DNA from: Nitzschia sp. DOCU1
Lineage: Eukaryota > Bacillariophyta > Bacillariophyceae > Bacillariales > Bacillariaceae
Reading direction: 5' to 3'
Assembly (NCBI GenBank): GCA_951394045.1
Contig: OX595993.1
Location: 558,001-622,000, forward strand
DNA: 64,000 nt
Part shown: positions 1 through 64,000 of the stretch, piece by piece
How positions within the stretch are numbered: position 1 is the first letter of the stretch
Layout: each line of letters opens with the position of its first letter
Notes under the pieces: generated by a model
The model's database searches: none
What the model was told of the DNA's origin: nothing
The model's input: only the letters and a program-made list of their open reading frames with translations
Position numbers and translations under genes: made by a program

Positions 1-652
1 TTTGTCATTGTAGCGGTAGCCCTCGACATCGTCGTCCGTGTAAAAGTTGACTGTTTGTTGTATATAGGCTTATTGTCGGCACTGAATCAACGTCCCTTTG
101 GCGTCTTGTGGTTTAAGAAGATAACCACGATGATTCGTTCGTTTCCTCTTCTGTGGACCAAAACGCCCCGATGGTTTTGTATCGTATCGTACATCATGAC
201 GGTTCTATTGATGAACAGACAGGCACTATAGCGCACCACGTAAATAAGATTTAAATTTGATATTGAGAAGCGAGGGACAAAGGGGGATTTCTTCGATGCG
301 TTGTTTGACTACTAGGTTCCTGTATTGCTCGTGCATTATACTCCTCGTACTAGCTAACATGGGTAGAACTGAGCAATGACACGATTGATTCTACTAGCGT
401 GTCGTGGTGGCTCCTGGCTTGGTGAGATGATGGGAATCATCTTGCCAATAATCGTGCCTAGCACCAGACATTCCAGCATGGCAAGGCTATTGTCGCCATG
501 TACTCCACTCGCAACTTCTGCCATTCTCCCAGTTGCCAAATGAACAGGAGCGATCGTCTTGGCCAGAGGTAATATGATTAGTAGTAGGAAGCTACTACTT
601 TGCTTTTGCAGTCGATGTTCGACGTTCCGACCAAGCCGAACCGTGCATTGTG
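1..652. other. no gene recognised (left edge)
   Basis: Only short overlapping open frames occur here, and none has a recognisable domain, a convincing start context or splice signals. I see no RNA gene or repeat. It may be the 3' flank of the methyltransferase-like fragment that follows on the minus strand. Confidence 0.5.
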
Positions 653-1252
653 TTACACCAAAAAATGTGCAGAGACTCCATGCTGCCTCAATCCATGAAA
701 GAGTTTGAATGAATCTTTCAAGCTACTCGCCATTGACCATCCCCATATCCTGGCCATTTCTTTCATGTAAACAGGTTGCTCAAAGTATAATTGATCAACA
801 AGTTTCGACAGACTCTCCTGTCGTAGCTGTTGTGCAAGTTTTGCCGCGTCAGCACCTATTTTCTCTCCCATAAAGATGATCACTACAAAGTCATCTGTCT
901 TGTACTTTTGCAGGATTGAATTCAGCGGATTCTGGTCATTTTTGGCCCCGAATAGGATAGGAGTGGAGACCTTGTGATACGAGCCCGGATATCCTTCGGG
1001 GAGTGGGCTGTTCTCGCCGCCCCCGCCATTTGCAGCCGATGACTCAGTCTCCACAGCATAAATGTGGTCGAATCGAATACCAAATTTCTGGTACAAATCG
1101 AGTAGCCCAACCGCAGGATTATTCGCCTCGACAGGAACATCACTATTTGCTCTGCTTGGAATGCGGTGGTGCGACAGGGATGAACCGATATCAAGAAGGA
1201 CGGTTTTAGAGTCAGGATGGATCTTTTGACAGATGGCCTCGAAATCATGCAC
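653..1252 (-). pseudogene. methyltransferase-like protein, 3' fragment
   Basis: A 200-codon minus-strand frame whose N-terminal part reads like the first strand and loop of a Rossmann-type SAM methyltransferase (VLLDIGSSLSHH, then FDHIYAVE, with an acidic residue ending the second strand). The C-terminal half is helical and ends in HGVSAHFLV. The frame is open only from a GTG codon directly preceded by an in-frame TAA. An ATG about 40 nt upstream lies in another frame. The 5' end is therefore either joined through an unseen intron or lost. It abuts AT-rich repeat DNA, which favours a truncated copy. The family assignment is inference from the motif pattern, and a diatom-specific family of similar fold is equally possible. 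Confidence 0.4.
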
Positions 1253-1390
1253 TTAATAAGACGAAGTTTGCAGATGCGGTGCACGCCATTTGAGTTGTTG
1301 TGTTTTGTGTTGTTGTGTGTTGTGTTTTGCTGCGGTCGCGTCGTTGCACTTTCAGAAATCTTTCTACGGCGCCTGCCCGCTGTGATGAAT

Positions 1391-1630
1391 CATTATGACT
1401 TTTGATATTCAGGAAAATCTACTGAATGACCTTTGGGCATCATTATGACTTTGATATTCAGGAAAATCTACTGAATGACTTTTAGATTCAGTAGAATCTA
1501 CTGAATGACTTTTAGATTCAGTAGAATCTACTGAATGACTTTTAGATTCAGTAGAATCTACTTACTTTTTAAGTAAAATACCCTTAAGGAAAATTTCCTT
1601 AAGGAATTTCTACTTAAGGAAAATCTACTG
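1391..1630. repeat. AT-rich tandem/palindromic repeat cluster
   Basis: Three exact head-to-tail copies of a 30-bp unit lie at 1471-1500, 1501-1530 and 1531-1560. Each unit contains the inverted pair CTACTGAAT / ATTCAGTAG, so each can fold as a hairpin. To the left, two imperfect ~40-bp copies containing GATATTCAGGAAAATCTACT sit at about 1391-1430 and 1441-1480. To the right, a palindromic run built on CCTTAAGG occupies 1580-1620. No gene is visible in it. Confidence 0.85.
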
Positions 1631-1730
1631 AATATGAGTCACGCGAACACACATTGGAATTCCGCCGAATGGGACTTCAGGGGTGCTTGCAATTGGAACG
1701 CCCCCGTCTGTCCTTCGTACGGATTCCCGA

Positions 1731-2722
1731 ATGCTCCTGGGAAGCAGAATTGCATCGCGAGGTGCTATCGGTCGTAGCAGCAGTCTTTCTTCGGTGAAGT
1801 GTCGTGGTGTTGTCTCGGGAAAAAGAACAAATCGGCCAAACCACATTAGTAATACAAGAACCGCCGCGAGTGAAATCGAGCTCCACGAAACTGTACAAAA
1901 GGATGAAACTTTGTCATCCTGCTCGCTTGGCGCCGCTGACTTCGCGAAGTCTTCGCCTACTGGAGAAGAAGACAATCACCGGGACAAAAATGACAGCGCC
2001 GGGGAATCTCAGACCACGCCCGAAGCCTCCATCCCTGTCTCGGTTTGTGCTAGCGACAATGTGGCATTGGATAACACGCCGACTAGCCCAGTCAAAAATG
2101 AAGAGGCTGCCATCAAACCAGAGCGATCACCGTCGACTCCGACTGAGGCAGTTGAACATGAGAAATCCGATGTTAGTATGTCGACCGTTCCTAGCAGCAC
2201 TGCCCAATCGGATGAGACGCCGACAAGTCCAGTAAGAACGGAAGAGACTAGCCACATACCCAACCGGTCACCGTCGACTCCGATAGAGGGGGTCAAGCCG
2301 AGCGGATTATTGGCGGCTAGGAAATCAATGTTTGAACATGAAGCCTCCGATGTGCCTGACTGGGCAAAGCGCTCGGGATCCCGCTCCAATACGTCGAGTC
2401 CAGGTCCAGGATCAAGGCCAAGTGTCAGACGATGCACCGAAGAAACTCAACACGATTCTGGATCGCAATCGTATCAATGGACCTGACTAGCTCCGACGAG
2501 GAGATATTCGCGGATATCATTGAGGAAAACTTGACGATCACCAAGATTGGCATCGATTTGCGTAGCAAGGCGGCACAGGTCAAGTTGGACCGAAAGACTG
2601 GCTACAATATACAGTTTGAACTCAGAGAAAAAGCAGCAGCTGCGGAAGGGGAGGAATTTGATGGGAACGACAGTTTTGCCGTCATCCACAGAAACTCGGG
2701 CTCTGCATGGCTAGCTGCTTAA
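1731..2722 (+). pseudogene. tropomodulin/leiomodin-like pseudogene
   Basis: The 5' part (first ATG at 1731) is a Ser/Thr/Pro-rich, acidic, disordered stretch with two related ~40-residue repeats containing SPSTPxE and TPTSPV. Around 2420-2480 the frame changes to read SDDAPKKLNTILDR, the pattern that opens the tropomodulin LRR domain. A second change at about 2478 reads PDLTSSDEEIF, then IIEENLTITKIGIDLRSK and LDRKTGYN, which resembles the last LRR of tropomodulin-like actin pointed-end cappers. There is no room for an intron at either shift. The LRRs normally found between these two blocks are missing. Two frameshifts plus an internal deletion indicate a decayed copy. Sequencing error could explain the shifts but not the deletion. 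Confidence 0.55.
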
Positions 2723-3175
2723 AAGCTACTAAATTTTATTGTCTATCGAATCCATCTCTTTCATGGCCAAGGACCACAGACTCTTGTTCATTGGCATGGT
2801 ATGGCTAGCCATATCTCTATCTACCGATAGTAGTTGCGAGCCACTCGATCGCGACTCTAGCTGGCCACTACCCGTAGCTACTAGAGAGCTCTAGTAGAGG
2901 TATCATACCTGGTACATAGTTGCCTTTCGGCACGAGCAGGATTGGAAGGTTGTGAGACCGCCATTGCTACTTAATGGATATCCGTCTCCACAAAGAATGA
3001 CTCATCAAATATAGCCCCGACGATGACGTCCGAAGACGATGCTTTAAACACGCATGGAATTTGAGAACCAAGCGTCTGTTATGAATGCGTTGTGACAAGC
3101 CCCCGCCAAGACGTACGAATTCCCAAGAAGCTATCGATGGGAGCGCGCGAATGACGACGAAGCTTCCGCGGGTCG
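2723..3175. other. intergenic, no gene seen
   Basis: About 450 bp between the tropomodulin-like pseudogene and the CRAL-TRIO/DUF6824 gene. It has no open frame of note. CTAG-rich stretches occur near 2800-2900. It probably contains the promoter of the downstream plus-strand gene. Confidence 0.5.
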
Positions 3176-4923
3176 ATGGATCAAGTCGTGATTCCGTTCG
3201 TCGGCACTACGGTTGCATCTCGTGATGCATCCACTCTGACTCACTTGCTTGGATTTGTTCTCAACCCCATCATCAAGAAGAAGCGATTACCGGACACGTA
3301 CTCACTAACCATGGTGTTGGACTCGTTTACTCCTGAACTTGCTAGATCGGCTGGTCTCGCGGATAATCGATTCCCTCAAACCGATGAAGAAGCGGATATT
3401 GCCGAGAGCGTGCTAACACGCGAGCTGGAAAAGTTGAGTCTCGATGAGCACGAAAAGATTCTCTTTGAGATCCATGGCATTGCCTCTACACCCGAAGAAG
3501 ACCCAGAAACGTTGGATAATATGCTACAGGAAGTCGAGAATGCTATTCACAAAATGAAGAGAAAGAAGAAGGAAGCCTACGAACTGGCAAAGTTTTTGAA
3601 TCCAACGTATGTGGAAAGCAAACGATTCCGACTCCAATTTCTCCGTTCCGAGTGCTTTGACCCCAAGGCAGCCGCGCAAACTATTGTGACTCACTTTGAC
3701 ATTAAACGTAAAATCTTTGGTGACGGTGAAGTCCTGGCCCGTGATGTCGTTCAGGCGGACTTGAACGAAGAAGACATGGAGAAATTAAGGGGTGGATTTC
3801 TTCAGATACTCCCCAGGCGGGATGCTGCTGGGAGAACGGTCATATGCTTGAACCTTGGGTTCAAAAGACAAAACGAACTAGCAAGTCCACTGGTAAGTAG
3901 CTTCCTGGAATTTGAATTCCATTCTGCCTTGCGTCGAGCATTCACTTGCTGGCTGGATACTGAGCTCACCCGCTGAATATCGTTCATGCCACCCATTAGA
4001 GTCGATGCTCTTGGTATTTTATGATGAACGCCATGCGAGACGAAGACGCACAAAGAGCTGGTGTTGTCTATGTCATGTACAATTACTGCCAACATCGGGA
4101 AGAAGTGGATTTTCAGAGGGAGATTCATCAGCTCCGCTCTGCCTTGCCCCAACGAACACACGCGGCGCACTATTGCTACGATGACAGGAACCTTCGACCA
4201 TTTGTGACGGGTGTCAGGCTGTTTTTGGACAAGACATCTCGATTTCGATTGCGTCCACATTGTGGTACACCGGAAGAGATTGAATTTCAGCTCCAGACAT
4301 TTGGAATTCCGACCGAGTGTTCTCCCATGCAAAAGGATGGGAGCTGGGACGTTACGTGGCACAATGAGTGGCTAGCAGCCAATCGGGCTAGAGAAGAGAC
4401 GGAAGCGCAAACGGTACAAGACGACGACAACAATGCTACGAATGACAACAATAAGGAATCGATCATTGTCCCGCGAAAGTTTGACGTACTCTTTGGCAGG
4501 GGAAAGATTGCCAAAACGCACACGGGGAACCTCCGTGCTTTGCTACTCTGCGAAATGAACTATTCACGCTACGAGTCCCCACTAAGTGGAAAATATGGGA
4601 AGACGGAGGTTGCAGACCAAATTGTGAGGATGATTCACGAGTCTGGGGGCCGATTCTTGAGACCAGAGAACGGCGGATGGGTGGAAGTTGACGACACTGA
4701 CGCTAGGGAGAAGATTGCCCATTTCTTCCGCCACATGCGTTTCAAGGTAAAGACGACGATGACGAGCTCATCAACCACGGATGCATCATCATCGTCGTTG
4801 AATGAGTCGGAATCGTCGTCTGAGGAATTCATGACGGACTCTCCGGTCAGTGCAGCCAAGAAACTTGCCGGGGTCAAGCGAGTAACACCTTGTCCCTCGC
4901 CGGCTTTTGTTTCGGCGGTATAG
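3176..4923 (+). CDS. CRAL-TRIO-like protein with C-terminal DUF6824 domain
   Basis: Two exons, 3176-3892 and 4000-4923, with a GT-AG intron (donor CTG/GTAAGT, acceptor CATTAG) that joins in phase 0 and gives 546 aa. Residues ~145-200 match the helical N-terminal module of SEC14/CRAL-TRIO proteins (RLQFLRSECFDPKAAAQTI). Residues ~200-345 read like the lipid-binding lobe, which the intron interrupts. Residues ~400-485 form a DUF6824 domain with the signature DVLFGRGK followed by HTGN, then GKTEVADQIV and GWVEVDD. This domain is abundant in diatoms and is proposed to be nuclear or DNA-binding. The Ser-rich C-terminal tail is probably disordered. A lipid-sensing regulator is one reading of the combination, and that is inference. 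Exon structure and the DUF6824 call are firm; the CRAL-TRIO call is moderate. Confidence 0.8.
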
Positions 4924-5214
4924 CCATGCCTGGGATACTCTTTTCCCCCGTTGCTAGCCGGCCTCAATCATCTTTGAAGTTACATATTACTTACTCTAGA
5001 AGCTCTCCATTTTTGATACCGCCTAGTAGTTTGTACGTCTACTACTTTAGAGAGACCCAGAAATCCGGTAACTACCAAAAAATTTGTGGAAAAAGTTATA
5101 AGTTCTTGTCTTCTTATACTCTTTATATTGTACAGCCCCGCAACTCTCTATTTACACGAGTGGCGAAACAATTGATTGCGCACAGTAGGCGCAATTCACT
5201 AGCCCCCTTTGCCC
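4924..5214. other. short convergent 3' intergenic region
   Basis: Separates the 3' ends of the plus-strand DUF6824 gene and the minus-strand membrane-protein gene. No gene is seen. Confidence 0.5.
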
Positions 5215-7476
5215 TCAAGGCTGCGGAAAGACATATGATAGGTTGGAGGAAACGTAGTCGAATTCAACATTCTGACACTGCTCCAGTGGATTTCGTTCAA
5301 ATTCACTTTGGATTCCTAGTCGTCTTCGCGCCACTCCAGAGCAAGTCACAAACTCGGGGCCGCTTCTCTTTTCATCGCAAAAGACACATTGGTTCAACCA
5401 GTCGTAGTCTTTAGCGTCCTCAATGGTATTGCTCTGTGCAATGCCAATCAACATGGATGAAAGACATGTCCACATGCAATACTTGGCTGTACTTCGCATA
5501 TTCTCTACCCAGCAGCCTGTGCAAGAACGAGTAAAGCCGATTTCTCGTTCCAGACAATCCGTCAGTTCTTCGTCCTTACCAAAGATAGCTTGGAAGCTAC
5601 ACTCCTTGGCGGACTCGGCGACTGTCTTGCGGGTCTCAACATATTTCTCAATATCAAAAGAATTGGAACACTCTCCGCATGCTCCACAATGCGCCACCAC
5701 GTAACCAGCTTGTTTGGCTTCGGCCGTAGTCTCAAATGTTTCAAAGGGACGATTGGGATCTAATGGATGAAACGCGCACACAACATCTGTGATGAAGTTG
5801 TACGATGTTGCGGGCGCCTTGGCAGCATTTCTGTTCTCAAAGTAGGAGCCCACGAGCACAAGAACAACCAAAACGTAAATAAATACCACGATCCCCAAAA
5901 ACACATGTTCGACCCGTCGCCAGCGCGTGGGTTGGCGGTTGGGGAGATATGGGTTTGTCGTTGTAATGGTGGAATCCGTCGAGTCATATTGCATGTCTTC
6001 ATCCTCCTCCTCATCGTCTTCGGGTTGGACCTTTTCGCGTGGCGACTTATCGGGCGTGGACATAGGGCTGATCTCGCCAACACTGTTGTTGATGCTGCTG
6101 CCGGCACGCGTCGTGTCGACGATGTGGAAATCCGAGTCATCATTAGACGATTCCGTGATTGTAGCTAGGATTGAAACGTCGTGCCTGGACGACTTGGTGT
6201 CCGTCGTCATATTGTCCACTTCGTCTTCTTCCCTAGCTTCCTCGCCGACGCCTCCTTCTTCTTCCGCATGAACTTGGCGTTGGTTCCATTCGTACTTGTG
6301 CTGCTCATCAAAGCGATCCTCTTCGTCATCATCTTCCGAGGCGCCAAAAGTGCCTGCCGTCCCTAGACGAGGACGAGGTGCCTTATTGTCATTATTGGTC
6401 ATCGCTGGCGTCGCCTCGCCATATTGTTGTTGTTGATGATGGGGACACTCGTCGACGACAGAAGTCTGCTGTTGGCTTGGTGTCGTCGCTGCCCGCGCCG
6501 CTTGATTCCCCGTGACCTGAGAAAATTGTGACGGCCGAACAAGCCGGGACAAGGACCAAGCACAGATCCATAGAAAGGGAGTCCAAATGGCGGTATGACT
6601 GGTAGGCCCCAGGACGCACCTGCCACTGCAGTTTTCGGGACGTTCATACAAGGACGGATCCACCACAGAAGAATACTGCGAGTAATAGTCATCATCGTCG
6701 TCGTGACGATTATTTTCCAGTTCTTCTTCTGTTAACTCGTCACACATGCACACATTGGACAGCAAAATGAAAAAAATCCCAGCGGATCCCAGACAGCACC
6801 ACAAAAGGAGGCGACGCCCCACTCTCCAAAGAGTCGCCGGCGAGTAATGCTCCAACAAGAAGCATTTGACGATAAGCACCATCAAAAAGTAGGTAAAGAT
6901 GAAAAACGTGGACCATATATTGAATCTCCACCAGTAGGATATCGAATCCCCCAGCCAGTAGATCAAGGCTATAGCGACAATCCAGCTGCCTATCCTGCCC
7001 CAGGCGATGATTTGCGTGAGGACAGCAATGGCTGCCAAACTCGAGAGCATGGCTGTCATGCTCAGAAAGCGGGCGGCCCGTAAGGGGGCATCCAACTCAT
7101 AGGCAAAAAAGAGGACACTCCACAACTGACAATTCTGATCGGTATCTTGCAAACTCCAAATGCCGTACCCGCCCCCCACGAACCACGGCATTTCGGCCCC
7201 ATAGAATGTGTTGCAGCTCCAGCTGGCGATAAAGGTGAAGCCAGCTGCAATCATGCATAATACTAAGACACAATATGGGCCTAGCTGTCCCCAAATACGA
7301 GCGATACTGCTAAGAGGGTCGTCATCGGAACGGCGTTTCCTACGACAACAACCACAGAAGGGAAGCGAAGGAAAGGGAGATTCCCTGATTTCCCTTCCGC
7401 ATTGCTCTTTTCCCCAGGACTCTTCATTGTAGGAACTAGTGCTATTGTCGCACGAACAGCGTTCTATTGTTGTCAT
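5215..7476 (-). CDS. multi-pass membrane protein with cysteine-rich C-terminal domain
   Basis: 753 aa, single exon. The ATG at 7476 is chosen over an in-frame TTG two codons upstream. Hydrophobic segments lie at ~67-88, 138-160, 162-184, 186-208, 222-246 and 295-316. A long acidic, Asp/Glu/Ser-rich linker follows (~320-520, presumably cytosolic), then one more membrane segment (~527-552) and a ~200-residue tail with many cysteines in paired motifs (CGACGEC, CTGC, CVFC) that looks extracytoplasmic and disulfide-bonded. The N terminus has a CGCC plus basic cluster that could be palmitoylated. I do not recognise the family; it resembles uncharacterised diatom membrane proteins. No catalytic motif is visible. 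Confidence 0.7.
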   Translation of the reverse strand: MTTIERCSCDNSTSSYNEESWGKEQCGREIRESPFPSLPFCGCCRRKRRSDDDPLSSIARIWGQLGPYCVLVLCMIAAGFTFIASWSCNTFYGAEMPWFVGGGYGIWSLQDTDQNCQLWSVLFFAYELDAPLRAARFLSMTAMLSSLAAIAVLTQIIAWGRIGSWIVAIALIYWLGDSISYWWRFNIWSTFFIFTYFLMVLIVKCFLLEHYSPATLWRVGRRLLLWCCLGSAGIFFILLSNVCMCDELTEEELENNRHDDDDDYYSQYSSVVDPSLYERPENCSGRCVLGPTSHTAIWTPFLWICAWSLSRLVRPSQFSQVTGNQAARAATTPSQQQTSVVDECPHHQQQQYGEATPAMTNNDNKAPRPRLGTAGTFGASEDDDEEDRFDEQHKYEWNQRQVHAEEEGGVGEEAREEDEVDNMTTDTKSSRHDVSILATITESSNDDSDFHIVDTTRAGSSINNSVGEISPMSTPDKSPREKVQPEDDEEEDEDMQYDSTDSTITTTNPYLPNRQPTRWRRVEHVFLGIVVFIYVLVVLVLVGSYFENRNAAKAPATSYNFITDVVCAFHPLDPNRPFETFETTAEAKQAGYVVAHCGACGECSNSFDIEKYVETRKTVAESAKECSFQAIFGKDEELTDCLEREIGFTRSCTGCWVENMRSTAKYCMWTCLSSMLIGIAQSNTIEDAKDYDWLNQCVFCDEKRSGPEFVTCSGVARRRLGIQSEFERNPLEQCQNVEFDYVSSNLSYVFPQP

Positions 7477-7816
7477 TTTCAATTCAAATCAGTTATTCTT
7501 TCCATAATTTGTGAGTTTCGCATTTACAGGAGAGACAGAATGGAAACCCGTCAAGACTGGACAGAATGGAAACCCGTCAAGACTGGAAAGTGATCGCTTC
7601 TTGCATGCCAGGTAGATCCGCGTATTCGTACCAGGTACTGGTAGTAGGACGACGGAATGCTTCCAAAGACGCTCGTGACTGGCCTTGTGTGCGTTTTGAT
7701 TCCGCTAACAACCCGGCGGCACCTCTCGTACCATTTCTACGAGAAGACCCAACGGCGTCCGTCGTCCGGAAGCAAGAGCGAGCTGTTCTCCTTCTCTCGC
7801 CAGATTCCGGTTTTTC
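7477..7816. other. intergenic 5' flank of membrane-protein gene
   Basis: Contains two exact tandem copies of a 26-bp sequence beginning GACAGAATGG (7534-7559 and 7560-7585). Beyond 7800 it runs into the terminal inverted repeat of the first transposable unit. No gene is supported. Confidence 0.6.
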
Positions 7817-8638
7817 GGCAATTTTTTGGTAGTCCTGGCCGGAAAAAAAGGGGGGAAAATTCGGTGCACCGAAGGTGCGCCGACGGGGCGCCGAGAGGGC
7901 GCACCGATACCGAATATTATGATAGTCATACGATAGCTACTCTTCTCTCCTTTTACATACTAATAGGTGGGAAAGTAGCAGTGGCTCAACTAACAATAGC
8001 TAGTATACTGCTACTACTAGCTACTAATAGTAGTAGTACTACTAGTGATGCTGCTGGCAGCAAGAGGACGAGGACGACCACGACACGTATCAAACGAGGA
8101 GGAGGACAAGCAGTGCTGGTGCTATGATACCTAGTAGTAGTACAACCCCTGGCGAGGTACTCCTTCAACTACTAGCTAAGCGTACTACTACCAGCACTCC
8201 TAGCTAGTACTAGTAGTACTATGCTTTTCTTGTTGTTGTACTAGCGCTAGTAGAAAGGCAGCTAATAGCCTGCTGCAGCTACAACTAGTAGTACTTTTAC
8301 TGCCACGAGGACTGGAAAGCACCACGGAAGCCTTCGGCGGTGCATCGTCCTACCTGCGACGGTGGCAGTCATAGGCACTACTAGTACTAGTACTAGTAGT
8401 GCTAGTAACAGCACGGCATATGATGACTACTACTGGCTATCTCTAGTAGTAGTAATCAAAGAGCAAAGAAAGGCTAAATCCTTCGTGTCCATGAACGATT
8501 TAGCCATTCTCGTTAGTAGAGTACAACGATTATTAATAGGTTATGTTGTCTCTCATGAACGATTTAGCCATTCTTTATCTCCAGAGTAACAGGTTATGTT
8601 GTCTCACATGAACGGCCAGGAGAATGAAAAGTTTGCCG
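7816..8638. mobile_element. non-autonomous TIR element, copy 1
   Basis: An ~823-bp unit bounded by imperfect 26-bp terminal inverted repeats: left end 7816-7841 (CGGCAA...CCTGGCCG), right end 8613-8638 (CGGCCAGG...TTGCCG), about 18 of 26 positions matching. It repeats with a period of 827 bp as copy 2 and appears identical throughout. The interior has a GC-rich hairpin run (7862-7905), many CTAGTAGTA-type runs and the subterminal motif AGGTTATGTTGTCT at 8538-8551 and 8591-8604. The same motif lies next to the right end of the transposase-bearing element. Its short open frames (for example 60 and 75 codons) have no recognisable protein. GTTTTT precedes it and GTTTT follows it. Confidence 0.75.
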
Positions 8639-8642
8639 GTTT

Positions 8643-9465
8643 TGGCAATTTTTTGGTAGTCCTGGCCGGAAAAAAAGGGGGGAAAATTCGGTGCACCGAA
8701 GGTGCGCCGACGGGGCGCCGAGAGGGCGCACCGATACCGAATATTATGATAGTCATACGATAGCTACTCTTCTCTCCTTTTACATACTAATAGGTGGGAA
8801 AGTAGCAGTGGCTCAACTAACAATAGCTAGTATACTGCTACTACTAGCTACTAATAGTAGTAGTACTACTAGTGATGCTGCTGGCAGCAAGAGGACGAGG
8901 ACGACCACGACACGTATCAAACGAGGAGGAGGACAAGCAGTGCTGGTGCTATGATACCTAGTAGTAGTACAACCCCTGGCGAGGTACTCCTTCAACTACT
9001 AGCTAAGCGTACTACTACCAGCACTCCTAGCTAGTACTAGTAGTACTATGCTTTTCTTGTTGTTGTACTAGCGCTAGTAGAAAGGCAGCTAATAGCCTGC
9101 TGCAGCTACAACTAGTAGTACTTTTACTGCCACGAGGACTGGAAAGCACCACGGAAGCCTTCGGCGGTGCATCGTCCTACCTGCGACGGTGGCAGTCATA
9201 GGCACTACTAGTACTAGTACTAGTAGTGCTAGTAACAGCACGGCATATGATGACTACTACTGGCTATCTCTAGTAGTAGTAATCAAAGAGCAAAGAAAGG
9301 CTAAATCCTTCGTGTCCATGAACGATTTAGCCATTCTCGTTAGTAGAGTACAACGATTATTAATAGGTTATGTTGTCTCTCATGAACGATTTAGCCATTC
9401 TTTATCTCCAGAGTAACAGGTTATGTTGTCTCACATGAACGGCCAGGAGAATGAAAAGTTTGCCG
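8643..9465. mobile_element. non-autonomous TIR element, copy 2
   Basis: The second unit, in direct orientation. It appears identical to copy 1 at an offset of 827 bp, including TIRs, GC-rich hairpins and subterminal motifs (9365-9378 and 9418-9431). It is separated from copy 1 by about GTTTT and from the downstream large element by GTTTTC. This fits tandem insertion at a repeated target, or duplication after insertion. Near-perfect identity implies a very recent event or an assembly artefact. Confidence 0.75.
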
Positions 9466-9471
9466 GTTTTC

Positions 9472-12400
9472 TGGCAATTTTCTAGTACCTGTGGCCGAAA
9501 AAAAAAGGGGAGGGAAAAAAAGGAAGTTTAAGAAGGGGAAGCACATGCCCAACGGCAAGCGCCCGTTGTAGAGCACCCGAGGTGCGCATTTGTAAATAAT
9601 TATTTCGTCGGCACCGTAATAATTATTTCGTCGACGTCGGCACTCTTCTCGCAAATGCATTTCAAATGTTGACACGAAACAACAAGCCAAACCCATTGAC
9701 TACAAATCAACCTCAAGTCTCATCGACTATAAATTAACTACAGTGGGTCGGACTGCTACAATAGAGAAGGGAGGATGACTCCGTATGGCTGGTAGCCACA
9801 GAAAACAAGTTATCCAAGCGAACGAATCAACAATCATCATGACTCATTTGTATTGTCATCGAGCTCTGGCTCCCATGGAATGTTGTCCATCCTCTTTGAC
9901 TGGTCGACTGGAAATCCTCTCTTCCTTTGATGCTCTGGTGTTATGCATTCGAAGAACTTCCCTGGTTGCTTTTGCTTCGGCTTCGGATGGTAATCTGTCC
10001 AGTGGCAGTCCAACTTGCAATAGCCACACTCTCTGCATCGCTTTGGTAATCGTCTCTTTTTCACTCGAGGCTCAAGGAATGCATTGGCCTGGACATACTG
10101 AGCCGGTTCCACTGGCGTCTGGCCAGCAAAAGCCGCAACAACAATCCGCCTTGCTTCGGGTGCAGTGCAGGTTGTTACATTTTGGCAGGTGGCAATACCG
10201 TCATTGTTGCTTTCCTCTTCCCCATCATGGAAGACAGTAAATTGTACATCCTCCTCCTCTCCTTCTTCTATTCGGGGAAGATCCATCATCACTGGGAATG
10301 GATTATTCATTTCAACTGATGCTCGCTTCCGCCTCCTCTCCGCTGCATTTGAATCCACCAAGATTTTCGGTGCCTCCTTCTCAAACGACACATCACTGCA
10401 ACGATCCTGTCCACGCAACTCTCGTCGAAGGTTCTTGTTTTGGTTCAATACTGGCAGCAAAGTTGCTGCAACATTTCCAGCCTTCTTCATTTCTTGGTAA
10501 AAGTCCATCAACAAAAAGGCAGTCTTGTAGGTCATGTCAGAGGCTGGTCTCCTTTCATCTTCCTCGTCCTTCACCCAGGCATTCCAGAAGCAACTAAACT
10601 TTCCCCACCGGATGGAAGTGAAGTTGTCGGCCTCGTCAGTCAATCCATCAGTTGCCGATGTGGAGCCCCCCTGGAACCGAGTGTAGTGCTTTCGAAAAAA
10701 CTCCTTTTCGCAATCTGTGATGACTTTTCTGACGCCTCGCTTTCGCCCCAATTTTTCAGCAACCCATGCGGCCGACGCAGTCAACTCTTGCATTCTTTCA
10801 CTTGACTCCTCGTTGCTGGCACTATTGACAAGTGCATCCCAGGACCCATCTTTAAAGGAATCCTCAATGCGACCAACAGCTTGGTCCAAGTCTTCTGTGC
10901 TCACGTCGTACTCCCCAGCAATCAACCCAAAATCTTCTCCAGTCGAAGCAAAATACTTGGTGCATTCGAATTTAGGATGGGGAGGCTCAACAAGCTCCTC
11001 CCAATCGCACCCAACTTCAACCTCTTCTTCAATTTCCCATCCGTCATAGAAATGGGCATACCTTGATGGCAGCCCAAGAAGACGGATGTCGACATCATGA
11101 TTCCACCTGTGAACAAATTCATAGAGTAATGCGACAACAAAGCGAGGCGAAATATTAAATCCACGTAATAGTTGTCGTATTTTTTGGTGAAAGCCTTCTA
11201 GCGCACTGGTTCCACGGAGGCATTTGAAAAGTGGTACACCAAGTGAGTCGGTTCCAATCTGTACGTAATAAGAAAGACCAGGAATATCGCTGAGGCAGCC
11301 CTTCCTTATGTGCCGCAGAGTAGACTTGTATAGATTCCACGCCTTTCGTCCAAACAACGGCTTGCCTGTCTTATTATCTTTCACATTTGCAAACAAGTTC
11401 ACCACAGCGTTGAACTGTTTCTCAAGCTCCACTGGGCCTGGGACTGTTCTCCGAACGCGTTTCCTGAAATAATGCCATGGCAAACTGTTGATTTCATCAT
11501 CAGTCATGTTGCCCTTTTCCTTTAGAGCTGCTTTAAGGAACGTTACATCCAAGTAGCTTGCCACAAAGAACGCATCTGACAACCTCGCCATAAACGAACC
11601 AAATGCACCATGCTTCTTGGACAACACCCGAGCAAATCGAATAAAGATATGCTCAATGTCCTGCTTGGTGTGGCCACCCTTGAAGTAAAAGTCGGTGGTG
11701 TATGGATCCAGGTGGTCCTCGCAAAAGCCGTGGTCGTCAAGGCGGGAGTGAGGTTCATCGTCCAAAGTATCATTTCCGCCATCGTCGTCGTCATCCTCTG
11801 CCATGGGTAGGTCGTTTGGAGGGCTTGCCTCTGCTGTCATTTCTAGTAGTAGAGGCTCACTGTTGACGTCAGTCTCTCCTCCCGTAGCTAGCACCGGGTC
11901 TGTAGCAACTTCTTTGCTCTTGGTAGAAAGAATTGGTTCAAAAACGCCGCCTTCTGGTTGCACTCGTGTGTGATTCAATAGCCATTTTACTTCAAGGGAT
12001 TCATGGGGTGGAAGCGCAGCCTTGAGTTCCTCAAGAGTCTTTCCTTGCATCTGTGTTGCCTTTGCAGCGGGACGCCGTATACATGTTATTTGAAAGTTGG
12101 CGCACTTGTTACTCTTTTGGTTGGAAAATAGATGGCTATCAGCAAGGCCAACGTAAGCCGCCTCTGCAACAACACACGATTTATTTGGTGTGTATAGAAG
12201 TACCTTGTCCCCTTCCTTGAGGCCGCTTGCTCTTGGAGCCGTCGTCTCTGTAGGATCCACATAAGGCATCGCCGTCATCTTCAGATAGCAGAGCATCTGC
12301 GAGTAAGAATCTAGTGCCGCATACTCAATATGCTTGTCCGACAATGGTCCTGACCAATTTGAAATCCGGATGCTCTGATCCTTTTCAAGCTCAATGCCAC

Positions 12401-14666
12401 CAAAAAGAGCACTAAAAATCTTGCCAAGACTACCTGTCGCCGTTGGAAGAACGCCTCGATCCTTGGCCATGTGCTGCAGATTGACTTCACCTTGCAGAGT
12501 GATGCCAATCTCCGCCAGTTTTGTCCGGTCTGCCGAGATTGAACATGCAACTTTCTTGATGTGGGGCGATTCAAGAAGCGTCACAAGACCTCTAGGGAAT
12601 GGTCGCTGAAAAATGTATGTATCCAGTCCTTGTGTCGTGATTTGGATGGTGTCCGGGCCTTTCTTTGTCCTTGCCATTGCTACAGTCCATTCACTATCAA
12701 GTGAAACAACAGCCCATTCATTGCGCTGACACGACGCAATTATATCATTCGCAGTAGCATCTGCAACTTCATTTGATGAAAACGTTGTCGGGCTTTGGTT
12801 CAGAGTTAAATACTGCACTGTCCTTGTTGTTGAATATTGGGCACTCGTTGTTGAATATTGTGTACTCGTCCCTGGATCTGGATCAAAAGCGTGCACGAAC
12901 GAATCGAAGATGGGGGTCTTCTCCTGATTGCTGCTGCCTTCGTAGAATGCCCGCTCCTGGCAGCAGCGATCAGTCGTAAAGATGATGGGGCCTTTAAATC
13001 CATGGAGCTTGTACCGACGGTTCAAGCCTCGCAGTGACCCTTCGACTTCATTGAGAGTAGTGCCATTAACGAGCCTGAATAGCAAAATATGGCCGTACTC
13101 ATTCATTACAGAGTACATGCCAACAAAACCCCGCTCATTGTCGATCAGTACGACCTTGCCAATTTTGATAAAGTGGTCGCCACTCAGAAAGTTACCGCCA
13201 TTCATTGTCATTTTGTGACGGTAGTAGGGCACGTGAGATTCTATCTCTTCGAGTGTGACTCTAAGTAGATAGTTGAGCGATGGTAGACTATACTCTGATC
13301 GCGGGTCATCAAAAGGGAAAAATAACCGCTTCTCAATGATACGCTTCTTAGCTTTCATGAGTTCGCAATATGATCGCCACTTCTTGGCGTCCATTGCGTG
13401 CGCTTGCTTGTATTGTTCACATAGGGCATTGCGAAAGCCAAGAGCACTCATTCCATGTGCTAACTGTGACCGCATCTGTTCAATCAAGGTCCATCGAATC
13501 GCCCCTCTTGTTGTAGTTCGGCAGCCATGTTGCCTCCAAATAGCTTGAACATATGGTGGGGCTTGGGAAACGACGCCTGCATCATAACTATAGAACATAG
13601 AATTTTCTTCACTTGCCTTCTCTCGTTGGATTTTACAGATGTACCTTCGGCCAATAAGCGCAGTTATACCATGCTCATCAAACACTCGTCGCACATATCC
13701 ACCCCAGCCGTTGTGGAGTACACATGACGTGTTGCCAGGATGGAATGGACAACAGGGCCTCTTATCCGGGTAGAATTCAGGCCATCGACATTCAGGAGCC
13801 CAGAACATAATGGGGCGGCATGCAAAATCACTGGCTGATAGAAGGGTACCAGGATCACGGTTGAGTGGTGCATTGTAGAAAAAGTAGTAGGGATCAGCAA
13901 CTGGGTCAGTCGTTAGCCCTCCGATTTCAGCAGGCCATCTCCCAACAAACTGATGGGCACCATTCTCCTCAAACCTTACTCTATCTTTCAGAAAGATTTG
14001 GAGCTCACTGTAGATCTTCAACGATGTTGGCCGAAATGTTCCCTCCAACAATCCTTGTTGGCTTGTTGCTGCTGGAAGGATGGATTCTTCTCTGATGTTT
14101 TCGTCCTCTTGTGTAGCTTTCTCTCTTGCCGCTTTGTTGGCATTGCGAGTGATGACAGCTTTCTTTGCTCGCTGTACAAATTTAGGATTCTTCTCCGTTG
14201 AAGCCTTCGCCTTCTTACACTGGCCTTTTTGAGCATTCATTAGTAGCTCCAAAGTGTGCTTCTCCCGTATTTGTTTCTCGCGAAGGGCCACTCGTTGACG
14301 GCGAGCAATTTTTTCTTTCTCCAGATTTTCCGGTGCGTATGGATTATGGACCCGCCTCATTTTGTGCAAAGAGACGACTGAATGCGTTGAATCAATTCCA
14401 ATTCGTTGAATTTATGTTGCGAAATGGGGGGCCCAGTTTCGTCATTGGAGGTGGGCATGATGATGATGCATCATTTTTGTGTTACTTCAGACGCAGTCGT
14501 CGGACGGTTTGGCGTGGAGGATGGCTTTCGCTCTGGTTTGATAGGCCCTTGCGATAACCACGATAACCATTTAGCTTAGTTTTGGTGAGAGTGAGCGACG
14601 TTTTTAATAGGTTATGTTGTCTATTTTGGCTTGCGATAACCGGCCACAGCGTTGAGAAGATTGCCG
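9472..14666. mobile_element. autonomous DNA transposon, DDE/exonuclease type
   Basis: A 5.2-kb element bounded by imperfect inverted repeats. The left end 9472-9497 shares GGCAAT, TTCT and CTGTGGCCG with the reverse complement of the right end 14641-14666 (about 19 of 26 positions). GTTTTC occurs immediately outside both ends, consistent with a 5-6 bp target-site duplication. The subterminal motif AGGTTATGTTGTCT at 14609-14622 is shared with the two small elements to the left, suggesting that the encoded transposase mobilises all three. It carries one large gene on the minus strand. The superfamily is not settled from sequence alone. Confidence 0.7.
9837..14360 (-). CDS. transposase-like protein, DDE core with embedded 3'-5' exonuclease
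   Basis: 1507 aa in one intronless frame. ATG at 14360 is chosen over a TTG three codons upstream. In order: a basic coiled N-terminus (1-95); a Cys/His-containing region (~155-340; CRPIMFWAPEC, CCPFHPGNTSC) resembling DUF6729; then an RNase H-like core with probable catalytic Asp in SGDHFIKIGK (~395) and FTTDRCC (~464). Inserted next is a DEDD 3'-5' exonuclease domain (~532-697) with SLDSEW, ISADRTKL and YAALDSY, all active-site acidic residues present. The core resumes and the probable third acidic residue is in GTSALEGFH (~1055). The C-terminus is basic with a CRECGYCKLDC zinc cluster. It lies inside a TIR-bounded element. Alternative: a host exonuclease gene, unlikely given the DDE motifs and the flanking TIRs. 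Confidence 0.75.
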   Translation of the reverse strand: MRRVHNPYAPENLEKEKIARRQRVALREKQIREKHTLELLMNAQKGQCKKAKASTEKNPKFVQRAKKAVITRNANKAAREKATQEDENIREESILPAATSQQGLLEGTFRPTSLKIYSELQIFLKDRVRFEENGAHQFVGRWPAEIGGLTTDPVADPYYFFYNAPLNRDPGTLLSASDFACRPIMFWAPECRWPEFYPDKRPCCPFHPGNTSCVLHNGWGGYVRRVFDEHGITALIGRRYICKIQREKASEENSMFYSYDAGVVSQAPPYVQAIWRQHGCRTTTRGAIRWTLIEQMRSQLAHGMSALGFRNALCEQYKQAHAMDAKKWRSYCELMKAKKRIIEKRLFFPFDDPRSEYSLPSLNYLLRVTLEEIESHVPYYRHKMTMNGGNFLSGDHFIKIGKVVLIDNERGFVGMYSVMNEYGHILLFRLVNGTTLNEVEGSLRGLNRRYKLHGFKGPIIFTTDRCCQERAFYEGSSNQEKTPIFDSFVHAFDPDPGTSTQYSTTSAQYSTTRTVQYLTLNQSPTTFSSNEVADATANDIIASCQRNEWAVVSLDSEWTVAMARTKKGPDTIQITTQGLDTYIFQRPFPRGLVTLLESPHIKKVACSISADRTKLAEIGITLQGEVNLQHMAKDRGVLPTATGSLGKIFSALFGGIELEKDQSIRISNWSGPLSDKHIEYAALDSYSQMLCYLKMTAMPYVDPTETTAPRASGLKEGDKVLLYTPNKSCVVAEAAYVGLADSHLFSNQKSNKCANFQITCIRRPAAKATQMQGKTLEELKAALPPHESLEVKWLLNHTRVQPEGGVFEPILSTKSKEVATDPVLATGGETDVNSEPLLLEMTAEASPPNDLPMAEDDDDDGGNDTLDDEPHSRLDDHGFCEDHLDPYTTDFYFKGGHTKQDIEHIFIRFARVLSKKHGAFGSFMARLSDAFFVASYLDVTFLKAALKEKGNMTDDEINSLPWHYFRKRVRRTVPGPVELEKQFNAVVNLFANVKDNKTGKPLFGRKAWNLYKSTLRHIRKGCLSDIPGLSYYVQIGTDSLGVPLFKCLRGTSALEGFHQKIRQLLRGFNISPRFVVALLYEFVHRWNHDVDIRLLGLPSRYAHFYDGWEIEEEVEVGCDWEELVEPPHPKFECTKYFASTGEDFGLIAGEYDVSTEDLDQAVGRIEDSFKDGSWDALVNSASNEESSERMQELTASAAWVAEKLGRKRGVRKVITDCEKEFFRKHYTRFQGGSTSATDGLTDEADNFTSIRWGKFSCFWNAWVKDEEDERRPASDMTYKTAFLLMDFYQEMKKAGNVAATLLPVLNQNKNLRRELRGQDRCSDVSFEKEAPKILVDSNAAERRRKRASVEMNNPFPVMMDLPRIEEGEEEDVQFTVFHDGEEESNNDGIATCQNVTTCTAPEARRIVVAAFAGQTPVEPAQYVQANAFLEPRVKKRRLPKRCRECGYCKLDCHWTDYHPKPKQKQPGKFFECITPEHQRKRGFPVDQSKRMDNIPWEPELDDNTNES

Positions 14667-15116
14667 GTTTTCTGGTGAAAACCGGAAGTCTTGTGTCGGT
14701 GGCAAGGGACTCAATTTTCAGATATATGCCTTTCATATGGTTATTTATTGAGTTTAACGTCTGGATGTTTCCAACGTATGTGTGTGACGGAACTTTGGGG
14801 TTTGGCGATCAATGTATCCCCACTTTGTTTCGCTCTCCCCCCAATCTGGTCTCGACATATCAATCGTGTCACAGATGACATATCTATTTAGGAAGTTGCA
14901 TGTGCAAGAGATAGCCGCCCAGCGCAAAAACGGTCACCACGCAACAGAAAGCCTCATTTTTTCCTCCCAACCTTGGCATTTTAGCGATCGCGGTCGTGCA
15001 TTTTTCCATTGTGGCGGACCTTTCTCCCATCATTCCTCGTCGCTCGTTGAGGCATTCATTGTTGTTTTTTGAAGCACAACTTCTCGATACGTACGTCCTC
15101 GAAGTCTAACATTAAC
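14667..15116. other. intergenic, transposon right flank
   Basis: Begins with a perfect hairpin, CCGGTTTTC and its reverse complement GAAAACCGG separated by 4 nt (~14664-14686), directly at the right end of the large transposon. The rest is the 5' flank of the following plus-strand gene. No further gene is seen. Confidence 0.5.
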
Positions 15117-16872
15117 ATGACGGAACAAATAGATTCTTTGCGTCGCGTCCATTGGGGTGACGGGTGGAAAGAAGACGAACACAAGCCTCGTACATCGCTG
15201 GAGGAAACTTCTTTTATTGGAAAGAAGGAAAAGAAAGGTTCCGGAAAATGGGTCCTTATGTTCGGTGTCCTGGCAGTCGCTGCCATGAGCCTGATGGTCA
15301 TCAAGGGCGGCTCCTCCTCCAACAACAACCACACCACAAAAGTTGTCTCTGCGGAAGTACCATCTGTCCAAAGAGGACCTGCACAAAAAGAACAGCGTGA
15401 ACTCCAACGAAGTCCAATCGCAGTATCTGCGTCTCCAACAATTTCCCCACAGCCGAGCGTTTCCCCGGCCCCTTCCAAGGCCCCCAGGTACGTAGTAAGA
15501 ACAGGCGGCCGCTCCTACTACACCATTCTTGTCGCATGAACGCTCTCTTGATCAATTAAAATTCCGATTCCTTTTATTTCTCACTGATATCAATCGATCT
15601 ATTGTGTATTCCCTAAAGTCCTCAACCAAGTGTCCCTCCGACCAAGAACCCAACCGATACGCCATCGGTGCCGCCGACCCCTGCACCCTCGGTTCCTCCC
15701 ACGCTTGGCCCCACTATGGTACCGTCTGTTCCACCGACATTTTCACCTTCGGTTATTCCTTCCGACGCTCCCTCGGAATCGCCCTCAGATAAACCATCGA
15801 CTCAACCTACTCCTGCTCCTGTAAGTAGATACACAGAAAGAAAAAACAAGTGTTTTGCAAATCTGGAAGTCAAGTATCCTGGATGAAGGCTCACCGCTTT
15901 TTCTTTGTCATTTCCTTGGTTCAGGTGACTGCGCCCCATGCTACCACAGAATGTAATGGCGAAGTTAAAGTTATTTCGGACGATGCAAATGTACCTCTTT
16001 GTGAAGATGCCGTTAGCTATGGTATTGGTGGAAATGGCACTGTAGACATTACGATCAAACAATGTTTCGAAACGAGCGATGGTACCGTCAGCTTTATTCA
16101 ACCAGCCTATAGGCACAATGGTAGTGGCCGATGCCTCGCCAGTGACAGGGAGGACAATGTTGCGTTTGGTGCAACCAGTAGCTACACGCTGCAATGCAAT
16201 TCTCGCTCGAATTATGCAACTTTGAACGTTTTTGTTGCTTCTGATGATTTTAAGCAGTCCCAGACTGACAATTCTTATGGTTGTGCTGATTGGCCGGATA
16301 ATGGAAACGGTGTTGTCCATTATAGTCTTCTTGTGCCTTGCTCTATCACGTGCATGCCCACTGACATGCCTTCGGCGGCTCCATCGGGGACACCAAGTGC
16401 TGGTCCCACGGCGGGGCCCAGTTCTGATCCCACGGTCAAACCCACGCCAGCCCCGACTCCCGCGCCAACCATGGACTGTGACCCCAGGGTTTCATGTGGC
16501 TTCGATGGTGCTGTACTTTTCTGTGTCCCCAATGACGAATTGTCCACAGAGTTTACAGTCTGTCTACCCGAAGCAGATCTTCAGGGGGCCTTGGCGGGGG
16601 GCTTGGGATATTGCGGAGCCTGCACTAACAGTACCGAGATTAGTAACAGTACTGGCGCGGAAGTATTGGATCCCTCCTTCACCGAACTTCCCGAGGAAAC
16701 AACACCCGAAGCGATTGAGCCTGCGCCACCTACTGGTAAGAAAGGCGGCAAGGATCCCTCCTTCAATGAAGCAACCGAACCTGAGCCTGCTGATGGTAAA
16801 GGCAGCAAGAAAAATCCAACTCGCCGTCGTTTGGCGCAGGGCAAGAACATCAGGAAACGAAGGCAGAACTAA
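15117..16872 (+). CDS. type II membrane protein with Pro/Ser/Thr-rich stalk
   Basis: Three exons, 15117-15487, 15619-15820 and 15925-16872, with GT-AG introns; the frame is preserved across all joins, giving 506 aa. A cytosolic N-terminus (~40 aa) is followed by one membrane segment (KWVLMFGVLAVAAMSLMVI, ~44-62). Then comes a long stalk of P/S/T repeats (SVPPT, PSDAPSESPSDKPS) spanning the first intron, a cysteine-containing globular domain (~195-325), a second PT/PS stalk, a short Cys-rich block (CDPRVSCGFDG...CGACTN) and a basic tail. Such PS-x-PS linkers are common in diatom surface and frustule-associated proteins. The globular domain is not recognised. A cell-surface or silica-wall role is inference. 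Confidence 0.75.
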
Positions 16873-17510
16873 GGATTGCACCTATCATCATACCATCATA
16901 CCAAGCATGCACCTTCAACATGCCGAATGTGTGTCCTCCATATATACATGCCAACCAGCTTACTAGGATTGCGCGCCTGTAGAAGCGCAGTCCATTGTCT
17001 CCGTTTACTCTTCCAGCAGTGGTGATGCTGATTCCTTCTTCATTCAAGTCACTCGTGATAACAAAAACCATTGCCATTGAAAAGCAAAACTGTACTTCTC
17101 GTCATTTCGCTTTCGCCTCTACCAGCTAGCTAGCTAGCTTCATCGCACCGTTTGGGGGGCTCTCGCTCCTTTCGCAATAGCAGTCTAGCAACACGTTTTA
17201 CCCCTCTGCCCGACTTTTGAGTCACGAGTTGTGTGAGTCCAATCACGCACGTCCATCGCCACTCACGTTCGACCATGATGATGATGCGATGAACGGAATG
17301 CGCCGTTTCCTCTCCCCATCCGCTATCCTCCTAGTCTCGCAGAGAATCCTCAAGGTAGCCTCTATGCGTGAGGAACCTCTAGTAGTTGGCGGGTAGAACG
17401 TGAACGAATTTTGGCATTGACAATATCTGCAGCAGCAGCAAAGGTCGTTCGTTCCTTTCACTACCATTTAAACTATTATCAATGCCTTTCTCTCTCTCCC
17501 TTATAATCGA
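16873..17510. other. intergenic between convergent genes
   Basis: About 640 bp without a supported gene. It contains a GCTA microsatellite-like run near 17127-17140. It holds the 3' flanks of the type II membrane protein gene and the IFRD gene. Confidence 0.5.
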
Positions 17511-18950
17511 CTATAAATCTTCTCCATCGGCCGTCAAGAAATGATTCTTGATGTTCGTGCGTTTGTCGCGTTTCTTGGTCCGATCCATGTCCTTGAGTTT
17601 GGCGGCCTCACTCGTTTTGGACATGTACAAGCGTTTTTCCAATTGCGATAGACCCGCGGCGTTATTCAAAGCTTGTCCATTGGCACCAAAAATCGCTTGT
17701 AAGGTTGCATTGGTCAATAATTGCATTTGAAATCCACCTTGCAAACATCGCCGAACAAACTGAAGCGCCAAAATTTCTTTCCACGAATTCAATTCCAACG
17801 AACCACCCCGAAATTGGATGACTTCATTAGGGGGTTCATTCTCTTGAAGGGTGGCCAAATATTCCCGAAAGTTGGCTCGTAATTCTTTCTTGGCTTTTTT
17901 ACTCATGGAGTGTCCCGATTGATTGGACAATTGATCCATGACTGCAGTAATTTCCGAAATGCAATCTTCCCATTCCGAGCCTTCCCACGAACCTTGTTGA
18001 TATTGTTTTTGCGTTGTATTCAAGGGTTCTTCTTGTGCTTCACTTTCCATAATACCCAAGGCCAAACGACAGGTATGAATCCACGCGACACATTCTCCTG
18101 CCGCCGTACGAAGGCTGGCATCTTGGGTTTGTTCCAAACTTTCGAGCAATAAAGGCAATAACAATAGTCCACGACCCGTCATACTATCGTCTTTTCCGGC
18201 CAGATACAATTCATGAATGGTAGTCGCCAAGACGGTCCACACTTCCAAAGCCGCCGCTCTCAAGGTGGACGGTACCGCATCTCCACGATATTCGGTTTGT
18301 GCCAAGGATTCACACAAATCCAAAAGTTCCTCGGTCACAGCATCATCGTCCACGCCCACGAAAACGGCCATGCCCAAGGCTCGTAAGGCCGCGACACGTA
18401 CTAGTGTGGCTCGATGGGCCGATACGACAAGTCGCGGCAAATGTCCTTGAATTTGTGAATGGTACGAATCATCATCGGTCCCCATGACGAGAGCACCGGC
18501 CTCGAGGACCCGACAGGCCGCATATTGTTCACTGGGCGTTCCTGCTCGCAAACCTTGACGACAACATTGTAACAAATCTTCTTGTTTATCTAAAAGAGCA
18601 GGATCGCCGACAGACGCATATTGCGTCAAGGCCTTGAACCACAATTTGAGCCATTGTTCTCGTTTAGCGGCTCGTTTTTCGGTGGGATACTCGTCGACAC
18701 TAGACAAAGCTTCCACTAGTTTGCCATGTCGGACTTCGGCCGCTTGCAAGTTTTGCTCTGCAGTAGTAGTATTGCCAATATGATCATCCTCCAAGCCCCA
18801 TGAGGGATCATCTTCTAGATTGTCCGACGCAGCATTTGAGTTCAGAGTGGCAATCGTATGAGATTCCGACAAATAATCCACATCGGCACTCGCTGTATCA
18901 TCGCCTCCTCCTTTACGGCGGGCGCCACCACCTTTGGCTTTCTTGGGCAT
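17511..18950 (-). CDS. interferon-related developmental regulator (IFRD) family protein
   Basis: 479 aa, single exon, clear ATG. The N-terminus is a basic MPKKAKGGGARRKGG stretch followed by an acidic region. Residues ~75-330 form the alpha-helical IFRD domain with ARM/HEAT-like repeats (RKALTQYA-type helices, LRVAALRALGMAVFVG, LEVWTVLATTI, CVAWIH). The C-terminal block WKEILALQFVRRCLQGGFQ ... LEKRLYMSK ... AKLKDMDRTKKRDKR matches the conserved IFRD C-terminal segment. Animal and plant members act as transcriptional coregulators or ribosome-associated factors. Length is close to family norms. It is divergently arranged with the MPP-beta gene, and their start codons are about 430 bp apart. Confidence 0.88.
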   Translation of the reverse strand: MPKKAKGGGARRKGGGDDTASADVDYLSESHTIATLNSNAASDNLEDDPSWGLEDDHIGNTTTAEQNLQAAEVRHGKLVEALSSVDEYPTEKRAAKREQWLKLWFKALTQYASVGDPALLDKQEDLLQCCRQGLRAGTPSEQYAACRVLEAGALVMGTDDDSYHSQIQGHLPRLVVSAHRATLVRVAALRALGMAVFVGVDDDAVTEELLDLCESLAQTEYRGDAVPSTLRAAALEVWTVLATTIHELYLAGKDDSMTGRGLLLLPLLLESLEQTQDASLRTAAGECVAWIHTCRLALGIMESEAQEEPLNTTQKQYQQGSWEGSEWEDCISEITAVMDQLSNQSGHSMSKKAKKELRANFREYLATLQENEPPNEVIQFRGGSLELNSWKEILALQFVRRCLQGGFQMQLLTNATLQAIFGANGQALNNAAGLSQLEKRLYMSKTSEAAKLKDMDRTKKRDKRTNIKNHFLTADGEDL

Positions 18951-19384
18951 TTTGACAGAGAGGAGCTTCTACTAAGCTAGTAGATTATAGAGAGAAACAA
19001 GTCAAGATGTTGTGCTAAGAGAAGAGACATCAAGAATGGTGACATGTTCCGATGGAGATTGGATCGATTGGTGATGACGCCCTGTTTCTTGCTGCCACCT
19101 TTTGTGTCGTACGAGTCCATTTTTGGATCTTTGCTTGAAGAGAGGTGCGGCGAAGACGCTTCCACGTGGAGTCAAACAATCCAATCACGAGTTGGAACGA
19201 CTCACTCACGCGACGCGCACAAACGAAGCGACGTCATCATCTGTCTGTCCATCCGCCCAGCACGGCTTCGCTCTTTCTTCGCCGCCGCACCCGCGCGTCG
19301 GCACCTACGCGAGAAAGCAACAACAACAACACAACGGCATCCGATCATTTCACTTGTTGTTATTGTTGGAATCAATCATCCATC
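18951..19384. promoter_or_regulatory. divergent promoter region IFRD / MPP-beta
   Basis: A 434-bp interval between two oppositely transcribed genes. It must contain both 5' UTRs and core promoters. I see no defined element I can name. Confidence 0.45.
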
Positions 19385-21151
19385 ATGGCGGCTGCTCGTG
19401 TTGCAATCTCCAAGGTAAGAGATTTGTGGTAAATGTTGATATAGGGGGTTTTGTTGGATGGGTCACCATGGTCGGCGGTTTGAGATTGGATCGCTCCAGA
19501 TCGTCATCGGCACCCATGCGTTCGCCAACGTGAACGATTTTGCGAGCTCGAGAGCTCGAATTTCAGGGAAAATAGGGGAAAGATATGTTTTCTCGATTCT
19601 CACTTGCCTTTTTGCTGTGTTAGTCTTTGACGGCCACTAGCCGTACCGTGGCAACCCGCAGCTTTGCTTCTGCGGCTAGCTTTCCCGACTATGTCTTGCG
19701 TGCTCCTACTACCGATGTCACCACTCTAGACAATGGTTTGCGAGTGGGCAGTGAAACCGTGGCAGGAAGCCAAACGGCCACGGTCGGAGTTTGGATTGAT
19801 GCCGGATCTCGGTATGAGACTGCCAAAAACAATGGCACCTCTCATTTTCTGGAGCACATGGCCTTTAAAGGCACCACCAAGCGAACGCAACAGCAACTTG
19901 AAGTAGAAATTGAAAACATGGGAGGTCATTTGTAAGTAAAATGCCGCCAAAGAAAAAACAGCATGTTTGTGTTCTAACATTTTCTTTCGTTGCAGGAACG
20001 CTTACACTTCCCGAGAACAAACCGCCTACTTTGCCAAGGTCTTTAAGAAGGACGTGGGCAAGGCCGTGGAGATTATTGCGGACATTTTGCTCAACTCGAC
20101 CATGGAACAGGCGGCGATTGATCGCGAACGTGATGTCATTTTGCGAGAAATGTCCGAAGTCAACAAGAACCAAGAAGAATTAGTGTTGGATCATTTGCAC
20201 GCCACAGCCTTTCAAGGAACGAGCTTGGGACGAACCATTTTGGGTACCGAAGAAAACATTCGTAGTTTGACAAGGGATGATTTGGTGAACTACATCAAGA
20301 CTCAGTACACGGCTCCCCGTATGGTGATTGCGGGTGCGGGTGCTGTCGACCATGCGGAATTGTGTGGATTGGCCGCTGAACACTTTGGAAAGTTGCCTTC
20401 TGCCCCACCTGGTGGAGTCGAGTTGGCAATGGAACCGGCTGTCTTCACGGGATCGGACTATCGGTACGTTGGATTGGAATTTGTACATTGAAAGAGTCAA
20501 TGGTATCTCTCATCCATCATGTTATTGTTTGCTAGTGTCAAGTTCAACTCAGAAAGCGTCGCCCACATGGCTGTTGCCTTCCCTACCGCCTCGTGGACGT
20601 CCGAATACGCCTTCCCCCTCATGTTGATGCAACTCATGTTGGGATCCTACGATCGTGCTCATGGCATGGGCAAGAACCACGCATCCAACTTGTGCCAAGA
20701 CGTGGCCGAAAATGAACTTGCCTACTCGCTCAACACCTTTAATACTTGCTATAAGGATACAGGCCTCTTTGGTGTGTATGCGGTGGTCCCAGATAACAAG
20801 GTCGATGATTGCTCGTGGTACATTATGAACAACCTGATTCGATTGGTCCACACGCCTTCGGATGCTGAAGTCGAACGTGCCAAGGTCTCGCTCAAGGCAG
20901 CCATGCTCATGAACTTGGATGGACACAATAATGTCGCGGAAGAAATTGGACGTTCCTTGTTGAATTATGGACGCCGCATGACTCCCGCCGAAATCTTTGC
21001 GAGAATTGATGCTGTTCAAACTTCGGATATTCGAGCGACAGCCTACAAATTTTTCAATGATCAAGATTTGGCCATTGCCGCCGTGGGTGGAATCCATGAA
21101 TTGCCGGATTATACTTGGTTCCGTCGTCACTCGTACTGGCTTCGATACTAA
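19385..21151 (+). CDS. PMPCB: mitochondrial processing peptidase beta subunit (M16 metalloprotease)
   Basis: Four exons: 19385-19414, 19624-19931, 19996-20463 and 20536-21151. All junctions are GT-AG and preserve frame, giving 473 aa. The first exon encodes only 10 residues. The N-terminus ([21 protein letters not shown]) is Arg/Ser/Thr-rich and lacks acids, a mitochondrial presequence. The zinc-binding signature HFLEH is at ~84-88 with the expected downstream Glu-rich helix ([15 protein letters not shown]). The C-terminal M16 half carries [15 protein letters not shown] and [15 protein letters not shown]. HxxEH identifies the catalytic beta subunit, as opposed to alpha or the inactive core proteins. 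It removes presequences in the matrix, and in many eukaryotes it is also part of complex III. Confidence 0.95.
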
Positions 21152-21612
21152 ACGCCTGTAAGGGGTGATTCATTCATTTGCGCAAAAATTACTTTTTAAA
21201 AATGTTAGAGAAACACATGGACTCTTTTGTACTGCCTCATCGTCATCAATAGTACTTCGCTATTTATAGATATAGTCGTCGCAAACGCTCACCCGATTTT
21301 CTAGAAATCTCGCCATTTTGACCCCGAAACGAGTATTCTCTAGTTTGGCCGAGACGACTACAGCTTCGTTCCACCGCCACTCGTACTGACTTCGATACTA
21401 AACATTCATTTGCGCGAAAAAGTTACTATTAAAATTGTTAGAGAAACACAGTTTTGTCATGGGACTGCTGCCTCCTCATCACCATCGGTCGGATAGTAAG
21501 TAGCCCATGTTGAAATTTATAGATATAGTCGTCGCAAGAGCTCCCCCGATTTTCTAGAAATCTCGCCATTTTGACCCCGAAACGAATGCTCTAGTTTGGC
21601 CAAGACGACGCC
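21118..21612. repeat. tandem duplication of the convergent 3' ends of two genes
   Basis: Copy A, about 21118-21357, contains the end of the peptidase coding sequence, its 3' flank and, on the minus strand, a ghost of the last ~19 codons of the armadillo gene ending in GQNGEISRKSGERLRRLYL and a stop. Copy B, about 21367-21612, repeats the same order: a decayed peptidase tail (ACTCGTACTGACTTCGATAC), the shared flank, then the real armadillo gene end. Identity is high in the coding tails and lower between them. Confidence 0.8.
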
Positions 21613-22359
21613 ACCCAATTTGTGCCTCAGACATGCGACAGCTCCAGGCCCATTGTCTGTCAATGCCAACAGGACATTGCATGCAATCGGCAAAACATCT
21701 TCATCTTGAGAATGCTGCTCCATGGTCTGTAGGATTTGCCCCACCACACCCCGCTCAACCAACGTGGCCGACAAATCCCCCGCCACTAATTCATACAAAC
21801 ACAAACACGCAATTTCCTGGAGTTTGGAGTCTTTGATATGAATCCGCATGGCCTTTAAAATGGTTTCCACACTCCCAGCCTCCACGACTCGTGCCTTCAT
21901 GGGCCAGGAGTCGACTGCCATGTCTCGGAGGGCGCCACACCCCAAACGTTGAAGACGGCCTTGATAGGGAAATTGTTTCATGGTTTGAACAATGGCCTTG
22001 GGAGCTCCCGCTTGTATGGCAGTTTGGAAATAATGCGCATAGTACTTGGAAGATCGAAAGAATCGAAACATGGAATTCTTGTTGTTGCTAGTAGAGTCTG
22101 TACTATCTGTTGGCGGCGTATGACATGTGAAAAAGGCCACGACGGGATGGGAAACGATGCGATCCATTACCATTCGATAGCGTGGAGTGTCGTCTTGAGA
22201 AGGAGATCGAAATGAGGCAGGATTGGATTCCATAAACGTCTTGTAGGTCTCATCATCATCATCGTCCACTAGTTGAATCGTTGCCTTTTTCCCTCGCCGT
22301 ACCGTCTCTTCAATGGTGGCAGGGGCCTTCAAGGGAGCAGAGTGGAATTCGGAGGCCAT
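21517..22359 (-). CDS. armadillo-like helical repeat protein
   Basis: 280 aa, single exon, clear ATG. The N-terminal ~90 residues are low-complexity with an Asp run (VDDDDDE). From ~105 the sequence forms ARM-like helices: AIQAGAPKAIVQTM, LQRLGCGALRDMAVD, VVEAGSVETILKAMRIH, LQEIACLCLYELVAG, VVGQILQTM, IACNVLLALTDNGPGAV, LGGVVLAKLEH. This is a protein-interaction scaffold fold without catalytic motifs. It converges on the MPP-beta gene, and its last codons lie inside a local tandem duplication. The specific partner and role are unknown. Confidence 0.8.
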   Translation of the reverse strand: MASEFHSAPLKAPATIEETVRRGKKATIQLVDDDDDETYKTFMESNPASFRSPSQDDTPRYRMVMDRIVSHPVVAFFTCHTPPTDSTDSTSNNKNSMFRFFRSSKYYAHYFQTAIQAGAPKAIVQTMKQFPYQGRLQRLGCGALRDMAVDSWPMKARVVEAGSVETILKAMRIHIKDSKLQEIACLCLYELVAGDLSATLVERGVVGQILQTMEQHSQDEDVLPIACNVLLALTDNGPGAVACLRHKLGGVVLAKLEHSFRGQNGEISRKSGELLRRLYL

Positions 22360-22589
22360 GGTGGTGATGGTTGTAGTTTGTTGGGGGCTTGCAAAAGTAA
22401 GTCCCTTGGCCGTTGAATGTCAATTCATCTTTTTGATGGCGACCCACTACTCATAATATAGGATGGAGTATCCTCGCCTCGCGATATTTTATTGTTGTGG
22501 GATTGGACGCACCCGGCTGTAGAGGTGCGGAACGTTCCTCCGACCAAAAAATGCATCCTCCACTCATCAGCTCGGACTTTTAGAATCTC

Positions 22590-23579
22590 CTACGCTGTTT
22601 CCAAACCCGAAAAGAGCGCCTCCCACGTCTCGCCACGGCGTTCTTTTCCAGTCACCAAATCGGCGGCATTGGACTTTTGTTTCGTCAAATTGCTAAAACC
22701 CACCGTGCCAAGCGACTTTCCGGTATCGGCGTTGTAGCATTCAAAGGTTGTGCCTCCCGTTAACTTTGGATAAAAGGTCGACTGGATACTCAAGCTAGCA
22801 ACATCATAGCGGCTAATCCGTCCACTCTTCAAGTCGCCTTGATTGAGTTCCAGCCCTGTGGCTCCCAAGGGTGGCTCTTCCGTCAAGCCACCCGGTCGAA
22901 TAATTGTATATGTGGACGAACCATCCTCCACTTTGGAATACATACTTCGGACTAGATCCTCGCCTTGTATTTTTTGTTCCATGATACCACCAAAGAGGTT
23001 GAGAAACTTGTAAACTGGAGAATCTGGTTTGCTCACACCACCCGAACTGATGACTACCAAATGCGGAATTCGGTTCGCAATACATGCCTTGGCAACCGTT
23101 ACCAGACCCTCATTATCCACTTGAGCAGGAGTTCCACCTTGTTTGGAAGCGGATGCAGCAAAAATCACCGCCCGGCTGCCCTTGACGACGGCTTCCACAG
23201 TCGTTGGATCTGTGACATCACATTTCATTGGCAGTAGCAATGGATTTGCTCCTGATTCGTCGTCAATATAAATTCCACTTCGAGAAGTAGCACGAACTGG
23301 AAATTTGGCTTCCAATAATTGTGAAACACATTTGGTTCCCGTTCGACCATTAGCTCCAATGACACAAAATGGAAGGCTAGCGTCAATTATGGCATGGGCC
23401 TCTTGTTTTCCTGAAGTCCATCCAGCAACGGACAGTGCGGCACCAGCCGCAATGGACTGGAAAAGGTCGCGTCGTACGACATTGCCGTCAAATACAGACA
23501 GTGCAAAGGTAGTGTTTGGAAGAAGAAGCGCGACAAGTGACAGCAAGAGCACTGATCGCCACACGGAAAGGAACTTCAT
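22590..23579 (-). CDS. plastid-targeted atypical SDR / NAD(P)-binding protein
   Basis: 329 aa; ATG at 23579, two codons after a GTG. A signal peptide (FLSVWRSVLLLSLVALLLP) is followed by TFALS, an ASAFAP-like cleavage site in which Phe is expected for diatom plastid import. A second signal then has a twin Arg (RRDLF), a hydrophobic stretch (SIAAGAALSVAGW) and AHA, resembling a Tat-type thylakoid-lumen peptide. The mature part has the dinucleotide-binding motif VIGANGRTG at ~73-81 and later VISSGGVS and YTIIRPGGLTE, typical of NmrA/PF13460 atypical SDRs. Plant relatives act in photosystem assembly, lipid or pigment metabolism. The substrate is unknown and the lumen location is inference. Confidence 0.82.
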   Translation of the reverse strand: MKFLSVWRSVLLLSLVALLLPNTTFALSVFDGNVVRRDLFQSIAAGAALSVAGWTSGKQEAHAIIDASLPFCVIGANGRTGTKCVSQLLEAKFPVRATSRSGIYIDDESGANPLLLPMKCDVTDPTTVEAVVKGSRAVIFAASASKQGGTPAQVDNEGLVTVAKACIANRIPHLVVISSGGVSKPDSPVYKFLNLFGGIMEQKIQGEDLVRSMYSKVEDGSSTYTIIRPGGLTEEPPLGATGLELNQGDLKSGRISRYDVASLSIQSTFYPKLTGGTTFECYNADTGKSLGTVGFSNLTKQKSNAADLVTGKERRGETWEALFSGLETA

Positions 23580-24034
23580 TTTCACAACGGAATTTGCCTA
23601 GAGAGGAGTCTGTTGCAGAAGAAGATGTTTGGAGTGAGATACAACCACAATGTCGATTCGTTCACGTTCTACCCGCCAAGCCGGACTAGTGACTCCCGCA
23701 CTATGCTGATGTGGGGATTCTCTGCGAGATGGGAGGGTATGACGATGAGGACCCCGATGCCACTGCATCATGGTCAAACGGCGAGAAAGGAACGGCTTTT
23801 GATGGTGTCATCTTGAACTCATCTGCAAAGAAAAGATAGAGCGATGACGTACGTGATTGGACTCACAACTCGTGACTCGAGCTCGGGGGCGAGCAGTCAC
23901 AGAGCTAGGAAAGGCCTTGATCGTAAAGCTTTTAGATGAAAGCGAAATGAAATAGGCAAATTGGATTGGATTCTTCGAATCTATTCTATTTGATGGTGCA
24001 TTGCATCTCGTCCAGACCTGTCTAATACAGTACT
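23580..24034. other. intergenic, no gene seen
   Basis: About 450 bp between two minus-strand genes. It contains the promoter of the SDR gene and the 3' end of the NSF-like gene. No open frame has support. Confidence 0.5.
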
Positions 24035-26811
24035 CTAATAAACCTCGCACACTCCATTTGTAAGGGCACTATCGCTCACAAAGTCATCGAGAATGGCACT
24101 CAACGCTTGCAGTTGCGATTCTTCCAGAGAAAAAGTCCTATCGCTTCCCACTCCAGCGGCTGCCACGGAACGATCCAATATTCGAAGCACAGTTTTGCAA
24201 CCAGCACTTGGCAGACGCTCCGCTATAAGATCCGCCATGGAATTTGGATTTGCCACGCCAAGTCCGGTGACTTGAACACTGTCATTGACCAGTTTTCGAA
24301 TGGATTCTTTACCAGAGACTTGTGGAACAATCAAGGACTCGTCAAAGAGCTCGTGAAGAATGATACATGCGGCGTCCTTGCGTGATGTAGCCGCCAAGAC
24401 TTTGAGGGTCCTGGCCCTTTGGCTTCCTCCGTCTGACGATTTTTTGGTCATGGAATGCCCACCTGCCCTGGCAACGTTTGTGCTGGTAGGCGGTGATCGG
24501 AGAAGGGCTCGCAACGTTGCAAGCATGACACTGCTATAACCGTGTGGTCCACTACCAGAGATGATGTGATCCACGTCATCTAGAATCAAAAGCGAATTGG
24601 GCATTTCCCTGGCTTCGGCAAATTTTTCCGCCAAGGCTGCTGCTCTGGCGGTTTCATCGCCTCCAACCCCGGAGGACAACAGGTCCAAGGAAGTGACTAA
24701 CCGGACATAGCTTGCCTCCCCACGAGCAGAAGCCTGGGCAGCGGCCCAACAAGCCAACGCTGTTGCCCCAGAACCTCCATTGTACGCAGACCCTACAAGC
24801 ATCAAGGATTCAAGTTTGGGTGCCACTGTGCGACCGTTTCCGGATTCTAGTAGAGGTGTCGAAACGAATCGATCCAAGTCTCGCATCAGACGCTCCATGG
24901 AAGGCGAAAAAGAGCTGATTCCGTTGGGGTATCTCATTTCCAGTACTTCGTCTTGTTTACCGAGCGCTGGACGAACCTCCTTCAGAGCGACCTCTAGATC
25001 TGGCACACTGACAACTCCAGCATTTTCAGAGTCATTTTCTACCGTTCGGGCAAGAGCAAAACTAGCAGCACTTCGAACTAGACCAGCAAGCTCTGCTCCG
25101 GTGAAATAATCCGTTCGCGCAGGGATGCCGTTCTCGCCAAGATCTTCCAACAGTGCCTTTGCCTCCTTGCTGAGACCACCCGCCTCGTACATCCTCCGAG
25201 TATGGATCCGCAAAATATCACGACGGCCTTGTAGATCTGGTAGTTCGACACGGAGCTGAACCTCTAGCCGACCTGGCCGAAGAAGAGCCGGGTCCAAAAG
25301 TTCGGGTCGATTCGTCAATCCCACCACCAAGATATTGTTTGCCTCTTTCACGCCATCCATCTTTGCGAGCAGCTGATTCACAACCGAATCTCTGACCCCT
25401 GTCGAGTCACCAGTGACAGAACCACGCTTTCTGGCGATCGCGTCCATCTCATCCAATATGATGACATGCAGTGCACTTTGATCGCCAACTTGAGCATACT
25501 CGATTTCTGCCGGGGTGAATAACGCTCGGATATTTTTCTCAGCTTCACCCACAAACTTGTCCAAGATTTCTGGTCCATTCACAATCTGCGGCTCACGTGC
25601 CCCTAGCATCCGGGACAACTCTCTCGCCAACAAGGTCTTTCCACATCCTGGTGGGCCACTAAGCAAAATTCCCCGTACATGACTTACTCCCAGTCTTTTC
25701 GCCGCCTCTGGATTGGCTCTGCGGGACGACGGGAAACAGGTCAGAGCAGTAAAATCTTGAGAGAATGTCTGAATATTTTGTCAACTCACCGCGATGCTAG
25801 CACACGACGAACAATTGCATTCAATTGCTCGTCCAATCCACCAACTTTCTCGAACGTCATTCCCATCTTCGTTCCCAAGTGCTTTGGACCGCCATCGCCG
25901 TCTTCTTCCTGTAATTCAGCCTCGTTTGTTTCTTTTTCCAAGTTTTCTCCTTCTTCAACAGGAACAACAACTTGAAGATAATTTTCAGGGGACCGAAGAG
26001 GTTCCATCTCGGAAGAATCGCGACCATCACCATCCAGTTGTTCTTTGCCGACCGGTGGACGTACTACTACTTCCAACAACGTTGTCTTGCCGCTCTTTCC
26101 TGCATAGCTTCGGAAGGCACCTCCGACGTACTTCACACAGTCTTCTCCGCCTCCAGCACTACCGCCTGCTAGCGTCCCATCACCACCGCCCCGTAAGGAC
26201 TTCTTGGTCGCCTTGGTATAGAAACCGTCTCGATTGGGGCCTCGGAGCATGGCCACTTCGGCAACACCCGTTAGTGCTCGCACAACAGCCCATGCTCCTG
26301 TTGGCCAGCGTCCTCTCCACTCCGACCCTTGTGGGAGTACGTGCAGAATGCAATCCCAATAATCCCCACCCGAAATTCTGAATCGTTGTGGCGATGGTAT
26401 TGTAGAATCATCAGTTTCGTCGTCGTCTGGGAACAAGGTATCGCACACTCCTGGGGTAAGCTGTATTTCGTTCATTCGCTCCATGAGATCTTCCATGGCT
26501 TGATCGTCAATCCAACGCCCCCACTCGAATCGAAAGGCATCATGAGCGCCTTCTTTTGTTTCCGCCGCACAAGGAATCGAAGCTCGTTCCGTGGCCTGAA
26601 GTAATCCATTCAGTCCGCCCTCGGGTTTCCATGGCGAATCCATAATAGGTCCTTCACTACCATTTCTAGAATCGACCATGGAGGAGTGGAGTACACTTGG
26701 CTTTGTTATGATTCGGGAATTCCAGGAAGGTGCAAAGAACGAGAATGAAATGACTCTAGTCGCCATCCTTACCACCACAAGGAAAAGCGCTACGTTTGAT
26801 GCCTTCTTCAT
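24035..26811 (-). CDS. NSF-like double AAA ATPase with plastid-type leader
   Basis: Two exons, 26811-25790 and 25718-24035, with a 71-nt GT-AG intron joining in phase 2, giving 901 aa. The N-terminus is hydrophobic and contains VISFSFF, compatible with a signal peptide plus an ASAFAP-like Phe. The following ~300 residues are Gly/acid-rich and do not resemble the NSF N domain. D1 is intact: Walker A GPPGCGKT, Walker B VIILDEMDAI, arginine-finger region LLRPGRLEVQ, NSF-type STGVRDSVVNQLLAKMDGV. D2 keeps the Walker B SLLILDDVDHI and the NSF-like AATSRKD, but its Walker A reads GSAYNGGSGATA with no Lys. The likely role is disassembly of membrane-fusion or other complexes, possibly in the plastid. 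D1 identity is firm, location is inferred. Confidence 0.88.
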
Positions 26812-27646
26812 TTTTCGTCTTGAGAAACCAGGGTGAATATGAGATTAGATTTCATCAACCATCCGATGTGCCTGTACTTTCCTAAACTTGTAAATACGAC
26901 TTCTCTACTCTAGCTACTAGTAGTAGAGAGTAGTCGATCCCTCTTTTTGTATCTGTGATGCGAAATGGGAACATTGTGGGGCATCTCGTGTTACATCGCA
27001 TGCGCGTGTTGGCGGCAAAAAAGAGGAAGACACGCTCGCCCCCGTCGATTTTTTTGCACCCGTGCGTCATTCCGATCTTTGACTTGTTGGACTCAATTGG
27101 TTTGGACGGACGACTCGACTGACTCAACCGATAGTTTATATTGACTTCTTGGACTTCCAGGAGCCAATCGAAGGGTTCCGATTTGGCGGGAAATGAGAGA
27201 GAGAGAAACACGCCATACACTTTGTTTGCTAAAACAGCCCATAGAAAGAGCAATAGGAGCTTCAGTTGAGGGCAACCCACAACAATGACCAAGCGGCTCT
27301 CAACGAGCGAAAGATTCCATTAATTTTCCGGGAAGAGAAGAATGTATCTGGGCTATTTCTGGACCTGGGACGACCGCAGGACCCTGATAGGATGGCACGT
27401 GTCCATTTACGAGGACGACGGGGCTACGCGCGGTAGATGGATGTTCTTTCTTCCATTTCCAATGGCGGAAGAAGGTCGGCTTTGCGACGAAAATGTCACC
27501 ACATGCTCTATGATAGCGATGGCAGATATCCGCCGTTCTGCAGCTTGCTAGCAGCTTGTGGGGTCCATCCACAGCACCTTTTTTCACAACTAAGAGAATA
27601 GAAGCATCAACAGGAAATTGCTCTGTATAGCAAACTACGAAGAAGA
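26812..27646. promoter_or_regulatory. divergent intergenic region NSF-like / LRR gene 1
   Basis: 835 bp between opposing start codons. Short open frames on both strands (for example 60-147 codons) have no domain or splice support. It is the 5' region of both genes. The last 15 bp before the LRR start (GAAGAAGAATGGAAGAAGG) are shared with the other LRR copy. Confidence 0.5.
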
Positions 27647-30600
27647 ATGGAAGAAGGGCAAAAGAAGACGGACAAACCTGGAAGATATGGTGAGGAAGAT
27701 GACGCGGTTGCTTCCCCACGGCCCCCGAAACGAGCAACTCCACGTCGAGAAGGTGATGAAAAAGAGGTGACCCTCGATAGTGAGAAAGATGAGGAGAATG
27801 AGGACGTAGAACGACAAGTGGACGTCGGAGGCACTGCGACTACGAATGAGGACGTAGAACGACAAGTGGACGTCGGAGGTACTGCAACTACGACTAATAC
27901 TCCAGGGGTCGAGGACGAAGTTTCAGTCGAACTGCAAGTAGATGCCTATGTTGTGGGCGATCCACCGGGGGAACAAAGAAGAATTAACAGGACACCCCAG
28001 CAGTCAACCATAGAAGCGACTGTGATTCAAAACGAGACACAAGTGGAAGCTCAGACTTGGCGGTTTTATCGTCGGCTGATTGTCTTTTTGATAGTTGCTC
28101 TGACGTTGGGTATTGCGTTACCACTGACGCTTCAAGACGATAATGACGACGCATTCAATACGCCTTCTCCCACCGCTGCGCCAGAGTTAAAAGACCCATG
28201 GCTAGTCCTGCAGCCAATCATTGGAAGCGAATTGGAGGATGGCAGCAATGAAGAAAAGGCCTATCGTTGGCTCACTATGGAAGATCAGAGCGGCATTTTG
28301 GACGACCCATACACTCCGGAATGGCGGATTGTACAGCGCTTTGTCCTTGCTAATTTCTATTTTGCCACCAATGGAACTGGATGGTCGAACCAACTCCGCT
28401 TCTTATCGAAGGATGATGAATGCACATGGAAACAAACGATTCCCTACTTCGATGGCGAAGGGGGGATAGTAGATGATCGCAACATTACTTCTCTTCCAGC
28501 CGGTGTTACGACATGCGATGTGCAAGGGCGAGTTGAATCTCTACGCATCGCTCAAAACGGCCTCCAGAATACTATACCAAGTGTTCTAAAGCATCTTTCG
28601 GATCTCAAAGAGCTGGGTTTGGATGGCAACGCTTTTGACACTTCGTCAATACCGGCCTGGTTGGCGCATATGACAGGGCTGGAACTATTGCAACTTGCCG
28701 GATGTAGATTACGTGGAACCATTACGACCGAATTGGAATCGCTCACCAATCTTCAACAGCTCTGGCTATCCGAAAACGATTTGACAGGCACGATGCCTGG
28801 TTCACTATTTCAAGCTTTGTCGGAGCTTCGCGTGCTCTCCTTTTATGACAACTCGTTGACGGGAACTCTTCCGCACGAAATTGGTCTACTTTCGAACTTG
28901 GAACTTATTGATTTGAGCACGAATGCTCTGACAGGGACACTCCCCGAGTCGTGGAATCAGTTGACCAACATGGAGGCTGTTCTACTTACTCAAAACAAAC
29001 TAACGGGGGCCCTTCCTCATTCTTGGAGCGGATGGTCCAACTTGGAGTTTGTGTTTCTCACTGAGAACAATCTGACTGGCACGCTTCCAGACTCTTGGAG
29101 TCAATGGTCCAATGTAGAGCTGGTGTATCTCTACGAAAACAAGCTCACCGGCACACTTCCCGACTCTTGGAGTCAATGGAACGCCTTGTCAGACCTGGTC
29201 CTTTATCAAAATTCTTTGTCTGGCACCCTCCCTGACGCTTGGAGTGAATGGCCCAACGTGGATATTGTGTATCTATTTGACAACATGCTCACTGGCACAC
29301 TTCCAAACTCTTGGAGTCGATGGACCACCTTGTCAGAGTTGGCTCTTGGTCGAAATGCCTTGACCGGGACACTCCCAGACGCTTGGAGTGAATGGCGCAA
29401 CGTGGATACCGTGTCTCTATTCGATAACAATCTGACTGGCACGCTTCCAGACTCTTGGAGTCATTGGACCGCCTTATCAGGCTTGTTTCTTCATCAAAAT
29501 GTCTTGACTGGCACCCTTCCTGACGCGTGGAGTGAATGGACAAACGTAGAGATTTTGTATCTCTACGAAAACAATCTGACGGGCACACTTCCGGACTCTT
29601 GGAGTCAATGGAACGCCTTGTCAATGTTGTCCATCTATGGAAATTTCTTGTCTGGTACCCTCCCTGACGCGTGGTGTGCATGGTCCAACGTGGAGATTGT
29701 TTATCTTTACGAAAACAATCTGTCTGGCACACTTCCTGACACTTGGAGTGGATGGTCCAACGTGGAACAGGTGTATCTCTACAAAAACAATCTGACTGGC
29801 ACACTTCCAAACTCTTGGAATCAATTGTCTGCCTTGTCAGAGTTGTCACTTGATGGTAACATGTTAACTGGTACACTCCCGAATGGTTGGAGCAAGTTGA
29901 CCAACTTGAAATATGTTTGGCTTTACGAAAACAGTCTTTCTGGCACACTTCCTGGCGAATGGAGTGAGTGGTCCAGCATAGAGATTTTGTATCTCTACGA
30001 AAACAATCTGACGGGCAGACTTCCGGACTCTTGGAGTCAATGGAACGCCTTGTCAATGTTGTCCATCTATGGAAATTTCTTGTCTGGTACCCTCCCTGAC
30101 GCGTGGAGTGTATGGCCCAGCGTGCAGGTTGTGTATCTTTTTGACAACAATTTGACCGGCAGGCTCCCCAACTCTTGGCGTCAATGGACAACCTTGTCTG
30201 ACCTGGCCCTTTATGGAAATTCCTTGACTGGCACACTCCCTGACGAGTGGGGTGAATGGTCTAACATACAGATTCTGTATCTTTTTGACAGCAATCTGAC
30301 TGGCACCCTCCCCGACGCTTGGAGTGAATGGTCCAACGTGGAGATTGTGTCTCTATACGCCAACAATCTGACTGGTACACTTCCTGAGTCTTGGAGTCAA
30401 TGGACAGCTTTGTCAGCGCTCGTTCTTTATCAAAATGCCTTGACTGGCACCCTCCCCGACGCTTGGAGTGAATGGTCCAACGTGGAGATTGTGTCTCTAT
30501 ACGCCAACAATCTGACTGGTACGCTTCCTGACTCTTGGAGTCAGTGGGCCACTTTGTCAGCACTGTCTATTCGTGAAAACTCCTTATCGGGGCTACTCCC

Positions 30601-30847
30601 CGAGTCTTGGAGTCGGTGGGCCAATACTGTGGAGGTTGTGAAACTCAACGACAATTATTTGTCCGGTACTTTACCAGAAGCATATGCTTCTTGGAAAAAC
30701 ATTCGCGAGGCCAACTTCTCGATGAATTGCTTAGTGGGGACCATCCCTCTGGATTACGAGCTCGAATGGACGTCTTTAGAAATGAATGTTTCCGAGGTGC
30801 TGGGAATCCAACGTGAGGACTGCAATGAGGGAAACCAAACGAGTTAG
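27647..30847 (+). CDS. membrane-anchored leucine-rich-repeat protein, copy 1
   Basis: 1066 aa, single exon. The N-terminal ~140 residues are charged and low-complexity, with an exact 16-residue tandem duplication (NEDVERQVDVGGTATT at ~51-66 and 67-82). One membrane segment follows (LIVFLIVALTLGIALPL, ~144-162). Then come a ~150-residue cap with WSNQLRFL and a Cys pair, and ~28 plant-type LRRs of 24 residues (NNLTGTLPDSWSQW). Most repeats alternate between 'NVEIVYLYENNLTGTLPDSWSQW'-type and 'LSELALYQNSLTGTLPDAWSEW'-type units, so the real period is often 48 residues. There is no kinase or other signalling domain. The topology suggests an extracellular LRR surface for adhesion or recognition. 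An equal-length paralogue lies inverted 4.6 kb away. Confidence 0.88.
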   Translation: MEEGQKKTDKPGRYGEEDDAVASPRPPKRATPRREGDEKEVTLDSEKDEENEDVERQVDVGGTATTNEDVERQVDVGGTATTTNTPGVEDEVSVELQVDAYVVGDPPGEQRRINRTPQQSTIEATVIQNETQVEAQTWRFYRRLIVFLIVALTLGIALPLTLQDDNDDAFNTPSPTAAPELKDPWLVLQPIIGSELEDGSNEEKAYRWLTMEDQSGILDDPYTPEWRIVQRFVLANFYFATNGTGWSNQLRFLSKDDECTWKQTIPYFDGEGGIVDDRNITSLPAGVTTCDVQGRVESLRIAQNGLQNTIPSVLKHLSDLKELGLDGNAFDTSSIPAWLAHMTGLELLQLAGCRLRGTITTELESLTNLQQLWLSENDLTGTMPGSLFQALSELRVLSFYDNSLTGTLPHEIGLLSNLELIDLSTNALTGTLPESWNQLTNMEAVLLTQNKLTGALPHSWSGWSNLEFVFLTENNLTGTLPDSWSQWSNVELVYLYENKLTGTLPDSWSQWNALSDLVLYQNSLSGTLPDAWSEWPNVDIVYLFDNMLTGTLPNSWSRWTTLSELALGRNALTGTLPDAWSEWRNVDTVSLFDNNLTGTLPDSWSHWTALSGLFLHQNVLTGTLPDAWSEWTNVEILYLYENNLTGTLPDSWSQWNALSMLSIYGNFLSGTLPDAWCAWSNVEIVYLYENNLSGTLPDTWSGWSNVEQVYLYKNNLTGTLPNSWNQLSALSELSLDGNMLTGTLPNGWSKLTNLKYVWLYENSLSGTLPGEWSEWSSIEILYLYENNLTGRLPDSWSQWNALSMLSIYGNFLSGTLPDAWSVWPSVQVVYLFDNNLTGRLPNSWRQWTTLSDLALYGNSLTGTLPDEWGEWSNIQILYLFDSNLTGTLPDAWSEWSNVEIVSLYANNLTGTLPESWSQWTALSALVLYQNALTGTLPDAWSEWSNVEIVSLYANNLTGTLPDSWSQWATLSALSIRENSLSGLLPESWSRWANTVEVVKLNDNYLSGTLPEAYASWKNIREANFSMNCLVGTIPLDYELEWTSLEMNVSEVLGIQREDCNEGNQTS

Positions 30848-31185
30848 ATTTTAGTGTCTTATAGTATTGGTGGTAGTAAGTAGTAGACAACAATAAATAT
30901 TGCAAGTAAACTGCGAGAAACGATCGAAGGCATGACGCTTGCCCGCACCATCTAAGAGTCACATTACACCATCCGTGTTATCCACCTCCCGCGTACTTCA
31001 ACTTTCCTATTCGTGTGGCCTCGTCGCAGGAGTGAGTGAAGTAGCGAGCCATTATGCCACCTGAGACCTAATGTATACAATGGCTATTCGTGATTCGGTC
31101 GTAGTGGCATTGAAATTCATCCATTTCTCTATTGTTTGTATTCTATAGCAATGGCAAAATTCATCGTTGTTGGGGAACGACATGT
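30848..31185. other. convergent 3' intergenic
   Basis: The interval between LRR copy 1 and the minus-strand hypothetical gene. No gene is seen. Confidence 0.5.
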
Positions 31186-32367
31186 CTAGGCAAAGGTTGC
31201 CGACAGGATGGGTGGGACAAACGAGGCGGAATCATCGGCATTGTCGTACCAATACGAATAACAGCAAGCATTATCCGTGACACTTCCCATCAAATCCATG
31301 GCTGTAGTAGCCAGAGTATGGGAAGAGGACCATAGAGCCACGTTTTCGTGGCTTGCGCGTCGTGTCAATGTGAACCATAGGTATTGAAGGGCACGTCGCA
31401 ATGCATACTTGGCACCATATCCTCTAGGAGTAGTGCAAGCCTTGTCTTGTTGCTGTTGCAAACGAGAGGAGCGTAGTCGCGGTTCATAGTCGTCGTCATT
31501 GTCGACGTCGCAGTAGAGACCATTCTCCGCCTTGCTGCGGCTTAGATCGTCGTCTAATTCGAAAAGACGCGTCACAGACGTGGGTGACTTTGGACGATCC
31601 ACCACTCCATAAACAGCAGAAGCAAGCCACGCGGGAGGTCTCGCTTCGGCGGCGTCGGCTGCACACGAAGGAGCGACTTTAGAAGAGGGTACACTTGAAA
31701 GGCAGCTGTTTCCAGGAGAACCAGCAGCAGGAGCCACAACTTCCGCTGAGGAACTCGTGGATGTAGAGCTTTGCATGGAAAATGAATCGAGCAAAGAGCC
31801 ATAGGATGATGATGCTTGTTGTGCATGGCACTGCCACGGCAAGTGCTGCGGCCAAGATGACGTGGAGCCATTGTCATTGCCGTGGACACAAAATCTCTTT
31901 TGAAAGATTTCGGCTCGTCCCAGAAAGAGCAAATACGAATCAATGAATTCATATTCACATCGAAGATGTTTCGAATAGTACAAATTGCTATTCCGGAACC
32001 ACTCTAGCATGGACAAGAGATCCGTCTGCGGGGCTCCCAGACACCTCAACATGGCCGCTAGGCCCTTGGTGAACAAATCGTCGCGTTCGCACAAGAGCAT
32101 TTCTCGGACTTTGGCCGCATAATCTTTGGAATGAAAGACATCAAAGGCTCGTTTGCGATCTCGGTGCTCTTGCACACGAAGTGTCCGAGCTACCACCAAT
32201 TGTTGACGGAGTTTCTTTCGCAAGGCTTGACCACGCTGGGCGCGTTCTTCTTCTTCTTGCAAGTTCAATCGACTATCGAAATGAACACGTCGACCATGAT
32301 GATGTTGTGCTCGATGACGCACAAGAATCGGACGTATAGTAGCAGTAGTGGTTGTCTTCATCGTCAT
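31186..32367 (-). CDS. hypothetical protein
   Basis: 393 aa, single frame with ATG. The N-terminal quarter is strongly basic with a His/Arg run and a coiled-coil-like stretch (LNLQEEEERAQRGQALRKKLRQQL). Residues ~75-160 are the best-ordered part (VFHSKDYAAKVREMLLCERDDLFTKGLAAMLRCL ... MLEWFRNSNLYYSKHLRCEYEFIDSYLLFLGRAEIF). The rest is Ser/Ala-rich and probably disordered. I recognise no family, signal peptide or membrane segment. It lies between the two inverted LRR genes. Coding status rests on frame length and composition only. Confidence 0.5.
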   Translation of the reverse strand: MTMKTTTTATIRPILVRHRAQHHHGRRVHFDSRLNLQEEEERAQRGQALRKKLRQQLVVARTLRVQEHRDRKRAFDVFHSKDYAAKVREMLLCERDDLFTKGLAAMLRCLGAPQTDLLSMLEWFRNSNLYYSKHLRCEYEFIDSYLLFLGRAEIFQKRFCVHGNDNGSTSSWPQHLPWQCHAQQASSSYGSLLDSFSMQSSTSTSSSAEVVAPAAGSPGNSCLSSVPSSKVAPSCAADAAEARPPAWLASAVYGVVDRPKSPTSVTRLFELDDDLSRSKAENGLYCDVDNDDDYEPRLRSSRLQQQQDKACTTPRGYGAKYALRRALQYLWFTLTRRASHENVALWSSSHTLATTAMDLMGSVTDNACCYSYWYDNADDSASFVPPILSATFA

Positions 32368-33957
32368 GGTCAGTCTGGCGATTGTGTTTTGGATTCTTGG
32401 ATGGAGAGAACGAATGAATTATGTGTGTGTGTTGATGTGCAGAGAATACCTCGAAATGCGGGATTTGAGAGTTTGCAAAAGACCCACGTTGTGGCGAAAA
32501 TCTGTTTCGGATTTTCAAAAGCATACATCCAATGCTGTGGAATCGTGGTAGAAGTCCACTATCGTGGAAAAGGGTTCCACATACAAAAATCCCGGGCTTC
32601 CGACAAAAGAGCGTCACCACGGTCACGAATGACATTGAGACCCCGTAAACGTTTCCCATCCTTTTGGGACCCCCGGAAACGGATTTCAACTATCTATCAT
32701 GATTCGTGATGAGAATGGTGCCTTTTGCAGGCTCCACAACAGCAACGACCCCCTTCATTTTTTGTTGTTGCCACTAATTGCACAGTCAACCGATGTCTGT
32801 CGAACCCCCGAAATGCATGCGCGGCCGCAGTTCCATTGTCGCTCGCGCCGTAGTCTTTGTAGCTGAATTCTCTACTAGCTAGAGACCGGAGGTATAGCTA
32901 GCAAAGACCTACTAGATAGCTAGAGTAGACTCGTCGTTTGATCCATTTACAAGACGCTAAAGAAGCCGGTAGCACCATGGTGAACCTCTTGTTGTAGTTA
33001 CGACCCCATTCAACTACGCTGATTGCTACGATGAAAGCCTACGTATCGTATGTATAATCATAGGCAGACAGGCGCTGCATTTGGCCCGGCTCGCGTTCTG
33101 CTCGAAGTGGACCGGTGACGGGATTGTTCCCCTCCTATCTATCAAATATAAAAAGGCACAATGAAAGGAACAGATGCCCCTCAACAATCATCGTTATCTA
33201 GATGGTAATTCGGCAGCGCCTTAATTCGGAAATAGCGATAATTTCCTTGATGGAACCGGAATAATGGGCACGATGAAAGCAACAAATACGCTGATCTACC
33301 GCCGGTAGCCGGTAATTCAGCAGCAGATGTTTGTATTTAGGACTTCTGCTAATAGCCTTTGGAGTCCTTATCTAGCTGGTAATTCAAGACGGCGGCCCCA
33401 TCATCACCACTTCTCTTTCACATTTTCTGTTTTGATATCCATTTTGACGACCCCGCCGAAAAAGATGCAATGACATAGGTAATAGTGTTCTCATCTTGTC
33501 TTGACACCCGTTGCTTATGTGTAGCCAGTCAGAACCGTTAATTTGGATAAGCCCAGTGAGAATGGGACACATAGGGCATTTTCCACTAGGCACGCTACCC
33601 GTCAACCGTACTTTTTGGTGAATTGTACCCGCCAAAAGAGGAGAATCAAACGAAGAAATTCGGTATTCTTACACACATTTCTCAGATTAAATCAGTTATT
33701 TAGAATATGAAAATACATTATTTCTCACAGTCGAATGCTTACTTAGAAGGGGGGGTACCAACTTATGGGAGATACTTCTTTCCAAAAAGTACGGAATGTT
33801 GGTGCACCCCTTGCCACGAGCCATCCGCTTTTTTGCCGATGACATCCGAATCTTTTCTTTGGTTCAACCGCCATCAAATCGGAACACTGTCACCCTTGCC
33901 ATTTTCTCCCATAGTATTGTGTCATTTGCTACCTTTCTCTTCTCTTGATAGCATACA
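32368..33957. other. long intergenic region with imperfect repeats
   Basis: 1.6 kb without a supported gene. From about 33155 two imperfect ~110-bp units start at GGCACAATGAAAGGAACA (33155) and GGCACGATGAAAGCAACA (33267). The motif TGGTAATTC occurs near 33200, 33310 and 33380. The right part contains the promoter of the scramblase gene. The open frame at 33384-33635 on the minus strand shows no domain and is not accepted. Confidence 0.5.
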
Positions 33958-35267
33958 ATGCCCAAAGGTAGCCAGATCTTCCTAGACGGAGAGACGATTG
34001 AGCTCTTGGATGGAACCAACGAGTTCTTTATCCAGCAACGTGTTCGATGGGGGGAAGCCCTTACGCAAGGTTGCATTGAGCAAAAGAACATTTACGATGT
34101 AAGTCGCACTTGCTGGCTGGCTAGATATTCGTCTTTGAATCATCGTTGTGCAAGACTATATTCGGAAAAGCAAAACTTTGCCACCCATGTCTTCTTGTCG
34201 TACTGACGATTTTTTCTGTTGCCCTCGTAGGTCTTTGACAAGTCCTCCAATCGCAAGATCTTTATCATTCAGGAGGAATCGGCGGATTTGAATCGATGTT
34301 GCTGCGCTCCGGGACATTCGTTTTTTGCCAAGTTTTACTTGGTAGATAGTTCTGGAGAACCACGGGGTCAAGCCGTCATGACCATGGAACGAGAAGGATG
34401 GTAAGTCAGGCGGTTTTTGTTGGAACGAACAATCGATAGGGTGGGCGAATGAGCATTGCATTTGTGGCCTTGTGTGTTTTTCTCACGATGATTTGACTCT
34501 TGGATTTTTTTAATATACAGCGATTGTGGTTCGCCTTGCCCCAAACCTTGCTTGTGTTGCTTTGCTTGCAAGCCAGAATGTGCCGATGGTGCCGTATTGT
34601 ATGCAGGTGACTTGGGGCAAAATCCAGGCGAATTAAAGGGTCAGCGAGATCAATCCAACATGTTGGGTGCCACCATTCAACCCATTACCGGTGGAAAGTT
34701 CAAACCCGTCGTGCAAGTCATGGAACGTGGAGATGACACCAGCGGAAAACCGACTCCCCAAATGTTTGCGGCCGCTCGTGGTCCTTGCTTTTTTGGCGGT
34801 TGCGCGGAGTTTTGTTGCGATGCTGAGTTTGGAATTTCCAAGGCCAAGGATGGCATGGGAATTGATGAAATTCATCAGCTGGCCTTTGACTATGCGAGTA
34901 TTAAAAAGACTCGGCCCAAGAATTTCACTCAAGCCATGCGAGAGGCTTTCACCGATAGCGACCTTTATGATGTCGTCTTTAAAGAACAAGTCTCGGCGCA
35001 ACAAAAAGCCAACGTGCTGGCTGCCATGGTGAGTACTATGATTCTTATTATTGTTGCTATTCCGTCTCAAAGAAATTATTGGCTAATCCCGTTTTGTTAT
35101 GAATCAAGATTCTCTTGGAATTCATGTTTTTCGAACGCGATAATGACATGTGCAACTATGATGGCGAGAATATCAACATTACCCTCTTCAATTGTTTCTG
35201 TTATGGATGTATTTGCCCTTGTACATGCTCGGCAAAGCCGGGAGGAGGTGACAGTGGCGGTGACTAG
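33958..35267 (+). CDS. phospholipid scramblase family protein
   Basis: Four exons, 33958-34098, 34231-34400, 34521-35028 and 35109-35267. All GT-AG junctions keep frame, giving 325 aa. The scramblase beta-barrel-like core is recognisable: IFLDGETIELLDGTNEFFIQQRV, NIYDVFDKSSNRKIFIIQEES, CCCAPGHSFFAKFYL, MTMEREG, CPKPCLCCFACK, CFFGGCAEFCCDAEF. Cysteine clusters are likely palmitoylation or metal sites. The usual C-terminal hydrophobic helix is represented by VLAAMILLEFMFFE, followed by a Cys-rich tail (FNCFCYGCICPCTC). Members move phospholipids between leaflets or act in membrane-associated signalling. It is enclosed by the inverted LRR pair. Confidence 0.85.
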
Positions 35268-35463
35268 TGCTTGTTATTTCGACAGTATCAGAATCATATG
35301 AAATGGTCGGCATCACTAAGTAGTAATTTGTAACCGTGCCTACTATTCAGAATCTTGTTTAGATGTTGTAGGGCCATTGTTATTTCTGCGGTACCTATCC
35401 TGCCTTTCCGTAGTCATAAGAAGGCGCTGCATTCGAGAATATATAGCAGTGGTATTGGAAATT

Positions 35464-38400
35464 TCATGGGTCTCCTTCTGTGCAGTCCTCTCGTTGAATT
35501 CCCATCACCTCGGAAACATTCACTTGTAAAGACGTCCATTCGAGTTCGTACTCGAAAGGGATAGTCCCCACTAAACAATTGGCCGAGAAGTTAGCCAAGA
35601 GAATGTTTTCCCAAAAAGCGTATGCTTCTGGGAGGGTACCAGTCAAATAATTGTCGTTGAGTTCCACAGCCTCCACAGTATTAGACCACAGACTCCAAGA
35701 CTCGGGGAGAGGCCCTGATAAGGCGTTTTCACGAATAGACAATGTTGACAAGGTGGTCCACTGACTCCAAGAGTCAGGAAGTGTACCAGCCAGATTGTTT
35801 CGGTAAAGCCAAAGGTACTTCAAGTTGGTCAACTGGCTCCAACTATGGGGGAGTGTACCAGTTAAAACATTGTCATCAAGTGATAGTTCCGACAATAGAG
35901 TCCATTGACTCCAAGACTGGGGTAGTGTGCCAGTAAAAGCGTTATGGAAAAGAAATACAATCTGCACGTTGGGCCACTCACTCCAAGCGTCAGGGAGCGT
36001 GCCAGTCAAGGCATTTTGATAAAGCACAAGCACTGACAAAGCTGTCCATTGACTCCAAGATTCGGGAAGAGTACCGGTCAGATTGTTATCGTGGAGAGAA
36101 ACAAACTCTACGGTTGACCATTCACTCCAAGCGTCGGGGAGGGCGCCAGTCAAAGAATTTTCATCAAGGATCAACAATGATATGGCGGACCATTGACTCC
36201 AAGAGCTGGGAAGTGTTCCGGTCAGATTGTTATCAAAAAGATACAGAATCTGTATGTTAGACAATTCACTCCACTCATCAGGGAGTGTACCAGTCAGGTA
36301 ATTTCGATAAAGGGCCAGTTCAGACAAGGTTGTCCACTGACGCCAGGAGTTGGGGAGGGTGCCGGTCAGATCGTTTTCGAAAAGATACACAACCTGCACG
36401 CTGGGCCATACACTCCACGCGTCAGGGAGAGTACCAGACAAGAAATTTCCATAAAGGCCCAACTCTGACAAGGTGTTCCATTGACTCCAAGAGTCCGGAA
36501 GCGTGCCCGTCAGATTGTTTTCGTAGAGATACAAAATCTCTATGTTGGACCATTCACTCCATTCGTCAGGAAGTGTCCCGCTCAAGGCATTGAACGCAAG
36601 CCCCAAATCATACAAGGTGCTCCATTGACTCCAAGATTCGGGAAGTGTGCCCGTAAGATTGTTTTCGTAGAGATACATAATCTCTACGTTGGACCATCGA
36701 CTCCATGCGTCAGGGAGGCTGCCAGACAACGAATTTCGATAAAGGGCCAACTCTGACAAGGCGTTCCATTGACTCCAAGAGTCGGGAAGTGTGCCGGTGA
36801 GCTGATTTTCGTTGAGATACACCAGCTCCACGTTGGACCATTGACTCCATGCGTCAGGGAGGCTGCCAGACAAAGAATTTTGATAAAGGGCCAACTCTGA
36901 CAAGGCGTTCCATTGACTCCAAGAGTCAGGAAGTGTGCCAGTCAGATTGTTATCGAATATAAACACAGTCTCCACGTTTGACCATTCACTCCATGACGCA
37001 GGGAGTGCTCCAGTCAAGGAATTTCGATAAAGGGCCAGCTCTGATAGGGCGGCCCATTCACTCCACGCGTCAGGAAGGGTGCCAGTCAAGACATTTTGAT
37101 GAAGAAACAAGCCCGACAAGGCTGTCCATTGACTCCAAGAGTTTGGAAGCGTGCCGGTCAGATTGTTCTCACTGAGAAACACAAACTCCACGTTGGACCA
37201 TCCGCTCCAAGAAAGAGGGAGGGTCCCCGTTAGTTTGTTTTGACTAAGTAGTACAGCCTCTATGTTGGTCAACTGAGTCCACGAGTCTGGAATTGTCCCT
37301 GATACGGCGTTTGTGCTTAAATCAAGAAATTCCAAGTTCGAAAGTAGACCAATTTCGTGCGGAAGAGTTCCCGTCAACGAGTTGTCATAAAAGGAGAGAA
37401 CGCGAAGCTCCGACAAAGCTTGAAATAGTGAAGCAGGCATCGTGCCTGTCAAATCGTTTTCGGATAGCCAGAGCTGTTGAAGATTGGTGAGCGATTCCAA
37501 TTCGGTCGTAATGGTTCCACGTAATCTACATCCGGCAAGTTGCAATAGTTCCAGCCCTGTCATACCCGCCAACCAGGCCGGGATTGACGAAGTGTCAAAA
37601 GAGTTGCCATCCAAACCCAGCTCTTTGAGATCCGAAAGATAACGTAGAACACGTGGTATAGTATTCTGGAGGCCGTTTTGAGCGATGCGAAGAGATTCAA
37701 CGTGCCCTTGAACATCGCATGTCGTAACACCAGCTGGAAGAGATGTAATGTTGCGATCGTCTGTTATCCCTCCGTCTCCGTCGACGTAGGGAATGGTTTG
37801 TTTCCATGTGCATTCATCGTCCTTCGATAAGAAGCGGAGTTGGTTCGACCATCCAGTTCCATTGGTGGCAAAATAGAAATTAGCAAGAACAAAACGCTGT
37901 ACAATCCGCCATTCCGGAGTGTACGGGTCGTTCAAAATGCCGCTCTGATCGTCCATAGTGAGCCAATGATAGGCCTTTTGTTCATTGCTGCCATCCTCCA
38001 ATTCGCTTCCAATGATTGGCTGCAGGACTAGCCATGGGTCTTTTAACGCTGGCGCAGCGGTGGGAGAAGGCGTCTTGAATGCTTCGTCATTATCGTCTTG
38101 AAGCGTCAGTGGTAACGCAATACCCAACGTCAGAGCAACTATCAAAAAGACAATCAGCCGACGATAAAACTGCCAAGTCTGAGCTTCCACTTGCGTCTCG
38201 TTTTGAACCACAGTCGCTTCTATGGTTGACTGCTGGGGCGTCCTGTTAATTCTTCTTTGTTCCCCCGGTGGATCGCCCACAACATAGGCATCTACTTGCA
38301 GTTCGACTGAAACTTCGTCCTCGACTCCTGGAGTATTAGTCGTAGTCGCCGTACCTCCGACGTCCACTTGTCGTTCTACTTCCTCATTCTCCTCATCTTT

Positions 38401-38664
38401 CTCAATATCGCGGGTAGCCTCTTTTTCATCTTCTTCTCGACGTGTAGTTGCTCGTTTCGGGGTATTAGTCGTAGTCGCCGTACCTCCGACGTCCACTTGT
38501 CGTTCTACGTCCTCGTTGTCCCCATTCTCACTACCGCCGCCGGCCATTTCTTTTTCATCTTCTAGTAGTGAAGTTGCTCGTTTCGGGGGCCGCGGGGAAG
38601 CGATTGAGTCATTTTCCTCACCATATCGTCCAGGTTTCTCTGTCTTTTGTGGGCCTTCTTCCAT
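35464..38664 (-). CDS. membrane-anchored leucine-rich-repeat protein, copy 2
   Basis: 1066 aa, single exon, exactly the same length as copy 1. ATG at 38664 (MEEGPQKTEK) is preferred to an upstream non-ATG extension because it matches copy 1. The architecture is the same: charged N-terminus with its own internal repeat (ERQVDVGGTATTTNTP twice), membrane segment LIVFLIVALTLGIALPL, cap domain and ~28 24-residue LRRs with alternating repeat types. The N-terminal 400 residues are nearly identical to copy 1, while the order and sequence of individual LRRs differ, as expected if repeats shuffle by unequal crossing-over or gene conversion. Flanks outside the coding region are not visibly similar. Confidence 0.88.
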   Translation of the reverse strand: MEEGPQKTEKPGRYGEENDSIASPRPPKRATSLLEDEKEMAGGGSENGDNEDVERQVDVGGTATTTNTPKRATTRREEDEKEATRDIEKDEENEEVERQVDVGGTATTTNTPGVEDEVSVELQVDAYVVGDPPGEQRRINRTPQQSTIEATVVQNETQVEAQTWQFYRRLIVFLIVALTLGIALPLTLQDDNDEAFKTPSPTAAPALKDPWLVLQPIIGSELEDGSNEQKAYHWLTMDDQSGILNDPYTPEWRIVQRFVLANFYFATNGTGWSNQLRFLSKDDECTWKQTIPYVDGDGGITDDRNITSLPAGVTTCDVQGHVESLRIAQNGLQNTIPRVLRYLSDLKELGLDGNSFDTSSIPAWLAGMTGLELLQLAGCRLRGTITTELESLTNLQQLWLSENDLTGTMPASLFQALSELRVLSFYDNSLTGTLPHEIGLLSNLEFLDLSTNAVSGTIPDSWTQLTNIEAVLLSQNKLTGTLPLSWSGWSNVEFVFLSENNLTGTLPNSWSQWTALSGLFLHQNVLTGTLPDAWSEWAALSELALYRNSLTGALPASWSEWSNVETVFIFDNNLTGTLPDSWSQWNALSELALYQNSLSGSLPDAWSQWSNVELVYLNENQLTGTLPDSWSQWNALSELALYRNSLSGSLPDAWSRWSNVEIMYLYENNLTGTLPESWSQWSTLYDLGLAFNALSGTLPDEWSEWSNIEILYLYENNLTGTLPDSWSQWNTLSELGLYGNFLSGTLPDAWSVWPSVQVVYLFENDLTGTLPNSWRQWTTLSELALYRNYLTGTLPDEWSELSNIQILYLFDNNLTGTLPSSWSQWSAISLLILDENSLTGALPDAWSEWSTVEFVSLHDNNLTGTLPESWSQWTALSVLVLYQNALTGTLPDAWSEWPNVQIVFLFHNAFTGTLPQSWSQWTLLSELSLDDNVLTGTLPHSWSQLTNLKYLWLYRNNLAGTLPDSWSQWTTLSTLSIRENALSGPLPESWSLWSNTVEAVELNDNYLTGTLPEAYAFWENILLANFSANCLVGTIPFEYELEWTSLQVNVSEVMGIQREDCTEGDP

Positions 38665-39703
38665 TCTTCTTCTTTCTATGCAATGCCGCAATTTTGGTTT
38701 TTCTGGACGACTTTAATTTGGTTTTGAAGCCAGACCGATGCTACCAGTAGTTACTATCAGAAAGGTGGGTCCTGTGGATGGATACAACAAACTACTAGCG
38801 AGTGGGTGGCAGGCTATCATTTGTGCCATGCTGCTGCTCCCTCCACCCGCTTCCGCCATCGAGTGCCAACACATCTCTATCGCAAAAAAAAAAGAGCCCC
38901 GTCATCGCTAGTGCACGTGCCTTTTGCTAAAAAATTAGGATAGCACTATCTGACGGCGATACCTACTAGGCATCGTCTCGTCGGGACAAATCCATTGAAT
39001 CTCCTTTTGCTCCTTGAGAACCGCTTGGTCGATGGTGTTGTTGTTGCTATCTTCCTCTGCTCCTATTGCTCTTTCTCAAGGGTAGCAATCAGAAGAAATG
39101 GTTGTTTGCCTTTTCCCGCCAAATCTTGCCGATTTGCTGGCGGTTGAGAGCAGTCCAATAAGTCAACGAAAGGGGCGATGACGGACGGCGCACGGGCGGA
39201 GCCGGCCGACACGCAAGAGTGCCAGTCGTTGTACTTGCCGGGAATAAAAGATCTCTCGACTCTACTACATGACGCTGTTCGGTTGGAGGATGCTACAAAC
39301 AATAGAGAATGCTGCTGGTTTCAATACTAGTCCTACGTCTAGAATCGCCAAGAGCCTTTGGATAGAGTATAGTAGTAGGAAGGAGTAATACTACTACCGG
39401 TACTAGTAGACTAGATGGTATCTTCCCCTCGACTTTGATTAGGTACTAGCTAGAATGCCACAAAACTCTAGACTCTATTACTGCATTTGTCTTCAACACC
39501 ATTAGAGCTAGCTCTTTAGGAAAGTAGATGGTACTTTGGCTCCTCCCGTGGGCGTATCCACGACCGGAGTCACGCCGGCCGGCTCGCGGCGGCAAACATC
39601 ACTCCAAACAAGAAGGCTCTTCCATGGTGATGGCGTTCCTGGCTCTTTTGCTCCTCCTTCATTCATCTTGCGTTTGGTGTTGTTGTTGCTAGACCCTAGC
39701 ACG
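38665..39703. promoter_or_regulatory. intergenic region upstream of LRR copy 2
   Basis: 1 kb of sequence with CTAGTA-rich stretches (39380-39500) and no supported gene. It separates LRR copy 2 from a divergently transcribed short protein and therefore holds both promoters. Confidence 0.45.
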
Positions 39704-40498
39704 ATGCAGCAAATGCCACTGACAAATGTGTCATTGTCGTCGTTGGTGAATCAACGACGACGACAAGAAATGACGCCGGTGGAAGAACCGGGGAATCCTT
39801 GTCACGACGAGTCTTGCTGCGATGGCATGGTCGACAATGTCATGGCGGCGGCAACAACAGCAAGACTCGAGCGACATGTACATCATCATGATGCTGCCAC
39901 AATCCAGATCATCACCAGCAACCACAAAACGACAGGACGAAACCAGAATCTCATGGCGTTGTCATTCTTGCAGCAGCAGCAGAATTCAAAAGCCCCGCCG
40001 CGTCCATGCCAGCCGGATGAACACTGTGCCTCGTCGTCGTCATTGCAAGAAGAAGCAGAAGCACAGACTTGTTTCATCAAGACGACACTTGATCACGAAG
40101 ATGATAGTGCCAGCAATGATGATAATGACCATGAAAAGGCTGACAAGATCCGTCATTGTAGTACTCTTGCCACTGATGAGACGCATTGTCCCGCCTCGTC
40201 ATTCGTGACAAAAACACCCCGCTGTTCCTTGCCCCACACTCTTCAGCGTAACGTTCAAGAAGCTTTTGCAGGTAGCAACAAACTCAAGACTCGACATGCA
40301 CTTTGTTCCCGAGTCCAGCGCATTCGTTCTTGCCGTTTGGCAGCTGCTACTAAATCCAAGCAGTATGATCGCTCCCTCGCCCCTCTCCATGCTACTACCA
40401 CCGCCACTTCTTCTGACACGATGATGATGATTCTTGTTGACGTTGACAATAACAATGGCAAGGAAAATCAAGCTCCTCCGTCAACGTTCTCAAGATGA
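39704..40498 (+). CDS. low-complexity protein with C-terminal KEN box
   Basis: 264 aa from the first ATG (39704). The frame is open further upstream but only from a TTG codon. The sequence is rich in His, Gln, Ser, Thr and Asp and probably disordered (HVHHHDAATIQ, SASNDDNDHEKAD). A slightly conserved-looking block is TPRCSLPHTLQRNVQEAF followed by a basic segment. The C-terminus reads NNGKENQAPPSTFSR, with a KEN sequence of the kind recognised by the anaphase-promoting complex. No globular domain is recognised. A cell-cycle-regulated short protein is one possibility. Coding status is moderate. Confidence 0.45.
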   Translation: MQQMPLTNVSLSSLVNQRRRQEMTPVEEPGNPCHDESCCDGMVDNVMAAATTARLERHVHHHDAATIQIITSNHKTTGRNQNLMALSFLQQQQNSKAPPRPCQPDEHCASSSSLQEEAEAQTCFIKTTLDHEDDSASNDDNDHEKADKIRHCSTLATDETHCPASSFVTKTPRCSLPHTLQRNVQEAFAGSNKLKTRHALCSRVQRIRSCRLAAATKSKQYDRSLAPLHATTTATSSDTMMMILVDVDNNNGKENQAPPSTFSR

Positions 40499-41550
40499 GG
40501 ATGACTCCTCGTCTCGATGACTAGCTAGCAGCTGCTGCTAGTAGATCCCGCAATCCTAGCCGCGACCCACTGGATTATTGTTGCATACATGTAATAGTAA
40601 ACGCCTTTATACATTCACATGATGCTTTGAGATTGCTGCCGCGTCTGAAGAATCACAGACGGTGTCATTTCGCTGGAATGACAACCATAAAAGATCCAAA
40701 AGAAATCATCGTCCGTCAGGACAGCAGGGACCGTCCATCCATAGTCATACATTGTAATGAAACAAGTTGCTAGCTACTTGTATTAGGCGGCATGGATCTT
40801 GTGTGTGGAGGTTGCCTCGCTTTGGATCTTGTTGTCTCCAGAGCCAGGAACAGCTGGTCATCCTTTTGTCGTCGTCGTTTTTTGCTTCCGTCGCTTTGGA
40901 GTGTTTGGATGTTCTCCATCGGATGGAGTGGGAGTGGTGTCTGTTCTGTGCCCGCATTCCTTGCTTCCGTCGAACTTCGGGAACCATTCGTTCTTCGCAC
41001 TGTGACATGATGAGTGACGTAGATGCGTCAGTTTTACTTAATGAAACCAATGTTGTTATTCGGTGTGAGCATTGGATTGGTGGATGGATGTCCTATCGAT
41101 CAAACCTGATGTCGCCTTCGCATCGGGGCACATGGTGACATTGGAGGTCGCTTTCGCGTAGTACCAATTTCGCGTAGTTTTCTGCGAACCACTGCCAGCT
41201 TCCCGAAGTTGGAAGTATGCGCCGTTTCTGCTCTTCCGGCACCTGGAGTGGGTGGCCAGACTCTAGGAGTAGGATTTCTACCTCAAAGGCAAAGATACCT
41301 TTTGTTCGGGAACTTTTTTCGACCGCGCAAATCTTTGGGAAATCCACCGGGTGAGCCATCACATGCAGGCGATCCACCGGCATCAACAACGATAGTGCCG
41401 AGCCGACGCGATTGTTCTCCATATCGACAGGAATCTTCGCATTTTTTGGGGGAGCTCATTCTTATCATAACCTCTCTTTCGTTTTTGTTTGTTTGCAACA
41501 CTTCTACTTTTCTTGTATACAACACAACACAAAGAACAAACTAACCAAAA
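40499..41550. other. intergenic region upstream of nitrite reductase
   Basis: 1.05 kb. Short frames occur on both strands. One minus-strand frame ending at 40770 (KKRRRQKDDQLFLALETTRSK) might be a terminal exon, but no upstream exon or certain acceptor is visible. The right portion is the nitrite reductase 5' flank, with an A-rich leader just before the ATG. Confidence 0.4.
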
Positions 41551-44500
41551 ATGAAGATTGTACTGCTGGGATTCCTTCTCAGCCTGTCAACGACAGCCAA
41601 TGCCTTTACGATTCCCAAATCGGCATCTTCGTCCTTGCCTTCTACTACTACTCAACTCGACATGACTAAACGTGTCGTAGTGGTAGGCAATGGCATGGTC
41701 GGACAACGCTTCATGGAAAACTTGCTAGAGTTGGGTCAAGATTGCCAAATTGCCACGTTTTGTGAAGAACCCCGCGCCGCGTATAATCGCGTCAAACTCA
41801 CATCGTACTTTGAAACGCGCAATCCTAGTGATTTGAGCATGACCTCGGAATTTGATGCCGACGGCCGTACGGCCTGGTATCGTGACAACAATGTCGAACT
41901 CTACTTGGGAGATCGTGCCGTCTCGATTGATACTACCGCCAAGACTGTCACGGGGGCTTCGGGCACGGTCATTCCGTACGATGCCTGTGTCATGGCGACG
42001 GGATCTTTTCCCTTTGTGCCACCGATTCCTGGTAAACAACGTCCGGGCGTGTTTGTCTATAGGACAATTGAAGATTTGGAAAACATGTTGGCCTATGCGC
42101 AAGCCAACAATGTTCAATCGGCGGCGGTCATTGGGGGTGGACTCTTGGGCCTCGAAGCCGCCAAGGCTGTCAAAGACATGGGTATTACGTCTCATATTAT
42201 TGAATTTGCCGACATTTTAATGTGTCGTCAAATTGACAAGGGTGGACATAACGCTCTTGTGGGCAAAATTGAAGAAATGGGCTTGAAAGTCCATTGTGGT
42301 GCTCGTACCGAATCCTTTGTGGGTACCGATGGTACGACCGACCATGACAGCATGGCACCCGTGGCGGCTCTCAAATTTAGCAATGAAGATTGGGAAGATT
42401 TGCCAGTTCAAATGGTAGTCATTAGTGCTGGTATCAAACCCCGAGATGAGTTGGCACGTGAATCGGGGACTATTGAAGTGGGAGAACGAGGTGGCATCAA
42501 GGTCGATGATCAACTTCGTACTTCTCAAGAGGGTGTCTATGCGATTGGAGAAATCGCTCTCCATGAAAATTTCATTTATGGTTTGGTCGCTCCAGGATAT
42601 ACCATGGCAGGAGTATGTGCCAAGGTAGTGGCCAATGATTTGGGACTCTTGCCCTTTCCAGAAGGTGCCGAGTTGCCGGCCTTTACCGGTGCTGACATGT
42701 CCACCAAGCTCAAGTTGTTGGGATGTGATGTGGCCTCCTTTGGAGTCAATCAACCACGACCGGATGATATGGATGTCCAAGAACTGGTATGGAATGATCC
42801 CTTTATTGGAGTCTACCGCAAATTGATTTTCAACAAGGCCGGTACCAAACTTCGAGGTGGTATCTTGGTCGGAGATGCTTCGGACTATTCGACGCTTCAT
42901 CAATTGGCCATGAGTGACAAGGAATTACCGGAAGGTACAACTCCTGCCATGCTCTTGCCACCTCCTGCTGCCAAGTCGGCGGGTGGAGATGCTGCTGCTG
43001 CTCAAGACACTTCTGACCCCAACGCCCAAATCTGCTCGTGTAATGATGTGACCCGTGGGGCCATTGTCGGTGCCATCAAGGACCTGGGCGTGGAACAAGC
43101 TAGCTATGCCAATGTCAAGAAATGCTCCAAGGCTGGTACCGGCTGTGGTGGTTGCGAACCTCAGGTTAAGGCCATTTTGAAGGATACTCTGGAGTCGATG
43201 GGCAGCGCCGTCACCAATCACTTGTGTGAACACTTTGAGTACTCTCGTCCAGAACTTGTGGCTTTGCTCCGTACCAACCCCGATCCCACGTCTGTCGATT
43301 CCTTTGCCAAGGTTTTAGCAAAGCATGGAAAGGGGGACGGATGTGAAATCTGCAAGCCCACGATTGGATCGATTCTTGCCTCGCTCAACAATGAAATCAT
43401 TTTGGGTGGAGACCGCGCTCAACTTCAAGATACCAACGACCGTGCCCTTGCCAATATGCAACGCGGAGGTACCTACTCTGTCGTTCCCCGTGTGCCGGGT
43501 GGTGAATTGACTCCTGAACAATTGATTGTTCTCGGACAAGTCGCCCAAAAGTACAACTTGTACTGCAAGATTACTGGTGGACAACGTGTGGACTTGTTTG
43601 GTGCCGCCAAGCACGAACTTCCCGATATCTGGGAAGAATTGGGCCAAGCTGGATTTGAGTCCGGACATGCCTACGGAAAGGCCCTTCGTACCGTCAAGTC
43701 CTGTGTCGGTTCTACTTGGTGCCGATATGGTGTTCAAGATAGTGTTTCCTTTGCTGTCAGGGTCGAGAACCGCTACAAGGGTATCCGATCTCCCCACAAG
43801 ATGAAGTCGGCTGTCTCGGGATGCGTGCGTGAATGTGCCGAAGCCCAAAGCAAGGACTTTGGTATGATTGCCACCGAAAATGGATACAATCTTTATGTCG
43901 GCGGAAACGGAGGTGCCAACCCTGTCCACGCCGAACTCTTGGCTACGGATATCGACGAAGATACTGTCCTCAAGTACTTGGACCGTTACATCATGTACTA
44001 CATTTTGACAGCTGACCGATTGGAGCGTACGGCAGTCTGGCAACAAAAGTTGCCCGGCGGCAAGAACGGAGGTGGCCCCATTGAGCACTTGAAGGAAGTT
44101 ATCATTGAAGACTCCTTGGGTATTTGCGATGAATTGGATAAGCGCATGCAACACTTGGTTGATACCTACCACGATGAATGGGTAAGTGGACTCTCTCCTC
44201 GAATCATAACTCTTTCGATTGTTCTATAATACTCACGCATGACTTTCTTTCTATCATTTTTCAGGCGGAGGTTGTCAAGGACCCCAAGCTACGAGCACAA
44301 TTCAAGCAATTCGTCAACACGGACAAGACCATCAAGAAGGATGATATGATTGAATTCGTTGACATGCGTGGACAAATCCGACCCACCGATTGGCCCAAGG
44401 ATGGGCAGCCACAAACCCTTTGGAAGGCTCCCACGGTTGACATTTTTGCCAAGTCCCAAAAGTCATGGGTCGAAGTCGGAAGTGTGGATGATTTCCTCCC

Positions 44501-44951
44501 CAACGTTGGTACCCCCATCTTGTACGGTGACTCGCAATTGGCTGTCTTCAACAACGCACAGCGCGGAGAATGGTACTGCACACAAAACATGTGCCCGCAC
44601 AAGCAAGCCTTTGTTTTGTCGCAGGGTATCATCGGAGGAACAGCCGATGATACTCCCAAGGTCGCCTGCCCCTTGCACAAGAAAACATTCGACTTGCAAA
44701 CTGGAGAAGGCATCAGCGACGAAGAATTGAACATCTTGACGTTCCCCGTCAAGTTGGAGGGTAGCAAGGTCATGGTGGAGCTTCCTGCGGAAGCCGAAGT
44801 TGACGCTATCCTTGGAACTCATGGCTTACGAGTTCAAAAGTCTGACTGCGTCGACATTGCAGCCGATGCTCTCAAAGTCCCCAAGAGAGCCAACCCGTTC
44901 TACTCACGAAACAGTACGGAAACCCAATTGACGGTTATGGAAGAACTCTAG
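41551..44951 (+). CDS. nirB: NAD(P)H nitrite reductase, fused NirB-NirD
   Basis: Two exons, 41551-44181 and 44265-44951, with a phase-0 GT-AG intron, giving 1105 aa. A signal peptide ends in ANAFTIP, an ASAFAP-like site. The order is: FAD/NAD(P)H oxidoreductase (VVVVGNGMVGQRF; AAVIGGGLLGLEAA), one BFD-type [2Fe-2S] domain (CSCNDVTRG ... CSKAGTGCGGC), a second weaker one (HLCEHFEYSRPEL ... CEICKPTIGSIL), and the siroheme/4Fe-4S reductase halves with SCVGSTWCRYG and SGCVRECAEAQ. A C-terminal NirD Rieske-type domain follows the intron (CTQNMCPHKQ ... CPLHKKTFD). It reduces nitrite to ammonium. Prokaryotes usually split NirB and NirD, while fungi and some stramenopiles fuse them. Plastid location is suggested but not certain. 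Confidence 0.95.
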
Positions 44952-45237
44952 ATGCACAAAAAGAAACATATAGCCATCATTTTTGCTCAAAGCCATGCCA
45001 TCATTTTTACAACATTTCTCGATACTGTAGCTACTAGAGGAAAGATGGACGGAGTCCCCATGCTGTCAATAGTTTAGATAGTATTTCAGTTAATCTGGTT
45101 TCTCTAGTAATGGTATTGGTGGTGTGTATTTGCTCTAATAATAGTATTGGTGGTGTGTATTTGTTCTTCTAGCTACTAGCGGCAAGTATGCACTATAGCT
45201 TGCCCTTTGTTGTTCTTCCCCGCAGCCACCCTTCCAA

Positions 45238-45585
45238 CTATCGTCGTCGGGACAAAATGGATCGAATGCCACTCTTGACGCTTCTGGATTGGGAAGATGT
45301 GGTAGAGTTGTGGTCGGAGGCACTGTCGACCCAGTCACTCAGGGGAATGGAACCGGCTGGTACCTTGGAAGCTTCTAGATCCCAGTTGTTTCGGCGGAGG
45401 GTGCGTTGCTCATCGTCGGTCATATCTTGGAAGATTCGCACGGCCTCGTCTCGCACGGCATCGATTTGGTCTTTTGTGATGTACCCTTCGATGCCAAGTA
45501 CGATGCGGGCTTCGGTGGCGATGTTTCGTGCATCGATGAAGCGAAGATCAAGTTCGCGAGTCAAAATGCTTTCAATGCTTGGCAT
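45238..45585 (-). CDS. LDLRFIDAR small protein A
   Basis: 115 aa. Member of a seven-copy local family. MPSIESILTRE leads into the invariant LDLRFIDAR, then IATEARIVLGIEGYITKDQI, DAVRDEAVRIFQ and DDEQRTLRRNN, a predicted helical core of ~75 residues. A Ser/Asp/Thr-rich linker and a basic tail (SGIRSILSRRR) follow. No signal peptide, membrane segment, cysteine or catalytic motif is seen. It is nearly identical to B on the other strand, with which it shares promoter sequence. Function unknown. Conservation of the core across divergent copies argues that it is a real, selected protein. Confidence 0.8.
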   Translation of the reverse strand: MPSIESILTRELDLRFIDARNIATEARIVLGIEGYITKDQIDAVRDEAVRIFQDMTDDEQRTLRRNNWDLEASKVPAGSIPLSDWVDSASDHNSTTSSQSRSVKSGIRSILSRRR

Positions 45586-46217
45586 GGTGGTGGTGAAGAA
45601 TAAGCTGAACTGTTAAAAATGTCGTAGTAGCTTGTTGAAAGCTTGGGTTTGAGAAAATTGTGAGAGAGAATTGATGTTGTTTGGCCGGGATAGGAGCAAG
45701 AAGTCGTAGTAAGGCCGGATGGTATCTTCGGAGATATTTTCGGTAGAATGCCAGTTCTGCTTGATTCCGCAAGAAGCATTCTGCTCCTAATTACCAAGTC
45801 AAACATTTATAACCCAAAACCGTTGAGGAGCGTTTTTGTTCCTTGAAAAACCGGCACTATCCCTATTGAGTAACTCCCATCGAAAGGACATTTAAGGAGG
45901 TCCTTTTTATTAGTCCCAACCAGATCGGTGGCATATTAAGCTTTCGAAATTTCGCCGGGGTACGTTTTAAGCTCAGAACATGATGATCAGAAAGGCATAT
46001 CTGCTCAAATGGACTAATTGACCTCAAAATTTTATATCGGTATTCTGAAAAGCATTCAAGAACGGGCATGCTAGAAAATTCCTCCGTAAATTCTACCTAG
46101 TCTGCATCCGGTATAACTCGCTCCATCCCGACCAAAGCTGAAGTTGGTCATCTCACAATTTCTCTACCCGAGCATTCAGCAAGCTACTACGACTTTTTCT
46201 TCACCACCAACACCACC
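45586..46217. promoter_or_regulatory. divergent promoter of small proteins A and B
   Basis: 632 bp between the two head-to-head start codons. The outer ~90 bp on each side are inverted copies and are candidate core promoter and 5' UTR. The central ~450 bp is unique and without a supported gene. Confidence 0.5.
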
Positions 46218-46565
46218 ATGCCAAGCATTGAAAGCATTTTGACTCGCGAACTTGATCTTCGCTTCATCGATGCACGAAACATCGCCACCGAAGCCCGCAT
46301 CGCACTTGGCATCGAAGGGTACATCACACAAGACCAAATAGATGCCGTGCGAGACGAGGCCGTGCGAATCTTCCAAGATATGACCGACGATGAGCAGCGC
46401 ACCCTTCGCCGAAACAACTGGGATCTAGAAGCTTCCAAGGTACCAGCCGGTTCCATTCTCCTGAGTGACTGGGTCGACAGTGCCTCCGACCACAACTCTA
46501 CCACATCTTCCCAATCCAGAAGCGTCAAGAGTGGCATTCGATCCATTTTGTCCCGACGACGATAG
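46218..46565 (+). CDS. LDLRFIDAR small protein B
   Basis: 115 aa, nearly identical to A with conservative changes (A for V before LGIEGY, Q for K in YITQDQ, L for P in the linker). It has the same layout: short N-terminal SIESILTRE, invariant LDLRFIDAR, the LGIEGY turn, the RDEAVRIF helix, a Ser-rich linker and the basic end SILSRRR. Divergent from A across a shared 632-bp region. The high similarity including UTRs marks a recent inverted duplication or ongoing gene conversion. Confidence 0.8.
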   Translation: MPSIESILTRELDLRFIDARNIATEARIALGIEGYITQDQIDAVRDEAVRIFQDMTDDEQRTLRRNNWDLEASKVPAGSILLSDWVDSASDHNSTTSSQSRSVKSGIRSILSRRR

Positions 46566-46697
46566 TTGAAAAGAATGCAGCGGGGAACAACAAAGGGCAA
46601 GGTATAGTGCATACTTGCCGCTACTTGTATTACTACTAGAACAACGAATACTACACCCAGACTACTAATGCTAGAGAATACTCTATTGGATCACATA

Positions 46698-47232
46698 CTA
46701 CTGGTAGTTCTTATGGGTTGTGAGATGTGGCACCTGCTTTAAAGCAATAGCGATGTTTTCTGCACCAATCAAATCATCATCATCTTCCTCGTCATCTTCA
46801 TCAAAACCACCGATTCTGTTCCCTTGGAGGTCCAAAGTCCGTAGATTTGGAAGATGCTCCAATGTAGTAAAGATTTGTTCTGAAGGAGCAACTGTTGGAA
46901 TCAAATGATTCGACTGTCCGCTGAGCGACTCCTGTTGAGACTAGGTACTGACCTCGAGAGCTACATTTCAGCCGGAGATGGAATGCGTTTCTGGCAAGTC
47001 CGTGATTGTGGCTTAAAAACTGGTCCCATTGCTGGAAGTTTCCACGACTGATGCCCCATAGTAGCTCGGAGGGAACATCAGTGCGAATATCAAGGAGTTT
47101 CACCCTGCCACGAAAAAGGACAAATTCTTGAAATGGATCCAGTACCACGAAGGAGGCAATGTTCCTCAAGAGACTGTCAGGAATTACGACAGTACTACTT
47201 GAGTCACTAACTTCCTCTGGGAAGTTCATGGC
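46698..47232 (-). pseudogene. LRR-type protein fragment, frameshifted
   Basis: A minus-strand frame from an ATG at about 47229 (MNFPEEVSDSSSTVVIPDSLLRNIASFVVL) looks like the N-terminal segment of a diatom LRR protein. Near 46935 the sense shifts by one frame into LSGQSNHLIPTVAPSEQIF, then LEHLPNLRTLDLQGNRI, one clear LRR with an acidic loop, ending soon after (HLTTHKNYQ). With only 1-2 repeats and a frame change too tight for an intron, it looks truncated and decayed. Confidence 0.4.
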
Positions 47233-47508
47233 ACTGCAACAAGGACCCAGCCAATATGTTTGACACAATCCCAAGTTACTCTAGAAGAGCAAACGCGAAA
47301 TCGCAGAGTCGTATTCGAATATGCAATGCAACGGAACAAAAATACTTCACTTTTTTCTGTCTCTCGTCATCGTCGCCGGCGGCCACAGCAGTCGATGAAA
47401 GACGGCATCCCCGGCGTATTGTACGTAAATATACTACATGTACATATGTACCTACCGGTACATATATTCAGTCGAATACTGCGATTCAAAAGACGGCTTG
47501 AGTCAGTC

Positions 47509-47550
47509 CAGGGGTCAATTGTTCGCAACGTTCCCCACAATTGACCCCTG
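47509..47550. mobile_element. 42-bp hAT-like micro-element
   Basis: Perfect 14-bp inverted repeats CAGGGGTCAATTGT / ACAATTGACCCCTG enclose 14 bp. The element is flanked on both sides by the direct 8-bp repeat AGTCAGTC (47501-47508 and 47551-47558). TIRs starting CAGGG with an 8-bp target duplication are the hallmark of the hAT superfamily. At 42 bp it has no coding capacity and is essentially two fused termini. Confidence 0.75.
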
Positions 47551-47558
47551 AGTCAGTC

Positions 47559-48012
47559 CATTCCATCAAATCGAATGGACCCTGCCGACTACATACAGTA
47601 GTTCGGAACTACAGTACTAATCGGGGGCCATCGACGATGACGAGATTAATAGCGGGGCTTTGTAATTAAATTATGTGGAGAGCTATGATATGAATCGCAG
47701 ACTCCCCAAAGCGGACAGATGCTAATTCCGAGCTCGTAACACTTTGATCTCTCTCCACGGCCGATAGACCGCAGATGATGTCCGTCCGTGCCGTGCCGTG
47801 CGTGTGTGCGTGCGTGTGGGTGACGCCTAAGTTAGTTCCCTATCTTTCTTCTTTCTTCTCTCTATTGTATTCTCGATCACAACGACAAGATGACACAAAA
47901 ATCCTGACGTATACCTTGTTGTTGAGTCTAGTGTGCCTTTGGCAACCAGCCCTGGAGTCCAACATCCCACTAATACAAGACGACAAGGAAGTAGAAGAAG
48001 AATGTGATAAAG
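47559..48012. other. 5' flank of the unknown 779-aa gene
   Basis: An alternative plus-strand frame from 47775 (MMSVRAVPCVCACVW ... YTLLLSLVCLWQPALES) overlaps the start of the next gene in another frame. It might supply an upstream exon, but no splice junction is convincing. Confidence 0.35.
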
Positions 48013-50349
48013 ATGAGGATGTTGGGCAAAGGACGCTTTTGGATCTCTCGTCGTTGTTGTCGTTATTCCATCGCGCCGATCGTTCGATGCTTGCACTTAA
48101 CCTTCGTATCCGCCAATAAATCGCGTCATGATTCACTATTTCAAGACTCCTTGACTATTCTTCGACCAGAATGGTGGCATTTATCACCCCACTTTGGTGC
48201 TGCGCTGCAAGCCTGTGCTCTCAAGGGCAATCTACTTGGATTATCCGACAGCCTTCGGAGAAGCAGGAGCGACAACCAGACGAAACGCCGACAGGTTGAT
48301 TCCTTCTCGTCATCGCCTTTGATTCGGCCTTGTCAGTTGGCCAAATCTCTCTTCTTTCAAGCCCAACCAGGAGCACCGATTCGATTAATAAAGACGAAAA
48401 GTATGGTCGCTGCCTATTTGACGACACCCCAGATCATGGGGACGTGTGCCGGCTTGGCTCTGCAGGGCAAAGACAACATCGCCCAAGTCTTACGACAACG
48501 ACATGGCATTAAATCGAATCATATCCATGAAACGGAATGGACAGGTGTTTCCTTGGCACGATGGAAGGAATTGATTAGTCTCTTACAACCACTTGGGAGT
48601 GGCCACGACAGCGAGGACAACAATCTACGAGGCGTACTCGAAACAAGTTTGGTATCCTCCATTTGGAACATGGCTGTATGGGAACAGTGCTGCTCGTTGG
48701 CGTCTAGCACAAAGACGAGGCAATACTTACTACTAGAGTATCTATCGGCCGTGGAACAAGTGTCGGGTCGAGACATCTTTGTCAAGGACTGGGAATCCAT
48801 CCAACACCAAGTGTTGGGACAAGCCGATGAAGAAGAAAATCAAATGGAAGACTCCAATGTTCCATCTTCCTTGCTACTGGAACGCCTACTGGATGTTTCG
48901 ATGGATACGGCTGCTAGAGGTACTTTACATTCGTCTGGCATTTGTGATCCCCAAACTGCCACGGATGACACAACAGAGGTGGCTGCTAGAACCATGGAAG
49001 CGCTATGTGCTACTCTGGCAAGTCGCCAAGCCAACCAGACAATCAAAACAACAACACCCAATGGCTATTATGGGTTTGATTCGGGTCGTGTCAAGCCAGA
49101 TTGTGTCGAAGTTGCTGTCCGAGAAGTTTTGGATTTTCTTTTGTGGGATCCTCAAGTCGGGAGATTTGATTTGGAGCGCTTGCCGAAATCGGCCGCACCG
49201 GAACTGGTCCGCTTTTATCAATTGCAACAAGACGAGTATGGCATGTCTGAAGAATTTGGCAAACAATGGTTTGACTTGTGTAGCAATCTTCCAGGATGTG
49301 ACTACTTGTCGTCAAGTCCACATGGCAAACCCTACGAACTCACACCTACCTTGAGGAACATGGCCAAAATCCTTCAACGTTTACTCTACCATTGGCACCC
49401 TCCTCCTCCAGAAAACGAAGAATGGAATTCTCTTGCTGAATTGCAAGATGCTTGGCAATTTCAAGATTTGAAACTCTCCTTGGGTACGCATACCGAAAAA
49501 GCCAAAATGTCTCCTGAAATTTGGATCCACGAAGTCGCTACTCTCCAACGGCAGGGCCAAGAGAATGCGATTGAATTACGACTACGTTGTGATTGGGCCA
49601 GAAATACAGGATTTGCGACGGTGACCCATTTACGAGTATTACAAGACGAACAATTGGATACTGCCACCACGGAAAAGCTCATGAGAGCTATCGCAGACTC
49701 TCATCCTCCAACTCTGCACTACATGCGCGTCACACTCTCCATTCTTGCCTTGGCATTGTTGGGTGACTCTGGTGTCGAGCAAAAACGGACCAGCAGCTTG
49801 ACAGAGCTTGTTCTTGCTTTGCTATCGGCTCGATATGGAATCGATCGTCGACAACTCATGTACATTACAGCAACGTCGGATTTGGAGCGGGAGGAGCTGG
49901 CATTTCGAAAAGCGCAACGAGACAGTGACCACATACTCAAGTGTGCGATTCACCAGGTTTGTGACTTGTTGGTGGCATCCAATAGCACAGAAGCATCCTC
50001 CTACAATCGTATGGACGGCCCAGAAGCCCAGCTATTGGCGTGGATCTTGAGCAAGACTCCAGATCTCGAGTCGTCATCGACCGAATCATCGTCATCATCG
50101 TCTATGAGCATTCATAGGTTTCCGGACCGAGACTTGGAAGAGACTATACTCAAGCTACCAAAAGATATACTGACTACTGGATCTTTGAAAGGTCAAATTC
50201 AAAATCATTGGGCACTTGCCGGGCACGTCTTGACCAATATCATTGATTACAAGTCCGGGCACGCCTCATCCTTGCAAGTTTTGGGACGATTGCGCCTAAG
50301 AGATGTACCTCGATTTGTTTGGCTTGCCAAGCACTTTCATCTACCGTAG
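48013..50349 (+). CDS. large protein of unknown function
   Basis: About 778 aa from the ATG at 48013 (another in-frame ATG lies at 48019, and a GTG three codons upstream). The first ~40 residues are basic and Arg/Cys-rich and could be an organelle leader. The true N-terminus is uncertain because another frame overlaps it. The rest is mainly helical, with conserved-looking blocks: MVAAYLTTPQIMGTCAGLAL, DSGRVKPDCVEVAVREVLDF, RFDLERLPKSAAPELVRFYQ, FGKQWFDLCSNLPGCDYL and ELTPTLRNMAKILQRLL. The second half contains a possible regular fold (LGDSGVEQKRTSSLTELVLALLSARYG) and a Ser run. I do not recognise the family and see no catalytic signature. Frame length and codon content make it a real gene. 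Confidence 0.7.
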   Translation: MRMLGKGRFWISRRCCRYSIAPIVRCLHLTFVSANKSRHDSLFQDSLTILRPEWWHLSPHFGAALQACALKGNLLGLSDSLRRSRSDNQTKRRQVDSFSSSPLIRPCQLAKSLFFQAQPGAPIRLIKTKSMVAAYLTTPQIMGTCAGLALQGKDNIAQVLRQRHGIKSNHIHETEWTGVSLARWKELISLLQPLGSGHDSEDNNLRGVLETSLVSSIWNMAVWEQCCSLASSTKTRQYLLLEYLSAVEQVSGRDIFVKDWESIQHQVLGQADEEENQMEDSNVPSSLLLERLLDVSMDTAARGTLHSSGICDPQTATDDTTEVAARTMEALCATLASRQANQTIKTTTPNGYYGFDSGRVKPDCVEVAVREVLDFLLWDPQVGRFDLERLPKSAAPELVRFYQLQQDEYGMSEEFGKQWFDLCSNLPGCDYLSSSPHGKPYELTPTLRNMAKILQRLLYHWHPPPPENEEWNSLAELQDAWQFQDLKLSLGTHTEKAKMSPEIWIHEVATLQRQGQENAIELRLRCDWARNTGFATVTHLRVLQDEQLDTATTEKLMRAIADSHPPTLHYMRVTLSILALALLGDSGVEQKRTSSLTELVLALLSARYGIDRRQLMYITATSDLEREELAFRKAQRDSDHILKCAIHQVCDLLVASNSTEASSYNRMDGPEAQLLAWILSKTPDLESSSTESSSSSSMSIHRFPDRDLEETILKLPKDILTTGSLKGQIQNHWALAGHVLTNIIDYKSGHASSLQVLGRLRLRDVPRFVWLAKHFHLP

Positions 50350-50463
50350 CATACTATGCTCGTAGGCCGTGTCTACTGTTTTGTATCATTAACGACAGGA
50401 AAGGCAAAACACGATATAGAAGGCTACTTTCAATGTACAATCACTTCACTCCTCGTTCGCGCT

Positions 50464-51543
50464 TCATTTGGCTCTGTCCATCGTCTCTTGCACAATTTCG
50501 GCAACTCGAGGATGATCATACAGAAAGTGTCCCACATTTGGAATGACTTCAAATTGCGAATTGGGGAAAAGCTGTTGGTACTGTCGACTGGCGCTTTCGG
50601 GCAGGAGGTCGTCACCAGCATGTACAATCGAGACGGGAAAGTCGGATTCGGCCAACAACTTTTGGCAAATGGGAACATAATCGTGTTCCATACCCAAACT
50701 CAGAAAATTCGCATAACACGCCATTCCTCCCGTCATGCCAGCTTCAGTTTCGGGCATTTCTCCTTGTGCTGCTCGATGATAGTGAAGGCCAAATTCATTT
50801 TGACGTTCCGCCAACGTTTCATCAGTTTCTTGCGGAAGACTCGCAAAATCCATGTATCGTTTCAAAAATCTTTCATATTCCTCAACGTGTTGACGATTGC
50901 CTTGTTGACGAATCTTGTCTCCTACCACTGAAAAAAAATCAGGAAGTTCCTTGGATGGCATGGTCAAGACCGAGGCGGGTACCAACAACGTCAAGGAACG
51001 AACACGATCGGGAAATTCTGCCGCATACATGGTAGCAATCAATCCACCAAATGAATGACCGACCAAATCCATTTTTTCATCACTACTACTCTGCAATAAT
51101 CGACGACGAATTCGTTCCACATCGGCGACCTGAGCTCCAATTCCCAATTGTTCTTCCAATACTTTCGTTCCAGGCCACATGCCTTTGGTAGGCCACGTCT
51201 TAATGATTCGAGTGGAATGTCCACACCCTCGTGCATGATAGAGATATACGCCGGGCAGGCTTTGGCAGAGTTTCCATGGATGGCTTGGAGCAATGGAAGG
51301 CCCGCCATGAATGGCAAGGATAGGACGTTGGCTAGTCTTTTCAGAAGGCGAAAAGTAAAAGAGATCGACTCCACCCGGCATGTGCCACACTGTCTTTGCT
51401 GAAGAATACAGGGATTCGTCGTCAAAAGTATCTTGGGTGGCCGTGCTAGCGACCATGCCCGGCACGTAAAGGGGGGCCCGCATCTTTTTGTAGGCCCAAT
51501 ACAAACCAGCCACGACGGCCCAAAACGCTACCAAGTACATCAT
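50464..51543 (-). CDS. membrane-anchored alpha/beta hydrolase, proline iminopeptidase-like
   Basis: 359 aa from the ATG at 51543 (the frame extends six codons to a TTG). An N-terminal membrane anchor (MMYLVAFWAVVAGLYWAYKK) is followed by the hydrolase fold: oxyanion-type AIHGGPS (~78-83), RGCGHST, nucleophile elbow VGHSFGG with Ser ~164, the acid in VHAGDD and the catalytic His in NVGHFLYDHP. HGGPS and RGxGxS resemble the prolyl aminopeptidase/PIP branch (S33), although epoxide-hydrolase-like or lipase activity cannot be excluded. It converges on the unknown 779-aa gene with only ~110 bp between stop codons. Confidence 0.85.
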   Translation of the reverse strand: MMYLVAFWAVVAGLYWAYKKMRAPLYVPGMVASTATQDTFDDESLYSSAKTVWHMPGGVDLFYFSPSEKTSQRPILAIHGGPSIAPSHPWKLCQSLPGVYLYHARGCGHSTRIIKTWPTKGMWPGTKVLEEQLGIGAQVADVERIRRRLLQSSSDEKMDLVGHSFGGLIATMYAAEFPDRVRSLTLLVPASVLTMPSKELPDFFSVVGDKIRQQGNRQHVEEYERFLKRYMDFASLPQETDETLAERQNEFGLHYHRAAQGEMPETEAGMTGGMACYANFLSLGMEHDYVPICQKLLAESDFPVSIVHAGDDLLPESASRQYQQLFPNSQFEVIPNVGHFLYDHPRVAEIVQETMDRAK

Positions 51544-51979
51544 GGCTCTGTATTTGGACAAGATGGATGAGACTTTGAATCATAGGGTTGTGGAAATGGA
51601 TCCATGCCAGGAAGGAATGGCGAAGAAACGCAATCATGAGAACACAGAGCTCGGATCGCGACTAAAAAGATACGGCGGGAGTCATTTTGTGACTGACTGC
51701 ACGTTTGAATGACATGACTATTGACGACCCTTTCGACTACAGCATCATCGAAACACCAAAGAGCACTATTGGCTGTCCCTACCGTCAAACCATTGTGACG
51801 ACCTCACTCAAAATAGTGTTCTGGTTATGCATTGAATAGTAGCGAATTGGTAGAACATGAAATACAAACTTGCGTCAAAAGTAATAGTATCATTAGAAAT
51901 GTTTGATTAGTAGTAGTAGTAATTTAAACCAATGCATGGTTCTAGCAAATCCCCCAAGTCCCCTGGTGTGTGTTTGTCT
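51544..51979. other. intergenic, no gene seen
   Basis: About 440 bp between the hydrolase start and the 3' end of small-family gene C. Nothing recognisable beyond promoter DNA. Confidence 0.45.
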
Positions 51980-52318
51980 CTATCGGCGACGAAAGAGACT
52001 TCGAATACTACTTCGGCTGTTGGATGATGATGACGAACCAACAGAGGGTTGTTCCAGTTCTGAAGATTCATACGAACCGGCATCGCTGCCACAGGGAGTC
52101 TTGATGGCCTCCAATTCCATGTTGAGTTCTTGGAGCCGGCGGCGTTCCGGAAGAGGCTTGGAGTGGAAGATTCGAATTGCTTCGTTGCGAAGTTCCCGAA
52201 GTTGATCTTTCGCGGGGTATCCTTCAATACCCAGAGCGATGCGAGCCTCGGTAGAGATGGCTCGGGCATCAATGAAGCGAAGGTCGAGTTGGCGAGTGAG
52301 GTAGCTTTCGACGGACAT
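51980..52318 (-). CDS. LDLRFIDAR small protein C
   Basis: 112 aa. ATG at 52318 (MSVESYLTRQ) is chosen over an upstream in-frame extension because it aligns with the starts of D and E. It has the invariant LDLRFIDAR, then AISTEARIALGIEGYPAKDQL, RELRNEAIRIFHSK, ERRRLQELNMELEAIKTP, a Ser-rich linker (SSSSNSRSS) and the basic tail SIRSLFRRR. It shares >80% of residues with D and ~300 bp of upstream DNA, so C and D are a direct tandem pair. Function unknown. Confidence 0.8.
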   Translation of the reverse strand: MSVESYLTRQLDLRFIDARAISTEARIALGIEGYPAKDQLRELRNEAIRIFHSKPLPERRRLQELNMELEAIKTPCGSDAGSYESSELEQPSVGSSSSSNSRSSIRSLFRRR

Positions 52319-53220
52319 GGTGTTGTTGGTGGTGGTGTTGAAACCTTGAAAGTTGCTTTGTTGCTCGAAGCCTGTTGGATTTTGTGAGATGAGAGATCGA
52401 AGTTCAAAATGTGATGGGAAAACGATTTCGGATATCGCGGAAAAACCGCGGCGCAAAGAACTACCGAAATTAGAGTCCGGGTTGAATGGAATACCGTAGA
52501 TAGAGGGCTTGTTGGAGGAGTTTTACTCTACCATACGACTATTACCTCGAGTATCTCTTTGGGCGTATTGAAGACTTTTACCTCTATGACCGTGTAATAC
52601 CTTGTATCATGTAGAGCTGAGAATGTCCTGTGATATTTGTCTTTGTTCTATGCATCTTCCACCTATTCCGCACGAAGGGCCAGAATATTCCTCGGAAAAG
52701 CGGTGGAATTATTTGAATTGCCCGATGACAGTCCCGAACATTTCTCTGCGTTTAAAATCTTTGACAGTCTCGGATTGATTTTCCGGAGAAATGTCAATTT
52801 AAAGGGCACTAATAGAGAAGATCACAAATGGGGTGCTTTTGGCTACTTGCCGAGAAACGAGCTTTTTCCAACCTACTGGTCGATCAAGTCGACTTCGAAA
52901 AAGCCCGCTCGCCGCGGTCCTTCTGCACGAACTGACGCCAAACGTCGTGCGAGCAAAGCCAGCCCCTTTCGTCAATCATGACACACTCCAGAAAATAGCG
53001 TCCGGACGAAGATCCACTCGGCAATAGCTGCTACCGTACTTCTACTTTCCAGATGTCATGATAGCTTTCGATCTCTTAGTCGTACACCAATATAATTTCT
53101 ACGCATTTTAATGGAAAAATTGTCTAATAGCCGCATCATCATTGATGTTTAGTTGTTGTGAATAAACCATTGCATGGTTCTAGCAAACCCCGAAGTTCCC
53201 TGTAGCAAGAATCGTCCTCT
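52319..53220. other. spacer between small proteins C and D
   Basis: 900 bp. The left part is the shared promoter-proximal segment also found upstream of D (GAGATCGAAGTTCAAAATGTGATG). The part around 52613-52900 has blocks that recur upstream of E (CCTGTGATA near 52630 and 53850; GAGCTTT with TCCAACC near 52860 and 54250). A plus-strand 114-codon frame at 52637-52981 is not accepted as a gene because its counterpart near E is interrupted. Confidence 0.5.
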
Positions 53221-53559
53221 CTATCGGCGAAAGATATTTCGAAGACCTCGTCCACTGCTTGATGAGGATGATGAGCCAACAGAGGGTTGTTCCGAAGAAA
53301 TATAGGAATCAGTATCGCTGCTGCCACAAACACTGGGAGTCTTGATAGCTTCCAATTCCATGTTGAGCTCTTGCAGCCTGCGGCGTTCCGCAACTGGCTT
53401 AGAGTGGAAGATTCGAATCGCTTCGTTTCGAAGCTCACGAAGTTGATCCTTGGCAGGGTATCCTTCGATACCAAGAGAGATGCGAGCTTCGGTAGAAATG
53501 GCACGGGCATCAATGAAGCGAAGGTCGAGTTGGCGAGTGAGGTAGCTTTCGACGGACAT
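53221..53559 (-). CDS. LDLRFIDAR small protein D
   Basis: 112 aa from the ATG at 53559. Core: MSVESYLTRQ, LDLRFIDAR, AISTEARISLGIEGYPAKDQL, RELRNEAIRIFHSK and ERRRLQELNMELEAIKTP, followed by a long Ser run and the basic tail GLRNIFRR. Its nearest relative is C. Changes cluster in the linker while the core is nearly fixed, the pattern expected under purifying selection on the helical part. It has the same upstream block as C, with a poly-C/G stretch just before the ATG. Function unknown. Confidence 0.8.
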   Translation of the reverse strand: MSVESYLTRQLDLRFIDARAISTEARISLGIEGYPAKDQLRELRNEAIRIFHSKPVAERRRLQELNMELEAIKTPSVCGSSDTDSYISSEQPSVGSSSSSSSGRGLRNIFRR

Positions 53560-54402
53560 CGTTTTTGGGGGTGGTGGCGGTGTTGAAAACTTGAAACTTG
53601 AAAGTTGCTTCGTTGCTTTGTTGCTCGAAGCCTGTTGGATTTTGTGAGACGAGAGATCGAAGTTCAAAATGTGATGGGGCAACGATTGCGGATATGGCGG
53701 AAGAACCGCGGCCAAAGAAGTACCGAAAGTTTACGGTAGTGTGGTAAAGAAGAAGTACAAATGATAGGGCTCGTTGTTGGAGGACTTTTGCGTCTATGAC
53801 CGTGGAATAGGTAGTAGTGCGTGTACGGGCTTTGGATGTCCTGTGATAGTTTGTCTTTCTTCTGTGCAGCTTCCATCTATTCGGCAAGAAGGAGACAAGC
53901 TTCTTTAGCACGCGGCAGAACTACCTCCATTCGTGTCCCTATCTAAGGAAAGACGGCGGGGGACGTTTTTGTTGGCGGACTTTATCTTCTATGACCGATT
54001 GCTATTAAATATGTACTTACTGAGCTTTCTTTGTCTTGTGTGATAGTTTGCTTCTGTTCCATCCCGCTTTTGCCTATGTCACAAGAATGGAAAGAACTTT
54101 TTCAAACAGCGGGGAAATTCATTCCAATAGCCCGCGGGAATCGTTGTTATTGCCTAGGTGCTTCTCCTCAATTTGAAAGGCTATAATAAAGATTCTTTGG
54201 TCTCATTCTCACATATTGGGGAGCTATTTTCAACTTGTCGGGAGACGAGCTTTATCCAACCAAGTCTCAAGATAGTCCGGTGATGGGGGATTTACCGAAG
54301 ATACCCTTGTGAAAGAAAGTTGACGCACTTGGTTTGATCACAATTTTGAACGCCGGAAACCATCAACAAACCAGCAAACTCAACTCTACCACGAAAAACA
54401 TC
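53560..54402. promoter_or_regulatory. divergent promoter region of small proteins D and E
   Basis: 843 bp between head-to-head start codons. It contains a duplicated upstream block (TGTGATAGTTTG-type sequence at about 53845 and 54045, followed by related sequence around TCCATC). The same block lies upstream of C. No gene is supported. Confidence 0.5.
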
Positions 54403-54744
54403 ATGTCCGTCGAAAGCTACCTCACTCGCCAACTTGACCTTCGATTCATTGACGCTCGCGTCATTGCAATTGAGGCACGCCACTCTCTTGGTATCGAGGG
54501 ATACCCTTCCCGTGATCAACTCGGTGATCTCCGCGCCGAAGCAGTCCGCATCTTCCAAGCCAAGTCTACAGATGAACGACGAGCCCTCCAACAAATGAAC
54601 ATGGAGCTAGAGTCCCTCAAGATCCCTTCCGGTTCCAGTGCCGTTTCTCTTGATGGATCTGACTTTGATTCTATGTTGTCCGATGAACTGTCAAGGACAT
54701 CTACCGAAAGCCGAAAGGGAATTCGAAACCTTTTCCGACGATAG
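54403..54744 (+). CDS. LDLRFIDAR small protein E
   Basis: 113 aa from ATG 54403. MSVESYLTRQ, LDLRFIDAR, VIAIEARHSLGIEGYPSRDQL, GDLRAEAVRIFQAK, ERRALQQMNMELESLKIP, then a Ser/Asp-rich linker and the tail GIRNLFRR. It is more diverged from C and D than they are from each other, but all invariant core positions are kept. Transcribed away from D. Function unknown. Confidence 0.8.
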   Translation: MSVESYLTRQLDLRFIDARVIAIEARHSLGIEGYPSRDQLGDLRAEAVRIFQAKSTDERRALQQMNMELESLKIPSGSSAVSLDGSDFDSMLSDELSRTSTESRKGIRNLFRR

Positions 54745-55218
54745 TCTATTGCAAGACTTGGTGAAGGGGGCGCTAAATGATTTTTGCTAGAATCTATATT
54801 ACTACAAGTATACTAGACACAATTTTACGGCTTACATGAATTGTCATAGCTACTGTAATTTTGGTTGGTTCGATTGCGGTGATTTTCCTGTCTTTTGCGC
54901 ACAAGGTTTTCAAAAGTGCAAGATACTGAGTTTTGAAGGTGGTACTAGATAGTATTCCTGCAGACCCCCACCCTTGCGCCAAAGATATCAGAGCTCCTAC
55001 ATACAACCTACACTTTTGGCGTTCAAGAGTTTGGGCGGCTATGATACTTTTGGCCCTGGTCAACTGTCAATCATGAGGTGGGATATAGTTCATGAACGAA
55101 TACTTGGTTCCATACTACGAATGCAAATATCACGACAGCAAAGTGTATGGAAAATCTTGTAATTCTAATTTTTATAACCCCAAAATTGTGATGTAACCCG
55201 TTTGCCCACATCGAACAG
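54745..55218. other. convergent spacer between small proteins E and F
   Basis: About 470 bp of 3' flanking DNA for E and F. No supported gene. Confidence 0.5.
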
Positions 55219-55542
55219 CTATCGTCGGAAGATGCTTCGCATAGCTCGTCGGCTTGAGTCGTCGGAGGAGACGGATTGGAAGTCTGAGCTTCTGTCACTG
55301 CAAGATCCACCTGAAATCTTGACGGCTTCGAAGGCAAAGCTCATTTGACGCATGGCGTTTTGCTCTTCAGCGGGCATGCTCTGGAAAATTCGGATGGCTT
55401 CATTTCGGAGATTTCCGATTTGGTTCTTGCTGGGGTAGCCCTCAATGCCGAGGGATAGTCGGGCTTCAGTGGCGATCTTACGGGCGTCGATGAACCGAAG
55501 ATCAAGTTCACGGGTGAGGAAGCTTTCGATGGAAGTAGACAT
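55219..55542 (-). CDS. LDLRFIDAR small protein F
   Basis: 107 aa, the shortest member. MSTSIESFLTRE, LDLRFIDAR, KIATEARLSLGIEGYPSKNQI (Asn in place of the usual Asp before Gln), GNLRNEAIRIFQSM and EEQNAMRQMSFAFEAVK, a short Ser/Asp linker and the basic tail AMRSIFRR. Transcribed toward E. It is equidistant from the A/B and C/D/E subgroups, suggesting an older split. Function unknown. Confidence 0.78.
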   Translation of the reverse strand: MSTSIESFLTRELDLRFIDARKIATEARLSLGIEGYPSKNQIGNLRNEAIRIFQSMPAEEQNAMRQMSFAFEAVKISGGSCSDRSSDFQSVSSDDSSRRAMRSIFRR

Positions 55543-56309
55543 GGTGGTGATTGGAAATCGGTATGTTTAGGTACGTGATGTGTTTCCGATTTGATGGAAG
55601 TTGATTTTGTGGGGCAAGTTTGGGCGCTGGGGAGCTTATTCCCGCGATACTGCACGACCGGAGAAAAAGTCTCGTCATACGGAGAAAAAGTTTCGTCACG
55701 AGTGCATTCAATGTCCCCTATGAAGAATGCGGACGAACGCAACGCGGTCATCGAAGGCATTCTAAGGAAAGCTGAAAGCACTACTCTCTAAGTAACTACT
55801 TAAGTACTGGAAGACGGTCTTGGTTTTGATGACTCATTTTTAAGCTCACATTGCACATTGTGACTGTTGACACTTTATCGACATGGAGCAGTAGAGGAAA
55901 GCCCGCTCCAATCCTGCTCACAAAATAAAAATTATTAGATGGCAAATTGCATAGAATGTTGTTGTAGTAAAATGGCTCTGCCCGTAAAGGCGTTTGACAA
56001 AAAGAGGTTGGGCACGTTTGACATAACCCAATAACTCGGTATTGAGGAGCCACTTAGAGCTCGAGCGTGTTGCAAGGAGAAAGTAGCGCCCGAGGAACTG
56101 TCAATCCGACCAGCATCCAGCTTTTGACAATTCCACATGGGGTAGTATGGGACCTTTCTTTAGCAAGATCGAATCTCTGCGCCGCCCTGATGGCTTTTGA
56201 TGTGCAAGACATGCATCGGGGTGTGCGTTTTCTTGTCTCACAAAATTGACTTCCATCACAACTTGAAAGATTATTTACTTTACTTTCCACTTCCATCAAC
56301 ATCATCATC
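55543..56309. promoter_or_regulatory. divergent promoter region of small proteins F and G
   Basis: 767 bp between head-to-head start codons, the third such head-to-head pair in the cluster. Upstream of F is a duplicated GAGAAAAAGT(C/T)TCGTCA (about 55662 and 55681). No gene is supported. Confidence 0.5.
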
Positions 56310-56669
56310 ATGACTCTCTCCCTCGAAAGCATCTTGACCCGCGAGCTTGACCTTCGATTCATCGATGCTCGCACCATTGCCACAGAAGCCCGTCTTTCCC
56401 TTGGTATCCAGGGCTACCCAACCCAAGATCAAATCTCTGATATTCGCGACGAAGCCATCCGAATCTATCGCTCCAAGCCCATGCACGAACAACGGACACT
56501 CCAAGAAATGAACAGGGAATTGGAAACCATCAAGACGCCCGCGATGCGATCCATGTCCGTGGCCAGTACAAGCTCCAACTCTGATCTTCTTTCCATCACC
56601 TCCGAAATTGAAGGCTCTTCGTCCCGCCGAAGAAGCAGCGGGGGTCTCCGGGGTATTTTTCGCCGATAG
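56310..56669 (+). CDS. LDLRFIDAR small protein G
   Basis: 119 aa, the longest member. MTLSLESILTRE, LDLRFIDAR, TIATEARLSLGIQGYPTQDQI, SDIRDEAIRIYRSK, EQRTLQEMNRELETIKTP, a Ser-rich linker (SSSRRRSSG) and the basic tail GLRGIFRR. Transcribed away from F. It has Gln in LGIQGY where others have Glu, and Tyr in RIY where others have Phe. Function unknown. Confidence 0.8.
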   Translation: MTLSLESILTRELDLRFIDARTIATEARLSLGIQGYPTQDQISDIRDEAIRIYRSKPMHEQRTLQEMNRELETIKTPAMRSMSVASTSSNSDLLSITSEIEGSSSRRRSSGGLRGIFRR

Positions 56670-57394
56670 AGACATGGTGGGGCCGGGAACGCCCTCCTGG
56701 AGAGGGATCATTATTTTGCACTTTTGTATCATTAGCTAGTCGACATGGGGAAGACAAAAATAAGTTCTAAGCAGAAATTCACGCTTTGGAAACAGATATC
56801 GATTAGCCTACTGTTCCTTTTTCTTGTTTTCGTCGCATCACAATCATAGTAGAGTGGCTATGAAGCAACAAGAGGGTTGCCCGACGATTGATCGAATTGG
56901 TCGCCAATGCAAACCCGCCGCATGACCGACCGCCACGGGTGGCTGCTACCTAGTAGTACAGCCGACACCACGGAGCGGAACTGCTGGTTTCTTCTTGTGC
57001 AACGAAAACAACAAGACTTTCACCATGCGGTTAAATAATGGTACTGACAAAGGCAAGCGGCTGGACATATGGGGAACTTCAGAGTGTATGCATGCCATGA
57101 ATAACCTTCTTGGGACAGTTTGGTCATGGTAAATTGCGGTGGAACGAGAGATCCCAAGATCCAACCGAAAGATACGCAGAGTCCGTCCGTCGGCCGGTTT
57201 TACGAGCTCTCAAACCAAATCTCTCTCTCTTCTTTGGCGGGAAAAAACGCCAAAAGATCAATCGTTTTGTGCTTGCGTCTTTCTTTGATACTATCGATAG
57301 TAGTAGAGCTATCGATCGAGCCAACCGAAAGTGAGGTTTCACTGATTATCCGGGGGTAATCCATGGAAGCGATTGAACTTTTCAGCATAAGATT
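56670..57394. other. intergenic upstream of GT49 gene
   Basis: About 725 bp with no supported gene. It contains the 3' flank of small protein G and the promoter of the glycosyltransferase. A palindromic CTATCGATAG-like stretch lies near 57291-57317. Confidence 0.45.
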
Positions 57395-58789
57395 ATGACA
57401 ATGACAGTCAATAGCAAAAAAGGAATGTCCATGCGCAAGATTAGCACGTGGGCCACGCTGTTGATTTTGATCGTCACGAGTCTGTGGACGGCTCATCGCA
57501 ATCTTGCTGGTTTGGAGTTTCCTACTTTCGAAAGCAACGCTACAGACAATGTCAACAATCTCCTATATGCTCAAAGTCAAGCGGAACTGGAACACCTACG
57601 ATCCCAGCTACGAGACTTTCAACAGAATCAGTCGTCCCAGCAGCAGCAAGAATCTACTCGTCTGCCACCAAGGAGCAGCAGCAATACGCCAGGCTCCAAT
57701 CATTGCGCCTTTGCTGATTCCGACATTTGTCTTGTGGGAGAACTTTGGAAGTCCTTGGCCAGTTCACAATTTCCTAGGCGACGTGTCTTAACACATTGGA
57801 AACCACGGACTTTTGCGCTTGCTGAAGACTCGGTGGTGTTATTGACGCATGGTTCGTTCGACAAGTTGGATATTTTGCGAGTCCAACTCGAGCATTGGAA
57901 TGGACCCGCCTCGGTCGCCTTGTATTGGAGTAGTAGTAGTATAAGTCCAACAAACATCCATTCTCAACTGGAGCGTTTGGACTTGTTTCTCCAATCCTTG
58001 GGTGATTCTTCGTACTTGCCGCTGGTAACGATTCATTTAGTGCTGGAGCAAGAAGAAGAAGGGTATCCACACAATATCCTTCGAAATGTGGCCATGGAGT
58101 ATGCGGGCGCGGATTATATTGTCGCCTTGGATGCGGATTTTATTCCGGGTCCACCGGGATGTCGTGCCCAACTTCAAGGCGCTTTGGAAAGTTTAAAGAC
58201 ACCGCTCCAGCGACAGCGTCGCCTTTTAGTGTTGCCAGCCTTTGAAGTCTTGGCCCATCCTCCTGGTCCGGCGGCGTCTCCCGACCAACTTCCTACCTCC
58301 AAAGCCGACTTGATGGCCATGGTCGAGAATCGTGTTGCCGAGCCTTTTCACGTGCAGCGATTTTATCCAGGTCATGGTCCTACCAATTTTACAAAATGGA
58401 TCATGCCGCATGACAACACTACTACTGCATTATTCTATCCCATTTCTTACGAGCCAAACTTTGAACCCTACGTATTGGCTTATCGACCAGGATTGCCACG
58501 CTATTGGACCAGCTTTCGTGGGTATGGCACGAATAAACTGTCCTGGTTTCGAGAATTGCATCGCGCGGGATATTCGTTTGGCACACTGACGGAATTTTAT
58601 GTCGTGCATTTGCAACACCCTTCCACAACAAACCGTCCACAACGCAGAGCCAATCTCCAACGTGGCTATGATCATTTGGATTACTTGCAGGAACAATATC
58701 CCTTGAAGGATGGACGGCGAGTGGAACGCGAGGGTGCGCCTGAACGATACCATTCCTTTGACGAGTTTCGAAAAACAAATGGAAAATAG
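57395..58789 (+). CDS. GT49/LARGE-like glycosyltransferase, type II Golgi protein
   Basis: 464 aa, single exon. It has a short cytosolic N-terminus, a signal-anchor (~17-33; STWATLLILIVTSLW), a Gln-rich stem (~60-100) and a catalytic domain. Family features: VVLLTHGSFDKLDILRVQLEHWNGPASVALYW, the metal-binding DAD at ~246-248 in YIVALDADFIPG, and the C-terminal block FEPYVLAYRPGLPRYWTSFRGYGTNKLSWFRELHRAGYSF with the late HLQHP. In animals LARGE and B4GAT1 transfer xylose and glucuronic acid to matriglycan. The donor and acceptor in this organism are unknown. It converges on the glutaredoxin-DEP-DUF547 gene with ~60 bp between ends. Confidence 0.9.
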   Translation: MTMTVNSKKGMSMRKISTWATLLILIVTSLWTAHRNLAGLEFPTFESNATDNVNNLLYAQSQAELEHLRSQLRDFQQNQSSQQQQESTRLPPRSSSNTPGSNHCAFADSDICLVGELWKSLASSQFPRRRVLTHWKPRTFALAEDSVVLLTHGSFDKLDILRVQLEHWNGPASVALYWSSSSISPTNIHSQLERLDLFLQSLGDSSYLPLVTIHLVLEQEEEGYPHNILRNVAMEYAGADYIVALDADFIPGPPGCRAQLQGALESLKTPLQRQRRLLVLPAFEVLAHPPGPAASPDQLPTSKADLMAMVENRVAEPFHVQRFYPGHGPTNFTKWIMPHDNTTTALFYPISYEPNFEPYVLAYRPGLPRYWTSFRGYGTNKLSWFRELHRAGYSFGTLTEFYVVHLQHPSTTNRPQRRANLQRGYDHLDYLQEQYPLKDGRRVEREGAPERYHSFDEFRKTNGK

Positions 58790-58852
58790 TCTATTATATT
58801 CTCGTCGTTGCTAGCTAGCTAGCTTTTTACTTTTTATCTTATAGTTGTTATT

Positions 58853-60655
58853 TTAATGCGCTAGAACTGCCGAAGAAGTCGATCGACGGCAGGACGACGA
58901 TGCATAATCGCCAAACTCAAAATGACCTTGAAATCTCAAAATGGCAGTGGCACTCACTTCATTGGCACGCACGTTTGTCGATGAAAAGGGTTTGAAATTG
59001 GAAGCATTGGCTGCTGTCCAATCATAGGCCAGATATCGAATCCCGATAGGTTTGGATCTCTTGAGCATGTTCTCCAAAGTGGCCTTCTTTTCGCCTGTGA
59101 GATACTGGACGAGTGCGGCTGGCAATGCATTTTTGTTGTTGCTAGAAGTAGCAGAACTCTCCGAACAAGCCAAAAAATCCGCTTGATACCATTTGAATAA
59201 CATGGACAAATGGATTTCATGATGTTGGGGCACCAATCGAATGGCTTCTTGACAAAAGGATTGGCTCACGAGCTCCAATTCTTCTTCCAGAGTTTCCTTT
59301 TGAAAAAATCGAATGGGTGGACACGATCGAGCTCCACAATTCAAGGCAAAATGAATGCGAGCATCTAATTTCTGGAGTGGCAATGTCAATAGCCGTTTGG
59401 AATGTTCCTCGTCATCCTCTGGACGAGGAAAGGGTCGTTTGGAAGCATAAGGATGTCGCGTATTGGCCCGTAAAATGCCATGTTCCAAATCATTGAGTGA
59501 CAAAAGATCAGGTCCTATTTGAAGTTTGACGGCCGAAAAAAAGGCTCCCCGGGTCAAACTGGATGTGGCGACACCGACTTTGACAAACGCATAGGTAATC
59601 CACAAATTGTACAAGTTCAAACCAAAGGTCTTGCGAGTCGTTTCGTCCAATTTCGCCATGTCAATAACTAGTATTAGAGAGCAAAAACACACAATAACTG
59701 TAAGCAAGTAGCTGGAATATGTCAAACTATTCCTGTCCCAACAACCTTTCATACCTTGCAAGGCACAAACGGCCACTTCGAATTCAACAAAGTTGGGATC
59801 TTGCTGCGTTTGTATATAATCCACCAAACCATTGTGATCGGTGTGACGCGCCAACACTTGATAGAGTTGTGTTTTCAAATGCCAAATCAACGTCAAAGCA
59901 TCACAAGCTGGTTCCACAGTCGCCAAACTCCAAAGCAAGTAAGAATTCAAAATGTGCGGCGTATGATGACAGCACAGTCGAAAAAAGTAATAGCCATCGT
60001 CTCGAAACATGTGATTATTACACACATGATGCAAGAGTTGATATTGGCTTTGCAAGCGTTGTAAAAATGCAACGGCTTGCTCTGCAGTACAATGGAATTC
60101 TTGTGCCACGGCAGCAATTGCTTGTGTATTGATAAAACAATGCTTGTACCAATGTGCCTTGTAAGGACGACGAGGAACTGTAATACCCGCCAAGGCGTGT
60201 TGAAGACGTTGGAAGACTTGTGGGACCGTTCGACCCATGCCATCGGGACAATTCACCGAGGCAAATTGAATAGAATTCAAATAGGATTTCTTCTGGCTGG
60301 TTTTATCGCTATCGCTAAATATTGTGGGCGGCACTGCCAATCGAGGATCGATCGGATCGTCGTCTTCTTGTGCCAAGCGTCGCCACAGGATGCCATGAGC
60401 CGATTCGTCACCTGGCGCATTGTCCCATGCCTGTAACAAGGCAAGCAATTCATCGGCTCCTCCAATGCGTTGAGAATTCAAAAAGACTTGTGGAATCGTG
60501 ACAGCCGAACCTACTAACTCTACCAAGTCGGCCCTTCGTTCAGGCCATTGCACCAAATCAATTTCCACAAAGGAAATTCCACGCACTAACAAGGCACCTT
60601 TGGCTCTCATACAATGAGGACATTCGTTGGTTCCAAAGATCGTAATGCGGCCCAT
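58853..60655 (-). CDS. glutaredoxin-DEP-DUF547 protein
   Basis: Two exons, 60655-59755 and 59667-58853, joined across an 87-nt GT-AG intron, giving 571 aa. The intron is a multiple of three with no in-frame stop, so retention would give a 600-aa form with a hydrophobic insert. Residues 1-80 are a glutaredoxin with active-site CPHC and the TIPQVFLN cis-Pro loop. ~165-245 is a DEP-like domain (HWYKHCFINTQAIAAVAQEF ... HHVCNNHMFRDDGYYFF). From ~270 the DUF547 domain carries TFGLNLYNLWITYA, LSLNDLEHGILR, DARIHFALNCGARSCPPIRFF and IRYLAYDWT. The NCGARSCP Cys pair is typical of DUF547. Function is unknown; thiol-redox signalling at membranes is inference. Confidence 0.88.
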   Translation of the reverse strand: MGRITIFGTNECPHCMRAKGALLVRGISFVEIDLVQWPERRADLVELVGSAVTIPQVFLNSQRIGGADELLALLQAWDNAPGDESAHGILWRRLAQEDDDPIDPRLAVPPTIFSDSDKTSQKKSYLNSIQFASVNCPDGMGRTVPQVFQRLQHALAGITVPRRPYKAHWYKHCFINTQAIAAVAQEFHCTAEQAVAFLQRLQSQYQLLHHVCNNHMFRDDGYYFFRLCCHHTPHILNSYLLWSLATVEPACDALTLIWHLKTQLYQVLARHTDHNGLVDYIQTQQDPNFVEFEVAVCALQGMKGCWDRNSLTYSSYLLTVIVCFCSLILVIDMAKLDETTRKTFGLNLYNLWITYAFVKVGVATSSLTRGAFFSAVKLQIGPDLLSLNDLEHGILRANTRHPYASKRPFPRPEDDEEHSKRLLTLPLQKLDARIHFALNCGARSCPPIRFFQKETLEEELELVSQSFCQEAIRLVPQHHEIHLSMLFKWYQADFLACSESSATSSNNKNALPAALVQYLTGEKKATLENMLKRSKPIGIRYLAYDWTAANASNFKPFSSTNVRANEVSATAILRFQGHFEFGDYASSSCRRSTSSAVLAH

Positions 60656-61074
60656 GGTAGTTGTATTAGGAGTGTCATGGAGTGAGAAAGGTCAGCATGT
60701 CAAAAAGCAATCTGTGGCTGTTTTCTTCATCCTCATATTCTGCTCACGCTGTTTTTGTTCTTCTTCGCGGTTTTTGCTGCCAATAGCTGACGGCATCAGG
60801 ATGTCCATGACGGACGTTGAAGGACACCACTAATTGGATTCATTCATTCGATTGAACCAAAAGATTCGCCCAACGCTTCGCCCACCCAAAATTTCAAAGA
60901 TGTGGCTGGTCGACGATGACGGCGACGACGGACCGGCGGTTCTCGCTCTCATTGGCATTTGCGATGCTGAGGAATGACTGTGAGGCTCGCCGGGACTTTT
61001 CGACTATTTAGTACTACTAAAGAGACGTCTCTTTCCTCTTGCTATAGTTCAGCCTAACCCATCAAACAACAAAC
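60656..61074. promoter_or_regulatory. divergent promoter DUF547 / ABHD17-like
   Basis: 419 bp between opposing start codons. No element I can name with confidence. Confidence 0.45.
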
Positions 61075-62571
61075 ATGGTATTTGGCTTATTGTTTGACAG
61101 TAAAGAAAAAGAAGCCAAGCTGCAACAAGAACGTCTCGAGCAAGAACAGCTAATTGCCGAACAACTCAAAGCCCTGCAGTTAGAACATGAATATCAACGT
61201 CAAACCATGACCCAAAAGGGTCTCATTAATCAGCAACAACGACTGGCACTAGAGAAAAAGAAGCAAGAAGAAGAAGAAGCAGCTGCTGCTGCCGAAGCTG
61301 CCAAGAAAAAGAGTGACACAAGCAATGGCGACACGCCAAACAACAAAACACAACCGCCAGGTCCCGCTCAAAAATTAGCGCAACACATGGAATTGGCACG
61401 CAAAGGCTATGAACAACTAGTACACGCCATTGTTCGACCCCCACGAGCCGTCTACAAACTGCATCATTTAGGGCCGGATCATTTTGAATTTTTGGGGCGG
61501 ACCTTTCAGAGAACCGATACTACCCTGTTGACGGAACGTGGCCTTCGCATTGAATGTTCTCATTGGCTTCCCACGGATGGTCAAACCCAAAAAGTCGTGG
61601 TATATATGCATGGCAATGCTTCGGCGCGTGTCGAAGTTCTACAGCAGTTATCCTATCTGCTAAGTTTGGGATGTTCCGTGGTGAGTTTTGATTTTGCGGG
61701 AAGTGGATTGAGTGATGGCCACTATGTAAGTTTAGGCTTCTATGAACGAGAAGATTTGGCAACCGTCGTGGCCCATTTACGGGCCTTGCTGGGTTCGCAA
61801 GTCGAAATTGCACTGTGGGGACGGAGCATGGGAGCTGCCACGGCTCTCATGTATGCGAGTCGAGAAGCTAGTCTGCCCATTCAAAATGTCAAATGTTTGG
61901 TGCTAGATTCCAGTTTTTGTGATTTGGTACAATTGGCAGAAGAAATGGTCGATAAAGCACGAGAACAAGGAATTGGTGTGCCGAATGTCGTAGTGAGTGT
62001 GGCGTTGGCAGCGATTGGATGGTCCGTCCAACAAAAGGCACAATTTGATATCAAGGATATTTCGCCGATTGCACATGCTCCCTTGATTGATATTCCTGCC
62101 TTGGTGGTATGTGGAGAACAAGATGATTTTATCAAACCTCGGCATAGTGAGAAAATTTGTGAAGTTTACAAGGGCAGTAAAAATTTACTCATGGTACCAG
62201 GGGATCACAATGATGTCCGGCCACCCATTTTGTTTTCGGCGGCGACTCAATTTTTGACCAAACACTTGTTGGGCGAGACTGCCGGGTTACAAGTACCCGA
62301 TGGATTGAATTTACAAACGGCACCGTGGCAACACAAGAATAATCCACAAGTGTATCGGGGTTTGCCGAGCCTGCTGCAACATTCCTTGTCGAACGCGTCA
62401 AGCATCATTGATACGACGGAAATTGGAATGACCAAGGAACGACAAGAGGCAATTCAATCGAGTCTTGTGACCATGTTGGGGCATGAAGAACAAGGCAAAG
62501 TCGCGGCGGCGGAGGGAGAAGAAATTGTACTCGAGGGAAAGGATGATAGTAATGACGAAGAGGCAGCATAG
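61075..62571 (+). CDS. alpha/beta hydrolase, ABHD17/BEM46-like
   Basis: 498 aa, single exon. The N-terminal ~80 residues form a charged coiled coil (Gln/Glu/Lys-rich, with an Ala run). The hydrolase domain spans ~115-410. It has the oxyanion strand VVVYMHGNA (~174-182), SFDFAGSGLSDG, nucleophile elbow LWGRSMGAAT with Ser ~251, catalytic Asp in VCGEQDDFIKP (~350) and His in PGDHNDVRP (~378). This combination (MHGNA, GRSMG) fits the ABHD13/17 group, some of which remove palmitate from proteins, and related lipid hydrolases. The acidic C-terminal tail is probably disordered. There is no membrane segment; association could depend on the coiled coil. Confidence 0.85.
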   Translation: MVFGLLFDSKEKEAKLQQERLEQEQLIAEQLKALQLEHEYQRQTMTQKGLINQQQRLALEKKKQEEEEAAAAAEAAKKKSDTSNGDTPNNKTQPPGPAQKLAQHMELARKGYEQLVHAIVRPPRAVYKLHHLGPDHFEFLGRTFQRTDTTLLTERGLRIECSHWLPTDGQTQKVVVYMHGNASARVEVLQQLSYLLSLGCSVVSFDFAGSGLSDGHYVSLGFYEREDLATVVAHLRALLGSQVEIALWGRSMGAATALMYASREASLPIQNVKCLVLDSSFCDLVQLAEEMVDKAREQGIGVPNVVVSVALAAIGWSVQQKAQFDIKDISPIAHAPLIDIPALVVCGEQDDFIKPRHSEKICEVYKGSKNLLMVPGDHNDVRPPILFSAATQFLTKHLLGETAGLQVPDGLNLQTAPWQHKNNPQVYRGLPSLLQHSLSNASSIIDTTEIGMTKERQEAIQSSLVTMLGHEEQGKVAAAEGEEIVLEGKDDSNDEEAA

Positions 62572-64000
62572 AAGAAGAACGACTAGTAGTAGGAAAGGAT
62601 GACGAGAATGATACTGTCGTCAGGGCTTGCAGAGTAGTAGGATGTGGTGCTGGCGTGGTGGTTGTCGTCGAGGAACCTTGCTAGCAAGAAAACTTGAGGC
62701 TTTCAGAGAGGTTTTTTATCAGCAGGAGAGAATAAGAATATGCATGACGCGTTAGTAGATTACTCGTCTAGTACTAGAGCCGAGGCTGGCAGCGGCGGCC
62801 AAGTATTGGCTGACGCAAGAATAGTAGTCGAGGGGCGATGGTAATGCTATGTAGGAGCTAGCACGGGGTAAAGATGTAGTGCTCTGGCTAGTACTACTAC
62901 TATTAGCTATGCAGTGCTGGCCTCGTCCATGATGGCTTCATCTTGCTCTTTTCTTTGCTTATTTCGTGTAGTTCCCGCAATGATGCAGAATCGTCTTACT
63001 ACACCAGAACCTTTTCCAGGGCTTCATCTTGCCCTCTCTTTTGCTTATTTTCGTGCAGTTCCCGCAATGATGTGAAAAACGCGGGAGGAGATGATGAGGG
63101 ACTATTCGACTCGTTCGACTGCCTTGTCGGCCAATGGCTACTATACGTATTCTTTCATGTTCCACGTGGCACAAGCGCAATTCTCATCTCACCATCATGA
63201 GCAAACGGCCATGGCCAACCGGCCTGAGCCAAGCTACCGCTAGCTATCGGTAGCAGTAACGTAACGACGCAAAAGCCTTTGCAAGAGTGGGGTGGGCGGG
63301 TGTATCATACATTAATTCTGACCGGTGAGTCGCAGTGCGGATGGAGTATTAATACCGATCGATGCTGATCTGTGCCACTGGAAAAGGCCCAAGATACCCA
63401 AAATTCTTCGCAACCCGAACCCAGAGAACAAAACATCCGGTGTCCATGCCTTCTTGCTTTGGCATCAAATCTTAAACCTCTATCTATGACGACACATCAC
63501 ATATTTCGACGATTACAAAGTGGGGTGGGCGGGTGTATCATACATAGATTCTGACCGGTGAGTCAGTCGCAGTGCGGATGGAGTACCGATCGATGCTGAT
63601 CTGTGCCACTGGAAAAGGCCCAAAGATACCCAAAATTCTTCGCAACCCGAACCCAGAACAAAACATGCGGTGTCCATGCCTTCTTCCTTTGGCATCAAAT
63701 CTTAAACCTCCATCTATGACGACACATCACATATTTCGACGATTACAATGTCGGGCATGAAAGTAGGTTCAACAGCTTGCATCGCGTTATTACCTTGGTT
63801 TGAATTGGAAACAAGCTGGGCTGATATACTACAATACTGTGTAGGGGGCGGGCAGCTGAAAGTCTCACATGATACGAGCCATTTGAGCTGGTGGGGAATT
63901 TTTCGATAATGACTCACTCCATTTTGACCAGTGATATGATCTCTGACCCTGGCTCATTTTGTTTTTGTTATAACAGGCTACTTTGAACACCGAACGACTG
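62572..64000. other. right-edge non-coding region
   Basis: 1.4 kb without a supported gene. It contains an imperfect ~50-bp tandem pair (62936-62988 and 63022-63072, both with CTTCATCTTGC and GTTCCCGCAATGATG) and a larger 233-bp tandem pair. CTAGTA-rich runs resemble those in the small transposable units. Confidence 0.6.
63287..63749. repeat. 233-bp tandem duplication
   Basis: Copy 1, 63287-63519, and copy 2, 63520-63749, are direct neighbours with a few substitutions and small indels. Both begin GTGGGGTGGGCGGGTGTATC and end with ACGATTACAA. No gene or RNA is recognised inside. Confidence 0.85.

What the first reader, a model, noticed from the sequence alone, without database searches (positions are those of the whole stretch)
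45238..56669. Seven-member cluster of an unrecognised small-protein family with an invariant LDLRFIDAR core
Seven open frames of 107-119 codons lie within 11.4 kb, in orientations -,+,-,-,+,-,+. All carry LTR-(E/Q)-LDLRFIDAR, a second block EAR..LGI-(E/Q)-GY..(D/N)Q(I/L), a third block EA(V/I)RI(F/Y), a variable Ser/Asp-rich linker and a basic C-terminus of the form hR-x-(I/L)-(F/L)-x-RR. The core is kept while linkers and UTRs diverge, so selection is on protein. The members have no signal peptide, membrane segment or catalytic residues. The head-to-head pairs A/B, D/E and F/G suggest paired expression. A helical adaptor with a basic tail that could contact membrane or nucleic acid is one hypothesis. 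I know of no named family with this signature.
Basis: partly seen in the sequence, partly recalled or inferred. Interest (0 to 1): 0.87.

Follow-up and report, generated by a model that had tools for sequence, protein, structure and literature searches.

The report
Unnamed diatom small-protein gene family
Seven look-alike small genes in this diatom-like stretch are real and belong to a larger, widely shared but unnamed protein family with a compact helical head and a charged loose tail, and most copies carry the same short DNA signal just upstream, so they are probably switched on together, although what they do is still unknown.

Summary
Seven intact frames of 107-119 codons lie at the stated coordinates and orientations with the stated blocks. 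They are 7 of 22 members found in this 52-Mb genome. 175 database homologues were collected, nearly all from unnamed contigs, some perhaps of the same or a sister species; five are from the non-photosynthetic diatom Nitzschia sp. Nitz4. No family was found in Pfam, NCBIfam or PDB sequences, and no relative was confirmed in viral or prokaryotic contigs. The core is under purifying selection (C versus D: dN 0.018, dS 0.49). AlphaFold2 gives a confident four-helix head (mean pLDDT 93) and a disordered tail; no PDB fold stands out. The tail is an acidic Ser-rich linker with a basic tip. New here: a sense-strand element, TCACA(AAAT/ATTT/TTTT), 52-98 nt before the ATG in 15 of 22 members against 0 of 45 other ORFs. 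Best reading, inferred: co-expressed adaptors whose head binds a conserved partner and whose tip binds an acidic surface.

The parts
45238..45585 (-). family member A, 115 aa
46218..46565 (+). family member B, 115 aa; 97% identical to A
51980..52318 (-). family member C, 112 aa
53221..53559 (-). family member D, 112 aa; tandem copy of C
54403..54744 (+). family member E, 113 aa
55219..55542 (-). family member F, 107 aa
56310..56669 (+). family member G, 119 aa; modelled: helices 5-13, 17-31, 39-55, 58-75, tail disordered
45210..45595 (.). left arm of the A/B inverted repeat (96% complementary)
46208..46593 (.). right arm of the A/B inverted repeat
45655..45665 (-). upstream element TCTCACAATTT of A
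46151..46161 (+). upstream element TCTCACAATTT of B
52378..52389 (-). upstream element TCTCACAAAATC of C
53638..53649 (-). upstream element TCTCACAAAATC of D
54338..54346 (+). upstream element of E, loose form only (TCACAATTT preceded by A)
56238..56246 (+). upstream element TCACAAAAT of G

Best explanation
The seven genes are part of a conserved, repeatedly duplicated family of small soluble-looking proteins, found here in a genome that looks like a diatom's and with one named diatom relative. Shown: open frames under selection on the protein; a confidently predicted head of about 75 residues made of four helices; a variable acidic, Ser-rich linker and a short basic tip in most members; a shared upstream element on most copies in this genome. 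Inferred: the head is a protein-binding module that docks to one conserved partner through the nearly invariant charged residues (E6, R11, R16, D19, R21, E26, K75 in G numbering). The linker is a phosphorylatable spacer, and the basic tip holds the protein on an acidic surface such as a membrane face, a nucleic acid or another protein. The shared element makes the copies respond together, with copy number tuning the dose and the linkers and tips giving each copy its own placing. In short: a family of co-expressed adaptors or regulators, not enzymes.
For: Core under purifying selection (11 of the 22 members). Confident four-helix model: 10-residue blocks from 11 to 70 have mean pLDDT 91-98 (full length). 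Nearly invariant polar residues over 114 aligned sequences. Charge split over 173 of 197 proteins: core -0.4, linker -1.8, last 15 residues +4.0; linker acidic in 136, tip at least +3 in 140. Same plan in database homologues. Strict upstream element in 15 of 22 members versus 0 of 45 other ORFs, none on the opposite strand in either set. Compatible upstream peptides in 12 of 22 homologues with read-through leaders, 0 of 2000 shuffles reaching 12 (partly post hoc). Retained in the non-photosynthetic Nitz4, which argues against a role only in photosynthesis.
Against: No partner, location, expression or phosphorylation data. No fold match that would name the head. The tip has no amphipathic signal beyond its composition. 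In 33 of 173 proteins the tip is not at +3 or more. The two long members (230-241 aa) end differently, so the basic tip is not universal. 7 of 22 members lack the strict element and 2 of 22 the loose one.
Confidence: 0.4

Rival explanations
1. The head binds DNA or chromatin, in the manner of an HMG-box or helix-turn-helix, and the basic tip adds affinity: a family of small chromatin or transcription regulators.
Confidence: 0.2
2. The basic tip is the working part: it binds acidic membranes directly, with the linker as a phospho-switch, and the head oligomerises.
For: Last 15 residues hold at least 4 K/R in 137 of 189 and a W in 85 of 189; linker rich in Ser/Thr and acidic in 136 of 173.
Against: No excess hydrophobic moment over shuffles at helix or strand angle; the head, not the tip, is the conserved part.
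Confidence: 0.15
3. The tip is a cyclin-docking motif (RxLF type) and the proteins are small cell-cycle inhibitors.
For: Window members end in R-x-I/L-F/L followed by R; such motifs are known from cyclin inhibitors (recalled, no call).
Against: Only 34 of 189 C-termini hold R/K-x-L/I-F/L/I/M; other members end in tips like KFWSTRRR-type or RGWLKRTFS-type.
Confidence: 0.05
4. Decaying or non-coding copies, a mechanical artefact of open frames.
For: Recent near-identical pairs exist (A/B; C10 pair).
Against: No stop inside any of the 22 matches (the two TAGs are matches that run past the gene's own end); purifying selection; 175 database homologues, two of them from a transcriptome-derived set.
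Confidence: 0.02

Closest known systems
HMG-box domain (PF00505; LEF1 structure 2lef)
Prokaryotic helix-turn-helix domains (pSK1 Par 8csh, GerE 1fse)
   Same: Partial alignments of 45-52 residues or columns.
Another unnamed family of this genome (L055, L056 and the weakly similar L073)
   Same: Small proteins without a Pfam match, two near copies in tandem, same upstream element.
   Different: Not compared with the present family; no resemblance evident by eye. L055 and L073 share only 26% over 102 residues.

Membership tests
Any Pfam-A family | detectable match of the window members | tested here: not met
   0 of 7 window members at E<=1. Wider: 114 members at E<=10 touched 47 families, 25 shown, best E 0.0018 in 3 members (Vasculin), scattered; cut-offs are not printed there. 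Two long and three other proteins: nothing over a cut-off
Any NCBIfam family | match at E<=1 | tested here: not met
   0 of 7
HMG-box (PF00505) | sequence-profile similarity to HMG boxes | tested here: not met
   hhalign probability 0.2%; reversed control 0.8%, best column-shuffled control 1.7%; one search likewise
HMG-box (PF00505) | three-helix HMG fold | tested here: inconclusive
HMG-box (PF00505) | DNA binding | not testable with these tools
   no assay
Helix-turn-helix regulators | HTH fold | tested here: inconclusive
Cyclin-docking (RxLF) inhibitors | conserved R-x-L-F type motif across the family | tested here: not met
   34 of 189 C-termini
Viral protein family | homologue in viral contigs | tested here: inconclusive

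The most novel reading that the evidence does not exclude
A regulatory layer of this lineage not described so far: a broad family (22 copies here) of small adaptors with a new helical domain, driven as one set by a dedicated upstream element that is also used by a heat-shock-factor-type gene, other unnamed families and an LTR-type mobile element, so that the family is part of a common response programme.
Probability: 0.25. Interest if true: 0.75.

Novelty: new variant of a known kind. Interest (0 to 1): 0.45.

Why it matters
Many diatom genes have no known relatives (recalled). This family is compact, confidently modelled, strongly constrained, present in many copies and retained in a non-photosynthetic diatom, so it is a tractable entry to lineage-specific biology. 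The shared upstream element makes a direct test of joint expression possible from RNA-seq, and may be a promoter class of its own in this lineage.

Tried and rejected

Errors of mine: the filter meant to drop family members did not work (its 48 'non-family' rows included family members); one search repeats the count with a working filter (45 non-family rows; 4 more dropped for short upstream sequence). The extraction script had a wrong pattern, that wrong strand handling and it stopped with an error; one search replaces both. In one search the L013 row was cut at its C-terminus and carried upstream residues, and the L019 entry was likewise not the exact gene; alignment A2 (used) holds that row.
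Full report
What is there. Seven intact open frames of 107-119 codons lie at 45238-56669 in the orientations given. Their alignment has 38 invariant columns, mostly in the first 75 residues. The window lies on contig C9 of a genome of 52 Mb in 63 contigs. Nearby frames look eukaryotic (an LRR protein, a Rieske protein, a Glyco_transf_49 protein), and five named homologues come from the diatom Nitzschia sp. Nitz4.

The family in its own genome. Three protein queries of different divergence found the same 22 places: seven on C9, pairs on C10 and C15, nine on C4, and one each on C1 and C7. One search added only two rows at E 0.16 and 0.39. None of the 22 matches has a stop inside. Twenty members are 107-137 aa; two (C1 and C7) are 241 and 230 aa. 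The long form has nine database homologues, one of them 99% identical to it, and conserved stretches in its C-terminal half (9 sequences). In a tree of 194 core sequences the own members lie in several places among homologues from elsewhere, and the 11 long forms group together (support 100/96). With 76 columns many forks are unresolved. Much of the diversity therefore probably predates this species.

Selection. Computed for 11 of the 22 members (C9, C10, C15; 55 pairs; Nei-Gojobori in my own script). Core values where synonymous sites are not saturated: C/D dN 0.018, dS 0.49; C15 pair 0.063 and 0.39; A/B 0.012 and 0.06; C10 pair 0 and 0.04. For the 51 other pairs dS is 0.71 to saturated and core pN/pS 0.28-0.52. 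Tail pN/pS for those pairs (0.39-0.79) rests on poor alignment. A/B and the C10 pair are nearly identical through the coding sequence with a few tens of bases of matching flank, while no further repeats were reported in most of the 612 and 729 nt between the main arms. That suggests recent gene conversion, or rapid loss of similarity in the spacer; this is inference.

Relatives elsewhere. The profile searches gave 199 and 202 proteins at E<=1e-3, 120 listed in each; the first scored only the 8000 best candidates. With the nine, 175 different proteins were in hand. Most come from unnamed contigs. At least six have a core identical or nearly so to an own member (P0001, P0014, P0124, P0133, P0134, P0167) and may be from the same or a sister species. 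Named among those listed: five from Nitzschia sp. Nitz4 and two from a transcriptome labelled Tiarina (in full Tiarina fusa, a ciliate, recalled), which may be prey or contamination; I did not test that. Nitz4 is an apochlorotic, i.e. non-photosynthetic, diatom (passages of PMC11960938), so a purely photosynthetic role is unlikely. No relative was confirmed in viral contigs or prokaryotic genomes; each scan used one peptide pattern. PLSDB plasmids gave no match with one query.

Anatomy. AlphaFold2 models helices 5-13, 17-31, 39-55 and 58-75; the 78-residue core alone has mean pLDDT 93.0 and pTM 0.80, and in the full-length model residues 82-112 are below 50. Residues conserved in at least 90% of 114 sequences are E6, L9, R11, L13, R16, F17, I18, D19, A20, R21, E26, A27, L31, G32, G35, Y36, E48, F53 (Y in G itself) and K75. 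Of 197 proteins (175 plus the 22 own), 173 had a recognisable core and a tail of 25-75 residues and were measured; the other 24 were dropped. Mean net charge is -0.4 for the core, -1.8 for the linker and +4.0 for the last 15 residues; 136 linkers are acidic and 140 tips are at least +3. Kinase-type motifs are frequent (159 of 173 with S/T-x-x-D/E; 102 with R-x-x-S/T) but no control was run, and in a Ser/Asp-rich stretch they are expected. The hydrophobic moment of the tip equals that of shuffles at the helix angle (above them in 73 of 173) and is lower at the strand angle.

A shared upstream element. In the 600 nt upstream of 19 members (three near-duplicates dropped) the word CTCACAA or its complement occurs in 13. 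TCACA followed by A or T lies on the sense strand within 130 nt of the ATG in 20 of 22 members (antisense 4 of 22; in three bands further upstream 1, 3 and 2 of 22 sense and 0, 1 and 4 antisense). The strict form, C/T/G-TCACA-(AAAT, ATTT or TTTT), was written down after seeing the family's own sequences; it is in 15 of 22 (0 antisense) and in 0 of 45 other ORFs of at least 180 aa in the window and nine fetched regions, on either strand (loose form: 4 of 45 sense, 8 of 45 antisense). Those 45 are mechanical ORFs whose first ATG may not be the true start. Fisher's test gives 5e-10, but paralogues are not independent. The strict sites start 52-98 nt before the ATG. In A/B and the C10 pair the element lies outside the reported repeat arms. 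Genome-wide, TCTCACAAAATC occurs 39 times against 3 for the reversed control, 6 of them in this family, and TCTCACAATTT 161 times against 7. I fetched 20 of the 33 sites of the first word outside the family. By my reading, 12 of 20 lie 19-124 nt before the ATG of a frame of at least about 90 codons; no control was run for that count. Among them are an HSF-type DNA-binding gene (L066), a thioredoxin-like/DUF4395 gene (L071), two near copies of an unnamed gene (L055, L056) and a weakly similar third (L073). Four of the 20 (L057-L060) are copies of one stretch with only a 30-codon frame; four (L063, L067, L068, L072) had no such frame close by. Among the first 100 listed TCTCACAATTT sites at least 12 pairs lie 5.12-5.15 kb apart. 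Two such pairs were checked: direct repeats of at least 368 and 368-370 nt at 99.7% and 99.5%, LTR-like, with the element 36-47 nt before the end of the repeat. I did not look for a reverse transcriptase between them.

Across organisms. Homologues listed with a read-through leader give a glimpse of their 5' sequence. Of 22 with at least 18 leader residues, 12 hold a peptide compatible with the element in one of three frames; shuffled leaders average 2.3 and none of 2000 reaches 12. Cautions: I had seen the pattern in four of these leaders before writing the test, peptides are ambiguous evidence for DNA, distances range from 36 to 135 nt, and at least four of the 12 are close relatives.

Reading. 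The element is on the coding strand, within a narrow range of distance, and shared by an LTR-like repeat. That fits an initiator-type promoter element or a position-bound factor site used by a limited set of genes. The family is therefore probably expressed as a set. The proteins look like adaptors: a constrained, non-enzymatic-looking head, a spacer, and a basic tip. The partner, the place and the process are unknown, and I put 0.4 on the adaptor reading against 0.2 for a nucleic-acid-binding head.

Limits. No expression data, no named proteome collection beyond the listed hits, no atomic coordinates for surface analysis, and only part of the genome could be read. Divergent pairs are 6 of 12 neighbouring pairs within 5 kb (my count), too few to claim a preference.

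Noticed in passing
upstream of the family members; L054-L073: Sense-strand TCACA(A/T) element 52-98 nt before the ATG of most family members, also upstream of an HSF-type gene (L066), a thioredoxin/DUF4395 gene (L071) and an unnamed gene in copies (L055, L056, weakly L073).
   Followed up: partly
L089-L092 (C1:3584700, C1:3589846, C6:2547400, C6:2552546): The same element sits near the end of LTR-like direct repeats about 5.1 kb apart that recur as near-identical pairs in the genome.
   Followed up: partly
L018 (C1:172286) and L020 (C7:8617): Long family members of 230-241 aa with further conserved stretches (FRKVVS, NPL, R-x-D-x-L) and nine database homologues; a sub-family of its own.
   Followed up: partly
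45210-45595 / 46208-46593; L045:4201-4588 / 5318-5705: Near-identical divergent gene pairs whose identity fades just outside the coding sequence: possible gene conversion between palindrome arms.
   Followed up: partly
27647-30847 (+) and 35464-38691 (-): Two similar-looking LRR proteins of about 1070 aa in opposite orientation (seen in the ORF list; not aligned).
   Followed up: no
9837-14369 (-): A 1510-aa frame with a 3'-5' exonuclease domain (PF01612), possibly of a mobile element.
   Followed up: no
41551-44951 (+): A frame that looks like nitrite reductase (by eye) followed by a Rieske frame (PF13806), possibly one gene with an intron.
   Followed up: no
P0071, P0141: Two homologues in a transcriptome labelled Tiarina; prey, contamination or transfer not resolved.
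   Followed up: no
P0072, P0132: Database names 'zona occludens toxin' and 'predicted phage tail protein' on family members are very likely wrong automatic names.
   Followed up: no
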